Program-made: the position numbers and the translations under genes
The notes under the pieces: model-generated
Databases searched by the model: none
What the model was told of the DNA's origin: nothing
Seen by the model: the letters and a program-made list of their open reading frames with translations, nothing else
Assembly (NCBI GenBank): GCA_018340805.1
Contig: JACMZG010001913.1
Span: forward strand, 42,548,881 to 42,612,880
DNA from: Microvelia longipes
Lineage: Eukaryota > Arthropoda > Insecta > Hemiptera > Veliidae
Reading direction: 5' to 3'
DNA: 64,000 nt
In this document: in pieces, positions 1 to 64,000 of the stretch
Position numbering within the stretch: the first letter of the stretch is position 1
Layout of the letters: each line of letters begins with the position of its first letter

Positions 1-526
1 TCCCCAAATACAAGTTTAGCTGACTATGACCCTGAAATAAATAGAGTAAAAATCTATTAATATAAATAATTCAGAGTCGGATAGAACTATCCGTTTATCG
101 TCTTAGAAAAACTTACTTATGGTAAAAACATTTCTGATGAAACTTGGCTTAAACATGGAAACAAATGTTTAAATAATAGAGTATTTGCACAATTGATTTG
201 TATTAAATGATTTATAAATAAGGGGACGGCGGTAGAGACAGTATTTCGACTCCCACCTTTTCCCCTATGGGTGAGATGGATCCTCTTTCAATCAAGAGGA
301 ATCTAGTTCAACTACTAAGCAGCAAGTTAGCGCCTCTTGCTCTTCTATCCGGCTTTGTTGTGTGGGTTAGCAGCCCTTGCAAATCGAGGGTTGTACCGCC
401 ACACGAACAATGAAAAGATGTTTTACTTGCATGTTTTCTACCGTACTTTATTATCTACAATTACTTTAAAGATTCTTCAAAAAATGATGCTTCAATAATA
501 GGTACAATAGTTCAGGCGCAAACACT

Positions 527-564
<38 letters not shown>

Positions 565-570
565 ATATAT

Positions 571-604
<34 letters not shown>

Positions 605-729
605 AATACATGTGTGTGTGTGTGAGTGTATTTTGTGATGATGATTTTAAAATTTTTATTTATCAATTAAAATAATTGAAATAGCACAAAATTGATTATC
701 TCTAATAAAAATAAACAAATTTCACTTAC
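1..729. other. Intron or flank downstream of the receptor exon; AT and TG microsatellites
   Basis: This should be receptor intron, since later TM exons lie further left on the minus strand. An (AT)n tract runs from about 529 to 604, directly followed by a short (TG)n tract at 609-627. Positions 215-405 are less A+T-rich than the surroundings and may be a repeat fragment, but no family was recognised. No exon was seen. Confidence 0.5.
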
Positions 730-913
730 CAGCAATAACTCCACCTGGTGCTGGTATTCTGGGTCCACTAGCACCAGGTCCTGGAGCACTAGCTGCCAAC
801 CTTCTTCTGATCCTTTTCCTTGCTGTTTGAAATATTCGCCAGTACAAGAACAGAATAAAGAGGAGCGGTAAATAAAAAGACGATGCCGTCGCAAATATCT
901 GGTATCCGATATC
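730..913 (-). CDS. 5-HT1-type serotonin receptor, internal exon (TM5 and start of third intracellular loop)
   Basis: Read on the minus strand this exon starts after an acceptor (pyrimidine-rich, ending CTTTTTCCAG) and ends at a GTAAGTGAA donor. It is 184 bp, opening in phase 0 and leaving one base of a split codon. It encodes DIGYQIFATASSFYLPLL and then a hydrophobic TM5 ending LYWRIFQTARKRIRRR, followed by a Gly/Pro/Ala-rich stretch. The GYQIFAT...FY-PLL core and the ARKRI-RR boundary are typical of insect 5-HT1A/1B receptors (class A aminergic GPCRs, Gi-coupled in the family). TM6 and TM7 should lie left of the window and were not seen. Another aminergic receptor is possible, but the upstream exon makes 5-HT1 the best call. 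The reading frame is intact, so this looks like a live gene. Confidence 0.85.
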
Positions 914-1161
914 CTGGAAAAAGCCAATGGCAATAGGTAATAATAAAAGTAAATAAACAATTATACGAGAGGAGTGGGGGGTGATCTAGTAAATTGGTCC
1001 CTAATGGATATTCAATCATTAATTGTGCTTTGCGAGCTTCCGTGGGACGGAAACTCCTGTTATAAAAATAATAATAGGGCAATATAAATACTATGTGGTC
1101 AGAAAGAGTGTGTGGAAATATTATTTGCATTAAATAGTCCAAGAGCCTGGTTTAAAAAATG

Positions 1162-1797
1162 TGCCTCATTTTGTACTAATTCAAACCAAATTTTTCTGAA
1201 AATATACTTTAAATTATAAAGAAAAACATGGTTTGGCTATCCAGAGTAGAGCTCTTTATATGATTGCGCATGCTGAAAATCTTATAATGTCACATAAATT
1301 TATGTGACTTATAAGTCCACATAAATCCAAGTCCACTTATTTTTTAAATAAGTGGTTCCCTGTGGGTCGTGTGCAATACATAAAGAGAAAATTTTTTAAA
1401 GTTAATAAAAGTTCCTATAAAACTAGTGTTTTTGGTCAAAATCGGATAAATACAACCAAAGGCATAACATTTGTTAAATGGCCAAAAAGCCATTTTTTTA
1501 AAGAAATTCGCTGACTTTGCATGTATTAACCATTTCATTGGTGTATCTGATTTTGATGGTAAAAAACTCGTTTTATAGAACATTTTATCACTTTTAAAAA
1601 TGTTCTTATAATGTTTTGTACACGACCCACAGGGAACCACTTATTTTAAGAACTAAAATGTGTGCAATTTTATAAAATTTTGAGCAAGCGCAATTATATG
1701 ACGGGCTTCACTCTGGATTGGCAGAATATGCTTTTCCTTCACAATGAAAAGTATATTTTCAGAGAAATATTTGGTTTTAAGTAGTAAAAAATGAGTC
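1162..1797. mobile_element. Inverted-repeat element in the receptor intron, with a second element nested inside
   Basis: The sequence starting near 1161 (GTGCCTCATTTTGTACTA) reappears reverse-complemented near 1797, and the match continues for about 110-125 bp with moderate divergence (left arm about 1162-1275, right arm about 1675-1797). The middle is occupied by the 1346-1647 MITE and a 20-bp palindrome near 1288. This is a non-autonomous TIR element lying between the two receptor exons. No target-site duplication could be fixed with confidence. Confidence 0.6.
1346..1647. mobile_element. Nested MITE with ~25-bp terminal inverted repeats
   Basis: The left end AGTGGTTCCCTGTGGGTCGT is mirrored exactly at the right end (about 1620-1645). 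Total size is about 300 bp. TA flanks both ends, which would fit a Tc1/mariner-type MITE, though the arms run into further A/T identity that blurs the boundary. It encodes no protein; a 98-codon open frame across it is incidental. Confidence 0.65.
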
Positions 1798-2142
1798 ACA
1801 TCTTTGCAGGTCCGGGTCTTGGACTAAAACCAAAGGTTACAGTCACTGATGGTGGTAGCTATATTGAAGAGTTCAGATTTGTTATTGTTTATTTTTTCAG
1901 AAAGACACAAGGGTTAGAAGCTAATAAGAAGCTTAGAGACAAGTACCTCTGCTTAAGGCGAGTCTACCGTCTAAGCTCAAACCATTCCTCTAGAGCTTTT
2001 TAGCTCAAGAGAGTCCATCCAGGCAGAAGAGAAGGTAAATGGAAATCAAGCATATTTTTATTTTGTAATGACGTCAAAAATTCTCATTTACATGACTATT
2101 TCACAAAAGTTTAATTTAATCTAATAGAGCTTATTAACTTAC

Positions 2143-2320
2143 TTGCGAAACCATGCATGCTTTTTGTTCTTTAACTCTGTATTCCCAGTCAGGGTCTTTC
2201 CACCCTAAGAGAGGCGCAATACAGACTAAAAACGATGTCGACCAGACAACTATAATCATCATTCCTATTCGGCGAGACGTCCTTTGATGAATATAATCTA
2301 TGTTGGTCACTGCCCAGTAC
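2143..2320 (-). CDS. 5-HT1-type serotonin receptor, internal exon (end of DRY motif, TM4, second extracellular loop)
   Basis: This minus-strand exon lies between an acceptor (CTGTTACAG) and a GTAAGTTAA donor. It is 178 bp: one base completing a split codon (expected to be the Arg of DRY) plus 59 codons. It begins YWAVTNIDYIHQRTSRR, continues through a hydrophobic TM4, and ends GWKDPDW...ACMVSQ. The YWAVT start after DRY, the TM4 Trp, and the loop cysteine that bonds to TM3 are aminergic GPCR hallmarks; KDPD followed by CMVSQ is characteristic of arthropod 5-HT1. It joins in phase 0 to the TM5 exon across a 1,229-bp intron. Exons for TM1-TM3 were not found in the window and may lie far to the right, because introns are swollen by repeats. 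Confidence 0.88.
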
Positions 2321-2512
2321 CTGTAACAGAAACATTACTCAATATAATGTAATGTAAAAAATCTAATATCAAATTATGTCTTTGCTGTGACTGGTCAACT
2401 ACCACTACCAACTATTCATTAACAAACATTCAGTAAATTTAAGTTAAGTTCTATAAAAGTATAACGTCCTTAAAATTAACGTCACACTTCTGGATAATGT
2501 ACTTGTAGGCTA

Positions 2513-2552
2513 TGTACACAAGTACACGTTTTTTAACGTGTACTTGTGTACA
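2513..2552. repeat. Perfect hairpin, 18-bp stem with 4-T loop
   Basis: TGTACACAAGTACACGTT is followed by TTTT and its exact reverse complement. It lies just outside the acceptor of the TM4 exon, in the upstream intron. Confidence 0.8.
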
Positions 2553-2676
2553 GGTACACGTACTCATGTAGTGTATCTACAGTCTAGGTTCTCCATTAAC
2601 CTCGTTAGTTCATTTTTCAAAAAATAACTATAACAGTTATCATTTGATACTACCGAGTTTTGCAAAACATGAATAG

Positions 2677-3095
2677 TTGACACAATATAATTGCGCGAGA
2701 GACACCTAGGAAATGTAACAAGCAAAATGCAATGCTACATCTGGGAACTGTTCCATTATTCGACATTCGTCATCATTGATGGCTCGACATAATGTCATGT
2801 CCCACTCTCTTTCGTTACGTCTAACTCATCAGGGCGCCGACAGAGCCTGAACTCGCTCTGATCTTCAATTAATTCTGAAGAATATAATGTGAAGTATTTA
2901 CTAGAGCCGAGGTCAGAGTGAGTTCAGGCTCTGTCGGCGCCCTGATGAGTTTGACGTAACAAAACAGTGGGACATGACATTATGTCGAACCATCAATGAT
3001 GACGAATGTCGATTGATGGAACAGTTCCCAGATGTAGCATTGCATTTTGCTTGTTACATTTCCTAGGTGTCTCTCGCACAATTATATTGTGTCAA
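2677..3095. mobile_element. Foldback element, ~186-bp inverted arms
   Basis: The left arm 2677-2863 begins TTGACACAATATAATTG. The right arm 2911-3095 is its near-perfect reverse complement, with one small indel cluster and scattered mismatches. The loop is about 47 bp. There is no coding capacity. It sits about 360 bp upstream (in gene orientation) of the TM4 exon, so it is probably also intronic. A transcript of either strand would form a long dsRNA hairpin. Confidence 0.8.
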
Positions 3096-3451
3096 ATATA
3101 ACAGTCTTTGTTTACTCTCTTTTGTCACAAGGTTGTCTATTGACCTCTGCTTTGTTTTAGTTTACAAATTTATATTAATTTTAAATTGAATATAATAATA
3201 CATATTATATTCTATGAAGTTTCATTTGAAGTAAACAAAGTCAATAACTTTGTCCTTCTACCAGACCCTGGAGAAAGGAGGTCCTATACTTTATTTAATA
3301 TGTTTACTAAAATATAAGTAAAAGGAATTCAAAGAAAAGAAGAAAAGGCGTTTGAGAAAACTTCTTTACGCAAATTCTCTTTCGAAAACAATTGCTAATG
3401 AATATAAATAAATAAATAAATATGGCCATTATCCCATTTTTAGCGAATTTT

Positions 3452-3455
<4 letters not shown>

Positions 3456-3511
<56 letters not shown>
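3456..3511. repeat. (AT)n microsatellite
   Basis: Pure AT dinucleotide tract with one phase slip. It abuts a fragment of the dispersed composite repeat. Confidence 0.95.
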
Positions 3512-3600
3512 ACTAGGATGTTTACCTGAATTATCAGTTATGGGTGTTTTAAAGGCATCTCAAGTTGTTTTTACTAGGTTGTCTGTGTGTGTGTGTGAAC
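3512..3600 (+). repeat. Composite-repeat 5' fragment
   Basis: It matches the first part of the dispersed composite family (TTATCAGTTATGGGTG, then GTTGTCTGTGTGTGTG). Only this short part is present, cut off by the AT tract on its left. Confidence 0.5.
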
Positions 3601-3837
3601 GAAATTCACAGTTTTAAAGAGTGGAAAATTTCATAATCATGACAAGCATTTTAAAAATACACTATATGAAACCCTTCTAGTGACTTTTTTAAAAGAATAA
3701 TTAAATTCCCTTCGTTTCCCAACCCGACTTTTATTTCGTAACAGTTTAAATAAAAATCATTAATTTAATTAGAGCTCGAAGGTAGAATAAAATTGTGATA
3801 TGAAAATTCTAGGGATAATTATTTGAAAATAAGTGGA

Positions 3838-3955
3838 TGAGGTAGAGAAGGGTTTCCGTAAGGATAGAGGGTCGGGTAGGATAGGAAGGGTAAGGTATGG
3901 GGGGGGGGGTAAGGTATAGGGGGCAGGGAGTTATAGAAGAGGGAGTATTGTTTGG
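3838..3955 (+). repeat. Purine/G-rich tract with a 10-G run
   Basis: The + strand is almost pure purine with many GGG and GGGG runs, including about 10 consecutive G near 3900. It is a candidate G-quadruplex or triplex-forming tract. No gene seen. Confidence 0.6.
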
Positions 3956-5359
3956 CTCAAGCTGAAGGCTTTGCGGTCGAGATGAGGATGAAAGATTTCA
4001 CGCCAGACTTGACTTGCGACCCAAAACTCCTGTCCTGTTTCTGCCTATTCTACCTTTTTCACTTCCTATGCCTCACATAGCATTAAACTAACTTTGTCTC
4101 TCTATTTTTCTCCATTAAATAAATAATAAGAATAGAAAACCCCGACGGATTTAGTAATGGTTTGCCACAATAAATTATAAACTGGATTGTAAGTATGTAA
4201 GTACTTACATGTACTTTCTAAGTACAGTAAATACAAATTTGATTGAAGTATGTAAGCATTGCAATTCTATGTATGCATTTTCTATTGGTGAAAATATAGA
4301 TAGAGACACATACTACGTATTTAAAAGGTGATCGTATTCCATACGCATTTAATACGATACGGTTCTTGCACTGTATTTTTTTATTAATACTAAGGTTGGG
4401 CACTAAGAGGAATAAAATAACTACTGCTGTCTACTAATACACTATATTTCGCCCTCTACCTCAGGGCATATTCATGTAATCTACAACATAGATCAATACA
4501 AATATATTAGGTAAGGTAATGTTGGAACTAAAACTTTTTTTATTAATTATTTTTATTTTATTATTATTATGGATTTTTTAAATAAATAAATTATATTACT
4601 TACAATTATATTTCTAGCATCTTAATGCTAATTGTCAATAAGATTATAATTTAAAAAAAAAAAACAGATAAATTAAATGGCAAAAACTGTATGACACATG
4701 AACAAGTGAGTATAGATACTCATTGTATTTGTTTAGTCGATCGAGTGAAATTACGTGATAACTGATCCCGCCAAAACATTGCGAATTGCACAACTACAGT
4801 GGTAGACTAATATTTGTATGAAGTTTCAACTCTATAGCATGAATATAGGAGCTACGATGATAACAGATATTACACACAGACAGACAACTTTGTGAAAACC
4901 ACTCAGGAGGCCTTTACACCACCTGAAATGGATAATTCCGATTTTATACAGGTTTCGGATTTTTCGCAAACACAATATTTTTCTACGGTATGAATGAGGA
5001 GAAGTGAAAATCAGTCTACATGTGTAGTTGGGCTATTCGGAAAATATGTCTTATGATGTCATTAACCCGCAATAATGACTCTGCAAAAAGTACAAAACGC
5101 GGAAAAATGTTGTGATCATTTTGAGAGTTGGAACGCACGTAGCCATGTATAAGACTAACATATGTGCCAAGTTTCATCTTATTACCAGCATATAAGTTCA
5201 ATTTTTATCATATGACGTTTTTAAAAAAAATGTACAAAATCATAAAATATTCCCATTGAGTTGATATTCAGTACAAAAGTAAACCTTTATATAAAAAATA
5301 TTAATATTATGTTTCGAGTGAATATGGCAAGTATATTTATGTTTTTTATTGTATCATAA

Positions 5360-5410
5360 AAGTTAAGCAACATCGAGCGAGATCAGTGCAGTATGGGTGA
5401 CCGATGGCAA
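5360..5410 (+). promoter_or_regulatory. 5S-rRNA-like internal control region (pol III type 1)
   Basis: The segment starts AAGTTAAGCAACATCGAGCG and ends ATGGGTGACCGATGGCAA. These correspond to the A box, intermediate element and C box of metazoan 5S rRNA (about +50 to +97), with roughly three quarters of positions matching by eye. The first half of 5S is absent. The same block recurs inside other copies of the composite repeat, so it belongs to the repeat and is not a 5S gene. Confidence 0.75.
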
Positions 5411-5434
5411 TACAACAGCTGTATTCACTATCTC

Positions 5435-6920
5435 AGGGCGAGCGAAGCAAGTCCGAAGACTTGTTACAGTATACATTTATCGACTAGTATATTCTGAGTA
5501 TATTACATTATCGACTAGTATATTCTGAGGACGAGCGAAGCAAGTCCAAAGACTTGTGTATACATTTATCGTATACGAGTTTGTACAGTATACATTTATC
5601 GACTAGTATATTCTGGGACGAGCGAAGCAAGTCCAAAGTTACAGTACATTTATCGACTAGTATATTCTGAGGACGAGCGAAGCAAGTCCAAAGACTTGTT
5701 ACAGTATACATTTATCGACTAGTATATTCTGAGGACGAGCGAAGCAGTCCAAAGACTTGTTACAGTATACTTTTATCGACTAGGAGAGCGAAGAGTCCAA
5801 AGACTTGTTACAGTATACATTTATCGACTAGTATATTCTGAGACGAGCAAGTCCAAAGACTTGTATATTATCATATACGAGCGAAGCAGTTTGTTACAGT
5901 ATGACTAGTATATTCTGACGAGCGAAGCAAGTCCAGACTTGTTACAGTATACATTTATCGACTAGTATATTTGAGGACGGCGAAGCAAGTCCAAAGACTG
6001 TTACAGTAATTTATCGACTAGTATACGAGCGAAGCAAGTCCAAGACTTGTTAAGTATACATTTATCGACTAGTATATTCTGAGGACGAGCGAGCAAGTCC
6101 AAGTTACAGTATACATTTATCGACTAGTATATTCTGAGGACGAGCGAAGCAAGTCCAAAGACTTGTTACAGTATACATTTATCGACTAGTATATTCTGAG
6201 GACGAGCGAAGCAAGTCCAAAGACTTGTTACAGTATACATTTATTAGTATATTCTGAGGACGAGCGAAGCAAGTCCAAAAGACTGTTACAGTATACATTT
6301 ATCGACTAGTATATTCTGAGACGAGCGAAGCAAGTCCAAACTTGTTACAGTATACATTTATCGACTAGGTATATTCTGAGGACGAGCGAAGCAGTCAAAG
6401 ACTTGTTACAGTATACATTTATCGACTAGTATATCTAGGACGAGCGAAGCAAGTCCAAAGACTTGTTACAGTATACATTTATCGACTAGTATATTCTGAG
6501 GACGAGCGAAGCAAGTCCGAAGTAGGTTACAGTATACATTTATCGACTAGGACGAGCGAAGCAAGTCCAAAGACTTGTTACAGTATACATTTATCGACTA
6601 GTATATTCTGAGGACGAGCGAAGCAAGTCCAAAGACTTGTTACAGTATACATTTATCGACTAGTATATTCTGAGGACGAGCGAAGCAAGTCCAAAGACTT
6701 GTTACAGTATTCATTTATCGACTAGTATATTCTGAGGACGAGCGAAGCAAGTCCAAAGACTTGTTACAGTATACATTTATCGACTAGTATATTCTGAGGA
6801 CGAGCGAAGCAAGTCAAAGACTTTTACAGTTTCATTATCGACTAGTATATTCGAGGACGAAAGCGTTTGTTTACAGTATACATTATCGACTAGTATATTC
6901 TGAGGACGAGCGAAGCAAGT
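5435..6920 (+). repeat. 62-bp tandem satellite, about 24 copies
   Basis: The unit contains GGACGAGCGAAGCAAGTCC, ACTTGTTACAGTATACATTT and ATCGACTAGTATATTCTGA. Many units carry small deletions; the best-preserved run is about 6560-6800. In ordinary composite copies the GAGCGAAGC-type block occurs only twice, so this array looks like a local expansion of that tail. Open frames across the array are incidental. Confidence 0.9.
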
Positions 6921-6991
6921 AGTAGGGAGGATGAGCGTAGCGAATCCAATATAATGAGGAATAGTATTGAGGTACCCGGAAGGCGTTTTTT

Positions 6992-8084
6992 TTATTATGT
7001 TGCTATGTATTTGTTTTTGTTCTCTTCATTGACGGCATTAAAGATATCTTACAGGTTGAAACAGACATGAAATTATTTTATGCAACATCTTTTACGTATA
7101 GTCAATACAATTTTCTTTATCCCATTATTATTTACAAAATTTAAAATTGATTTTTGGAGAGCTATCAATTATTTCTATTAATTAAGACATCTGAGCAGTC
7201 TTTCTCATTATAAATTAATGTCAAAAAGGATTTCCCCTTAAAAACTCCAAACCAGAAAAAAGCGGTTTTTATTCTGACAAAATATTTTTCATTAATAATC
7301 TAGAAGGAGTAAAAAAAACCTTAAAAAGTTGTTCGAAGAAATGCCTTGAAACATTTTCTGTAAGAGATTGGATGAAGCTTCCGAGAAATATGCGTTGCTG
7401 ATCGAACTCGAATAGTTGAAATTTAATATTAATGAAGGAAGGCATTTCTAATAAGTTATTATAGGGAAAGGTTTCAAAGGTCTTATGTGTAGTTCTAATT
7501 TAAGATTTTCTTTTTCCAAAATATGTTAGCAACACTGCTTTACGTAGGTTAGAAATTTGTCATATAAGATGGCGGTTTACAATGTTAAGTTTTTCTCCTG
7601 GTTTTTTTTTTTTTTTTAAATAATTGATTTATAATATGTTTTTCTTTTACTTAAAAATTAAATAATATTTTGCACTTTATATTGTGAATATATTTGCTTT
7701 AGCCTAACATTATGTTTCCTTCCTGTTTAGAAACCCAATTACTGTTATACTTTGTCTTAAGAAAATAAAGTAGTAGATATATGGGGGGGGGGGGAGTGGT
7801 AGTAACTACCAGGCAAGTAGGCAACGTTGTTGGGCCTTTTTTGCCAGCCCCCTAAGATAGAGTTCTACTCCTTTTAATTTCAAGTGTAGGTATATTTCAT
7901 CTAATCTAGACAGAAGAGCCGTAGATTTCTGGTTTCTCTTATGATTTTCTTTCATATTTGTTCATAGCAATCATACATATTTTCACTGACTTATATAGTC
8001 TACTGAAAACTAGGAACAACACGTGCCCTCACTGTTAAACCAAACCTCTACACACTTTAAACTACAAGGCAGAAACAGTATAGT
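6992..8084. other. A+T-rich stretch without recognisable genes
   Basis: It holds a T run near 7602-7616 and a run of about 12 G near 7783-7794. No ORF or family was recognised. Confidence 0.5.
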
Positions 8085-8089
8085 ATTAT

Positions 8090-8360
8090 AATGAATCTTC
8101 TGTGAGGGTCCTAAATTTTGCCTATACTCAATTTCATTTAGAGTAAGGGATCTTTAACGAGTAACTGACAACGCACAGGCTCGAGACAACCGGCTTTACG
8201 TCCCTCCTGAAGGACGTGGTACGTAGAATTTCTATCCCTCATTAAAATCCCAGGGCCCCGTGCTGGGATTGAACCCATGACTAAATAAACTCGGAAGTTT
8301 GAAGTCTATTCATTCTGTGTATTGGCCGCGTACCTTAACCACTACACCACGGGTGGCTCT
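8090..8360 (-). mobile_element. tRNA-derived SINE
   Basis: On the minus strand the 5' end reads GAGCCACCCGTGGTGTAGTG and continues GTTAAGG, an A-box-like segment. About 68 nt later comes a B box, GGGTTCAATCCC. This is a type 2 pol III promoter derived from a tRNA. The body that follows contains GACGTAAAGCCGGTTGTC and runs toward about 8090, where the end is uncertain. The A-B spacing is longer than in a normal tRNA and no cloverleaf is complete, so it is a SINE and not a tRNA gene. Confidence 0.7.
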
Positions 8361-8559
8361 AAATAAAGTGGTACTAATCCTGTAAGCAGGAAAAAGGAAA
8401 GAACCATCCACCTTTGTTATTTGCTGTTAGATCTGAAAGACTCTAGACTGGTTTAGACTAAATCCTAAACTTGTGGCTTTAATAAAGTTGTAAGTTATAA
8501 ACTATTACAATTTTACTGCTGCATATTAGTTTTAAATAAGGTTTTGTTCTCGTAAGCTC

Positions 8560-9220
8560 ACAGACGTAGAGCTATATCAAGTGCATTTAGATATTTGATG
8601 GGTGCCCACCAAAATCTACTTCATCATAACCTTAGTGTATTTATGCTAAAGAGATCAAACTGTCTTCAAAATCACTCTATTCGTGTAGTTATGCTATTCG
8701 GAAAATAATTTTTATCAGTAACAGTCAATAAGGAATCAGCGAAAAATTATAAAACGGGTAAAAATGATGCAATCGGATAGGGATTTGGCACGCATATAGC
8801 CATATATAAGACTAACATGTGTGCCAAGTTTAATCTCATTATCAGTATTAGTTCAATATTAATGAAATTACATGTGTACCTTTCTTACAAAATTGAAACA
8901 AATTTTGTTTCTTTTAAAAGAAACAAAATTTTCAACAAGTTGTAAATTTCAACTCAATCCAAATGAGTTTAAATTTAGAACAAGAAATACCTTAACATAG
9001 GAAATTCGTATATATTTCATACGAATCCGGTAAATTCGTATCCGGTCACCCTAGATGGGTGACCGCTGGCAATAAAACGTATGTATTTACATCCGAGGAT
9101 GAGCGAAGCGTGTCTGAAGACTTGTTGCAGTAAAAATTGAACGACTTAGTGAGGATGAGCATTGCGAATCCGATGGGATGAGGAAAAGTTTCGAGGCACC
9201 CTGTACTCGATTTTTTATTT
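8560..9220 (+). mobile_element. Composite repeat copy B, near full length
   Basis: The family segments appear in order: GTAGTTATGCTATTCGG (about 8686), GCACGCATATAGCCATATAT, then GTGCCAAGTTTAATCTCATT. A decayed middle with an oligo-A/T palindrome near 8900-8935 follows. Only the C-box part of the 5S-like block remains (about 9050-9080, GATGGGTGACCGCTGGC). Then come two GAGCGAAGC-type blocks and the GAGGCACCCTGTACTCG terminus before a T run. Confidence 0.7.
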
Positions 9221-9634
9221 GATTAAAACTCGACTTCACGAGACGACATCAGCACAGTCATAATGTTTAACTGAATTTCCATCATGAAAAATTTCATTTT
9301 TATTTTATTTATTTGAACGTGCTATTGATGCAATTAATTCCCCGAAATATTTTTTTGTGATGGAAGCATCAATATTTACAATGTTGAAACTTATTTCCTT
9401 TTTTCCTGATAAATTTTGATTGATCTTGAAACATTTTAATCTACCTGGATGGAAAAAGTTAAAAGCTCTTCTATTCTTTTTTTGATGGATTGGGATTTTC
9501 ATTTAGGACATTTTCATTCATCCAACGAGGTAAACCTTAAAAATAGAAATTTAAAAATACAATAAACTTCCTAAACGTGATGCGGTGAGAAATTTTGATA
9601 AAATTTGAAACTACATTTTTATTTTTTCTCGTTT

Positions 9635-9960
9635 TTACTGTAGGCATATAGGAAAGGTATTGTGTTTGCAAAAAATAGGATGTCACCGGAATTATCCGTT
9701 TCAGGTGTATTTAAGGCTTCCTAAGTGGTTTTTATTAAGTTGTCTATCAGTATAATGTGTGTCTGTTATCATTGTAGCTTCCAGTGTATTTAAGCTAGAG
9801 AGTTGAAACTTTGTACAAACATCGGTCTATAGCTGTAGTTGTGCTATTCGGAAAATATTTTTTTACGTAAATAACCTGTAATAATGAGTCAGCAAACATT
9901 TGGAAATATTATATAGCATGGGAAAAAGTTGCAATTAAGTGTGCGTGATAAAAACGCTAA
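9635..9960 (+). mobile_element. Composite repeat copy C, 5' half only
   Basis: It begins near GGTATTGTGTTTGC, continues ACCGGAATTATCCGTTTCAG and TAGCTTCCAGTGTATTTAAG, and stops after the AATAATGAGTCAGCA segment. It lacks the 5S-like block and tail. Confidence 0.65.
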
Positions 9961-11409
9961 AATACCTTGTAGCTGCTCTTCCGATTGGTACTCACTATTT
10001 TGTTAGAAATTTCACCTTTATACCAAGTTGATAACCAAACTTTCATATCACAGCACTTCTTTAAAGTGAAATTAGAAAAGAGCCACAGCACGATTTTTTT
10101 AAGTTCAAAAATTCATCCAATATTACAAGCAACTCTTCCGATTAGAACTATCTCCTACCATCATCAGAGCAACTTGGCTGTCACTTGGAAGAATTGCTGA
10201 TCGCTGACCCTGCGGAGGGTCAATCCATTGCCAACATTCCAGCTTGGTCGTTAGATCACGAAGACTACACCGTTACTTTGGGAACTACAGCCCTTTTTTC
10301 CAGCACTCTCAAAATGAGTCTTCCCAAGACGGAGCATCAAATGCCCCTAGAACATCTAGGGAAACCATGGTAATTTGCTCTTTCTTATCCAATGCAGATA
10401 AAATATGGTACCAGATGTGTCAAATTATTAAGAAACAAGTAATCAAACCCATCAAACCATTCATGACTTCATTCAGTGTTTACTCGTCATCATGTTAACA
10501 AAGCCATTTCTTGGGCATTGTCACTTCTCAACTACTTAGTCACAGCAAAACAATGGTTTCTATTGAGGACGAGTCATTCATGGTTAACTAGTCTTATCTC
10601 CAGGGTCCTCCTTATTCACTCTAACAGAGGAGATCAAATCGTAATTATTACAACAAAAACCATGCAATTTTTATATTAAATCAGTATGTTAACTTGTTTG
10701 CACGTGGTACGAATTTGAAGTAAATATTTACCACGCAGCTATTAATATAGCATTCATTTAGGTTCTTCGTTGGTTGTAAGAAGCTAATAAAATTATCATA
10801 AAACAAATCATTCCATATTGATTAAATCGGACTAGTGTATAAGAGCTGCTAAAAGATTGAACCTTGTATGGAACACCTAAAAGAATACTTGATACAAGTA
10901 CCTTTTAGTTGGAAAGCTGGGGCACTTTTCATATCAAAAATTCTTTTATGAAGCCAATGATTTTAAAGCCGACATTCTTCTCTTTGAATGCAGTTTACCT
11001 AACTCACATTCCCAAAGAACAAAGACGATTCGGGACGGGTTGAAAAGAAACAATGCTTTTAAAATTGAATGAAATACTCTCTTTGTCCACTTTTATGCCC
11101 CCCCCCCACCTACACTTTTTTCTATTGAATGCACAACAATGTTATATATTTGATATTTTCGAAGATTTAACAATAAAATTGAGTGTGAATTAATTAACTT
11201 ATAGCATACTTTAGTTTTGAGTCAACATCGTGTAATTTCTTTAAGATTTCTAATGATGTTTCTTTAGTAGAAGCAAAACGATGGAAACTTACATTTTCAG
11301 TCGTTATAAGAAGATAATAAGCTTTTTAACTTATTACTCAAACAAAATACCTCGAAATTTTCTCAAAACAATCCCATTCTTAGAGGCAGAAAGAGAAGTG
11401 ATAATTGGC
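9961..11409. other. Low-information stretch with overlapping short open frames, no recognised gene
   Basis: Positions 9985-10679 contain a chain of 62-84-codon open frames in two + frames and slightly higher G+C than the flanks. This could be a decayed retroelement, but no conserved motif could be matched. 10680-11409 is plain A+T-rich sequence with a C run near 11099. Confidence 0.35.
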
Positions 11410-11412
11410 TTT

Positions 11413-11635
11413 ATGATACTGTCACTTTGGCCGTGCGAAGCTGTCACTTTGGCTATACAACAGTGTCATTTTAGCCGTTTGCACGTTGAACATGCGGTAC
11501 TTTCACTTTGGCTGTTCGATAATTTCACTTTAGCCGTGCGATAATTTCACTTTAGCCGTGCGATAATTTCACTTTTGCCGTGCGATAATTTCACTTTAGC
11601 CGTGAGATACTGTGACTTTGACTATGCGAAACGCA
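11413..11635 (+). repeat. ~22-bp minisatellite, about 9-10 copies
   Basis: The core ATAATTTCACTTTAGCCGTG repeats with variants such as CTGTCACTTTGGCCGTGCGA. The last four copies are the most regular. Confidence 0.8.
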
Positions 11636-13820
11636 GGACGGAAAATAGTCAAAGATTAGATCTATCTCTGTTTAATCACTACATACAATAAAAACTTTTC
11701 AATTCTCTTTCACAACCACAATATTAATCACTTCTGTTCAACAAATAGAGCTTAATGCCCACTTGTAAAAATATCGTCAAAGGATAGAGATACCTTCGTC
11801 TAGCTTACTATTGTTAGAGATTGATAGTTAGAGAGAATCTATCAATCATCCTATAGTAAACCTATAGGATGATAAACCTTTAGTTTACCTGCATCTAACA
11901 ATAAAATTTTTAATCGCTTCTGTTAATCTAATAAGTCTATGCTTATTACTCGGTTTACTTAAATTTTTATAATCCATTATTGAAACAATCAAACAGCTAT
12001 ACTGATTTTCCAATTGTTGATATATTGCGTCTAGAAACTACTGTTCCATAAGATACAAAAATATTAATGAGCGGGTACGCTTCGAAATTGTTTGAATATT
12101 ACGTGCACTAGCGCCAGTATAGATTAATAATTTTTTTCCAATAAATTTAATAGGGGCGTAGTTAATTAACCTCTTTTTCTTAGAGATAAATTTAACCAAA
12201 ACTTGTTTTCCCTCTATCATTAAAATTATCAATTTATCTAGTGATTTATGTTTATATATTAATTTAGTTTATATAGCAATTTAGATTTATTTAGCAATTC
12301 AGGTGTTTATTCAGTTATTTATCTATGTATTGGTTTAGAATTATGATGACATATTGTATCCTTATGTAAGGTTTACCCAATAAATATAATCTTTATTATT
12401 AATGTTATTATTATTGTTATGTTTTGCAGATAATAAATTCTTGAGTTTTCTCAAAAAAAAAAAAAAATTTACGGGCTGGCACCATGTAAATAGTCTTGTT
12501 CTGATAAAGCTATTTTTATGGTTGGCTCTGACTTAAAAATTATCGGACAGGTCTGCGTGTATTTAGGATGGCTGCTTTTCGTGTGGTTATGAATAGGTTT
12601 TGATGGTAAGTTTATCAGTTTCAAACTATTGTGAATTTGTCTTTATATAACTCCAGTTGACGATATTATTAATAGTACTATATTAATAGTATTAATAATA
12701 TATATTAATAATATTAATAGCACTTGATTAATTTATTATTATCCTTTAAATTCTTAGCCTAGGCTAGTTTTAAAGAGTAAGGGACGGGGATTTCACCGAG
12801 TCACCTTCTCAATAAAAAACTAATTGTGGTCTCTGACCACAATTAGTGTGGTCTTAGTGACCACATAGGGTGGTAATTAGTCTGACACGCGACTGACTGT
12901 GTTGCATGCATATTTTTTAGTCATTTGAAGGCCTTTTGTACTATTGAGTACAATAGTAGTGTTTTTTTTAAATCTTTATGAAACATACTGTAGAAGGTTT
13001 GTAGGTACAAACCTTCAACAACCAAGGTTTGTAGAATAACTGCTTTTTGGATGAGCTTAATGAGATAAACCGGTATATCTATTTTTTTCTATATAAGAGG
13101 AAAATATTTTTTTTTAAATCTTATGAAATATTATTTATATTATTATTGTTATGCTAAATCAGGTGTGAGTTAAGAGAATCTGAACTCACCTGAACATGTA
13201 TAGTAAAGATACAGTTTACCTTCAATTTAAATCAAATGTAATATGGTACTTAATATTTTGGTTAAATTAATTACGGCTACCAACCAACTTTCAAAGTAAG
13301 TACTAAGTGCAGTTTGGTGTAAAACAAAGCATAACAACATAAAATCAGAAACTTTATCCTTTAAATCTTATCAACTACCTTGTTTCCCTTTTAGAAAATC
13401 TATGTTTGTAGTTCTATAAATAGTGCATAGTTAAAACCTTTTAAAATGGTTCTCTTGTTCAGCACCTCGTTAGGAAGGTAAAGTTAATAATTGAAAGCCA
13501 AATAGTGAGGCAGAGAGGCTGTGAAGTGTTTCTAAAAGCAAACCAAATATTCTCAGCCCAGTATTCTGACCCTGTGATACTCCTAACTAGACTAACCCTA
13601 GATTGCAAACCTCCTGGGTAGCTCTCATCTCCTACCAATCAATTTTTAATAACTAAGGATTTTTTAACTTCAAAGTTTCTAAACCAACATGATTATTAAT
13701 CCTTGAAAATATTTTATTGGTTATTATTTTTTAACTTAATACTGGTAAAGCTTAATAAAATATGAAATAAGTCTATGTGTTATAAATAGTATAAATAAAA
13801 AAGGTCTATTTTTATGTTTT
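11636..13820. other. A+T-rich stretch with small palindromes, no gene seen
   Basis: Notable are nested ATTAATA palindromes near 12665-12720, a perfect palindrome TAATTGTGGTCTCTGACCAC (continuing) near 12823-12847, and an A run at about 12455-12468. No ORF was recognised. Confidence 0.5.
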
Positions 13821-13824
13821 ATAA

Positions 13825-14078
13825 AAAGTATAATAAATAAACTACTATAAAACAAAATAGTATAAATAAATAAACTACTATAATAAACAAAATAGTATAA
13901 ATAAATAAACTACTATAATAAACAAAATAGTATAAATAAATAAACTACTATAATAAACAATAATAACAAAATAGTATAAATAAATAAACTACTATAATAA
14001 ACAAATAGTATAAATAAATAAACTATATAATAAACAAAATAGTATAAATAAATAACAACTATAATAAACAAAATAGTA
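13825..14078 (+). repeat. 35-bp minisatellite, about 7 copies
   Basis: The unit is composed of TATAAATAAATAAACTACTA plus TAATAAACAAAATAG, with small internal deletions. It is flanked on the left by related but decayed copies from about 13785. Confidence 0.85.
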
Positions 14079-14513
14079 TATTGGAAAAGAAATCCTCCTC
14101 TTAAATTTTGAATCGTACGGATTACATTAATGAAACTTGGGCAATTTTTTTGTGATTTTTTTGTGATGTAGTGAAATTTAAGAGTCCCATACAACACTGT
14201 ATTTTACAAAAAAAATAGAAGGTAAACTTCTAATGGGTTTTTTACTTCTTGGGGAAAATAAAATTTTCATTTTTCCTGTTCTTTGTTTTTGTATAAAACC
14301 GCTGTTGTGGATGAAATAAGTGCCTAAATTAAAAAAAAAAGCTCACTTAAAATTAAAGCTTAAGTATGGACATTAAAAAGAATTTGGCGCGAGAAAAAAT
14401 ACCGTATTTTTGACTTAAGAACACGTATCATTCTTCGCTTTACTCTTATTTAAAGGTATTTATAGTCACTAATGCTGCTAGATTTGGGAAAACCCTAATT
14501 ATCTTTTCTTAAC

Positions 14514-14520
14514 CCTTGTA
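14514..14520 (+). other. Left target-site duplication of the giant foldback element
   Basis: CCTTGTA lies immediately left of the terminal GGGTACTCAC and is repeated at 29288-29294 just outside the other terminus. An extra C on both sides makes 8 bp possible, depending on where the terminus is drawn. Confidence 0.75.
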
Positions 14521-14830
14521 GGGTACTCACTATTTCACCGAACTGCCGAATTTTTGCCGAACTTTTGCCGAACTATGTATAGCTAAGTGTATATGTAAAA
14601 AACGCTCAAAAATAAATAAAAATATCGTATAGATTGTCAAAAATATTAATATTTGTGTAATAGACTATAAATTAATATACTGTATTGCGGAATTTAACAT
14701 ACCTGTCGTGAAAGAAACATATATTATTTAACACAATACTTTATTAAAAAAATAATAATTATTTAACTATTGCTAACTATATGGTCTAATATAAAACACA
14801 AAAAATAGAAAATGTAAACATTGTAAACGT
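14521..14830 (+). repeat. Left terminal inverted repeat
   Basis: Within the first 60 bp the CCGAA(C) core occurs four times at about 10-14 bp spacing (CACCGAACTG, GCCGAATTTT, GCCGAACTTT, GCCGAACTAT). The rest is A+T-rich and merges into the first satellite monomer at about 14820. It is the mirror of 28985-29287. Confidence 0.85.
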
Positions 14831-17800
14831 ATACAGAGTAACAGCAGTAGTAACATACTGCAAATTAATAATTCTGCGTTGCGGCTTTAGTATAGTTCGG
14901 CAACAATGTATAGTTCGGCCGAACAATATAAAATTCTATATAAAATCAGGGGATTGTTGAAATTAAATAAAACTTTGTAAATGTATACAGAGTAACAGCA
15001 GTAGTAACATACTGCAAATTAATAATTCTGCGTTGCGGCTTTAGTATAGTTCGGCAACTATGTATAGTTCGGCCGAACATTATAAAATTCTATAGAAAAT
15101 CAGGGAATGGATGAAATTATATAAAACTTTATAAACGTATACAGAGTAACAGCAGTAGTAACATAATGCAAATTAATAATTATGCGTTGCGGCTTTAGTA
15201 TAGTTTGGCAACTTTGTATAGTTCGGCCGAACATTATAAAATTCTATATAAAAACAGGGGATTGTTGAAATAAAATAAAACTTTGTAAACTTATACAGAG
15301 TAACAGCAGTAGTAACATAATGCAAATTAATGATGCGGGTTTAGCATAGTTCGGCAACTTTGTGTAGTTCGGCCGAACATTATAAAATTCTATATAAAAT
15401 CAGGGGATTGTTGAAATTAAATAAAACTTTGTAAACGTATACAGAGTAACAGCAGTAGTAACATACTGCAAATTAATAATTATGCGTTGCGGCTTTAGTA
15501 TAGTTTGGCAACTATGTATAGTTCGGGCGAAATTATATAAAATTCTATATAAAATCAGGGAATGGTTGAAATTAAATAAAACTTTGTAAACGTATACAGA
15601 GTAACAGCAGTAGTAACATACTGCAAATTAATAATTCTGCGTTGCGGCTTTAGTATAGTTCGGCAACTTTGTATAGTTCGGCCGAACAATATAAAATTCT
15701 ATAAGATCAGGGGATTGTTGAAATTAAATAAAACTTTGTAAACGTATACAGAGTAACAGCTGTAGTAACATACTGCAAATTAATAATTCTGCGTTGCGGC
15801 TTTAGTATAGTTCGGCAACTATGTATAGTTCGGCCAAACTATATAAAATTCTATATAAAATCAGGGAATGTTTAAACTGAAATAAAACTTTGTAAACAAA
15901 TACAGAGTAACAGCAGTAGTAACATAATGCAAATTAATAATTCTGCGTTGCGGCTTTAGTATAGTTCGGCAACTATGTATAGTTCGGCCGAACTATATAA
16001 AATTCTATAAAAATCAGGGAATTGTTGAAATTAAATAAAACTTTGTAAACGTATACAGAGTAACAGCAGTAGTAACATACTGCAAATTAATAATTCTGCG
16101 TTGCGGCTTTAGTATAGTTCGGCAACTTTGTATAGTTCGGCCGAACATTAAAAATTCTATATAAAATCAGGGGATTGTTGAAATTAAATAAAACTTTGTA
16201 AACTTATACAGAGTAACAGCAGTAGTAACATAATGCAAATTAATGATGCTATATTGCGGGTTTAGCATAGTTCGGCAACTTTGTATAGTTCGGCCGAACT
16301 ATATAAAATTCTATATAAAATCAGGGGATTGTTGAAATTAAATAAAACATTGTCAACGTATACAGAGTAACAGCAGTGGTAACATACTGCAAATTAATAA
16401 TTATGCGTTGCGGCTTTAGTATAGTTCGGCAATATGTATAGTTCGGCCGAACTATATAAAATTCTATATAAAATCAGGGAATGGTTGAAATTAAATAAAA
16501 CTTTGTGAACAAATACAGAGTAACAGCGGTGTAACATACTGCAAATTAATAATTCTGCGTTGCGGCTTTAGTATAGTTCGGCAACTTTGTATAGTTCGGC
16601 CGAACATTAAAATTCTATATAAAATCAGGGATTGTTGAAATTAAATAAAACTTTGAAACGTATACAAAGTAACAGTAGTAACATAATGCAAATTAATAAT
16701 TCTGCGTTGCGGCTTTAGTATAGTTCGGCAACTATGTATAGTTCGGCCGAACTATATAAAATTCTATAAAAAATCAGGGAATGGTTGAACTGAAAAAAAA
16801 CTTTGTAAACGTATACAGAGTAACAGCAGTAGTAACATACTGCAAATTAATAATTCTGCGTTGCGTATTTAGTATAGTTCGGCAACTATGTATAGTTCGG
16901 CCGAACATTATAAAATTCTATATAACATCATGGAATGTTTAAACTGAAATAAAACTTTGTAAACTAATACAGAGTAACAGCAGTGGTAACATACTGCAAA
17001 TTAATAATTCTGCGTTGCGGCTTTAGTATAGTTCGGCAACTATGTATAGTTCGGCCGAACATTATAAATTCTATATAAATCATGGATGTTTAAACTGAAA
17101 TAAAACTTTGTAAACTAATACAGAGTAACAGCAGTGGTAACATACTGCAAATTAATAATTCTGCGTTGCGGCTTTAGTATAGTTCGGCAACTTTGTATAG
17201 TTCGGCCGAACTATATAAAATTCTATATAAAATCAGGGGATTGTTAAAATTAAATAAAACTTTGTAAACGTATACAGATTAACAGCAGTAGTAACATACT
17301 GCAAATTAATAATTCTGCGTTGCGGCTTTAGTATAGTTCGGCAACTATGTATAGTTTGGCCGAACTATATAAAATTCTATATAAAATCAGGGAATGTTTA
17401 AACTGAAATAAAACTTTGTAAACAAATACAGAGTAACAGCGGTGGTAACATAATGCAAATTAATAATTCTGCGTTGCGGCTTTAGTATAGTTCGGCAACT
17501 ATGTATAGTTCGGCCGAGCATTATAAAATTCTATACAAAATCAGGGAATGGTTGAAATTATATAAAACTTTGTAAACGTATACAGAGTAACAGCAGTGGT
17601 AACATACTGCAAATTAATAATTCTGCGTTGCGGCTTTAGTATAGTTTGGCAACTTTGTATAGTTCGGCCGAACATTATAAAATTCTATATAAAATCAGGG
17701 GATTGTTGAAATTAAATAAAACTTTGTAAACTTATACAGAGTAACAGCAGTGGTAACATACTGCAAATTAATAATTCTGCGTTGCGGCTTTAGTATAGTT

Positions 17801-20800
17801 CGGCAACTATGTATAGTTCGGCCGAGCATTATAAAATTCTATAGAAAATCAGGGAATGGTTGAAATTAAATAAAACTTTGTAAACGTATACAGAGTAACA
17901 GCAGTGGTAACATACTGCAAATTAATAATTCTGCGTTGCGGCTTTAGTATAGTTTGGCAACTTTGAATAGTTCGGCCGAACATTATAAAATTCTATATAA
18001 AATCAGGGGATTGTTGAAATTAAATAAAACTTTGTAAACTTATACAGAGTAACAGCAGTAGTAACATAATGCAAATTAATGATGCTATATTGCGGGTTTA
18101 GCATAGTTCGGCAACTTTGTATAGTTCGGCCGAACTATATAAAATTCTATATAAAATCAGGGGATTGTTGAAATTAAATAAAACATTGTCAACGTATACA
18201 GAGTAACAGCAGTGGTAACATACTGCAAATTAATAATTATGCGTTGCGGCTTTAGTATAGTTCGGCAACTATGTATAGTTCGGCCGAACTATATAAAATT
18301 CTATAAAAATCAGGGAATGGTTGAAATTAAATAAAACTTTGTGAACAAATACAGAGTAACAGCGGTGGTAACATAATGCAAATTAATAATTCTGCGTTGC
18401 GGCTTTAGTATAGTTCGGCAACTTTGTATAGTTCGGCCGAACATTATAAAATTCTATATAAAATCAGGGGATTGTTGAAATTAAATAAAACTTTGAAAAC
18501 GTATACAAAGTAACAGCAGTAGTAACATAATGCAAATTAATAATTCTGCGTTGCGGCTTTAGTATAGTTCGGCAACTTTGTATAGTTCGGCCGAACTATA
18601 TAAAATTCTATACAAAATCAGGGGATTGTTAAAATTAAATAAAACTTTGTAAATGTATACAGAGTAACAGCAGTAGTAACATACTGCAAATTAATAATTC
18701 TGCGTTGCGGCTTTAGTATAGTTCGGCAACTATGTATAGTTCGGCCGAACTATATAAAATTCTATAAAAATCAGGGAATGTTGAATGAAAAAAAACTTTG
18801 TAAACGTATACAGAGTAACAGCAGTAGTAAATACTGCAAATTAATAATTCTGCGTTGCGTATTTGTATAGTTCGGCAACTATGTATAGTTCGGCCGAACA
18901 TTATAAAATTCTATATAAATCATGGAATGTTTAAATGAAAATAAAACTTGTAAACGTATACAGAGTAACAGCAGTGGTAACATACTGCAAATTAATAATT
19001 CTGCGTTGCGGCTTTAGTATAGTTCGGCAACTTTGTACAGTTCGGCCGAACTAAATAACGGCCGAACTCTATATAAAATCAGGGGATTGTTGAAATTAAA
19101 TAAAACTTTGTAAATGTATACAGAGTAACAGCAGTAGTAACATACTGCAAATTAATAATTATGCGTTGCGGCTTTAGTATAGTTCGGCAACTATGTATAG
19201 TTCGGCCGAACATTATAAAATTCTATAGAAATCAGGGAATGGTTGAAATTAATAAAACTTTATAAACGTATACAGAGTAACAGCAGTAGTAACATACTGC
19301 AAATTAATAATTCTGCGTTGCGGCTTTAGTATAGTTCGGCAACTTTGTATAGTTCGGCCGAACTATAAAATTCTATAAAAATCAGGGAATGGTTGAAATT
19401 AAAAAAACTTTGTAAACGTATACAGAGTAACAGCAGTAGTAACATACTGCAAATTAATAATTCTGCGTTGCGTATTTAGTATAGTTCGGCAACTATGTAT
19501 AGTTCGGCCGAACATTATAAAATTCTATATAAATCAGGAATGTTTAAATGAAATAAAACTTTGTAAACTAATACAGAGTAACAGCAGTAGTAACATACTG
19601 CAAATTAATAATTCTGCGTTGCGGCTTTAGTATAGTTCGGCAACTATGTATAGTTCGGCCGAACATTATAAAATTCTATATAAATCATGGAATGTTAAAT
19701 GAAATAAAACTTTGTAAACTAATACAGAGTAACAGCAGTGGTAACATACTGCAAATTAATAATTCTGCGTTGCGGCTTTAGTATAGTTCGGCAACTTTGT
19801 ATAGTTCGGCCGAACTATATAAAATTCTATATAAAATCAGGGGATTGTTAAATTAAATAAAACTTTGTAAACGTATACAGAGTAACAGCAGTAGTAACAT
19901 ACTGCAAATTAATAATTCTGCGTTGCGGCTTTAGTATAGTTCGGCAACTATGTATAGTTCGGCCGAACTATATAAAATTCTATATAAAATCAGGGAATGT
20001 TTAAATGAAATAAAACTTTGTAAACAAATACAGAGTAAAGCAGTGGTAACATACTGCAAATTAATAATTCTGCGTTGCGGCTTTAGTATAGTTCGGCAAC
20101 TATGTATAGTTCGGCCGAACATTTAAAATTCTATATAAAATCAGGGAATGGTTGAAATTAAATAAAACTTTGTAAACGTATACAGAGTAACAGCAGTAGT
20201 AACATACTGCAAATTAATAATTCTGCGTTGCGGCTTTAGTATAGTTCGGCAACGATTAATAGTTCGGCCGAACATTAAAAATTCTATATAAAATCAGGGG
20301 ATTGTTGAAATTAAATAAAACTTTGTAAACGTATACAGAGTAACAGCAGTAGTAACATACTGCAAATTAATTCTGCGTTGCGGGTTTAGTATAGTTCGGC
20401 AACTTTGTATAGTTCGGCCGAACTATATAAAATTCTATATAAAATCAGGGGATTGTTGAAATTAAATAAAACTTGTAAACGTATACAGAGTAACAGCAGT
20501 GGTAACATACTGCAAATTAATAATTCTGCGTTGCGGCTTTAGTATAGTTCGGCAACTATGTATAGTTCGGCCGAACTATATAAAATTCTATATAAATCAG
20601 GGGATGTTTAAAATGAAATAAAACTTTGTAAACAAATACAGAGTAACAGCAGTGGTAACATACTGCAAATTAATAATTCTGCGTTGCGGCTTTAGTATAG
20701 TCGGCAACTATGTATAGTTCGGCCGAACATTATAAATTCTATATAAAATCAGGGATGGTTGAAATTAATAAAACTTTGTAAACGTATACAGAGTAACAGC

Positions 20801-23800
20801 AGTAGTAACATACTGCAAATTATAATTCTGCGTTGCGGCTTTAGTATAGTTCGGCAACTATGTATAGTTCGGCCGAACATTATAAAATTCTATATAAAAT
20901 CAGGGAATGGTTGAAATTAAATAAAACTTTGTAAACGTATACAGAGTAACAGCAGTGGTAACATACTGCAAATTAATAATTCTGCGTTGCGGCTTTAGTA
21001 TAGTTTGGCAACGATTAATAGTTCGGCCGAACATTATAAAATTCTATATAAAATCAGGGGATTGTTGAAATTAAATAAAACTTTGTAAACTTATACAGAG
21101 TAACAGCAGTAGTAACATAATGCAAATTAATGATGCTATATTGCGGGTTTAGCATAGTTCGGCAACTTGTATAGTTCGGCCGAACTATATAAAATTCTAT
21201 ATAAAATCAGGGGATTGTTGAAATTAAATAAAACTTTGTAAAAATACAGAGTAACAGCAGTGGTAACATACTGCAAATTAATAATTCTGCGTTGCGGCTT
21301 TAGTATAGTTCGGCAACTTTGTATAGTTCGGCCGAACTATATAAAATTCTATATAAAATCAGGGGATTGTTAAAATTAAATAAAACTTTGTAAATGTATA
21401 CAGATTAACAGCAGTAGTAACATACTGCAAATTAATAATTCTGCGTTGCGGCTTTAGTATAGTTCGGCAACTATGTATAGTTCGGCCGAACTATATAAAA
21501 TTCTATATAAAATCAGGGATGTTTAAACTGAAATAAAACTTTGTAAACAATACAGAGTAACAGCAGTGTAACATACTGCAAATTAATAATTCTGCGTTGC
21601 GGCTTTAGTATAGTTCGGCAACTATGTATAGTTCGGCCGAATTATAAAAATTCTATAAAAATCAGGGAATGGTTGAAATTAATAAAACTTTGTAAACGTA
21701 TACAGAGTAACAGCAGTGGTAACATACTGCAAATTAATAATTCTGCGTTGCGGCTTTAGTATAGTTTGGCAACTTTGTATAGTTCGGCCGAACATTATAA
21801 AATTCTATATAAAATCAGGGGATTGTTGAAATTAAATAAAACTTTGTAAACGTATACAGAGTAACAGCAGTAGTAACATACTGCAAATTAATATTCTGCG
21901 TTGCGGGTTTAGTATAGTTCGGCAACTTTGTATAGTTCGGCCGAACTATATAAAATTCTATATAAAATCAGGGGATTGTTGAAATTAAATAAAACTTGTA
22001 ACGTATACAGAGTAACAGCAGTAGTAACATACTGCAAATTAATAATTATGCGTTGCGGCTTTAGTATAGTTCGGCAACTATGTATAGTTCGGCCGAACTA
22101 TATAAAATTCTATAAAAAATCAGGGAATGGTTGAAATTAAATAAAACTTTGTGAACAAATACAGAGTAACAGCGGTGGTAACATAATGCAAATTAATAAT
22201 TCTGCGTTGCGGCTTTAGTATAGTTCGGCAACTTTGTATAGTTCGGCCGAACATTATAAAATTCTATATAAAATCAGGGATTGTTGAAATTAAATAAAAC
22301 TTTGTAAACGTATACAGAGTAACAGCAGTAGTAACATACTGCAAATTAATAATTCTGCGTTGCGGCTTTAGTATAGTTCGGCAATTTTGTATAGTTCGGC
22401 CGAACTATATAAAATTCTATAAAAAATCAGGGAATGGTTAAAATTAAATAAAACTTTGTAAATGTATACAGAGTAACAGCAGTAGTAACATACTGCAAAT
22501 TAATAATTCTGCGTTGCGGCTTTAGTATAGTTCGGCAACTATGTATAGTTCGGCCGAACTATATAAAATTCTATAAAAAATCAGGGAATGGTTGAACTGA
22601 AAAAAAACTTTGTAAACGTATACAGAGTAACAGCAGTAGTAACATACTGCAAATTAATAATTCTGCGTTGCGTATTTAGTATAGTTCGGCAACTATGTAT
22701 AGTTCGGCCGAACATTATAAAATTCTATATAAATCATGGAATGTTAAACTGAAATAAAACTTTGTAAACCTAATACAGAGTAACAGCAGTGGTAACATAC
22801 TGCAAATTAATAATTCTGCGTTGCGGCTTTAGTATAGTTCGGCAACTTTGTATAGTTCGGCTGAACTAAATAAAATCTATATAAAATCAGGGATTGTTGA
22901 AATTAAATAAAACTTTGTAAACGTATACAGAGTAACAGCAGTAGTAACATACTGCAAATTAATAATTCTGCGTTGCGGCTTTAGTATATTCGGCAACTTT
23001 GTATAGTTCGGCCGAACTATTTAAAATTTTATATAAATCATGAGATTGTTGAAATTAAATAAAACTTGTAAACGTATACAGAGTAACAGCAGTAGTAACA
23101 TACTGCAAATTAATAATTCTGCGTTGCGTTTAGTATAGTTCGGCAACTATGTATAGTTCGGCCGAACATTATAAAATTCTATATAAATCATGGAATGTTT
23201 AAACTGAAATAAAACTTTGTAAACTATACAGAGTAACAGTGGTAACATACTGCAAATTAATAATTCTGCGTTGCGGCTTTAGTATATTTCGGCAACTTTG
23301 TATAGTTCGGCTGAACTATTTAAAATTTTATATAATCATGGATTGTTGAAATTAAATAAAACTTGTAAACGTATACAGAGTAACAGCAGTAGTAACATAC
23401 TGCAAATTAATAATTCTGCGTTGCGTTTAGTATAGTTCGGCAACTATGTATAGTTCGGCCGAACATTATAAAATTCTATATAAATCATGGAATGTTTAAA
23501 CTGAAATAAAACTTTGTAAACTAATACAGAGTAACAGCAGTGGTAACATACTGCAAATTAATAATTCTGCGTTGCGGCTTTAGTATAGTTCGGCAACTTT
23601 GTACAGTTCGGCTGAACTAAATAACGGCCGAACTCTATATAAAATCAGGGGATTGTTGAAATTAAATAAAACTTTGTAACTATATACAGAGTAACAGCAG
23701 TAGTAACATACTGCAAATTAATAATTCTGCGTTGCGGCTTTAGTATATTTCGGCAACTTTGTATAGTTCGGCTGAACTATTTAAAATTTTATATAATATC

Positions 23801-24105
23801 ATGAGATTGTTGAAATTAAATAAAACATAGTAACCATATAAAATGTAACAGCCCTAGTAACATCCTGCTAATTAATAATGTTAGGTTGCGGGTTTAGTAT
23901 AGTTTGGCAGCTTTGTATAGTTCGGCCACACTATATAAAATTCTATATTAAATCAGGGGATTGTTGAATTTAAATAAAACTTAGTAAACATATAGAAGCA
24001 AAAGTTATATACTGCAAATTAATGATGCTATATTGCGGGTTTAGTTTAGTTTGGCGAAAGTATATAAATTTCTATATAAAATTAGGGGATTGTTGAAATT
24101 AAATG
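14830..24105 (+). repeat. 154-bp satellite, left arm array, about 60 copies
   Basis: Each monomer contains CAGAGTAACAGCAGTAGTAA, TTCTGCGTTGCGGCTTTAGT, GTTCGGCAACTATGTATAG and the palindrome ATAGTTCGGCCGAACTAT. Several subtypes alternate: ATCAGGGGATTGTTG, ATCATGGAATGTTTAAACTG and TGATGCTATATTGCGGG. Copies at the inner edge (23800-24105) are the most diverged, as expected for an array homogenised from the middle. Open frames inside it (e.g. near 18.7, 19.9 and 21.9 kb) are incidental. Confidence 0.95.
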
Positions 24106-24462
24106 AATCTGCATCTGCTAGATGTAGATGCTGATTTAAGGGGCAAGAATGATGTCAAAATCTCTATTTTTCATAAATTGAAAACATCAATATAACAACA
24201 ATAATAATAATTAAATCGCGTTTCCTTAGAGAGCGCGACATGAGGAATGACATTCCAAGAAGCTGCATTGTAGCAACCAAGGATTTAAAAATTTCTCACC
24301 TATTAGAAATTGGATCCAGGGATGCTACAGCAGCTATCTTGGAATGTAAGGTTAATGGCCAACTCTCCAACATCCATTGGTGGTGAGTCTATACTTAACG
24401 TATGACTCTGCCACCCCTCCCTCTTCGGAAGAGATGTGTAGAGTGGTTGGATAAGCCGAGGA
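24106..24462 (+). other. Junction between left satellite arm and Ty3/gypsy fragment
   Basis: Unique sequence. In one + frame 24260-24365 reads as a plausible protein segment (…ATKDLKISHLLEIG…), perhaps upstream gag-pol, but it is broken and could not be assigned. No LTR was seen on this side. Confidence 0.4.
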
Positions 24463-24831
24463 AAATAACCTTAAGATTGATGATATCTTAGACAATTTAA
24501 AAAGAGCTGTATTTTTTCTTCTCTAGATCTCGCTTCAGGTTATTGGCAGGTAGAAGTAAACGACCAAGACAAAGAAGAAACAGCTTTCGTGACGTGTGAA
24601 GGGCTTTACCAGTTCAAAGTCATGCTCTTTGGGCTATGTAATGCCCCTGCCACGTTTCAGCGGTTAATGGATTCGGTGCTGAGCGGATTAAAGTGGCGAG
24701 TAGCCATGGTTTATTTAGATGATGTTGTGATTTGGAGTCGGACCATTGAAGAGCACATAAAACGGTTAAGGGAAGTATTTATTCGGTTGCGTAAGGCTAA
24801 CTTAAAACTGAAGCCAAATAAGTGTCATTAA
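24463..24831 (+). pseudogene. Ty3/gypsy pol, reverse transcriptase N-terminal part
   Basis: Reading begins around LKIDDILDNLKRAV and continues, after a one-base frameshift in a T run near 24515, into SLDLASGYWQVEV. Then come FGLCNAPATFQRLMDS and the catalytic YLDD box (residues 42-45 of the frame opening at 24589). This is the RT palm of a Ty3/gypsy element. It stops at TAA near 24829, where a second one-base shift displaces the frame. The region upstream of the RT (gag, protease, first RT motifs) is missing or unreadable. Confidence 0.85.
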
Positions 24832-25709
24832 TTAAGAACAAAATAAGCTACCTGGGGCATATTGTAAGTGCAGATGGCATAGCGACGGATCCTGATAAAA
24901 CAAGAGCTGTTAGTGATTGGCCAATACCGTCATCTGTGAAGGAACTGCGCTCGTTTTTAGGGTTTGCAGCGTACTACAGAAGATTTATTCAAGGATTCGC
25001 TGAAATAGCAGCTCCATTGTATAAAGCTACTCAGCAGCGGGAGAAATTTGAGTTTGGGGATAAACTTCTAACGTCGTTTCAAGCTTTAAAAGCAGCACTA
25101 ACAAAAACACCTGTACTAGCTCTGCCAGATAATGCCGGTAAATTTTATTTAGATTGTGATGCAAGCGATATGGGACTAGGATCTGTGCTTTCGCAAATAC
25201 AAGGAGGAGAAGAGAGAGTCATAGCGTACGCGAGTAGAGCACTTTCAAAGGCAGAACGGCACTATTGTACAACGAGGAAAGAAATGCTAGCACTGGTGTA
25301 TGGAGTACAGCACTTCAAAGCATATTTATATGGCCGTCAATTTACTGTTAGAACAGACCATAATGCTTTAAGATGGTTACAATCATTCAAAGAACCCGAA
25401 GGACAGTTAGCGAGGTGGATTGAATTCCTTTCCCAATATAATTTTGAAGTGATCCATAGACCTGGTAAGCTTCACGCTAACGCTGACGGATTGTCACGAA
25501 TATGCAGACAGTGCAAAATTGTTGTGAAAGATCCAGAAGAAGACAATAATCTGACAGAAGATCGGACGATTTGTGCTATAGCATTGACAGATGACACGAT
25601 AGCTCAGGAGCAAAGATCTGATGTTGACTTAAAAGAAGTATTTAACTGGATAGAAGCAGGTGAACGACCTGAGTACCAGCAAGTACGAGGAAGCAATGCA
25701 CTCTTTTAA
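24822..25709 (+). pseudogene. Ty3/gypsy pol, RT thumb/connection and RNase H
   Basis: The 295-codon frame starts by frameshift inside the RT (KNKISYLGHIVSADGI), continues with the connection (LRSFLGFAAYYRRFI) and then a full RNase H. The catalytic acidic residues are visible: D113 (DCDASD), E154 (KEMLAL), D179 (TDHNALRW) and D222 (HANADGLSR). It ends at a stop near 25707. Beyond that point another frame (25712-25806, reading WAQWHRLSKNKDGV…) carries the expected RNase H-integrase linker, so a further one-base shift broke it. The domain is conserved in sequence, but the gene is not translatable as one pol. Confidence 0.88.
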
Positions 25710-26895
25710 GCCTGTGGGCACAATGGCACCGTCTGAGTAAAAACAAAGATGGGGTTTTGCAACGTCGGTGGGAAGAAACTGAAAAAGTTGTAGGTACCAG
25801 GTTGTTCTACCTCGTAAGTTGATCCCAATAGTACTGCAGGAGTTGCATGGGGGACTGTCGGGAGCACACTTAGGAATTAGCAGGACTAAGAAGAAGATAA
25901 GCTTACGGTTTTATTGGCCAGGGTATTTGCGGGAGATAGAAGATTGGGTTAGTTCATGCCAGGATTGCAACAAGCGAAAAGGTAGTAAAGCAAGAGCACC
26001 TATGCAAGTAGTAAAAACTGGGTTTCCATTCCAACGTGTTGCGTTAGACATTCTAGGCCCTTTACCTGAGACAACCCAGCAAAACAAGTATATTCTTGTC
26101 ATAGCCGATTATTTCACTAAGTGGGTAGAAGGTTTTGCATTGCAGAATATAGAAGCAAAAACTGTTGCTGATGTATTTTTGAAAGAATTTATTGCCCGCT
26201 ATGGTGTACCATATGAAGTTCATTCGGACCAAGGCCGTCAGTTTGAGTCACAGCTGTTTGTAGAACTAGCTGAGCAGTTGAACATGGTAAAAACAAGGAC
26301 TAGCCCTTACCATCCACAATCCGACGGGTTAGTCGAGCGGTTCAATCGAACCTTGGCCGATATGCTATCACACTATGTAAACGATCACCATGATGATTGG
26401 GATAAACATCTTCCTATGGTTATGATGGTCTATCGGTCAAGTGAACATGTTACTACTGGTGTTACGCCGCACTATGCATTGTTTGGAAGAGAGTTTCGAC
26501 TGCCTTTAGATCTTATGTATGGAGTACCAGAACCAATGCAGGGTTTGACTCAGTACATAACAGAGCGCAGACAGATTCTGGAGGAAGCATATAAGGTAAT
26601 TCGGAAGAGACAAGATTTGAAACATCAAGCTCAAAAAAGTTATTACGACAGATCATGCAGCGGGATAAAAGCTTTAAAGGAAGGGGATCGTGTATGGATT
26701 TGGTTTCCACACATGCGAAAAGGAAGAAGTGCAAAGTTTCATCGCCCCTGGGATGGGCCCTACATAGTGCGGAAAAAGTTATCTGATGTTACTTTTAGGG
26801 TCCAGAAAATTGGAAGTCGGACCAAACGCCTGGTGGTACACAGCAATCGAATGAAGCTGTTTAGAGAACAACCTGAGGACCTGACTGGAAATTAA
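25710..26895 (+). pseudogene. Ty3/gypsy pol, linker and integrase
   Basis: After the linker and a frameshift near 25805, a 358-codon frame (25819-26895) encodes a complete-looking integrase. The HHCC zinc finger is H10, H17, C47, C50. The DD35E triad is D77 (ALDILGP), D137 (HSDQGRQF) and E173 (GLVERFNRTL). A GPY/F-type C-terminal module follows (FHRPWDGPYIVRKKL). The integrase frame itself is uninterrupted. A purine tract (AGAGGGGAAGAG) directly after the stop is the expected polypurine tract. Frameshifts upstream make the element defective. Confidence 0.9.
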
Positions 26896-26906
26896 GAGGG
26901 GAAGAG

Positions 26907-27030
26907 TGTCATATATTTTTATATATGACATGAGTTTTTTTTTAAATGAGAATTTAAGTTATTGTTGAGAGTTAATATAATTAGATTGCTTTGAGTGTTG
27001 AACGTTAATCCGTGTTTTTCTTATAGGCTA
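26907..27030 (+). mobile_element. Truncated 3' LTR of the Ty3/gypsy fragment
   Basis: It starts TGTCATATATTTTTATATAT right after the polypurine tract; the first 24 bp form a perfect palindrome ending ATGACA. The LTR is cut after roughly 120 bp by the LINE fragment. No 5' LTR copy was recognised, so full LTR length is unknown. Confidence 0.55.
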
Positions 27031-27039
27031 CGCTACAGT

Positions 27040-28148
27040 ATGATTTCTTTTGATATGCCTAGTGACGATGGGCCCCCCACTTTTAGGCGCAACCCCAGGA
27101 AGACTGACTGGACGGCTTTCTTTGAGAAGCTGTCCTCTCTTCCTGAGTAAACGCCTGGGGATTATGGCAATGGCCAGATTTTTCTGGAAAGTGCCATAGC
27201 CCTCTCTAACAATCTAAGGAATACCTTTGAGGAAACCTGCCCCTTAGTTTCTGAACCGATGCGTAAGGTTCGATGGTGGACTCGCCATCTTTCTCTTCTA
27301 AAGAGGAAGATGCGAAGGGCTCTAAACCGTGCCGTGAGATCTATGGACCCACTGCACTGGGATAATTAATGAGGGGCTAGAAAGGAATTTAAAAAAAGAG
27401 GTCAGGAGAAGCAAATGAGCCAGCTGGCAGACCCATTGTGAGGAGATTTCATCCATGGCAGATGCTTTCAGGCTCTCTAAACTGCTTAGTGAGGAAGGGA
27501 GAAGAAATATGCTTGGATGATATGGCACATGGACCAAAGGAAAATATGGAACCTAGCTGATAAGGTTATCTCTTATGGTGCCATAAATTGGGCATTCAGT
27601 CAGTTTGAGGCTATAAAAGCACCAGGCCCTGACAGGATTCCTCTTATTGTGCTGCAGCGTAGCATGGATGTCATTTACCCATCTTTGAGTAAATTATTTC
27701 GAGCTAGCGTGGCATGGGAGGAGGTTCCCCGGAATGGAAGGCGGCTAGGGTGGTCTTTATTCCTAAACCTGGGAAGACTGACTACACTCAGGCTAAGTCT
27801 TTCAGACCTATTTGCCTTACTTCTTTTATAGGTAAGGGCCAAGAAAGGATTATGAATAATTATATCCGTGAGGAATTTCTCTCCCGTGGCCCTCTTTATC
27901 CAAACCAGCATGCTTTTCAGTGGCATAAGTTGACTGAATCTGCCCTTCATGCGCTGGTCAGTGAGGTTGAGAAATTTCTGGACTCTGGAGAATTCTGCCT
28001 TGCTCTCTTCTTTGATGTTGAGGGTGCCTTCGATCGGGCAAGAATTAAGGTCATATGCAAAGCTCTCAGTGAAAGAGGGTCCCCAAAGGCCCTTACGAAC
28101 TGGGTTACCTCCTTATTGGAGGTGACGGAGGGGCGGAGGTTCAAGTGG
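27040..28148 (+). pseudogene. Non-LTR (R1/I-like) reverse transcriptase fragment
   Basis: A pre-RT linker (NPRKTDWTAFFEKL…RWWTRHLSLLKRKM) with in-frame stops leads into RT motifs. These are KAPGPDRIPL; then, in another frame after about 27720, VVFIPKPGKTDYTQAKSFRP, YPNQHAFQ and the motif A segment FFDVEGAFDRA. The copy ends abruptly at about 28148, where inverted satellite begins, so motifs B and C (FADD) are absent. At least three stops and one frameshift show it is dead. The FIPKPGKTDY style points to the R1/I group, but the clade is not certain. Confidence 0.8.
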
Positions 28149-28985
28149 CTATACTAAAGCCGCAACGCAGAATTATTAATTTGCATTATGTTACCACCGC
28201 TGTTACTCTGTATTTGTTTACAAAGTTTTATTTAATTTCAACCATTCCCTGATTTTATATAGAATTTTATATAGTTCGGCCAAACTATACATAGTTGCCG
28301 AACTATACTAAAGCCGCAACGCAGAATTATAAATTTGCAGTATGTTACCACTGCTGTTACTCTGTATTAGTTTACAAAGTTTTATTTCAGTTTAAACATT
28401 CCATGATGTTATATAGAATTTTATAATGTTCGGCCGAACTATACATAGTTGCCTAACTATACTAAAGCCGCAACGCAGAATTATTAATTTGCAGTATATA
28501 ACTACTGCTGTTACTCTGTAATCATTTACAAAGTTTTATTTAATTTCAACCATTCCCTGATTTATATAGAATTTTATATAGATATACATAGTTGCGTTGC
28601 CGAACTATACTAAAGCCGCAATACAGAATTATTAATTTGCAGTATGTTACCACTGCTGTTACTCTGTATTTGTTTACAAAGTTTTATTTAATTTCAACCA
28701 TTCCCTGATTTTATATAGAATTTTATATAGTTTGGCCGAACTATACATTGTTGCCGAACTATACTAAAGCCGCAACGCAGAATTATTAATTTGCATTATG
28801 TTACTACTGCTGTTACTCTGTATACATTTACAAAGTTTTATTTAATTTCAACAATCCCCTGATTTTATATAGAATTTTATATTGTTCGGCCGAACTATAC
28901 ATTGTTGCCGAACTATACTAAAGCCGCAACGCAGAATTATTAATTTGCAGTATGTTACTACTGCTGTTACTCTGTATACGTTTAC
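28149..28985 (-). repeat. 154-bp satellite, right arm array, 5-6 inverted copies
   Basis: It has the same monomer as the left arm, in reverse complement (ACTATACTAAAGCCGCAACG recurs). Copies share the left-arm subtypes, including the TTTAAACATTCCATGATG variant. It is about one eleventh of the left array length. Confidence 0.95.
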
Positions 28986-29287
28986 AATGTTTACATTTTC
29001 TATTTTTTGTGTTTTATATTAGACCATATAGTTAGCAATAGTTAAATAATTATTATTTTTTTTAATAAAGTATTGTGTTAAATAATATATGTTTCTTTCA
29101 CGACAGGTATGTTAAATTCCGCAATACAGTATATTAATTTATAGTCTATTACACAAATATTAATATTTTGACAATCTATACGATATTTTTATTTATTTTT
29201 GAGCGTTTTTTACATATACACTTAGCTATACATAGTTCGGCAAAAGTTCGGCAAAAATTCGGCAGTTCGGTGAAATAGTGAGTACCC
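28985..29287 (-). repeat. Right terminal inverted repeat
   Basis: Near-perfect reverse complement of 14521-14830, ending GGTGAAATAGTGAGTACCC. It is followed by the target duplication CCTTGTA (29288-29294). Confidence 0.85.
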
Positions 29288-29493
29288 CCTTGTAGTTATG
29301 TTCTCAATCCAAAAATAAGGCATTTCTTTCTAATTCTTACCAATGTCAATACTCAAGCTTCAATTTTAAGTTGAAATGCTTAACTTTTATACATTAGACA
29401 ATTACTTACCTCAAAAAAGAAGTTTTATATAAAAATAAGCAATATGCTTTAAAAATTAAGAGGAGTGCGGGGAAATTTTTGTTCCACTCTGTA

Positions 29494-29783
29494 TAGTCCA
29501 AGAGCCCAGGGGTGTTTTGTTAATAAAAAGTTTAATGGCTGGAATCGGTCTCAATTTTTCGTAAATACCTTCCTTAACAAGGATCTGCAATTCTGCCGAC
29601 TCGTATCGGATGGGTGTCCCAGGCAGAACGCACTTTAGGGGTCAAAGGTTCTGCCTGGGACACCCATCCGATACGAGTCGGCAGAATTGCAGATCCTTGT
29701 TCAGGAAGGTATTTACGAAAAATTGAGACCGGTTCCAGTCATTACACTTTTTATTAACAAAACACCCCTGGGCTCTTGGTCTA
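29494..29783. mobile_element. Foldback MITE, ~136-bp arms
   Basis: Left arm 29494-29629 and right arm 29648-29783 are near-perfect inverted copies with an 18-bp loop. The termini read CCAAGAGCCCAGGGGTGTTT. A 3-bp direct repeat flanks it (GTA, or TAG if the ends are drawn inward), compatible with a PIF/Harbinger-type MITE. A fragment of the same element lies at 35604-35669. Confidence 0.75.
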
Positions 29784-29799
29784 GTAATAAAACAACAGT

Positions 29800-30588
29800 T
29801 GAATTAAATGAATTAAATAACCATATAACTAAATTTATTAAATAATAAATAAAAAATTAATAGATGAGAACAAAGTAAAGTAACACGAAGTGTTATTGCA
29901 TATTATTTATCACATACATAGTTTTAATGTTTGTATTTATTTAAAATAAAAGGATTATTGTTATGTTAAAAAAATACAATAATGGATCTAAGATTTTAAC
30001 ACTGCTCTTTGAAACAGATCATATCATTATTTTCATTTAAAAAGCTGCAAAACATGAAACTAAACATCCAAATTTAATTCGAACGACTTCATTGCGTAGT
30101 CAAAACTGGGCGACTTGGTTCTTAAAATTATAGGTATTTTTCTCACCGAAGTTGACCATTACAAAAAAACTAAATCACTCTTTATAATCCAAACTCTATC
30201 AGGAGTGTCTATTTTTTGTTTTTATTGTTATTTCCGTCAAGCGAAAGAGAAATATCGATGGAAAGCTTCCCTCGCAGTTATAGCTAATCTTTTTTTGTTT
30301 TTCAGACATTTAAAAATATTGTATCCTAATTTCAAAATAAAACTAGAGGAAAAAATTGAATAAAATATTTTTCCACATTTTCATCTGAAAATGACGATTA
30401 TATTTGGTTGGCATACATCCTCAAACACACTCTCTAACATACATACACACACGCTCTGTCTTTTATTCAACCTTGATTAGCCTACTTTCCCAGTCGGCAG
30501 TACAATATGTGGCTTGTAAAGTTGCCTTGAATGAGCCAACTTGACAACAATTTTCAAAATACTATTACATACGAAAGAATAATGAAAA
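29800..30588. other. A+T-rich stretch, no gene recognised
   Basis: One 82-codon open frame at 30115-30363 has no recognised motif and lies in A+T-rich sequence. It is not supported as a gene. Confidence 0.4.
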
Positions 30589-31390
30589 AAATCAGGTACG
30601 GGGTTCCTCGGAACTTTTTTACAACTTATAAGATTTGCTAGGCTCATCCTATATACTTCGGATTCGCTTAGCTCGCCCTCAGAATATAAAATTCGCCAAA
30701 TTTATACTGCAAAAAGTCATTGGACTCGCTTCGCTTGTACTCAGATAGTAATTCATAATATTTAATCCCAACGGCCACCCATCCAACTTTGACATTGCTC
30801 GGAGCTACTTAACTTTTACGATTAAACAAAAGCCATATACTTACCGTATATAAAAGAGACTTAGTATACTTATTTTTATATAAAGGTATACGTACATATG
30901 TACTAAATTTCAGCTCAACTGGACCATTTCTTGATTTTTCTCAAGAAAAAGAAAACGTTTCTTGATTTTTCTAAGTCATTAGAAAAACTAAAACGTTTTA
31001 GAAAAAATTAACGCATATAATGTAGTGATACTTGACACATGTGTTGGTCTTATATATGACTATAAGCATGCCCAATTTCAAACATATCAACTAAATTTCC
31101 CGCGTTTTATGAATCTCCGAAAATGTAGCTGTGACATTATTGAAGGTTAATGATGTTTTAAAAAAATATTTTCCGGATAGCACAACTAGACCTAAAGATT
31201 GATTTTTGTGCTAATGTTCAACTCTCTTGCGTAAATACACTGGGAGCTATAATGATAACAGACACACACACACATACACCCCTGAAAAAGTCCTAAAAAC
31301 ATCTAAAACGGATAATTCCGGTGAAACCCCGGTTTCGGATTTTTTTGCCAACACAATACTTTCACTATATACCAGCAGTATAAATGAGGA
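30589..31390 (-). mobile_element. Composite repeat copy D, near full length
   Basis: On the minus strand the order is: 5' signature GTATTGTGTTGGC near 31355; TTATCCGTTTTAG; a TG-rich stretch; CTATCCGG; the GTGCCAAGTATCACTACA-like middle; the 5S-like block at 30767-30818 (AAGTTAAGTAGCTCCGAGCA, then GGATGGGTGGCCGTTGGG); two GCGAAGC-type blocks; and the end GAGGAACCCCGTACCTG near 30595. It is non-coding. Confidence 0.75.
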
Positions 31391-32139
31391 AAGTAAAAAT
31401 AATACAAACAACACAAGGAACTTCTTCCTTGAGTTGGAGCTGGCGAAGCCCCTTCAAGCAGCGACGGCGAAGTGGCAAAACGGCAACTGGCCGAAAATTT
31501 CTTTTTAATACTTAAGTTCATTTTAATTAAATAAACTTTAACAAAACGTACAACTAACATAACATAGAAAGTACAAATAAAGTTTCACAATGTTGTAACT
31601 TAGTTGACAACACATAGAAAGTCTGTACACGTTCTATTTACGACTGGACTTTCTGGCAGAAAGTTATATTACAAACTAGACTTTCGTATCCCTTACAAAG
31701 TCTCAAACAAATTGATTTCTTTCAAAACTCACAAAACCAAAACCTTCAATTAAACTTTAAATAAGAAAATTCAGTAATTACGTTGTCAAAAATTACATTT
31801 ACTTTTGTTTGTTTGGTAATTGTTGATTAATTTTTCTAATTCATGATACACGTTTTAAGGAGAATTGGTTGACATATATTTTTGACAGAGCTGTATAAAT
31901 TGCGAGTGCAGTAAATCAAAACTTTGTCTCTAATAAGAAAAGGGTTTAAACATAATGAAAAATTCAATGTCTCACACTCAAAAGAATAAATATCAAAATA
32001 AGTCTAAAAACTTAAAAACTTACTATTTGTTTTATACGATTTGACTTGACAAATTTTAAACTTTTATATATCATAAATATATAATGATCAAGGCATGAAG
32101 TATGGTGTTTTAGATTAGATTAATGACTTATCATTATAG
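31391..32139. other. A+T-rich stretch with a small GC-richer island, no gene recognised
   Basis: The island at about 31425-31490 contains GGAGCTGGCGAAGCCCC and produces short open frames on both strands, but there is no recognisable domain. Confidence 0.4.
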
Positions 32140-32900
32140 AATAATGACTAAGTTTTATACTCATTTAGAATGCTGACTTAATACTCATCTCTCTATAATA
32201 ATGCTTACTAAGTTTTATACATTTTGAAAAACTGACTTAATACTCTTTTCTCTAATATAATGCTGATTAAGTTTTATACTTTTTGAAAATGCTGACTTAA
32301 TACTCATCTGCCTAGAATAATGCTGACCTAATTCTCTTGTCTATAATAATGCTGACTAAGTTTTGTACATTCTGAAAATGCTGACTTAATACTCATCTCT
32401 CTAGAATAATGCTGACTAAGTTTTGTACATTCTGAAAATGCTGACTTAATACTCATCTCTCTAGAATAATGCTGACTAAGTTTTACACTCTCTGACAAAA
32501 ACTAAATGAACTTTTCTCTCTTAAAGAATAACGATTAAGTTAAAAAAGAAATGCCTCTCTCCTTTAATCTTCACTTCTTTCTCCTAGCTTATTTACATCG
32601 CTTTCAACGGCACTAATGATAAACTCTCTGAAAGCCGCTTCTGTCAAGAAGTGTAGAGACATATTTCCTTTCCCCCTATTTTGAACCTCCACGGCTTATT
32701 TTACTATCAACATTTTGACGAAGTTATATACATTGAGTTAAAAAGTTTATTTAATTTTCTTCTCTCTAGAATAATAATGAATCTTATAATAGTGAAGTTT
32801 TACACTCTCTGATCAATTAGCTTGCTTAGTACTCTTCTCTTAAGAATAATGCTGACTGAGTCCTATACTCTCTAATCTCTCAATCTTCCTTTAAGAGACT
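32140..32900 (+). repeat. ~31-bp diverged minisatellite, block 1
   Basis: The theme AATAATGCTGACTAAGTTTT followed by ATACTCTCTG/ATTCTGAAA alternates to give a ~62-bp double unit, clearest at 32330-32490. It is interrupted by unique sequence at 32520-32750. Confidence 0.8.
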
Positions 32901-33299
32901 GGCAATAATGACTGTCATAAATCTTTTTATTTTTAATTCTGTGCTCTTTATTAAAAAGAACTTAAATAAATTTAAAACCAATAGTGATTATCATAGATAT
33001 AATACAAAGAATAAAAATGTACTTACAATACCAACTCATAGACTTAAGAAGTCAGAAGTGGGTCATAGTGTATTGGGGAAAAATTTTTAATCATTTAGAT
33101 GTAAAAATTCAAGAGTTGCCAATAGATCATTTCAAAAAAAGCCGTAAAAAAAGCCTTGACAGAGCAGCCTTTTTATAGTATTAATGAGTAGTTCTATAAT
33201 AAAATTATGTTTGAGTAATTTATATTACTTCTAAATTTGGTACATTTGACGATTTGCCATTGTACTTGTATTAGTATTTATGCAAATAAAGATTTTTAT

Positions 33300-34440
33300 T
33301 CAAAATTAGCTAGCTAAGTACTTTACTCTCTAGACTAATGCTAAAGAATAATTAAGTTCCATACTTTAATGTATAAAAGGTCAACATATATTCTCTTGAA
33401 TTAATTTGACTATGCATTACACTCTCTAATAAGCTGTCTAAGCTCCATACTCTCTAGATAAGAGTTGACTCAGTACTTTATTTTCTAGAATAAAGCTGCT
33501 GACTTATTAGCAGCTGATAATATCTCAAACGTTTATCAATAATTTTGGGAATGATTCTGTCTAGGTTCTAAATAATTTATAATAATAGATTAACTGAGCT
33601 CAATACTATTAAGAATTACTTGAGAGAGTACTCTACTCTCTCTTTATCAGTGCAGATAAAGTTAATTTTGTCTGCTTTGACTAAGTGTGTGTGATTAATT
33701 TTATGCTTGCTTTATAATGTTGACTAAGTTATAAATTCTCTGGAATAACGCTGACTAAAAAAGTCCAATGCTTTTTAAAATAATTCTGACTAAGTTCAAT
33801 ACAATCTGAAATAATGCTGACTAAGCTCTATACTATCTAGAATATCACTGACCAAGTTCTATACTCTCTGGAATAATGCTAATTAGTTCAATACTCTCTG
33901 GACACTGACTTAGTTCTATACTCTCTGAAATAATGCAGACTAAGTTTTATACTCTCTGGAATAATGTGGATTAAGTTCTAGGCCCGTATTCAAAGACATT
34001 TTCCTAACATTATCCTAACATTTTCCTAACATTCTCCCTGTTCCTTCAGGAGAATGTTAGGAAAATGTCTTTGAATACGGGCCCTATACTCTCTGGAATA
34101 ACAATGACTAAGTTTTATACTCCCTGTAATAATCTGGACTAAGTTCTATACTCTCTGGAATAACACTACGAAGTTTTATATTCTCTGGAATAACAATGAC
34201 TAAGTTTTATACTCCCTGTAATAATCTGGACTAAGTTCTATACTCTCTGGAATAACACTACGAAGTTTTATATTCTCTGGAATAACAATGACTAAGTTTT
34301 ATACTCTCTGTAATAATGTGGACTAAGTTCTATGCTCTCTGGAATAACACTGACGAAGTTTTATACAATCTGGAATGATACTGACACAGTTCAATTATTT
34401 TTAAAACAATTTTGATTGATAATAATAAGCATACTGACTA
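33300..34440 (+). repeat. ~31-bp diverged minisatellite, block 2
   Basis: The same unit theme (CTGACTAAGTTCTATACTCT, CTGGAATAA) continues after a 400-bp gap, with a near-identical 124-bp internal duplication at about 34080-34300. It hosts a MITE at 33981-34083. Confidence 0.8.
33981..34083. mobile_element. 103-bp MITE with CTA target duplication
   Basis: TIRs GGCCCGTATTCAAAGACATT are mirrored at the right end, so the element is almost one hairpin. It is flanked by CTA at 33978-33980 and 34084-34086. Because it sits in a minisatellite, neighbouring units show the empty site (AAGTTCTATACTCTCTGG with a single CTA). A 3-bp duplication fits PIF/Harbinger. Confidence 0.85.
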
Positions 34441-36399
34441 AAGTTTATACTTTTTAGAATAAATTGAATATTTTTATCTTAAAGTTGTTTAGGCATAGTG
34501 GAATGTATCACTTATACAATTTCTTACACAAGTAACTATAATGCTTTAGCATAAAAGATAAATTTAATAAACGGAAAAGTCAAGGATATATATGGATGAC
34601 ATGAATAGAAAAATTAAATGTAGACAACATAAGCGAAAAGAAAATCACTTAGAAATGTCTTTTTTGATAAAACAAGAGATATTTTCATTAAGAAAGATAT
34701 TTAATTCTTGGACGAAGGCAAAAAACAGCTTTTAATAAAAAAGGTAAAATTATCGAAGAAAAAAAAGATGAACATTGTAACAGAAACTAAAAAAAATCCT
34801 AAGGAAGAAAATTTCTAACTTTCTACATCGGCTTTATGAATTTGCTTCTCTGGATGAAGAGGTAAGATGTTTTAATAAAAGAAAACAGCTTAGATCGGTG
34901 TAAAGCAACACAAAAAAATGTTTCTATAGTGAAACTGTAGGAATTGTGTATTGATGGAGAGCAAGTATAATATAAAAGATCAGTTGCAGGTTCTACGTTT
35001 AGAAATTTATGTTAAAAAGTAAATATAAAAAGTAAGAATCTCAACTGCTCTTTTCATATTAAATACGAAAAGGGAAGGAAAGTACGTCACGTTTTGTAGT
35101 GCTTCTGTAGCACATCTATATTATTTTATATTGCTAAAGGTTAATTAAAAATTCTTGAGTGAAGCTTCACAAGCCAGGTGAATTTCCTTCGAAATGCGTG
35201 CTTACTTGCTTGTCACTTGACTTGATTCAAGTTATAAGTTTATTCTTCATAAATTGAGCAGTAATTACTATTTGTTTCTGATTTTTCAATTTTCCTCATA
35301 TTTATTTATTTATTTATTATACAATTTTTAAAATGAGCCCTCAACAGATAAATTCAAAACAAGGCGCTCAGGAATAATAGAAACTAAAATAAATAAGTAA
35401 ATAGGTAAACTAAAATAGGTAAAAAGAGAAAAAAATCTGATTGTGACTAGTTATGAAAATTAGACAATAACAACAAAAATAATTAAAAGCTTAAAAATAA
35501 CTATATACTTTTATGAGGAAGTGGTCTTAAAAATAACACTAATAACAAATAGACTAATAAAGTTATTATACACTTAACATGAATTAACAAATTAACTAGA
35601 CATAGACCAAGAGCCCAGGGGTGTTTTGTTAATAAAAAGTGTAATGGCTGGAACCGGTCTCAATTTTTGAATTTCAAATTTACAGTCGCAAGAGTCAATT
35701 TGATTCCGGTGTAATGAAAACCCATCTCATTTGACGAAATTCCTTAAAGGAAATTCGCTAAAGGTGGAATCAGGGGGTGTGATGACGGTGCTATGTAGAA
35801 AAATATAATTAATATAACAGTCTTTTATTAAGCCTGTTTTTAATAAAGAGGAAAAATGCCATTCTTGTTCATATATTTTTCATTTTCAAAGAAAATTAAG
35901 CTAATGAAGTCGTCTGCATTTGTGGAAGGAGAGAGTAACACCCTCCCTTATTATACGCAAACAATAACATGAGAGGGTCAAAACTAAACGCATTGAACGC
36001 ATACTTCTAGTTTAGGCACTTACGCATAACATAAATGTCTGATCAAACTATAGTGTTTATTGGAGTATTTTACAGAGTAATTTAAACAATGTTCATTTAC
36101 ACAAACATAATTTTCACGTCTTCAAACCGTCTGAGCTTTATGAAGCTAACTATGAGAAGCTGATACTTAGCTAATTTTTTGTCGGAAAGCCTAAACGGTC
36201 GAGAAAAACGTACATTATTCATGTAGATATAAATGATCAATTACTTATTTCTAAATATTTATTTTATTCATAAATATACCTGAAGGATGATTTTTCTGTC
36301 AATTTTTATATCTGGTAACAAAAGTTCGTATTTAACATAGTCAAATAAACCACTATATTACTAGCATTAACACTAAAATTTAGGACGAAATCAGATAAA
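34441..36399. other. A+T-rich stretch, no gene recognised
   Basis: Apart from the MITE fragment at 35604-35669 and a TTTA-repeat tract near 35301-35320, nothing could be assigned. Confidence 0.4.
35604..35669 (+). mobile_element. Fragment of the 29.5-kb foldback MITE
   Basis: ACCAAGAGCCCAGGGGTGTT and the following ~45 bp match the outer arm of the 29494-29783 element. The match stops abruptly after CTCAATTTTT. Confidence 0.75.
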
Positions 36400-36610
36400 C
36401 AAAAAAGTGTACTTACAGGTACGTGCGGTCATCCGTACAGCACTGACCACACTCAATGGTGCTTAACTTTTATAATCCAACAAAAATCATAAATATACTT
36501 ATCGTATTGAAACAAAACTTAGTGCACTTATTTAATAAGTAAAGGTATTTACTTCTACTTAATTTCAACTCAATTGGATCATTTTTGATATACTTAAAAA
36601 ATACTTAAGT
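36400..36610 (-). mobile_element. Composite repeat fragment with 5S-like block
   Basis: On the minus strand GTTGGATTATAAAAGTTAAG leads into CACCATTGAGTGTGGTCAGT and GGATGACCGC, the 5S-like block at about 36424-36473. The upstream family segment (AAACTTAGTGCAC in forward) is also present; the GCGAAGC tail is missing. Confidence 0.7.
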
Positions 36611-38190
36611 TTATTTTAACCTGAAGCGTATTCTTTGGATAAATTACGATTTCGGATTTTCGTATCACTCACGCAAGTAGCCGAGGAAAAGAAAAAGATT
36701 AGAAAATACGAATACCAAATCAAAAACTTTAAAAAAATTTAAAGGTCAGTGTTGTTAAAAGAATGTTTAACTTTTGATGAACTAAGTCTTAAAAAAGATT
36801 CAAAATTTACATTTTAAGGTTTTATTCACAGAAGAAACGTGACTTAACTACAGCGAATAGAAGAAAAAATATGTTTGACCGAAGCATTCAAAATGTATGA
36901 CATTAGACGGGTTAAACGTGAGCAGATTTCCAAAATCGGAGCAAATAAAAAGGAGCTTACCTTAAAAGATCTTATTTACGAATTAAATTGTGCTATATAG
37001 GGTCTCAAAATTTATTTACTCCTTGCTTGCGTTTTGTTACCACTCTGAACTCATTTCACGACTTATTTCATGTCATTTTTACTTTCATTTTATTGTTAAA
37101 TTATTTTCCTAGCTTGTTTATTTTTATTTTTTGTATTAAGCGTTAAATCTCTTTATTTTAAAATCGGCAAATATTTATCGGATTCCTTAATTCAATTTTA
37201 TTTTAAAACTAAGATAAGTCCATAAAAACGGGACAAATATAGAAAAAGTTAGTTTATAACTAGTATTAATAGTACTCTTTTGACCAATTGAATTTTTACG
37301 TTGTAAGCTCTAAATCGCTGTATTTCTAAAATGTACAATGCTCTGTCAGTTTTCGTTATTAAAGTTTATATGAAAAAATAAATAAGTCTATATAAACAGG
37401 ATAAACTCAGGAAAGTTAGTTTACAACTAGTCTTACTAATCCTCTTCAAACTACTTGAAACCACCCAGATAGACGTTTTATACTTCCTGTGCTTCACTAG
37501 ATGTGCTCCTTCAAATGCAGGCAACAACTCAAGTTACTAAAAAATTTAAAGTTAAGCTTCTAAAACCTTAGTGCTTCCATTTTCAGCAATAGAAAAAAAG
37601 TCATATATAAACATAAGTATTGTATTTTTCATAAAGTTTAATATTTCCTAGAGATTTGTGGAAGTTATACGTCATTTGAGGTTTAGACAAGTTTGACGGA
37701 TATTAAGAGCTTAACTTGTTAAAAGGAAAGTTAGATTGCTTAGAAGTCACAACTTAAAGACGAAGAGTATTTATCTGTAAGTGCTCCTTCCTTAACTCAG
37801 TTCATGAGATATTGTATTGTTATTAACTAACCGAGGGAGAAATACAAGTCTTTTTCCTGAGAAAGGAAAGCCAAGAGAACTTTCATATAGAGTGAGAAAA
37901 CATAGACTCACTACTCTACTTCTTTAACATCTCAACGGTTTTGCACTGATGATGGCCTCTAGTTAGGTTGAAAGCTCTTTGCCTATAAAGCTTTGTTTTG
38001 TGGAGAGACTTCTTTTCTTTTATTATTTAATATTGAGGTGTTTTTTTCATATTGAATCCTGAGGCTTCAAAGAGACCATTGAGTTAACTCACGAAGTCTA
38101 TACCTTGATACTTTTCGTCTACATTTTTGACGAGTTTCGCTTTTCCTCAAGACGTCAACATTTATCCGAAGGTTAAAGTGATATCATTTC
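36611..38190. other. A+T-rich stretch, no gene recognised
   Basis: No ORF above background and no recognised repeat family. A perfect GGGCTTCGCTAAGCCC hairpin marks its right edge at 38191-38206. Confidence 0.4.
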
Positions 38191-38206
38191 GGGCTTCGCT
38201 AAGCCC

Positions 38207-38760
38207 AACTTTAGAATAAAATATTTTTTTTGAGATAGTACGTAATTGAGCACTTTATTGGACCGTTTTTAGGATGAGAAGCCAATCATTATAGTTATAG
38301 GAGGTTATTTAGTACTTTTCACCTCCGAGAATAATGAATGTATAAAAAACTCCTAGGACGTAAAAGTAATTCTTATATTGCCGCCATTACTGTAATGTAG
38401 CGTGTTCAAAAAAACAATCTGTGTAAATCTTCATGAGGTTTCTTTAAAAACGTTCATTTTGTTTCTGTTTTTGTTGGTACATTTTTGAGTAAAAGTGTGA
38501 AGCTATGGATGAATTCAATGACGACGATAATATGGAGTTAATTGGACGTTTGTTTTTTTTCAATTAAGTATATAGCGCAGTTTATTTAATGAGTGCTTCC
38601 TCAAAAAAAATAGTGTATGCCATCCGGCTGAGAATGTCTTTATGTCTTGGCAATTTTTCCCGACTCGCTTCACTCGCTTCGCTCGTCGGTAAATCTAATT
38701 GCCGTGCCATAAAGACACACTTCTCAGCCTTATGGCATAAATAACTATTTTCAAAGACTA
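38207..38760 (+). mobile_element. Small-ORF repeat, first of a pair, ending in a palindrome
   Basis: It contains TTGGACCGTTTTTAGG, then ACTCCTAGGACGTAAAA, then a 20-codon ORF (38505-38567, MDEFNDDDNMELIGRLFFFN). A 147-bp inverted repeat (38611-38757) follows, with arms GTATGCCATCCGGCTGAGAA… and a GCGAAGC-rich loop. The second copy near 40890-41813 has the same order. Function is unknown. Confidence 0.45.
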
Positions 38761-38802
38761 AGGAGTTTTGACTGCGAAATCGCTTCGCTTGTCCTCAATA
38801 TT

Positions 38803-39201
38803 TTAAATTACTAGATAAAAGTAGGCTTCAATTCTGTATGTTACAAAATTTATTTTGTTTTAATTATTCAGCCATTATTGTGACCATCTTCAGAACAATA
38901 AATGAAACATAAAGTAAATCAAATGAATTACTCACAATATGAAGACTGAAAAAACTAGATTGGACATGAAATTGACTGAAAACAAAAAATATTAAAATGT
39001 TTAATATCTGTTTGAATATTTTTTGTTTTCATTCATTTTCGTGTTCTATCTCGTCTTATAAGTCTTTATATTGCAAGTAATTTATTTGATTGATCTTATG
39101 TTTCAGTTATTGTTCTATAGCCACAATTATGGCTGAATAATTAAAACAAAATAAATTTTGTAGCATATAGAATTAAAGCCTACTTTTATCTAGTAATTTA
39201 A
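38803..39201. mobile_element. Near-perfect 399-bp foldback element
   Basis: TTAAATTACTAGATAAAAGT at the left is mirrored at the right end. The match runs, with modest divergence, to a centre near 39002, leaving almost no loop. It is non-coding. Confidence 0.75.
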
Positions 39202-39631
39202 GATGGAATTTTATAAACTAAGAAGTGCAACTAGTGAAAAACTATTGTCCTCAGTATGTCATCATCACCTAAACCTTATCACCTTATAACTTCACTCGAC
39301 TGCAGAATAAAGAAGTGATCTAACTTTCAGGACTTTATAATTTTGCTAAGTAACTCGCTTTGCTAAGTCCTAAGAGAATCTTAAGTAAGTATCATTACTT
39401 TGGTCTCACTAACTCAGAGTTATTGGGAAATGTATTGCCATAAGGTCAATTAAAGTTTAGAAAAGTAATAAAGCAAATAAGCATTCTTGAATATTTATTG
39501 TAATATGGCATTTTGCCATGTATTTAGCGCATTTTCATTGCCTTGCCACGCTAAGAGGGCCTGTGAGACTCACTATGGTCCTTCTGGGGTCATATAGACG
39601 TTTACATGTACAACAAGATGTAAGTCCGTGT

Positions 39632-39661
39632 ATAATTGGTGATAGCAATCACCAATTATAG
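39632..39661. repeat. Perfect 13-bp-stem hairpin
   Basis: TATAATTGGTGAT, loop AGCA, then the exact complement. Confidence 0.8.
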
Positions 39662-40160
39662 AAACCTTCTTTTAACTCATTGGTGATGACGTCATAATTA
39701 AGTTATTTGCTGACTGCGCCACTTAAAATGGTATTTTTTTAAACCGGCCCCAATCGTATTAGAATGCCTACGAGCATAAAAAGCAGCTTCTTGGCAATTT
39801 CGCTTTGCGGGCCTGCTTAGCTCGTCGTGATTCCATGTGAGCCATTTTTGTCCTCTCTATTTGGGACAGTTGGCTAATCTAACAATTAATAATGCCACTG
39901 CTCAGATATTTGACGTTTTTAAATTACTTGACTCGTTTTAGATAATATCCTTTGAAAAAATTGCTAATGGTATAGACGTCTTGGTTAGAATAGAACTTTA
40001 GAGTTTGGCAAAATCCGTTTCAGAGAAGCCTTACCACGAAAAAATGCGTTTTCGTAGACTAGCAATGAGAAAGTACAGAAATAAGTACAAGAATAAAATA
40101 CTAAATTATAACAAAACATAAACTAAAAATAAAATTTAACAATACCAGAGTTTAAGAAAG

Positions 40161-40432
40161 TAGGGAGTAGTGATGTGCCGAATCGACTTTTTTTTAAATC
40201 GACTTCATACGAGTCGACTCAAAAAAAATCGACTTAAAATCGATTTAGGTCAAAAGCTGACTTTGAGTCGATTGAAGTCGACTCGAGTCGATTAAAGAAG
40301 TCGATTTAAGTCGACTTGAATCGACTTCATGAAGTCGACTTGAGTCGATTCGAGTTGACTCATAAAAAAATCGACTTGCGAAAAATCGACTCAATCGACT
40401 CAAAAAGTGGACGTGGCACATCACTAGGGAGT
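40161..40432. mobile_element. hAT-type MITE with TCGACT-rich interior
   Basis: The 8-bp direct repeat TAGGGAGT (40161-40168 and 40425-40432) flanks a 256-bp element with TIRs GTGATGTGCC / GGCACATCAC. The interior is a dense mixture of TCGACT/AGTCGA words in both orientations, giving many alternative hairpins. An 8-bp duplication and this TIR style fit hAT. Confidence 0.8.
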
Positions 40433-41372
40433 TAAGTTATAAAATCAATTAACTAACAAGGTTCGATAATAAGTTTCTATAAATATTACTTAAGTTATTG
40501 GTGTTAGTTTTCTTATTGAAACGATGTTATGTTATATTTTGGTAGCAATAATAGTTCATTTGGTATGACTCGACATTACTATGCCGTAACTGAGTATAAT
40601 CCCTACAATGGATTAATAAACAGTGACTAAACTTTCATCTCGTGCTGTACCTTTTAACTTTCTGAACATAAATCTATGACAAGACACTTAGGGAGGTGAA
40701 CTTTCTACACGTGGCTTCCAACTTAGTTTTTCATCTATTATTACTCCGAGGAATTTTATTGTCTTTAGTTATAAATTATGTTTCAAACTTGGCAATAAAT
40801 TTTAAGTATTCTCTCTAATCACTTTCCCGCGAACACAATACTTAGGAAAAGACTTTTATCTACTCACGGCAGCAAAATTAGCCATTACTGGACTGTTTTT
40901 AAGCTGCAAAATGTCATTTTACCTACACTGTCAAACAATACGGGAAATATTTTAAAACAGTACGCAAAATGTTTCAAAACAGTACGCAAAATGTTTTGGT
41001 AATGAAAAAAGTACTAGGGAGTTATGGCTCATTTAAATAACGTGGGAAACAAGTCCAAACTCCCTAGGCGGGAAAATGAATGAGCGGAGGTAATTATTTT
41101 ACAAATTATTGCGTGAATTTCGGTATTGTTTTATTTTGTAAACTATGATTTATTCTAGCTTGTTTCTAATATGTAACTTTCTTTATTGTTACTTAAAATT
41201 ACGATATTATTATTAAATGTTTAACATTTAACATTTGTTTATCTAATAATATATAATGTTTTGGAAACAAATTGGCAACACTGATAATTTTGGCATTAAA
41301 TTAAATTATTTAGCAGCTGCTTATGAATCGACAGATTTTTAATGTTTAAGTCGTCATATTTTGTATTTCAAG

Positions 41373-41380
41373 TATATAAA
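41373..41380 (+). promoter_or_regulatory. TATA box upstream of a small ORF
   Basis: TATATAAA lies 72 bp upstream of the ATG at 41445, leaving room for a start site near 41400-41410. Placement is right for a pol II core promoter; the A+T-rich background lowers certainty. Confidence 0.4.
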
Positions 41381-41444
41381 GTTACAAAATTAGAACGTTA
41401 TCAAAAACTAAATCTGTAAACTGAAGTTAAGTTACTAAAACATA

Positions 41445-41600
41445 ATGAGTGAGAACAACAGTGAAGTGAATAAAGATACAAACATTATTGACATTGACGA
41501 GTTATTGGACCACACTCCACCTGATATTGTCAGCGTTGCATCTACTTCAAAGCAGTCTTTACTGCCTAAAGTAAAATTTCGCAGCAAGTATTTAAAATAA
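41445..41600 (+). CDS. 51-codon ORF, acidic, unknown function
   Basis: ATG in an AACATA context opens a frame beginning MSENNSEVNKDTNIIDIDEL and ending with a basic tail (KVKFRSKYLK) before TAA. It is acidic and Asp/Glu-rich at the start, like the N-terminus of a transposase or nuclear protein. It lies between a TATA box and a 176-bp palindrome, in the same arrangement as the 20-codon ORF at 38505. It may be a truncated transposon gene or a first exon. Confidence 0.4.
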   Translation: MSENNSEVNKDTNIIDIDELLDHTPPDIVSVASTSKQSLLPKVKFRSKYLK

Positions 41601-41637
41601 TCTCTTGTGTATTTTTTTCTGCCGTTAATAGACAAAA

Positions 41638-41813
41638 TAGTATATGCTACTATGCAGCAAAGGAAACATTGCAGACTCGTGCAATTAATTACCTGCCTCG
41701 GCTTACGCCTCTGCAGGTAATTTCCATAGCCCACCCTCGCCTTCGGCTCGGGGGCTAATTTATAAAACTCGTCTGCAAAATTCCATTTTGCTGCCTAGTA
41801 GCATAATATACTA
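41638..41813. repeat. 176-bp inverted repeat after the small ORF
   Basis: The outer arms (TAGTATATGCTACTATGCAG and its approximate mirror at 41786-41813) enclose smaller palindromes: ATTACCTGC…GCAGGTAAT near 41690-41721 and CGCCTTCGGC near 41739. The composite repeat begins right at its edge. Confidence 0.65.
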
Positions 41814-42060
41814 TTGTTCGCGGGAAAAATCCGAAACCGGGATTTCACGTAAATCATCCGTGTCAGGCGTTTTTTTGGACCTCCTGAGTTGTTTTCATGA
41901 CGTTGTCTGTCTGTATTATGTTGTGTCTGTCAATTTTTATCTCATTATCAGCATTAGTTCAATTTTCATCTCATTATAAGCATTAAAAAAAAATGACCGA
42001 TTATGATAAAATGTTGTATACATGTAAAACTAACTATGTGTCAGAGCTGTATAGTTTTTG
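41813..42060 (+). mobile_element. Composite repeat 5' half with internal deletion
   Basis: It begins ATTGTTCGCGGGAAAAATCC, AAACCGGGATTTCACG, then GTTGTCTGTCTG and jumps to ATCTCATTATCAGCATTAG. Confidence 0.7.
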
Positions 42061-42194
42061 GTAATATTCCGAAAAATATTTTCAAAATGGCTGCCAATAT
42101 GGCACACCGGATAAAAAAAAGTTAAGCGGAAAAATCGTGCTGTATATCGCTTGAAGGCTCTTAAAAAGTAGTTTTAGTTAGTAAGAGTAGTTTT

Positions 42195-42510
42195 TACTAT
42201 GTATTATTATAAATATACACAATCTAGCGAGCGAAGCGAACATTTTTCACTATGCATTAGCATAAAATACGCAATCTAGTGAGCGAAGCGAGCCTTTTTT
42301 ACTCATAAAATTGTAAACATACGTAATCTAGCGAGGGAAGCGAGCCTTTTTTAATGTCTTATACTTTTAACATGCTCACTTTAGCGAGTGAAGTGAGCTC
42401 TTTTTACCGTTTATTATTATAAATATGCACACTCTAGCGAGCGAAGTGAGCTTTTTATAGTATGTAAAATGTTAAAGATACCTAAACTAGCAAGCGAAGC
42501 GAGCCTTTTT
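42195..42510 (+). repeat. ~70-bp tandem array carrying AGCGAGCGAAGCGAG, five copies
   Basis: Each unit has CTAGCGAGCGAAGCGAGC followed by TTTTT and an A+T spacer with ATTATAAATAT-type sequence. It is unrelated to the 62-bp satellite apart from the GCGAAGC core. Confidence 0.8.
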
Positions 42511-42519
42511 GGGTTTATA

Positions 42520-42584
42520 CTATAGAATAGTATACTATTCTATAGTATACTATTCACGCTATAGCGTGAATAGTATATACTATA

Positions 42585-42648
<64 letters not shown>

Positions 42649-42655
42649 TTATATA
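42520..42655. repeat. Palindrome cluster and (AT)n microsatellite
   Basis: Overlapping palindromes such as ATAGTATACTAT and ATTCACGCTATAGCGTGAAT lead into a ~60-bp AT tract at 42587-42653. Strong cruciform potential. Confidence 0.85.
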
Positions 42656-42844
42656 GCGTGCGAATGTTTTTCTAATTACTCTATGTAGTGAGCGAAGGGT
42701 AATAGACTCTCTTCGCTTGCTTTAAATAAATACTTTTATTTGATGTATTCTTTTGATGTGAGTTCTTGATGCAACGCATTATTAGTGTTATAAGTAATTT
42801 TACTATGTTTCGTTTCTAAATGTAACAATTTTGCTGATGTAGAA

Positions 42845-42985
42845 AGTCTATCATATCTTGTCTCTCTGTATGTGTATATGTTATTATTTTAGCTCCAGTA
42901 TATTTATACTAAAGACTTGAAACTTGGTGCACATTAAATTTTCTGTATACCTCAGATAGTAAGTTAAGAAAAGTAAAAACTATTA
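42845..42985 (+). mobile_element. Composite repeat fragment
   Basis: TTGTCTCTCTGTATGTG, TTATTTTAGCTCCAGTATAT and TGAAACTTGGTGCAC match the family's early segment. Confidence 0.55.
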
Positions 42986-43441
42986 AATATATAGTTAGCC
43001 TATTTCAAATAAAGGATATCTCTAGGAGAACCTTATATTGCAATACATTTTTAATAACGAATATAATAACCATGGTTGTTATTTTTAATGAACGTCTGGA
43101 GGGTTATTACCTCTGTAACCTCCATTAAATGTCGAGAATGTACTCTAGTCCGCTCTTCACTTTTTAAACTAGTTACAGCTACTCGTTTAAGCCCCTAAAT
43201 TCCCGGTCCAACGTAATTAGGGACTTTTATATTCCTTTAATAACCCTAACAGAATTCCCTCAACAATAACGTTTACCGTAATAATGTTCCTTTTATAGAA
43301 AAGGATATATTTAAATTTTTCCGACTTAACCGGGTTTTAATGGCTCAAATAAATGAAAAGACGTCATACGTAGATCTGATATAAATTAAAACGGAACTCA
43401 TAGAGCCCATACTTTAAGGAAAAACATTCCCAATTAATGTC

Positions 43442-43471
43442 TATAGTGGAATAGAATTCTATTCCACTATA
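43442..43471. repeat. Perfect 30-bp palindrome
   Basis: TATAGTGGAATAGAA followed directly by its exact reverse complement, no loop. Confidence 0.9.
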
Positions 43472-43732
43472 TTAATGTCATAGGTAAGGTCAGGAGATAT
43501 TATTACTAGAGAGGCCCTATAGGTTAAATTTTGAAACATCGAAAAAGTAACCTGACCACCTTACTGATTTATACAATCAAATAATCAGTAAAAAATTACA
43601 ATAACTTATAAAGTAGATGGTTAAAAATACAAATCAAAACACAATGTACGGGAAGCCAAAAAAATTGAGTTATTATTGTTAAAAGAAGTAATCTGTTTTT
43701 TCTTTTTTAATTCTATTTAAACTGTGGCGGGA

Positions 43733-43908
43733 ACTAGGCCACGCCCTAACTCTCTCTCGTTGGCCCTTAACACATAAACTCTTCTTAAAATAATGCCATG
43801 CGTTCTCTTGTAAAAAATGTGGTTGTTCTTTTTATAATTATTAAAATTAATAAACTAAAGTCAGTTTTTTTCTTAAAAATTGTTTATTTTAAAACCCACA
43901 AACCATCA
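43733..43908 (+). mobile_element. Probable Ty1/copia 5' LTR
   Basis: It begins TGTGGCGGGAACTAGG and ends ACCATCA immediately before a copia-type primer binding site. It contains an AATAAA-like signal (AATTAATAAACTAAAG). No second LTR copy is present to fix the start, so the left border is an inference. Confidence 0.5.
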
Positions 43909-43922
43909 GGTTATGGGCCCAG
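43909..43922 (+). promoter_or_regulatory. Copia-type primer binding site
   Basis: GGTTATGGGCCCAG follows the LTR end. Drosophila copia uses this kind of internal initiator-tRNA-Met fragment site. It stands 32 bp upstream of the gag ATG. Confidence 0.65.
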
Positions 43923-43954
43923 ATACAGTTATAAAAACGTAAGTAACTCAAACT

Positions 43955-44125
43955 ATGGCTTTAAGCAATGACGAAATTTCAAGAATTACAATTCTTACGG
44001 ACCAAGAGTCCTATAACATTTGGAAATTCCAAATCGATATTCACTTGAGAGCCAACGGGCTTATGTCCGTTATTCCAACAATAATAGTAGTACTATTGTT
44101 TAATTGTCCCCCTAAGAAAATTTAA
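43955..44125 (+). pseudogene. Ty1/copia gag, N-terminal stub
   Basis: 56 codons starting MALSNDEISRITILTDQESY. The following NIWKFQIDIHLRANGL is the conserved copia gag start (a …YN-WK-QI…L-A-GL pattern). After about 40 residues homology is lost, and a stop follows at 44123. Nothing after 44126 looks like copia, so the element is a 5' remnant of LTR, binding site and gag start. Confidence 0.7.
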
Positions 44126-44457
44126 CCATTAAAACGTTAAAATAACAAAATTCACCCAAATTGAGGAAAAATTAAAAGTTGTTTAATCTGTAAAAAATAA
44201 TACATCGTTTTAAATTTAAATTTTTAAGGTCCATTGACTAGTGGAACAAAAATGGTAGTATTGTAAACTTCGATTTACAATACTAAACTTATACCATAAA
44301 AAAAACTATAAAAGTTATCTTTTCAACCAGGATTGTTGTTTAGCACGGAAACACGCATCCAAAGGAAATTCGCCTAACATGGAGACCACCGCGCCAGATT
44401 TTTTTCTTTTTCGAATTCAAATAGTCTTCTATGGCTGATCATTGTGTTTGTTTTCTG

Positions 44458-44458
<1 letters not shown>
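44126..44458. other. A+T-rich stretch, no gene recognised
   Basis: A small inverted repeat (ATTGTAAACTTCGATTTACA…) lies near 44260-44282. Nothing else assigned. Confidence 0.4.
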
Positions 44459-45139
<681 letters not shown>

Positions 45140-45339
45140 AAATGAAATTATCATCTGTGACCCTAAACTTATCTCAAGCCATCTTTAAAAAAACGTTAAG
45201 TAAGAAGCCAACCACACAAACTCTCATTCTTTGGAAATTTGCCAGCTGACTTTAATTTGAGTATTGAAACTTTAGTAAGGTATAGTTTATTCCACACCAG
45301 TGGCAAAAACTGGCGTTTCCACCTTTCACTGTAAGAATT

Positions 45340-45515
45340 ACATTCTATCTACGCTGGGTATTAGGATTAGCTGAGAGATACCCTCACTTATATTGGCGAC
45401 TTGTATATTCCGAGGGCGAGCGAAGCGAGTCCGAAATAGTGATGACAAGCATACCGAATCCCATCTGGTGAGGATATTTCCGTAGTACTGCGTACTCGTT
45501 TTTTTATAAGTATAT
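45340..45515 (+). mobile_element. Composite repeat 3' part
   Basis: GAGGGCGAGCGAAGCGAGTC is followed by GATGACAAGC, GGTGAGGATATTTCCGTAGT, ACTGCGTACTCG and a T run, the family's 3' end. Confidence 0.65.
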
Positions 45516-45939
45516 TTATTTTTTAGAAAAATGTATACATAGCAATAAAGAACAAAAATAGATACAACGAGAAATATCATAAAGGATGCTACGTATGTTT
45601 ACCAAAAGAAACTTTTATTTGTGAAAAAGCTTTTTTGACTTGAGTGGAATGAACCCATAGTACTTTCCCGTTTAAAACAAACAAAATCAAAGGGAATTTC
45701 CGAGATCTAGAATACAACATACGTTGTAAATGTAATCAGTATTATATAAGAATTCATAGTAGGCAGAGATATTATATGTTGGAGAGCGTGCTTTTACCTC
45801 TGGAAACCTGATTATTTCTCTATTGCTTTCTGCTAAGAGTTTATACGTCATGACTATGAGTTACGTATTTTTACACAGTATTATTAAGTTGATGTTATGT
45901 TTGACAAAGAAATATCTAGCTGTGTGACGTCAACAGAAG

Positions 45940-46240
45940 ATAAAATAAAATCGGTTGCGGGGTACCTCGGAACTTTTCCTTATCACATTTTGTTCTTTAT
46001 GCTTATACTCATTACTTCTGACTCGCTTCGCTCTTCCTTGGTATTTAAAAGAACCAAATGTTTACTGCAACACATCTTGCATCTCACTTCGCTCGTCCTC
46101 AGACTGTAAATACTTTAGAATTATTCTCAGCGGACTTCCATCCAGGCACTGAACTTGCTTGATGTTGCTTAACATTAACGATCCATCAAAAGCAGTAGGT
46201 ATACTAAGGTATAATTAGTATACTTATTTACGACACAAAG
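45940..46240 (-). mobile_element. Composite repeat copy I
   Basis: On the minus strand the 5S-like block (46124-46175; TTAAGCAACATCAAGCAAGT, then TGGATGGAAGTCCGCTG) precedes two GAGCGAAG-type blocks and the terminus GAGGTACCCCGCAACCG. It is truncated on its 5' side by the next copy. Confidence 0.7.
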
Positions 46241-46247
46241 AAATACA

Positions 46248-46637
46248 TTAGGACCAAATGTTTACTGCAACACATATTGCATCTCGCTTCGCTTGTCCTC
46301 AGACAGTAAATACATTAGAATTATTCTCAGCGGACTTCCATCCAGGCACTGACCTTGCTTGATGCTGCTTAACTTTATCCATCAAAAGCAGTAAGTATAC
46401 TAAGGTATACTTAGTATACTTATTTACGGCACAAAGAAATACATTTGTACAAGTTATTTAATGAGAATTGAACTTATTCTGACATTAAAATGAAAGTTGT
46501 CACATTTATTGGTGACTATTTGCGTAGTCTACTGCTTAGTAACTACTTGCGCGCTAAATTTCAAGTCAATTAGAAAATTTTTCTGCGGTATATGCTTTTT
46601 GAATTTATTTTCTGTGTCGTAATAGTCAGTTAATGAC

Positions 46638-46703
<66 letters not shown>

Positions 46704-46735
46704 TTTGTTCCAATTTTCACCTTATTGTATCTACT
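46248..46735 (-). mobile_element. Composite repeat copy J, tandem with copy I, carrying an AT tract
   Basis: Its GGACCAAATGTTTACTGCAA region repeats that of copy I about 205 bp later, showing a local tandem duplication of the 5S-like segment (second block 46326-46378). The 5' half is decayed and includes an (AT)n tract at 46639-46701. Confidence 0.65.
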
Positions 46736-46744
46736 GTTATCATT

Positions 46745-47005
46745 ATTCCGTCATTAGTCAGGTTCTTAATTATTATTATTATTATTTAGTTATTATTCAA
46801 TAATCTCTTCTTAGTTATTTTTACTATTTAGTTATTAGTCAGATTCTTATTTATAATTCTAATTCAGTTATTAGTCAGCTTCACAGTTATTACTCTTATT
46901 CAGTCATTAGTTGGCTTCTCATTTACTTTTACTATTTAGTTATTAGTCAGTTTCTTAGTTATTATTAAAATTTTGTTGTTAGTCAGCTTTGCAGTAATTC
47001 ACAGT
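46745..47005 (+). repeat. ~50-bp diverged tandem repeat
   Basis: The theme AGTTATTAGTCAG-TTCT-A-TTATTA recurs five to six times. Confidence 0.65.
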
Positions 47006-49239
47006 GGGCACAAGTATCTTCATACTTTAAATATGAGTTATTTTAAATATTTCTGCACTTAACATGGCGTGTTTGAAACCTGTAAAAGAACATTTCTAGA
47101 TTTAAAATAAACTCCATCCGCAAGTGTTTTCTTTTTAACTTATGTCCACAATAGGAGTTAATAAAAAAGTTTAAGCCCAACTTTCAAGAGCAGCGTGCTT
47201 GAGGAAAACACAGAAAGGAAATTAAAACTAGTCGTAGTCCCTTTAAATTTTATCTCTGTCTTTAAAACACTTGTAGGAAATAAAACGAAATTCTTACAAA
47301 GCGACTATAAAGAACTAAAAAAAGCATTTTTTCTTTCTATTTTCTAGTCTTATTTATTCTGTAAGCTGAACTAATAAAATTTCGAGAATCAAAACAAATG
47401 ACATAGATAGCTCTATAAGCCCTTTCAATTGAGGAACATATGGAGCGTAATCTTTTCAAAAAGCTCATAAGCCTTACACCAGAAGGGTCAAAGGGCTTTC
47501 TAGATTCTTTTTACTCTCTGGTAAAGAGTCCTATCTAATAATAGAAGACTTGGCCGGTTCCTGTTTCCTGAAATACAGAGATCCTTATGAGAGAAAAATC
47601 TAATATTTAAGGCACTTAAATTTTAAAAATAAAAATTAACTAAAGATTGTTCAAAGTATATGGTTTTATATTTTGAAACAAAAAATCGACAGGCAAAGGA
47701 TCTTTTAATAATAATTTATCAAATACAATGTTCTTTTAAACTAATGATCGACATAAACTTCTTCGCGTTTTTTTTATATTGACTATGGACAGAAATAAGT
47801 TACTCTACACATAATATATAAGCGATACAATAATTTACTAAGTAGGAACAATAAAGTTCAAATTACAACTCTATAAAAAATGTTAAATTAATTACTTATC
47901 AAGTTAAATAATATTAAAAATGTTATTTCCTTATATTTTGAAAGTAATGAGTGATAACTATACTACCAAGCAAAGAAATAAATATACCGTGATTTTCCTG
48001 AGTTTCCTTTATTACAAGATTTTTCCTTTAAAACTTTCAACTTTGATGGTATATTTGTAGTTTATTTCTTTGATTTTGGTTCAAATTTTCTTTTATTTGA
48101 CTTTATTTTTTTCTATTTTGAGTGTATTTTTTTTAAATAGAAAATAAATTTTCTCTGTTTTGTTTTAGTTTGCTTTTCTTATACATTGGTAAAATATGAG
48201 AGAAAATAATGTGAAACTTATTATTCTGTTACTTTGTTGCTACTCTGTAAAATCTTGCTTTCTGACGATGGTGATCAGCCGAAACTGGTCCAGGTATATT
48301 TATACCCAACAGCAAGTATCGACGGTTGCTGATTTATCAATATATAATTTGATGAATCACTTATTTTTTATAAATAAGTTTTTATTATGTAATTCTTAAG
48401 AAATCAAAGAATATAATGGATGCTGTAGTGGATTAAAGGATGCAATAAAATTAGGTATATAAGCTAATTTCATGAATGTGTGATTTTTAGGAATCTTCTA
48501 AAAAGAAGTAAAGTTATAAGGTTGGGTTCATGGAGTAGGATTGGGATGGGGGATGATTTTTGTTCTTAGATGTTTCTGTGGGACACAATAACTTTTAAAC
48601 GATTTCTTGGACCGAAATGAAACTTGGTACAAAAATCAACCTTGTTAATATTTAGAACCCTATAGTTTATGAAATATGTGTGACGTCATTTACCCACAAC
48701 AATAATGACACCACAACAACCGCAAACATTTCAAATAATCTCAAATCTTCATAATCTTTGTGTTTAGATAAGGCTTTTTACACATGTATTAATATTTAAA
48801 AATTAAGTTTAATAGACAGTGAGGAATCTTAATTAAAAAGTAATAATGACAGCAGTCCCGTTTTATGACTTAAACATTTGAAAATTCGCTTTTATCGTGG
48901 CAGTGTGCCACTTATATAAACTAATATTGTGACGAACTGATAAAAGACAACGAACATGTGGCCGCGAAACGATCAAAAGAAGGCGCCGACACCGCATCCC
49001 TCTTTTAGCAACGGAAGAAAAATTAATAAATAATATTTAAGAAGGTATGAATGAAGAGAAACAAATATTTTTTTTTCAAAATATAATAGAGCTGTGATAA
49101 ATATACGAAGCAATAAATTGAAATAAAAGAATTTTGAATTGATATAAAGATGGCATAAATTTAAGAAAGACATCTATTTAAAGATAAAAATACTTGAATA
49201 TTAAGTGTTTGTATGATATATCACAAGATCTACGTTTTA
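47006..49239. other. A+T-rich stretch, no gene recognised
   Basis: A weak match to the middle of the composite family (GACGTCATTTACCCACAACA near 48680) is the only assignable piece. Short open frames at 48196-48399 and 48973-49173 have no recognisable motif. Confidence 0.4.
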
Positions 49240-49640
49240 TCTGTAAGGTTGGCAATGTCAGATATTTACGACATGTAGGGTATAGAGGTAGCCCTGGCTC
49301 CCAACCTACATCGGAGGGGAGTACTTTTTCATCTAAATGTGGAGGGAGGGTATATAAGGTGCCTACGAACACGTACTGGGAGAACATCCAGTACAGCTAA
49401 GTCCAATAAATCATAACACTGTTTTCCTCTACTATTCCTTTATTTATCCTTGAAATCGATTCTTTCGAGAGTTTGGGTAAAGATTTTATACATGAGGAAT
49501 CTTAGTACTTGAGTTTAAAATGAATATTTTATACTTTATTTGTATATTTTGTCATTAAGAGTGCTAAAGTCAGTGGTTCACTTTAGAGAGTAAAAGTTAG
49601 TAGTTGACTTTAAAGGAATAAAGATTTAAAGTACTTTTAA
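49240..49640 (+). mobile_element. Possible solo LTR or promoter-bearing repeat
   Basis: It begins TGTAAGGTTGGCAATGTCAG, has a well-formed TATA box (GGGTATATAAGG at about 49348) in a locally G+C-richer setting and an AATAAA signal near 49405. A TGGTGCCATTTATCAGG segment near 49645 could be a primer binding site. No second copy and no coding region is visible, so this is inference. Confidence 0.3.
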
Positions 49641-51739
49641 ACCTGGTGCCATTTATCAGGTTTGCATCTTTACTCTGCAGGCGTTTCATAATTTCTTCCT
49701 AGTTGGGCCTCCTGCCCAATTACATCGTTATTTAGATTTTGATAATTTCCTTTTGAAATCAGCTACCCTGATTATTTTAAATAACCTTTAGCTCAACCAC
49801 ATGTTTTCTGTACCTGGCAAGCGTTTTGTACAGTGAATAATGGCAATCTACGATTTTCAAGTTTTTTAATAATGTAATCTTTAATTTGTGTTATTGGGCA
49901 ACATTCATCATCATTAATGTTGCCTCGAACAGTCCTGAATCAATTTTTGATTCTCGGATTGGCTGGAGTTTTCCAGAACACCAATATGCTCAATACCGCA
50001 TGGTGATGGATCATCGTATCAGGGCTCTGACTTGTGTTTTATGTTATCCCTCTTCATCAAGCCAATTTGGCTAGAATTTGGTTTGACTTATTCTTCGTTT
50101 AAAGCCATTCGTGGCTGCCAGAATCATGTAGGCACGCCACGCAACCAATCTTTACTATCATCTAGCCGGTACCCTGCAGGTACTCTTATCTACTTAATAT
50201 ATTTTTAAACTTCTTCACATCATATCTTGTCTTGGTGTATCTATGAACGTTTTTTACGTTTCAGGGCAGTCCTAAAAACCTAGTAAAAATTTTGTTACTG
50301 GGACATCTATATTCTCCCAGCTATATATCAGGTACTTACATTGTTCTTTAAGGCTATACATTTTTTATTGAAACAAGATAATTTTATGAGGTAGTGGTCA
50401 AATAGGTATAAAAACACAAAGTTTTAGCTTGTTTTAATAGTTTGGTCAATAATTTTATATCAGTTTTTTATTAAAGTTTTACCTTTATCTAACAAACATT
50501 AATTTTGTGTTTAAATAATTAGACTTGATGTCTGCTTATCAAATTATAGACTCTTAAAGTGCACAAGCTTTGTTCAAATTGAGTATTATAGCTTAAATTT
50601 CTATCTTTCCTTTTCTATTTTCCTTAATACAGTCCTCTTAATAAACCAGTTTTCCAGTTTATCGCTTTAGACTAAACTATGTGAAGTCCACCGATACCTG
50701 AACAGTTAAAGTCAGTGGTTGACTTTACAGTGCTATAGTCAAAGGAAATTGATTCATAATAAATCAATACATTTTACAAAGAAATTGTCCTTTCAAGCGC
50801 TAAAATCTTAGACGTCGAAAAATAAGCTTTCTGGGATGAATTGGTCGAATCAGATTTCATCTCACGACTTATGAACCTATGTTTTGAACAACAATATGTA
50901 TTTTTGAAAATAAGCTTATAGAATGACATGTATAAATTACTTGGATTATTATTGTTGAAAACCACAAGTATGACCAAACAAGGAAAACCCCATGTACTAT
51001 TGGAATTTCTGATAATCTGCAAATACCATTTATAATTAAATTTAATATTGAGAATTAAAAATAGATTAAAAAATTTCCTCTTGGCCGAACCAATTTGAAA
51101 TGGCGTGTTAATAAAAGGAACGTGGACAATAGGTTGGAGAGGACTGCTTCAAGAAAGAGCTACCTGTACAAAGTAGTTATAGACAGAAACAGAATGGGAA
51201 ATTTTTAAAACTCGGTTGTATCAATATTTCTTACGATAGTTACCGAAACAAAGCATTACTGCCCTTATTTATCAACCACAAACTTATGTCTTTGTCACAC
51301 TCATTTCTCTTTTTTAATATTACTCGATATAATGTCTAATAGAAATCATCATAGACTCAGGGATCCTAATTTGATAACCACAAAGCGATGAAATTTTAAA
51401 TACAAATTGTCATTGAAAGGATTATATCCGTGGTGAATCACAATTCTGGAATGTGACCCTTTCTATTTGATATCCAATCATAAATATAGCACTCTATCCA
51501 CACAATATGAAATTGTGGTCGCTTCTATAATATGGTAAAAAGCCAATTAAGTATTTTCCAAAGAGCATGAGAACAAAATAGAGTAGTTCAAAAGGTTTTT
51601 TTAAAGTCTGGCCGCAAAAATGGGTGTCCGCATATTTCACGATAATAATTTAAATTCTTTGCAATACCCTTAAACATGTTTAACGAGAATAAGTTAGTTA
51701 TATTTGGGAAAAAAGGTTTCACACATTAGAGCGTCAGTA

Positions 51740-51740
<1 letters not shown>
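49641..51740. other. A+T-rich stretch, no gene recognised
   Basis: Short open frames at 49886-50074 and 50774-51022 show no conserved motif. The word AGTCAGTGGTT-ACTTTA occurs near 49570 and 50712, hinting at a dispersed repeat. Confidence 0.4.
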
Positions 51741-51829
<89 letters not shown>

Positions 51830-51860
51830 TTGTGTGTGTGTGAGTGTGTTTGTCTGTAAC
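51741..51860. repeat. (AT)n followed by (GT)n microsatellite
   Basis: AT tract at about 51745-51823 with one slip, then TGTGTGTGTGAGTGTGTTTG. Confidence 0.95.
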
Positions 51861-52494
51861 AAAATACATATTACATGCCACAGAATGGCCGCATGAACTT
51901 TAAGGCGTTTAATTTATTTTAGTTCAATAGAAATTTTTGTAGTCGGAGTTTTCATGGCAGTCAGGGCAGTGTTTGATTGATATCAAAGTTTTGATCAAAT
52001 GTAATTTGATTTAATAACTGGTTCCTCTTGCTTAGGGACAGAAACGTACATTTAACTGAGCTTATTTAAAGCTGAAATACGTTTTCCCAATTCATTAAAA
52101 CATTAGCTTCACTTAAAAAATTAATTATGTCTATTAAAAGGAAAATATTTATCTGGAAAAGCTCTTTTTAGATAGGACTTAAGTGGATCTTAAGTCCAAG
52201 ATAGGACAAGCTTCTAAGGCACCACGGCTCAGGTCGATTTGCATGAAATTGAATGAGTATTAGTCAGTTATAATTATAATTATATGTAATTATTTTATGC
52301 AATAAATGATTATCCATTTATTGCTTTTAGTCTTTAATCGAACCTTTGTAGATAGGAATTCTAACTAAGGAAGTATAGTGTGGATTCAACAGTTTACTCT
52401 GACCGGTTAGTCTTGTTCAGAATGGCCCAGAACTCAGCGCATTACTAACGATTCTACCATAAATATCCTAATTCTAATTAGTCTTATCAAAACG

Positions 52495-52552
52495 AAAAAT
52501 CGGGCACGGGGTACCTAGGAAACTTTTCTTCATCACATAGAAGAAAAGTTTC
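52495..52552 (-). mobile_element. Composite repeat 3' tip with perfect hairpin
   Basis: AATCGGGCACGGGGTACCTA is the family terminus read in reverse. It is followed by GGAAACTTTTCTT, an 8-nt loop region and its mirror. It marks a possible insertion boundary just before the LINE. Confidence 0.55.
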
Positions 52553-52837
52553 CTTACACTTTATACACAGTATTGTTCTAGTAACAGAGCGGTGAACATC
52601 GTACTGATTTATATGTGTTTATACGAGTTCTATTATTGTTTTTATACTGCGTCTTATTACTTTTGATCCTATCGATTATATATTAATTATTTTACGGAAT
52701 TTTATAAATATTGAAATATTTTACGGATAAATATTGAAGCCAATAATTTCGTAATTAATCATAAATATAATTAATTTTACTTAATTAATAATTCATTTAA
52801 TAATTAAAGTAACTAACTGAATAAAAAAAATTGCGTA

Positions 52838-53902
52838 ATGGAATATTGCGATCGATGTGAGCTAAGCGTACCATATGCTGATTACATTAAATGTGCACAA
52901 TGTAAAATTTATTGTCATTACATTTGCCACAATCTAAGGCTTACGAACTTTAAAAAGCTTGATAAAGAACATAATAATACTTGGAAGTGCGTCGAGTGTA
53001 AAGGACAACCCCTGTCCGAGAATACAGTAGCTAATAAAGACTCTGGTAGTAGTCAAACGAACCCAGAACAAGATAAAAGCTCAGAGATAACTTCTGTAGA
53101 AGAAAATTTAGAGTCCTTGCTTAGCAGCATACCTGAGATCAACGATTTACAAGGTGAGAACAAAACCATTGTCACTGTCTTAGCTAAAATCTTCTCGGCC
53201 AAAGTTATTTCACTAAAATGTGAAGTACTGGAAGTTACTTATAACTTGCAGGGTGAAATAAACTCATTAAAACAGAAACTAGCAGCATTAGAGAATAAAT
53301 TTGAAGATTTAGAAACAGAAAACGAATATCTAAAAAACGGTTTATACGAAGAACAGGAGAGAAACGATTATTTAGATCAATACTCGCGTAGAGATAATCT
53401 CATAATTAGTGGAATACCACAAACAAATAATGAAGATTTGGAAGTTGTACTCAAAGACATTGGTACAGCCATTGGAGTAGCTCTTGATCCTCAGGATATA
53501 TCTATCACTCACAGACTATCACTCAGAAAACGTCAAGACACTGAGAACAAACAAGAAAAACCAATAGTTGTCAAGTTTGTCAGACGCAAAGTCAAAGAGC
53601 ATTGGTTAGCAGCGTACAGGAAGACATCGAAAGAACAAGAAATCTTACCGGGCGAACCACGGCAATCAGGTCTTCCTAAAAAACTAGTAAATAATTCGTT
53701 TAAAGAAGGACGATTTTATGTATCAGAACACCTTACTTTAAAAAATCAAAACCTTCTGTACAAAACTAAACAAAGAGCCTCAGACTATAAGTACGTGTGG
53801 TTCTCTAAGGATAGAGTACTCATAAAAAAAGACGACGGTTCCAAGCCCATCGCTATACGCACCCATTATGAGCTGGATGGACTTTTCCCTCCACATCACT
53901 AA
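52838..53902 (+). CDS. LINE ORF1 protein with PHD finger, coiled coil and RNA-binding-like domain
   Basis: 354 codons, uninterrupted, starting at the first ATG. Residues 4-54 carry the C4-H-C3 pattern of a PHD finger: C4, C7, C19, C22, H27, C30, C51, C54. A Ser/Glu-rich linker follows. Residues about 115-185 form a heptad-like coiled coil (…LKQKLAALENKFEDLETENE…), suited to trimer or oligomer formation. Residues about 183-320 (SRRDNLIISGIPQTNNEDLE, then PIVVKFVRRKVKEHWLA) match the FP-type/RRM-like C-terminal half common in insect LINE ORF1s. It should bind element RNA in the ribonucleoprotein. It is the only intact protein of this element. Confidence 0.85.
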   Translation: MEYCDRCELSVPYADYIKCAQCKIYCHYICHNLRLTNFKKLDKEHNNTWKCVECKGQPLSENTVANKDSGSSQTNPEQDKSSEITSVEENLESLLSSIPEINDLQGENKTIVTVLAKIFSAKVISLKCEVLEVTYNLQGEINSLKQKLAALENKFEDLETENEYLKNGLYEEQERNDYLDQYSRRDNLIISGIPQTNNEDLEVVLKDIGTAIGVALDPQDISITHRLSLRKRQDTENKQEKPIVVKFVRRKVKEHWLAAYRKTSKEQEILPGEPRQSGLPKKLVNNSFKEGRFYVSEHLTLKNQNLLYKTKQRASDYKYVWFSKDRVLIKKDDGSKPIAIRTHYELDGLFPPHH

Positions 53903-54092
53903 CACCACTAATTTAACTCACTAATTTTTAAGTATTTTTTCATTTCATTATTTTTAAATATAGTTTCTACCTCTTTTCCTTCATTTCTCTCTAAACAATA
54001 AACTTATATTTTGTAATAAATTAAAATAATTAACATTAACTGTAAAAATCATAAATTATAAACAATCTTAGTTGAAAATTCATAAACTAAAC

Positions 54093-55169
54093 ATGAATAG
54101 TATTAACGTAGAAGATAATTTTGTATCTGATAAACAAATAGTAGCTAAAACTATTGCTGATTATAATAACACAATATGTGATTACAAACAGAGTCTAAGT
54201 TGTGTCTATATGAATATTAGAGGCCTGAGAAAAAACTTTGACAGTTTCTTAATTATTTTAAACCAAATGGCTAAATTACCAGATATAATAGTTCTTAGTG
54301 AAGCCCGACTTAAATCGGGTATATCACCATCACTTTTTTCTATAAAAGATTATACTACTCACTTTACCAAAAATAATTTTAATCAAAACAGCGGCCTGGC
54401 TGTATTCGTAAAAACTAAGTTAACGGACCACCTGAATATAGAGGAGGTAAATATGGATTACTGTAATTGTTTCTTAATGAAAATAAAATTACTGAACGAA
54501 CTGTATTATATAATAGCCTTGTACAGATCACCTTCTGATCTAAATATTGATAATTATATTCAACAAATCGATGCAATTATAAAACAAATAAAAACTAACA
54601 ATATAATTTACATTGGAGATATCAACATATGTATAAAAAATAAAATTAAAGGTAAAACTTTAGAAAACTACATCGATATGACGAATGCGAACAAACTAAT
54701 ATCGTTAATATCTGGTCCAACTAGAGTTACTAGTCATTCTTCAACTACGATAGATCACCTGTTCTCTAATATTGATCTAGATAAACTTATTGTACCTCTA
54801 TTAATAGAAACAACCCTGACTGATCACTATACACTGTCTTTTATTCTCAAAAAAAAGGTCCATTCTAAATCCAATACAACCTTATCATATGATAATCTTC
54901 CAAAATTTAAGATTAATACTGACATGCTAGATCTAGAATTTAACAAGGTTAACTGGGATACAATAATGAGCCTAAACTGCCCTAACCAGATTGCTGAAAA
55001 GATCATATCCACCGTTAGTATCATGATTGAGAATTCTCAAGAACCAATTAATAACATGCCAAACAGAAAAAAGTTTAAGAAACTTAAACCATGGATCACC
55101 TACGGTCTTTTAGTATCTCATAAAAAAAAAACAAAAGCTATACTTAAAATGTCGCAAACAACCTTATAA
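54093..55169 (+). pseudogene. LINE ORF2, APE-type endonuclease domain
   Basis: The first ATG of the frame is at 54093. The segment SCVYMNIRGLRKNFDSFL opens the endonuclease. Catalytic signatures follow in order: LSEARL (Glu), the IALYRSPS strand, YIGDINICI (Asp and Asn), TTIDHLFSN (Asp-His), and TLTDHYTLSF (final Asp-His). The domain looks complete and would nick target DNA. The frame is lost in a run of 10 A at 55122-55131; beyond it the expected protein (…YNTKLKEYFKKYEKW…) continues in another frame. The shift leads to a stop at 55167. Confidence 0.85.
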
Positions 55170-55790
55170 TACAAAACTGAAAGAATACTTTAAGAAATAT
55201 GAAAAATGGTTGAATAAATTAATGGCTAAAACTAAAGAAGCATATTATAGTGATAAATTTACTGAAGCTGAAGGTGATACGAAAAAGACTTGGAGGGTCA
55301 TCAATGGTTTAATTAAAGATCCTAAATCAAAATCTAATGAGATAAACCAACTAAGCGTTGACAACAACATAGTGTCTGGTGCAGTAGCTTGCGCAAATGC
55401 AATGAACAAACATTTCACTACAGTTGGTTCGAAAATAGCTTGCGATTTGAACTATCAACCGAATCAATTAGAACCTGAGCCCTCCCCCCCTCCATCAAAT
55501 AATATGACTGTTAGCTTTAAATCAGTTAGTGAAACTGAAGTAATTAATGTAATAAAAGATCTAAAGGGAGGCTCAGGTCCAGGTTGGGACGGTATTAGTT
55601 CAAAAATTGTCAAGAAGTATAAAGAAATACTCTGTAAACCTCTGTCCCATCTCGCTAATACTAGCTTCAAGCAGGGAATTTTCCCTACGTCTCTAAAAAC
55701 TGCTATTGTTATCCCACTACTTAAGAAAGGTGACTCTAAGATCATGTCTAACTACAGACCAATTTCAATTTTCAATTTCAATTTCAACAT
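55130..55790 (+). pseudogene. LINE ORF2, linker and first RT motifs
   Basis: In the shifted frame the linker (AKTKEAYYSDKFTEAEGDTK, then TWRVINGLI) reaches RT motifs 0-2: SETEVINVIKDLKGGSGPGW…DGISSKIVKKY, LKTAIVIPLLKKGDSK and MSNYRPISI. At NYRPISI the sequence breaks into a short CAATTT-repeat filler (55756-55788). Motifs A to E of the palm, including the F/YxDD box, are missing. Confidence 0.85.
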
Positions 55791-56201
55791 TTACGCTGGG
55801 ATCATCACATACAGCATGTTACCTTAAAACTTCGACAGTTAGCTTATGTTTTCCTTCTGCTTAGAAATATGTGCTCTATCAAAACAATTAAGTCTATTTA
55901 TTTTGCTCTGGCCCAGTCATATCTACAGTATGCTGTAGTGAGCTGGGGTTCAGCTTGCTCTACTATTTTACAACCTCTGATAAGCGCTCAAAATAACTTA
56001 TTAAGAATCATGACAAAAGCCAAGAGACTCGATTCAGCAGCTCCACTATATAAAAAACTAAGCATTAAACAACTCAGCCAATTATATGAGTATAACTTAC
56101 TCCTTACGCTTAAAAGAAATATTCATTCTTTTGAACTAGTCAGCCATGGTAAGAACACAAGAAATGAAGTTCAGGGAATGTTAAAACCAAAAACATATTA
56201 A
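55791..56201 (+). pseudogene. LINE ORF2, C-terminal (thumb) remnant
   Basis: After the deletion the protein resumes with LRQLAYVFLLLRNMCSIKTI, then SYLQYAVVSWGSA and LISAQNNLLRIM, the usual C-terminal region of CR1-like ORF2. The end is LYEYNLLLTLKRN… with a stop near 56199. Short out-of-frame remnants (NSLSLDNREKINLK-like) continue to about 56335. Confidence 0.8.
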
Positions 56202-57125
56202 AACAAGTAAGGGGCAATCTGCTTGGCGTAGTAATGCTATTAAAGTATTTAACTCTTTGAGTCTAGATAATAGAGAAAAAATTAATCTCAAATTCAAAAT
56301 ATTTAAAAAAAATATAAAATCACTGTACCTGAATTAAAATCAAATTAGTCTAGTCCTTGTAGTTGTCATTAGTATTAGGTTAAGTCAGATTACTTATTAT
56401 TTTAGTTAATTGTTTTTGCTAGGAAATTTTATTGTCTTATTTCTTTATTTTTTGAATAGTTTTCATTTATATTGATTGTGGAATTGATTTCATTCCACTA
56501 AAATTGTATTAAATGTTGATCCAACAAATATAAAGTACAAATTCATCATATAGAGTATTTATTGGTTTTAAAATTCACTACATTTAAAGAACTTAATTTA
56601 TGGTTACATGCTTTACTATATATGTACTATGCATGTAGTCTATTGTAGAGCACTAATACAATCATTTTATTGTTCATTCTTTTTTAGCTTTATGTTGTTT
56701 GTTTCACAGCTATCTTAGAATTTTATGTTAAAATTTACTTATTTATTTTTTTGATTGCTGTTATTCGAAATTATTATTTTTTAAATATATGGTTAAGTAT
56801 ATAATTTTTAAGAATTCGCACAAATACATTCAAATAAACTACAAAATAATAAAAAATAAATATTAGTTTACTATACATATTAATTCACTTAACAAATAGA
56901 TTATAAATTATTAAATAGTAGAATTAGAATTAGTATAAAATATACCAAATTTAATTAAAAAAAATGTATGTACCTGGAAATAGTGGAATATAAAACTTGT
57001 TAAAACTAAACATAAATAGGATGAAACTTTGTAATTAATAATAATTATTATTAATGTATATATCAGCACTGATACTAAACAGTAAAGATAAATACATAAA
57101 CATACAGTATGCTCTGTTCTAAATA

Positions 57126-57166
57126 CTCCCCCTCACGATACAAGGCTTTTGCCTTCTTGTGAGGGG
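57126..57166 (+). other. Hairpin near the LINE 3' end
   Basis: CCCCTCAC / GTGAGGGG forms an 8-bp stem, with an inner AAGGC / GCCTT stem and TTTT loop. Structured 3' ends of this type are recognised by CR1-group reverse transcriptases; here that role is inferred. Confidence 0.5.
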
Positions 57167-57284
57167 TAAATTCATATATAATTTATAAATGTATGTTGCA
57201 TGTGTATAAAAAAATGTATTGTGAATTATATAAAATAAAATAAATAAAACTTCAAAAACAAAGCTTCCTCAAACATCTTTCACA

Positions 57285-58015
57285 GCGGGAGATTCGCTAC
57301 GCTTATCCCATCTGCTTCGGAACCGCTTTGCTCGTCCTCAGAATGTACAAGTCGTTAAATGTATACTGCAACACGACCTCAGATAGTAAATACATCCGTT
57401 TCATTCCCAGTGGTCACCCATCCGGCTACTGACTACGCTCAATGCTGCTTAACTTTTATATCTAAAAAAATATATACTTGTCGTATTGTAATGAAACTTA
57501 GTGCACCTTTTTATCAAATGAAGGAATACACTTGTACTAAAGTTCAACTCAACTGGATTATTTTTTTAAGAATTTTAAAAAAACGTATACAAGTCATTTG
57601 ATGGAAATTGAACTATCGCTGATAATGGGATGAAACTTAGCACATATGTTAGCCTTATACATAGCTACATGTGTGCCAAATTTCAACCCGATCACATAAT
57701 TTTTCTGAGTTTTAAGATTTTTTAAAAATATTTGCTGTGTCATTATTGCGGGTTAATTCTTTGCATGTTTTTATACATCTACATCTATACATGTAGCACA
57801 ACTATATGTATAGATTAATTTTTGTTCGAAGTTTCAACTTTTTAGCATAAATACACTAGGAGTAGCATAAAATCATACAAACACTATCACACACACACAC
57901 ACACTTATATAGACAGAAAACTTTACAAAATCTACTAAAAGGCCTTTAAAAACCTGAAACAAATGATTTTGGTTTCATCCCGGAATAGTAAAGAAACATT
58001 TTTCAACTCCTGATT
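57285..58015 (-). mobile_element. Composite repeat copy L, best near-full-length copy
   Basis: Read on the minus strand it has every family part in order: the AAACC…CATTTGTTTCAGG start; GTGTGTGTGT tract; GTAGTTGTGCTA-like segment; GCACACATGTAGCTATGTAT; CCATCAAATGAC; the 5S-like block at 57411-57462 (AAAGTTAAGCAGCATTGAGC, then GGATGGGTGACCACTGGG); and two GCGAAGC-type blocks ending near 57285. About 730 bp, non-coding. It sits directly after the LINE tail. Confidence 0.8.
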
Positions 58016-58344
58016 AAACTTTAAGCACCGAAAATATAGGATGAAATTTTGTATTATCAACACGGAGTAATATTGAGAATTAGAGCCCTACAGTTCAACA
58101 ATCAAATCGAATTCCACAAATAATTACCGCAAGCTTTATCTTATTTCAGTTCAATTTGGTTCATGTAAAATTAAAATTACTATGATGAATCCCTACCATG
58201 ATATTTCGGCCCTTTAAATAGTAAGGTTTCTAGAAAAACCTTTCCTAGAAGCATTTCATTTATTGTTTAATTGAATACGTCAAGCTATAACATACCGTCT
58301 TAAATTTGATTTAACTTAAGTCATAACACCCTAAACTTTGGGCC

Positions 58345-58490
58345 ACTATTAATTCTAAGGCCGAGCGCAGTGAGATTGTATTAATACAACCAGTTTTAGG
58401 TAAGCATAGCATTCTGAGGGCGAGCGAAGCAAGTCCAAAGTTGTGAGAAAAAGTATCGAGAAACACCGAACCCAAATTTGATATTTTTAC
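58345..58490 (+). mobile_element. Composite repeat 3' part
   Basis: GGCCGAGCGCAGTGAG and GAGGGCGAGCGAAGCAAGTC, followed by GAGAAAAAGTATCGAG and CACCGAACCC, equal the two tail blocks plus terminus. Confidence 0.6.
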
Positions 58491-58859
58491 CACTCATAAC
58501 GTGAATGATATAATCTAAAAACTTTTGGAAAATGTGTATCCGGTCGATGGAGTTTTTCTCGAATAGAAATGTTTTATTTTTCAATTTGTGTTGTGACAGG
58601 TAGATCCAATATAAAACTGTGTCGGTTACACAACCGTCTAATAAAACTATGATACAATTGATGTATAAAATCCCAACATGTGTTTGTCCACTTTCTGTCT
58701 AATGAATGTAAAACTCAAAGTTCAACTTTTGTTGAAATGAAGCTTCTCCCACTGCAATACTTTTAAAGGATTAATTTGAAACAAATCAATGTATTGCGTT
58801 TTCTACTACTAAGAGATGTTTGTTTAATTGAAATAGCTTAAAGCTTATTGCTTTCGCTT

Positions 58860-59150
58860 CCAAGTATCGCTCCCAAACAAAAGCTCTCGAATTTTTCTCT
58901 CTTGAACAGATAAGCTAGGACATTCCCTGCTCTCGCACAGAAGCAAGGCCTTTCTCTATTATTGAACATAAGGTTGCCAATTTTCTGTTCTGGAACAGAT
59001 GCTCAGCTACTCTCTAGTCTTAAACAGAAGCTCGATTATCTGCTCTCAAACCAAAGCTTGCCCATTCTTTGATCTCGAATAGAAGATAGACCATTCTCTG
59101 ATTTTGAACAGCAACTTGGCTATTCTCTACCCTCGAAAAGAAACTGGAAA
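58860..59150 (+). repeat. ~33-bp diverged minisatellite, about 8-9 copies
   Basis: The theme TTCTCT(G/A)-TCT(C/T)GAACAGAAGCT-G recurs at roughly 33-bp spacing. Confidence 0.7.
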
Positions 59151-59203
59151 ATCAATATGTTCACAGGTAAAATTTTTCGTTTAGCAAAGAAGCAAGTGTA
59201 TCG

Positions 59204-59350
59204 TTATAATGGATAGAAAGGCGAGAGGTGGATAGAGGTGAACCTATTTGCAAGGTGATCTATTACCTCTCTCATATAACTTAGTTCCACGTCTCCGTTA
59301 ATGTTGTCCTTGTGTTCCAAAACTTCTATGGCTTTTCTTACCAATCTATT
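59204..59350 (-). other. 48-codon protein-like segment, possible decayed gene
   Basis: The minus frame reads NRLVRKAIEVLEHKDNINGD, then VELSYMREVIDHLANRF and a short tail to a stop. It has amphipathic-helix character and balanced composition unlike the A+T background. No start codon and no family match, so it is probably a fragment of a mobile element or an exon. Confidence 0.25.
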
Positions 59351-62000
59351 TTAGTATCTCGGTATTTATTTAGTTTCTCGAAATTTTTGAGTTTTCCTTT
59401 AGTTAATAAATCTTTGGCTACTTCTTAAAAGTAAAGAATTTGTTCACAGATTTTCTTTAGTATTTTGGCGATTATTTATACCGCCGATCCGGTCTTTAAG
59501 TTCACTTCACGTAACGTAGGAAGGCTTTTCTTAAGGGTTAACTAACAGCATTTACTTATTTTGCAGCCTGGTGATACATCCTAGCACTGTATCCATCGTT
59601 AACTTGCTTTGGAGCTGTGGAAACTTGTCAGTTCTTTTCAATCTTATAAACGGAGAACGATGCTTGTTTGTCAGTTGTAGCCGAGAATCCTCTTACAAAT
59701 GACACCTCATAGATTTCTAGAGAACAGGATTATTAGGTACAGTCTTCCGAGACATTGGGATCAACTCCTAAGAAAAGCAATAAAAGCGTAGCTAAAGGTA
59801 ACATCAATAGAAAGATGATGGTATTAAGACATGGAGCATGTCCATATGGATCCTATTCACGTGGTCCATGGAGATATCATCACTTCATTGAGTAGTTTAT
59901 TTGTCGTGGTTAGAGTTTTGTTTAAGGAATGTGATAGTTTGTAACAATCAAACTTATAATTTTAAAGTTAAAATTTAAGTTAATAAGTTTAGTTTAGTTT
60001 TTAAGTTATAAGTTTTTACTTATAATTTTTTTTTTTTTTTTTTTTTTTTACTAAAAATAAAATTGATTCTCATAAATAAACAAAAAAAGATGATAAAATA
60101 AACAGATAATCTAATCTAGTTCAGGTGAGTTTAAAATCTATGGTCTAAGGTCGTTTTTTTTTATTATACAAAACCACTAAAACTATAAACAAAAATTTTT
60201 ATTTAGTTCACAAATATAAATCACATGGCATATAAAATTCCATACATGGTTTGAATAGATGTTTTGTTAAGTAAAGTACACAGACAATCATTCCACAACA
60301 CAGGGCTCTCTGCCTTAAAAGTGGAAAGATTCCTGTAATTTATCACAGCAGCAGAATGGTCACCAGTTTTTGATTGACGGTGTCAATGGTTCATAAATAT
60401 GTAATCTTAAGTTCTATATATATTTAACCATCATGTCTAATGTATTAATTTGTTTATGTTGCTTAATAATTTTATTGTAAATATGGAAATAAGTAAATAA
60501 ATAAAAAAAAAAAAAAAAAAAGCATTATTTAATACTTATTTAAGTAAAGAAAGCTTTGAATTGTCACATCTGTGAACATAGATGTATACACAACCAACCC
60601 TTACTTAATTATACTTAATTGTAAAATAAGTATGTATTCTATAATTATAGAAATTAGCTAATTTTATTTTTAAAGAATGAAACTCAGTTTAAATGGATCT
60701 ATTCTATATTCAACATATATCTAGCAAATGGGAAAAAGATCATTTATTGAGGGTATTGATTGTAAAATAGAGTGGCTGTGTTTTGGTCTCGTTGTAGCCT
60801 CTAGAGTTTTGACTCCATGGTTTCAATAAGGGGATGACTCGAGAGGTATGGGGTGGGATGAAATGAGACAAGTTGACAAATGACCTGCACTCTAGCCTCC
60901 CATAATATGGACCAACTCTTTCTTCGTCTGCTTTCATTCGTAGTACGTTATCCTTCTCTAACAACCAACACTTTGCCTTTTACTAATTCTAACCTTGTCT
61001 GACTTTATTGTTTTCATATCACCATCCCACCTAGGGCCAAAACTAACAGCAAACAAACCTATGGCAAACAATATGCAGGCATAACATCTGTCACGTGTGT
61101 TATATCTTGAACGAATACAAAACTAGCAAATTCATGATGCTCTAACGAGAAATCTTCCTAAATCTCATCTTCCGTTGAATATTGATTTTTAATTGTTTTT
61201 CAAAAACTGATTGCTGTACTTTTCCCCCAAATCAAGGAAGTGTGTTAGTGCGGGAATGGTAGTCCCATCGATTCTTCGAAATAATCAAAACACCAGAAAC
61301 CAAAAACTAGCTAATCAAGTTATTCGGTATTGAATCCTATGTCAATTTTTATTGGTTAGAAAACTCATAACATTTGCCGATAAAGAAGTCAAAGAAAGGG
61401 TGTATGCAAAAACATAGCATAGCATCATTAAATTTAAATCTACTAATAAAAATACCTTTATTTATGCATTTTGGGCCTTCTGAACCAAATATAACCGGTC
61501 CGAAAGAATAATCCATTATTAACCACCATTAGCATTACTACATGTTAATTAAATTTTCCGGATTTTCTAAAATAATATGTTAAAACATTTTCAAAATTAG
61601 CATAAACTGAGCTTTAAGTGAGTATAAATGCATTGCAGTGCCGCAGTGTAATGATGACCATTGGTTGGTCTGAGCTATGAGATAAGTATGCGCGTTTCCC
61701 CAGAAATATCTGGAAAAATCAATTTAAATGTGTAGTAATAGTAATGCTCGGGTTATAAATCATAAACCGACAACTTAAACAGAAAATAGATTGTTCAGCA
61801 AGAACTGAGCAGTTTCGCATCTGAATCATTCTGCATCTGTATCGTTCCACCTGATTAAGAGTAAATAATATAGGGTTTATTAATTTTAAAAATAAAACAT
61901 TTCATTTTTATCGCGGGTACCAAACATAAAACATGGGTGTCCAAGTTTTAGTCATTTAAGTGCTTGGATCGATTCCGCCGTATTACATTGTAAAAAATAA
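59351..62000. other. A+T-rich stretch, no gene recognised
   Basis: It holds a T run (60028-60049) and an A run (60503-60520), either of which may be a retroposon tail. A 74-codon minus frame at 60740-60964 lies in slightly richer sequence, but no domain was recognised. Confidence 0.4.
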
Positions 62001-62640
62001 ATAAAACCTCTCTGGCTTGGGGCCTCCGACTATACTAGTAGTAGTATACTACACCTTTAGTAGTATACTATACTAGTAGTAGTATACTATACCTTTAGTG
62101 GTATACTATACTAGTAGTAGTATACTATACCTTTAGTAGTATACTATCCTAGTAGTAGTATACTATACTGTACTCGAATTATAGGTAAAATATTCGTTAT
62201 ATTCATTTTTAGGTTGATTATAACAAAATATGTACCATTTGTAAGTAAAAAATATATTACAACTCTGACTGGGGGCCTCCAAATGATGATTTTAATATAT
62301 TCTATACTATGCTATAATGAGGCTCTAATTATAGGTAAAATACAGTACAACTTTTTACTGGGGCTCAGCGACTTCATAATGCCAAGAAAGACTATAATAT
62401 GCTCTAATGGAGCTCCATTTGTAGGTAAAAGATGCAGCACAACTCTGGCTGAAAGCCCCGCGACTTGATGATGTTAAGAAAGCCCATACTAAGCTCTAAT
62501 CAGGGCCCCGTTTGTGTGTAAATGATACAGTACAACTTTGAATAGAGGCCTCACAACTTGACAATATTAAGAAAATCCATACTAAACCTCAATTGGGCCC
62601 CTATTTGCATAAAAATAATATAGTAAAATTTCAACTTTGG
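62000..62640 (+). repeat. ~106-bp diverged tandem repeat, about 5 copies
   Basis: Each copy has ACAACTCTGGCTGGGGGCCT-like, CGACTTGATGATGTTAAGAA-like and CTCTAATGAGGCTCC-like words in order. The first copy is split by the 38-bp array. Confidence 0.75.
62031..62170 (+). repeat. 38-bp minisatellite, about 4 copies, nested in a longer repeat
   Basis: The unit is ACTATACTAGTAGTAGTATA plus CTATACCTTTAGTAGTAT. It begins inside a monomer of the neighbouring ~106-bp repeat, right after GGGGCCTCCG. Confidence 0.85.
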
Positions 62641-62723
62641 ATTTTAATTTTAATAATTCGCCCTCATCGGCGGGTGCCCCCACTCGTAATGCGGGCCCAT
62701 AAATATGCCATTGCAGGAATTTT

Positions 62724-63048
62724 CGTCATTGCAGGAATAAATAGCAAATTTTCAATGTTGACGCCGTTCAGGGTTTGTTATCTATAATGTTCACCGCCTG
62801 TTCCGATTCCTGCAATGACGTAACTCACCATTCATAAAAAACAGGTTATTACCTCGGAATGCGTTTGGTTTGTTTACATCGAATCACCTCAAGATGTTAG
62901 AAATTTAAGGTGATTCAATTCGATGTATACAAACCAAACGCATTCGGAGGTTATAACCTGACTTCTTTATGAATGACGTGTGACGTCATTGCAGGAATCG
63001 GTATAGGCGGTTAACATTGAAAATTCACTATTTATTCCTGCAATGACG
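62724..63048. mobile_element. Foldback MITE, ~150-bp arms
   Basis: CGTCATTGCAGGAATAAATA at the left is mirrored at the right end. The arms match through GAATGCGTTTGGTTTG to a loop of about 18 bp near 62890-62907. The CATTGCAGGAAT word also occurs an extra time just left (62709) and internally near each arm's middle. Confidence 0.8.
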
Positions 63049-63178
63049 TGAATTCCGACAGTAACCAACAAATTTCATTCATAAGAACCCTCCAATTATA
63101 TCACCTTATAAACTCTATCAGCTTGGAACCACCTTATAAATGTCTGAAATCAGGGATTCATGTCACTTATAATACGCC

Positions 63179-63334
63179 ACACAGTTAAAATCAGTTGACA
63201 GCGTGGAAAAATAATGCGAAAGAGCCAATGAGGTTAGCCCTGGATGTTCAATCACGCCCTCAATTTCAAATCAGGCCAACCATATTGGTTCCTTAACTCT
63301 ATATTCCTGCGCTGTCAACTAATTTTAGCCGTGT
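63179..63334. mobile_element. 156-bp MITE with ~60-bp imperfect inverted repeats
   Basis: Ends ACACAGTTAAAATCAGTTGA and the approximate mirror at 63310-63334 share the TTGACAGCG core. The inverted match extends weakly to GGTTAGCC/GGCCAACC. It is followed directly by a perfect GTCTATCTAC-TATAAT-GTAGATAGAC palindrome (63333-63358). Confidence 0.65.
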
Positions 63335-63719
63335 CTATCTACTATAATGTAGATAGACAAAATCTGCGGGTATTCCTTGTGTATGTGTTGTAAGCTAATA
63401 ACAATAACCCTGCTTCATCTCTTATAAGGGAATGAAAATAAATGGGTTTTCACCGGACTCTGATATTTAATTTTCCCCTTTTCTGGAAACACTCCAAACA
63501 ATCTCTGGTTTTCCTTTTATCAGTTTTAATTCAACAGGTTATCAGATAATTGTTTGGCAACACAATATCACTGAAACGTGCGCCAGTAGAAACGTGTTTC
63601 TGATAGCAAAGTAGACCCATACAAAAACAACCCCTTTGAAGTTTGACGTAACTAAAATCAGTTTGTTGTGTGGTCCTAAATATAACAAAATATATAACTA
63701 AGGATTGAAGTTTTCAACC

Positions 63720-64000
63720 AGAAAAAATCGGATACGGGGTCCCTCGGAACTTATTCCCACTGCATCAAATTAGCTACATTTATTCGTTCTACCTTGGACT
63801 CGCTTCGCTCGACCTCTGATATTAAATACAGTGATTATATTTCCAGCGGTTACTCGTCCAAGCACAGACCTCGCTCGATGATACATAACTTTTATGATCC
63901 AACTAAAATCATAGAGATGCTTGCCTTATTGAAATGAAACGTATTATACCTTTTATTGCGTAAAGGGATACATACACTTGTTATATCATATTTCAGCTTA
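63720..64000 (-). mobile_element. Composite repeat copy N, runs off the window
   Basis: From the terminus (CGAGGGACCCCGTATCCG on the minus strand) through two GCGAAGC-type blocks to the 5S-like block (63843-63893; TATCATCGAGCGAGGTCTGT, then GGACGAGTAACCGCTGG) and the upstream segment GAAATATGATATAACAAGTG. The rest lies beyond 64000. Confidence 0.75.

Follow-up and report, generated by a model that had tools for sequence, protein, structure and literature searches.

The window analysed here is a 64,000-nucleotide stretch of the genome of Microvelia longipes, and it contains a discrete element of 14,765 bp at positions 14522–29286. It forms a single unit: inverted ends delimit it, a 9-bp direct repeat flanks it, and its arms are built of a 154-bp satellite that runs in opposite directions on the two sides. 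Its parts are given below in window coordinates.

14513–14521, forward strand: left target-site duplication, CCCTTGTAG, an exact 9-bp match to 29287–29295
14522–14815, forward strand: left terminal (flanking) domain, 294 bp, beginning GGTACTCAC
14816–24110, forward strand: left arm, an array of ~60 monomers of the 154-bp satellite (TRF; cyclic alignment)
24111–28147, forward strand: interior mosaic, 4,037 bp, with 43% GC versus 31% in the left array
24484–26895, forward strand: Ty3/gypsy fragment with truncated reverse transcriptase, RNase H and integrase in three ORFs (Pfam)
27708–28147, forward strand: LINE reverse-transcriptase fragment, ended by the right arm (Pfam RVT_1, 8.5e-11)
28148–28992, reverse strand: right arm, the 154-bp monomer inverted, 5.5 copies (the array begins at 28148–28149)
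28993–29286, reverse strand: right terminal domain, an inverted copy of 14522–14815 with no substitution and two 1-bp indels
29287–29295, forward strand: right target-site duplication, CCCTTGTAG

In each arm, the 154-bp monomers lie inward of a 294-bp terminal domain. An earlier note on this DNA had set the limits at 14514–29294, which we corrected to those given above, and had described matching inverted termini of ~300 bp, which proved to be longer. Aligning one end to the reverse complement of the other, as that note proposed, gave 379/381 identities with two single-base gaps (BLASTN of the two ends). A longer end-to-end alignment has no substitutions and two 1-bp indels in its first 491 columns, with the first substitution in column 492 (about window position 15012), and the inverted similarity runs on through the arms. 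The element end sequence is GGTACTCACTATTTC. Separately, 14 bp at 9987–10000 match the element end. The terminal domain alone showed no special folding, with 199/200 shuffles folding at least as well, and viral contigs contained no exact match to the patterns searched for the end and the monomer (24 and 25 bases), records of the source genome possibly being excluded from this search.

The direct repeat, CCCTTGTAG, is perfect over its 9 bp and flush with both element ends, and with this repeat both inverted ends begin GGTACTCAC. A 9-base match at two fixed points has a chance probability of ~1.1e-5, calculated from the window base composition. The duplication reported in the earlier note, CCTTGTA, is the inner part of this repeat; the note's direct repeat is thus real, although its length is 9 bp and not 7 bp. 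Together, the near-identical inverted ends and the flush, perfect repeat give good support, as judged from one locus, to that note's view of a single mobile, foldback-like unit.

A 9-bp duplication points to the Mutator/MULE group over the P superfamily. MULE elements have target-site duplications of 8–11 bp (PMC6446971, cited, like the papers below, from an excerpt). Here, the duplication is 9 bp and perfect, albeit from one insertion for which a 7-bp parse is possible; the terminal inverted repeats are long, with 491 columns free of substitutions, and in this one copy long inverted tandem-repeat arms surround a middle, which is the foldback architecture. The earlier lead towards the P superfamily, and Galileo in particular, is disfavoured by the same repeat. 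A Galileo-like foldback with the 7-bp duplication CCTTGTA and ends GGGTACTCAC is a formally possible parse, and Galileo does combine tandem repeats inside long inverted ends with 7-bp duplications (excerpt of PMC3573991), but the match reaches 9 bp, so that if a 7-bp duplication is kept, the further matching C and G must be coincidence (~0.03 together, a base-composition estimate). The inverted ends of Galileo, moreover, reach about 1.2–1.3 kb in the same excerpt, far below the length of the left arm, and we regard a P-superfamily foldback as improbable.

The occurrence of monomers in both orientations would also be expected if a plain satellite array had undergone inversion or rearrangement at its original site, the symmetry of the ends then arising from inverted duplication and the 9-bp repeat from chance, and the outer flanks do show a weak inverted similarity (14283–14423 versus 29299–29438, 71%). 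However, the near-identical end alignment stops at the 9-bp repeat, the chance probability of that repeat is very small, and the flanks have diverged from each other much further than the ends have, which argues for a different, older palindrome. The score of this palindrome was reached by 1/1470 random pairs and by 21/1282 adjacent windows, the latter because palindromic repeats abound here; the palindrome may be an older hairpin element, and we do not use it as proof. We consider a rearranged satellite very improbable, and what looks like a satellite locus is most likely one inserted Mutator-like foldback element.

The 154-bp monomer was indeed found in opposite orientation in the two arms, as the earlier note had it, with TRF reporting 60.1 copies in the left array (14816–23994, as assembled) and 5.5 inverted copies in the right array (28149–28992). 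Towards the interior, at about 23840–24110, the left arm becomes degenerate. When the two arrays were aligned to a cyclic consensus, the left yielded 62 rows and the right 7, partial rows counted. Across the 65/69 rows with fewer than 20 gaps, mean pairwise monomer identity was 0.915 in the left arm, 0.895 in the right arm and 0.903 between arms. Both arms have monomer subtypes in common, and their first full monomers are identical, with inter-arm divergence starting inside the second. The most degenerate monomers of the left arm are those at its inner edge (identity to the consensus 0.857, and 0.649 for the last, partial row).

Mean identity in the array stays flat over lags 1–20 (0.913–0.923); a regular higher-order unit is thus absent, and the blocks that recur are irregular. 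In the left arm these blocks span up to 6 consecutive monomers: the stretch at 18198–19119 resembles another 25 monomers further on with a mean identity of 0.971, and monomers L10 and L22 are 100% identical. Seven runs of at least three monomers were observed, whereas 300 permutations of monomer order averaged 1.7 (maximum 7, with at least one of the 300 equalling the observed number), and the longest recurring run spans 6 monomers against a permuted maximum of 5; the permutations used 59 monomers and the observed count 60. Such recurring runs are a signature of segmental duplication inside the array. We also weighed kinship with a Helitron whose tandem repeat has the same length, and took the match, a comparison of lengths only, as coincidence because Helitrons are not known to have either inverted ends or target-site duplications. 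The repeat concerned is a 154-bp tandem repeat contained in Helitron-2 of D. virilis (excerpt of PMC12910113).

The motif CCGAACT, picked after inspecting the sequence, was counted on either strand. Each terminal domain has three sites (those of the left one at element positions 17, 36 and 47) and the arrays have 142, of which 134 belong to the left arm and 8 to the right. There are no sites in the 4,037-bp interior and none in the 49,217 bp outside the element. A 7-mer of any kind found three times in both the terminal domain and the monomer was attained in 28/2000 dinucleotide shuffles; restricting the test to 7-mers with at least three G/C, a restriction introduced afterwards, reduced this to 0/2000, and 6-mers of any composition gave 395/2000, which is not significant. 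We propose CCGAACT as a candidate transposase-binding site, by analogy with the repeats of Galileo, for which secondary binding sites are discussed (excerpt of PMC3573991). Within the monomer, conservation does not peak at the motif sites: ranked among all 12-bp stretches, the 12-bp palindrome stands at 70% and the half site at 93%. Homology between the terminal domain and the monomer was considered from a 35-bp block (77%, like the published Tetris case), but 111/1000 dinucleotide shuffles score as high, so this homology is not claimed and only the short motif stands.

The interior contains truncated retroelement fragments, which are an addition to the earlier account. The Ty3/gypsy fragment matches the Pfam families RVT_1 (3e-23), RT_RNaseH (5.1e-36), Integrase_H2C2 (4.1e-18) and rve (1.4e-12). 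Among the 120 integrase relatives listed of 1556, a few are from mussel, carp or symbiont MAGs, with 44–47% identity, and the best listed has 52%. The remaining stretches, 24111–24483 and 26896–27707, had no Pfam match in the pieces tested (which leave out about 26896–27140), and by eye they look like the start of a gypsy LTR and more LINE sequence. Reading 24200–24480 as an endonuclease gave no Pfam match and was rejected; an endonuclease protein search returned five relatives. The earlier statement that no transposase is present agrees with the Pfam scan, in which 0/28 window ORFs of at least 90 aa matched any transposase family (eight ORFs at a cut-off of 1e-3, one of these in part, 104/115 aa, and twenty at 0.1). 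Matches to CTP-dep_RFKase (0.072) and CSLinker (0.067) were far under the curated cut-offs and were disregarded. Neither a tRNA nor an Rfam family reaching its gathering score was found in the whole window.

We consider it probable that the element is a non-autonomous, trans-mobilised foldback of the Mutator-like (MULE, possibly Rehavkus) kind, with arms grown by segmental duplication, and workings like those of a foldback MULE are well supported. The inverted ends and the 9-bp duplication indicate that the unit was inserted by a cut-and-paste mechanism, with the transposase acting in trans. This enzyme, presumably encoded at another genomic site, would bind the terminal domain, with CCGAACT as the candidate motif, and would excise the unit and insert it with a 9-bp staggered cut. 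Motif-bearing satellite monomers would multiply inside the arms by segmental duplication, where unequal exchange or slippage could lengthen or shorten the arms and so produce the lopsided ratio of 60 : 5.5. The original interior would have been lost, with retrotransposon fragments filling in during break repair by template switching, as in Pack-TIR/Pack-MULE formation; the truncated retroelement pieces in the middle fit such repair of an internal break. Gap filling by template switching is described for animal Pack-TIRs in the excerpt of PMC8277862, which also treats FB4 as a MULE that has 9–10 bp target-site duplications and forms Pack-MULEs, and derivatives of Muta1 keep their ends and have variable interiors (excerpt of PMC5225508).

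Because the ends lack substitutions in 491 columns and the monomers differ by ~8.5%, much of the diversity among monomers probably predates the insertion, unless gene conversion homogenises the ends; the identical ends may reflect conversion instead of youth. If the diversity is older, the array, or much of it, would have arrived pre-formed, and some near-identical monomer blocks may have been added after insertion. Alternatively, a small foldback element was inserted first and its satellite then expanded in place, the array never having moved whole. Near-identical blocks in the left arm (the identical L10 and L22; runs of 3–6 monomers) and the more than tenfold difference in copy number between the arms are what such growth would leave, but the monomers average only 91.5% identity beside substitution-free ends, which counts against it unless the ends were homogenised. 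We think expansion in place rather unlikely; it differs from the Mutator-like foldback explanation by timing only, and our confidences in the two overlap. We also put forward, tentatively, that a diversified array of dozens of monomers moved as the cargo of one inverted arm, and that the monomers could provide ~140 extra transposase-binding sites, which would link satellite growth with transposition. If true, movement of an array as transposon cargo would be a direct way of seeding satellite loci.

At this single locus, a 60-copy satellite array and an apparently complete DNA transposon shell are one and the same, and the two ends as well as the target-site duplication have been preserved. The question raised for Tetris and TCsat23 thereby becomes testable: do satellites spread by whole-array transposition, or do they arise through expansion inside elements after insertion? 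It also cautions that satellite annotation and transposon annotation can divide one element into two.

By description, the nearest published object is Rehavkus-1_TC of Tribolium castaneum, an element of 9.5 kb whose inverted termini contain the 164-bp satellite TCsat23, mostly as 5 and 8 monomers (excerpt of PMC10218199). The two have in common, again by description, the 9-bp target-site duplication, a satellite in the inverted termini and kilobase size, whereas the present element has no transposase, carries ~60 and 5.5 monomers of 154 bp, and has retroelement fragments inside. The Rehavkus group is placed as sister to or within the MULEs, with 9-bp target-site duplications and TIRs of 26–400 bp (Table 1 in the excerpt of PMC6446971). 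The present element has the 9-bp duplication and a satellite near its inverted termini; its terminal domain is 294 bp, yet the ends are substitution-free for 491 columns, so whether its TIR falls within that range turns on where one sets the inner TIR boundary. The Rehavkus mini-satellite sits before the 3' TIR and not in both arms, according to the same excerpt, and the group is defined by a PHD-finger transposase and an arthropod or annelid host, whereas the present copy lacks a transposase.

Tetris of Drosophila virilis is built from a terminal flanking domain, a tandem-repeat domain and a variable non-coding middle, is non-autonomous, and was assigned to Mutator by its authors on 8–10 bp target-site duplications (excerpt of PMC4079207). 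Its repeat is ~220 bp, its TIRs reach 1,735 bp and its satellite arrays up to 66 copies, and fibre-FISH in the same source found long arrays between two terminal domains; a search of PMC10462019 for Tetris found no mention. The earlier remark on a far larger size is consequently only partly right, in view of the sizes of Rehavkus-1_TC and of the Tetris arrays. By description, the likeness to Tetris lies in the order of parts and in being non-autonomous, and the difference is that ours is one complete-looking sequenced element with a 9.3-kb arm and a 154-bp repeat.

The repeats of FB4 in Drosophila melanogaster are much shorter than 154 bp. FB4/Ssk-FB4 is otherwise similar in being a non-autonomous foldback and likely MULE that has 9–10 bp target-site duplications and captures foreign sequence, and differs in its terminal inverted repeats of ~700 bp (excerpt of PMC8277862). 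Tm1 of Meloidogyne and Muta1 of Aedes, which have MULE transposases of the Phantom clade, share target-site duplications of 9 bp or 8–9 bp, composite inverted ends and subterminal tandem repeats, but their repeat units are 12–15 bp and the described elements about 1–3.2 kb (excerpts of PMC3169594, PMC5225508 and PMC6446971). Galileo resembles the element in its long inverted ends with internal tandem repeats, one of ~210 bp (excerpt of PMC3573991). It differs in its 7-bp target-site duplication, TIRs of about 0.3–1.3 kb and P-type transposase; the P group has duplications of 7–8 bp against the maximal match of 9 bp here (with the 7-bp parse possible from one copy), and no P-type (THAP) transposase was found among the 28 window ORFs scanned. 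In multi-TIR MULEs of tomato and Arabidopsis, end sequences are likewise tandemly duplicated in both arms, for which better transposase recognition has been suggested, but these have two or three TIR copies and not a satellite (excerpt of PMC3310237). Transposons with satellite-built arms are thus known from beetles and flies, and the Microvelia element is most likely a large, lopsided further example.

The flanks of the foldback-like element (14283–14423 and 29299–29438) form weak inverted repeats of one another, matching at 71% over 147 columns, and it looks as if the element inserted into an older palindromic element. The score of this flank palindrome was equalled or exceeded in 21 of 1282 adjacent windows, and palindromes of this kind are frequent in the region.

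Approximately 200 bp beyond the right end of the element lies a 290-bp palindrome (29494–29783, 92% self-complementary), the outer arm ends of which match 35602–35668 at 95–98%. This palindrome is probably a hairpin MITE, and at least three further long self-complementary palindromes, among the matches listed, are probably additional hairpin MITEs:

2673–3099, long palindrome, 89% self-complementary
38800–39204, long palindrome, 84% self-complementary
62786–63018, long palindrome, 81% self-complementary

A short match to the element end is present within 9965–10000, where CCTTGTAG is followed after 14 bp by GGTACTCACTATTT, the latter being a 14-bp exact match to that end. No inverted GTGAGTACC was found in the window apart from the element's own, and the match represents either chance or a relict end.

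The window also carries tandem repeats separate from the satellite arrays of the element. An array at 5584–6860 comprises ∼21.6 copies with a period of ∼62 bp, diverged relatives of which are present elsewhere in the window (e.g. 30656–30745). The interval 32116–34392 contains clustered, mutually related imperfect tandem repeats with a CTGACTAAGTTTTATACTC-like unit. Outside the element, fairly intact LINE-like open frames span 52817–56201, one containing a Baculo_FP_2nd domain (361 aa) and another an endonuclease domain (365 aa).
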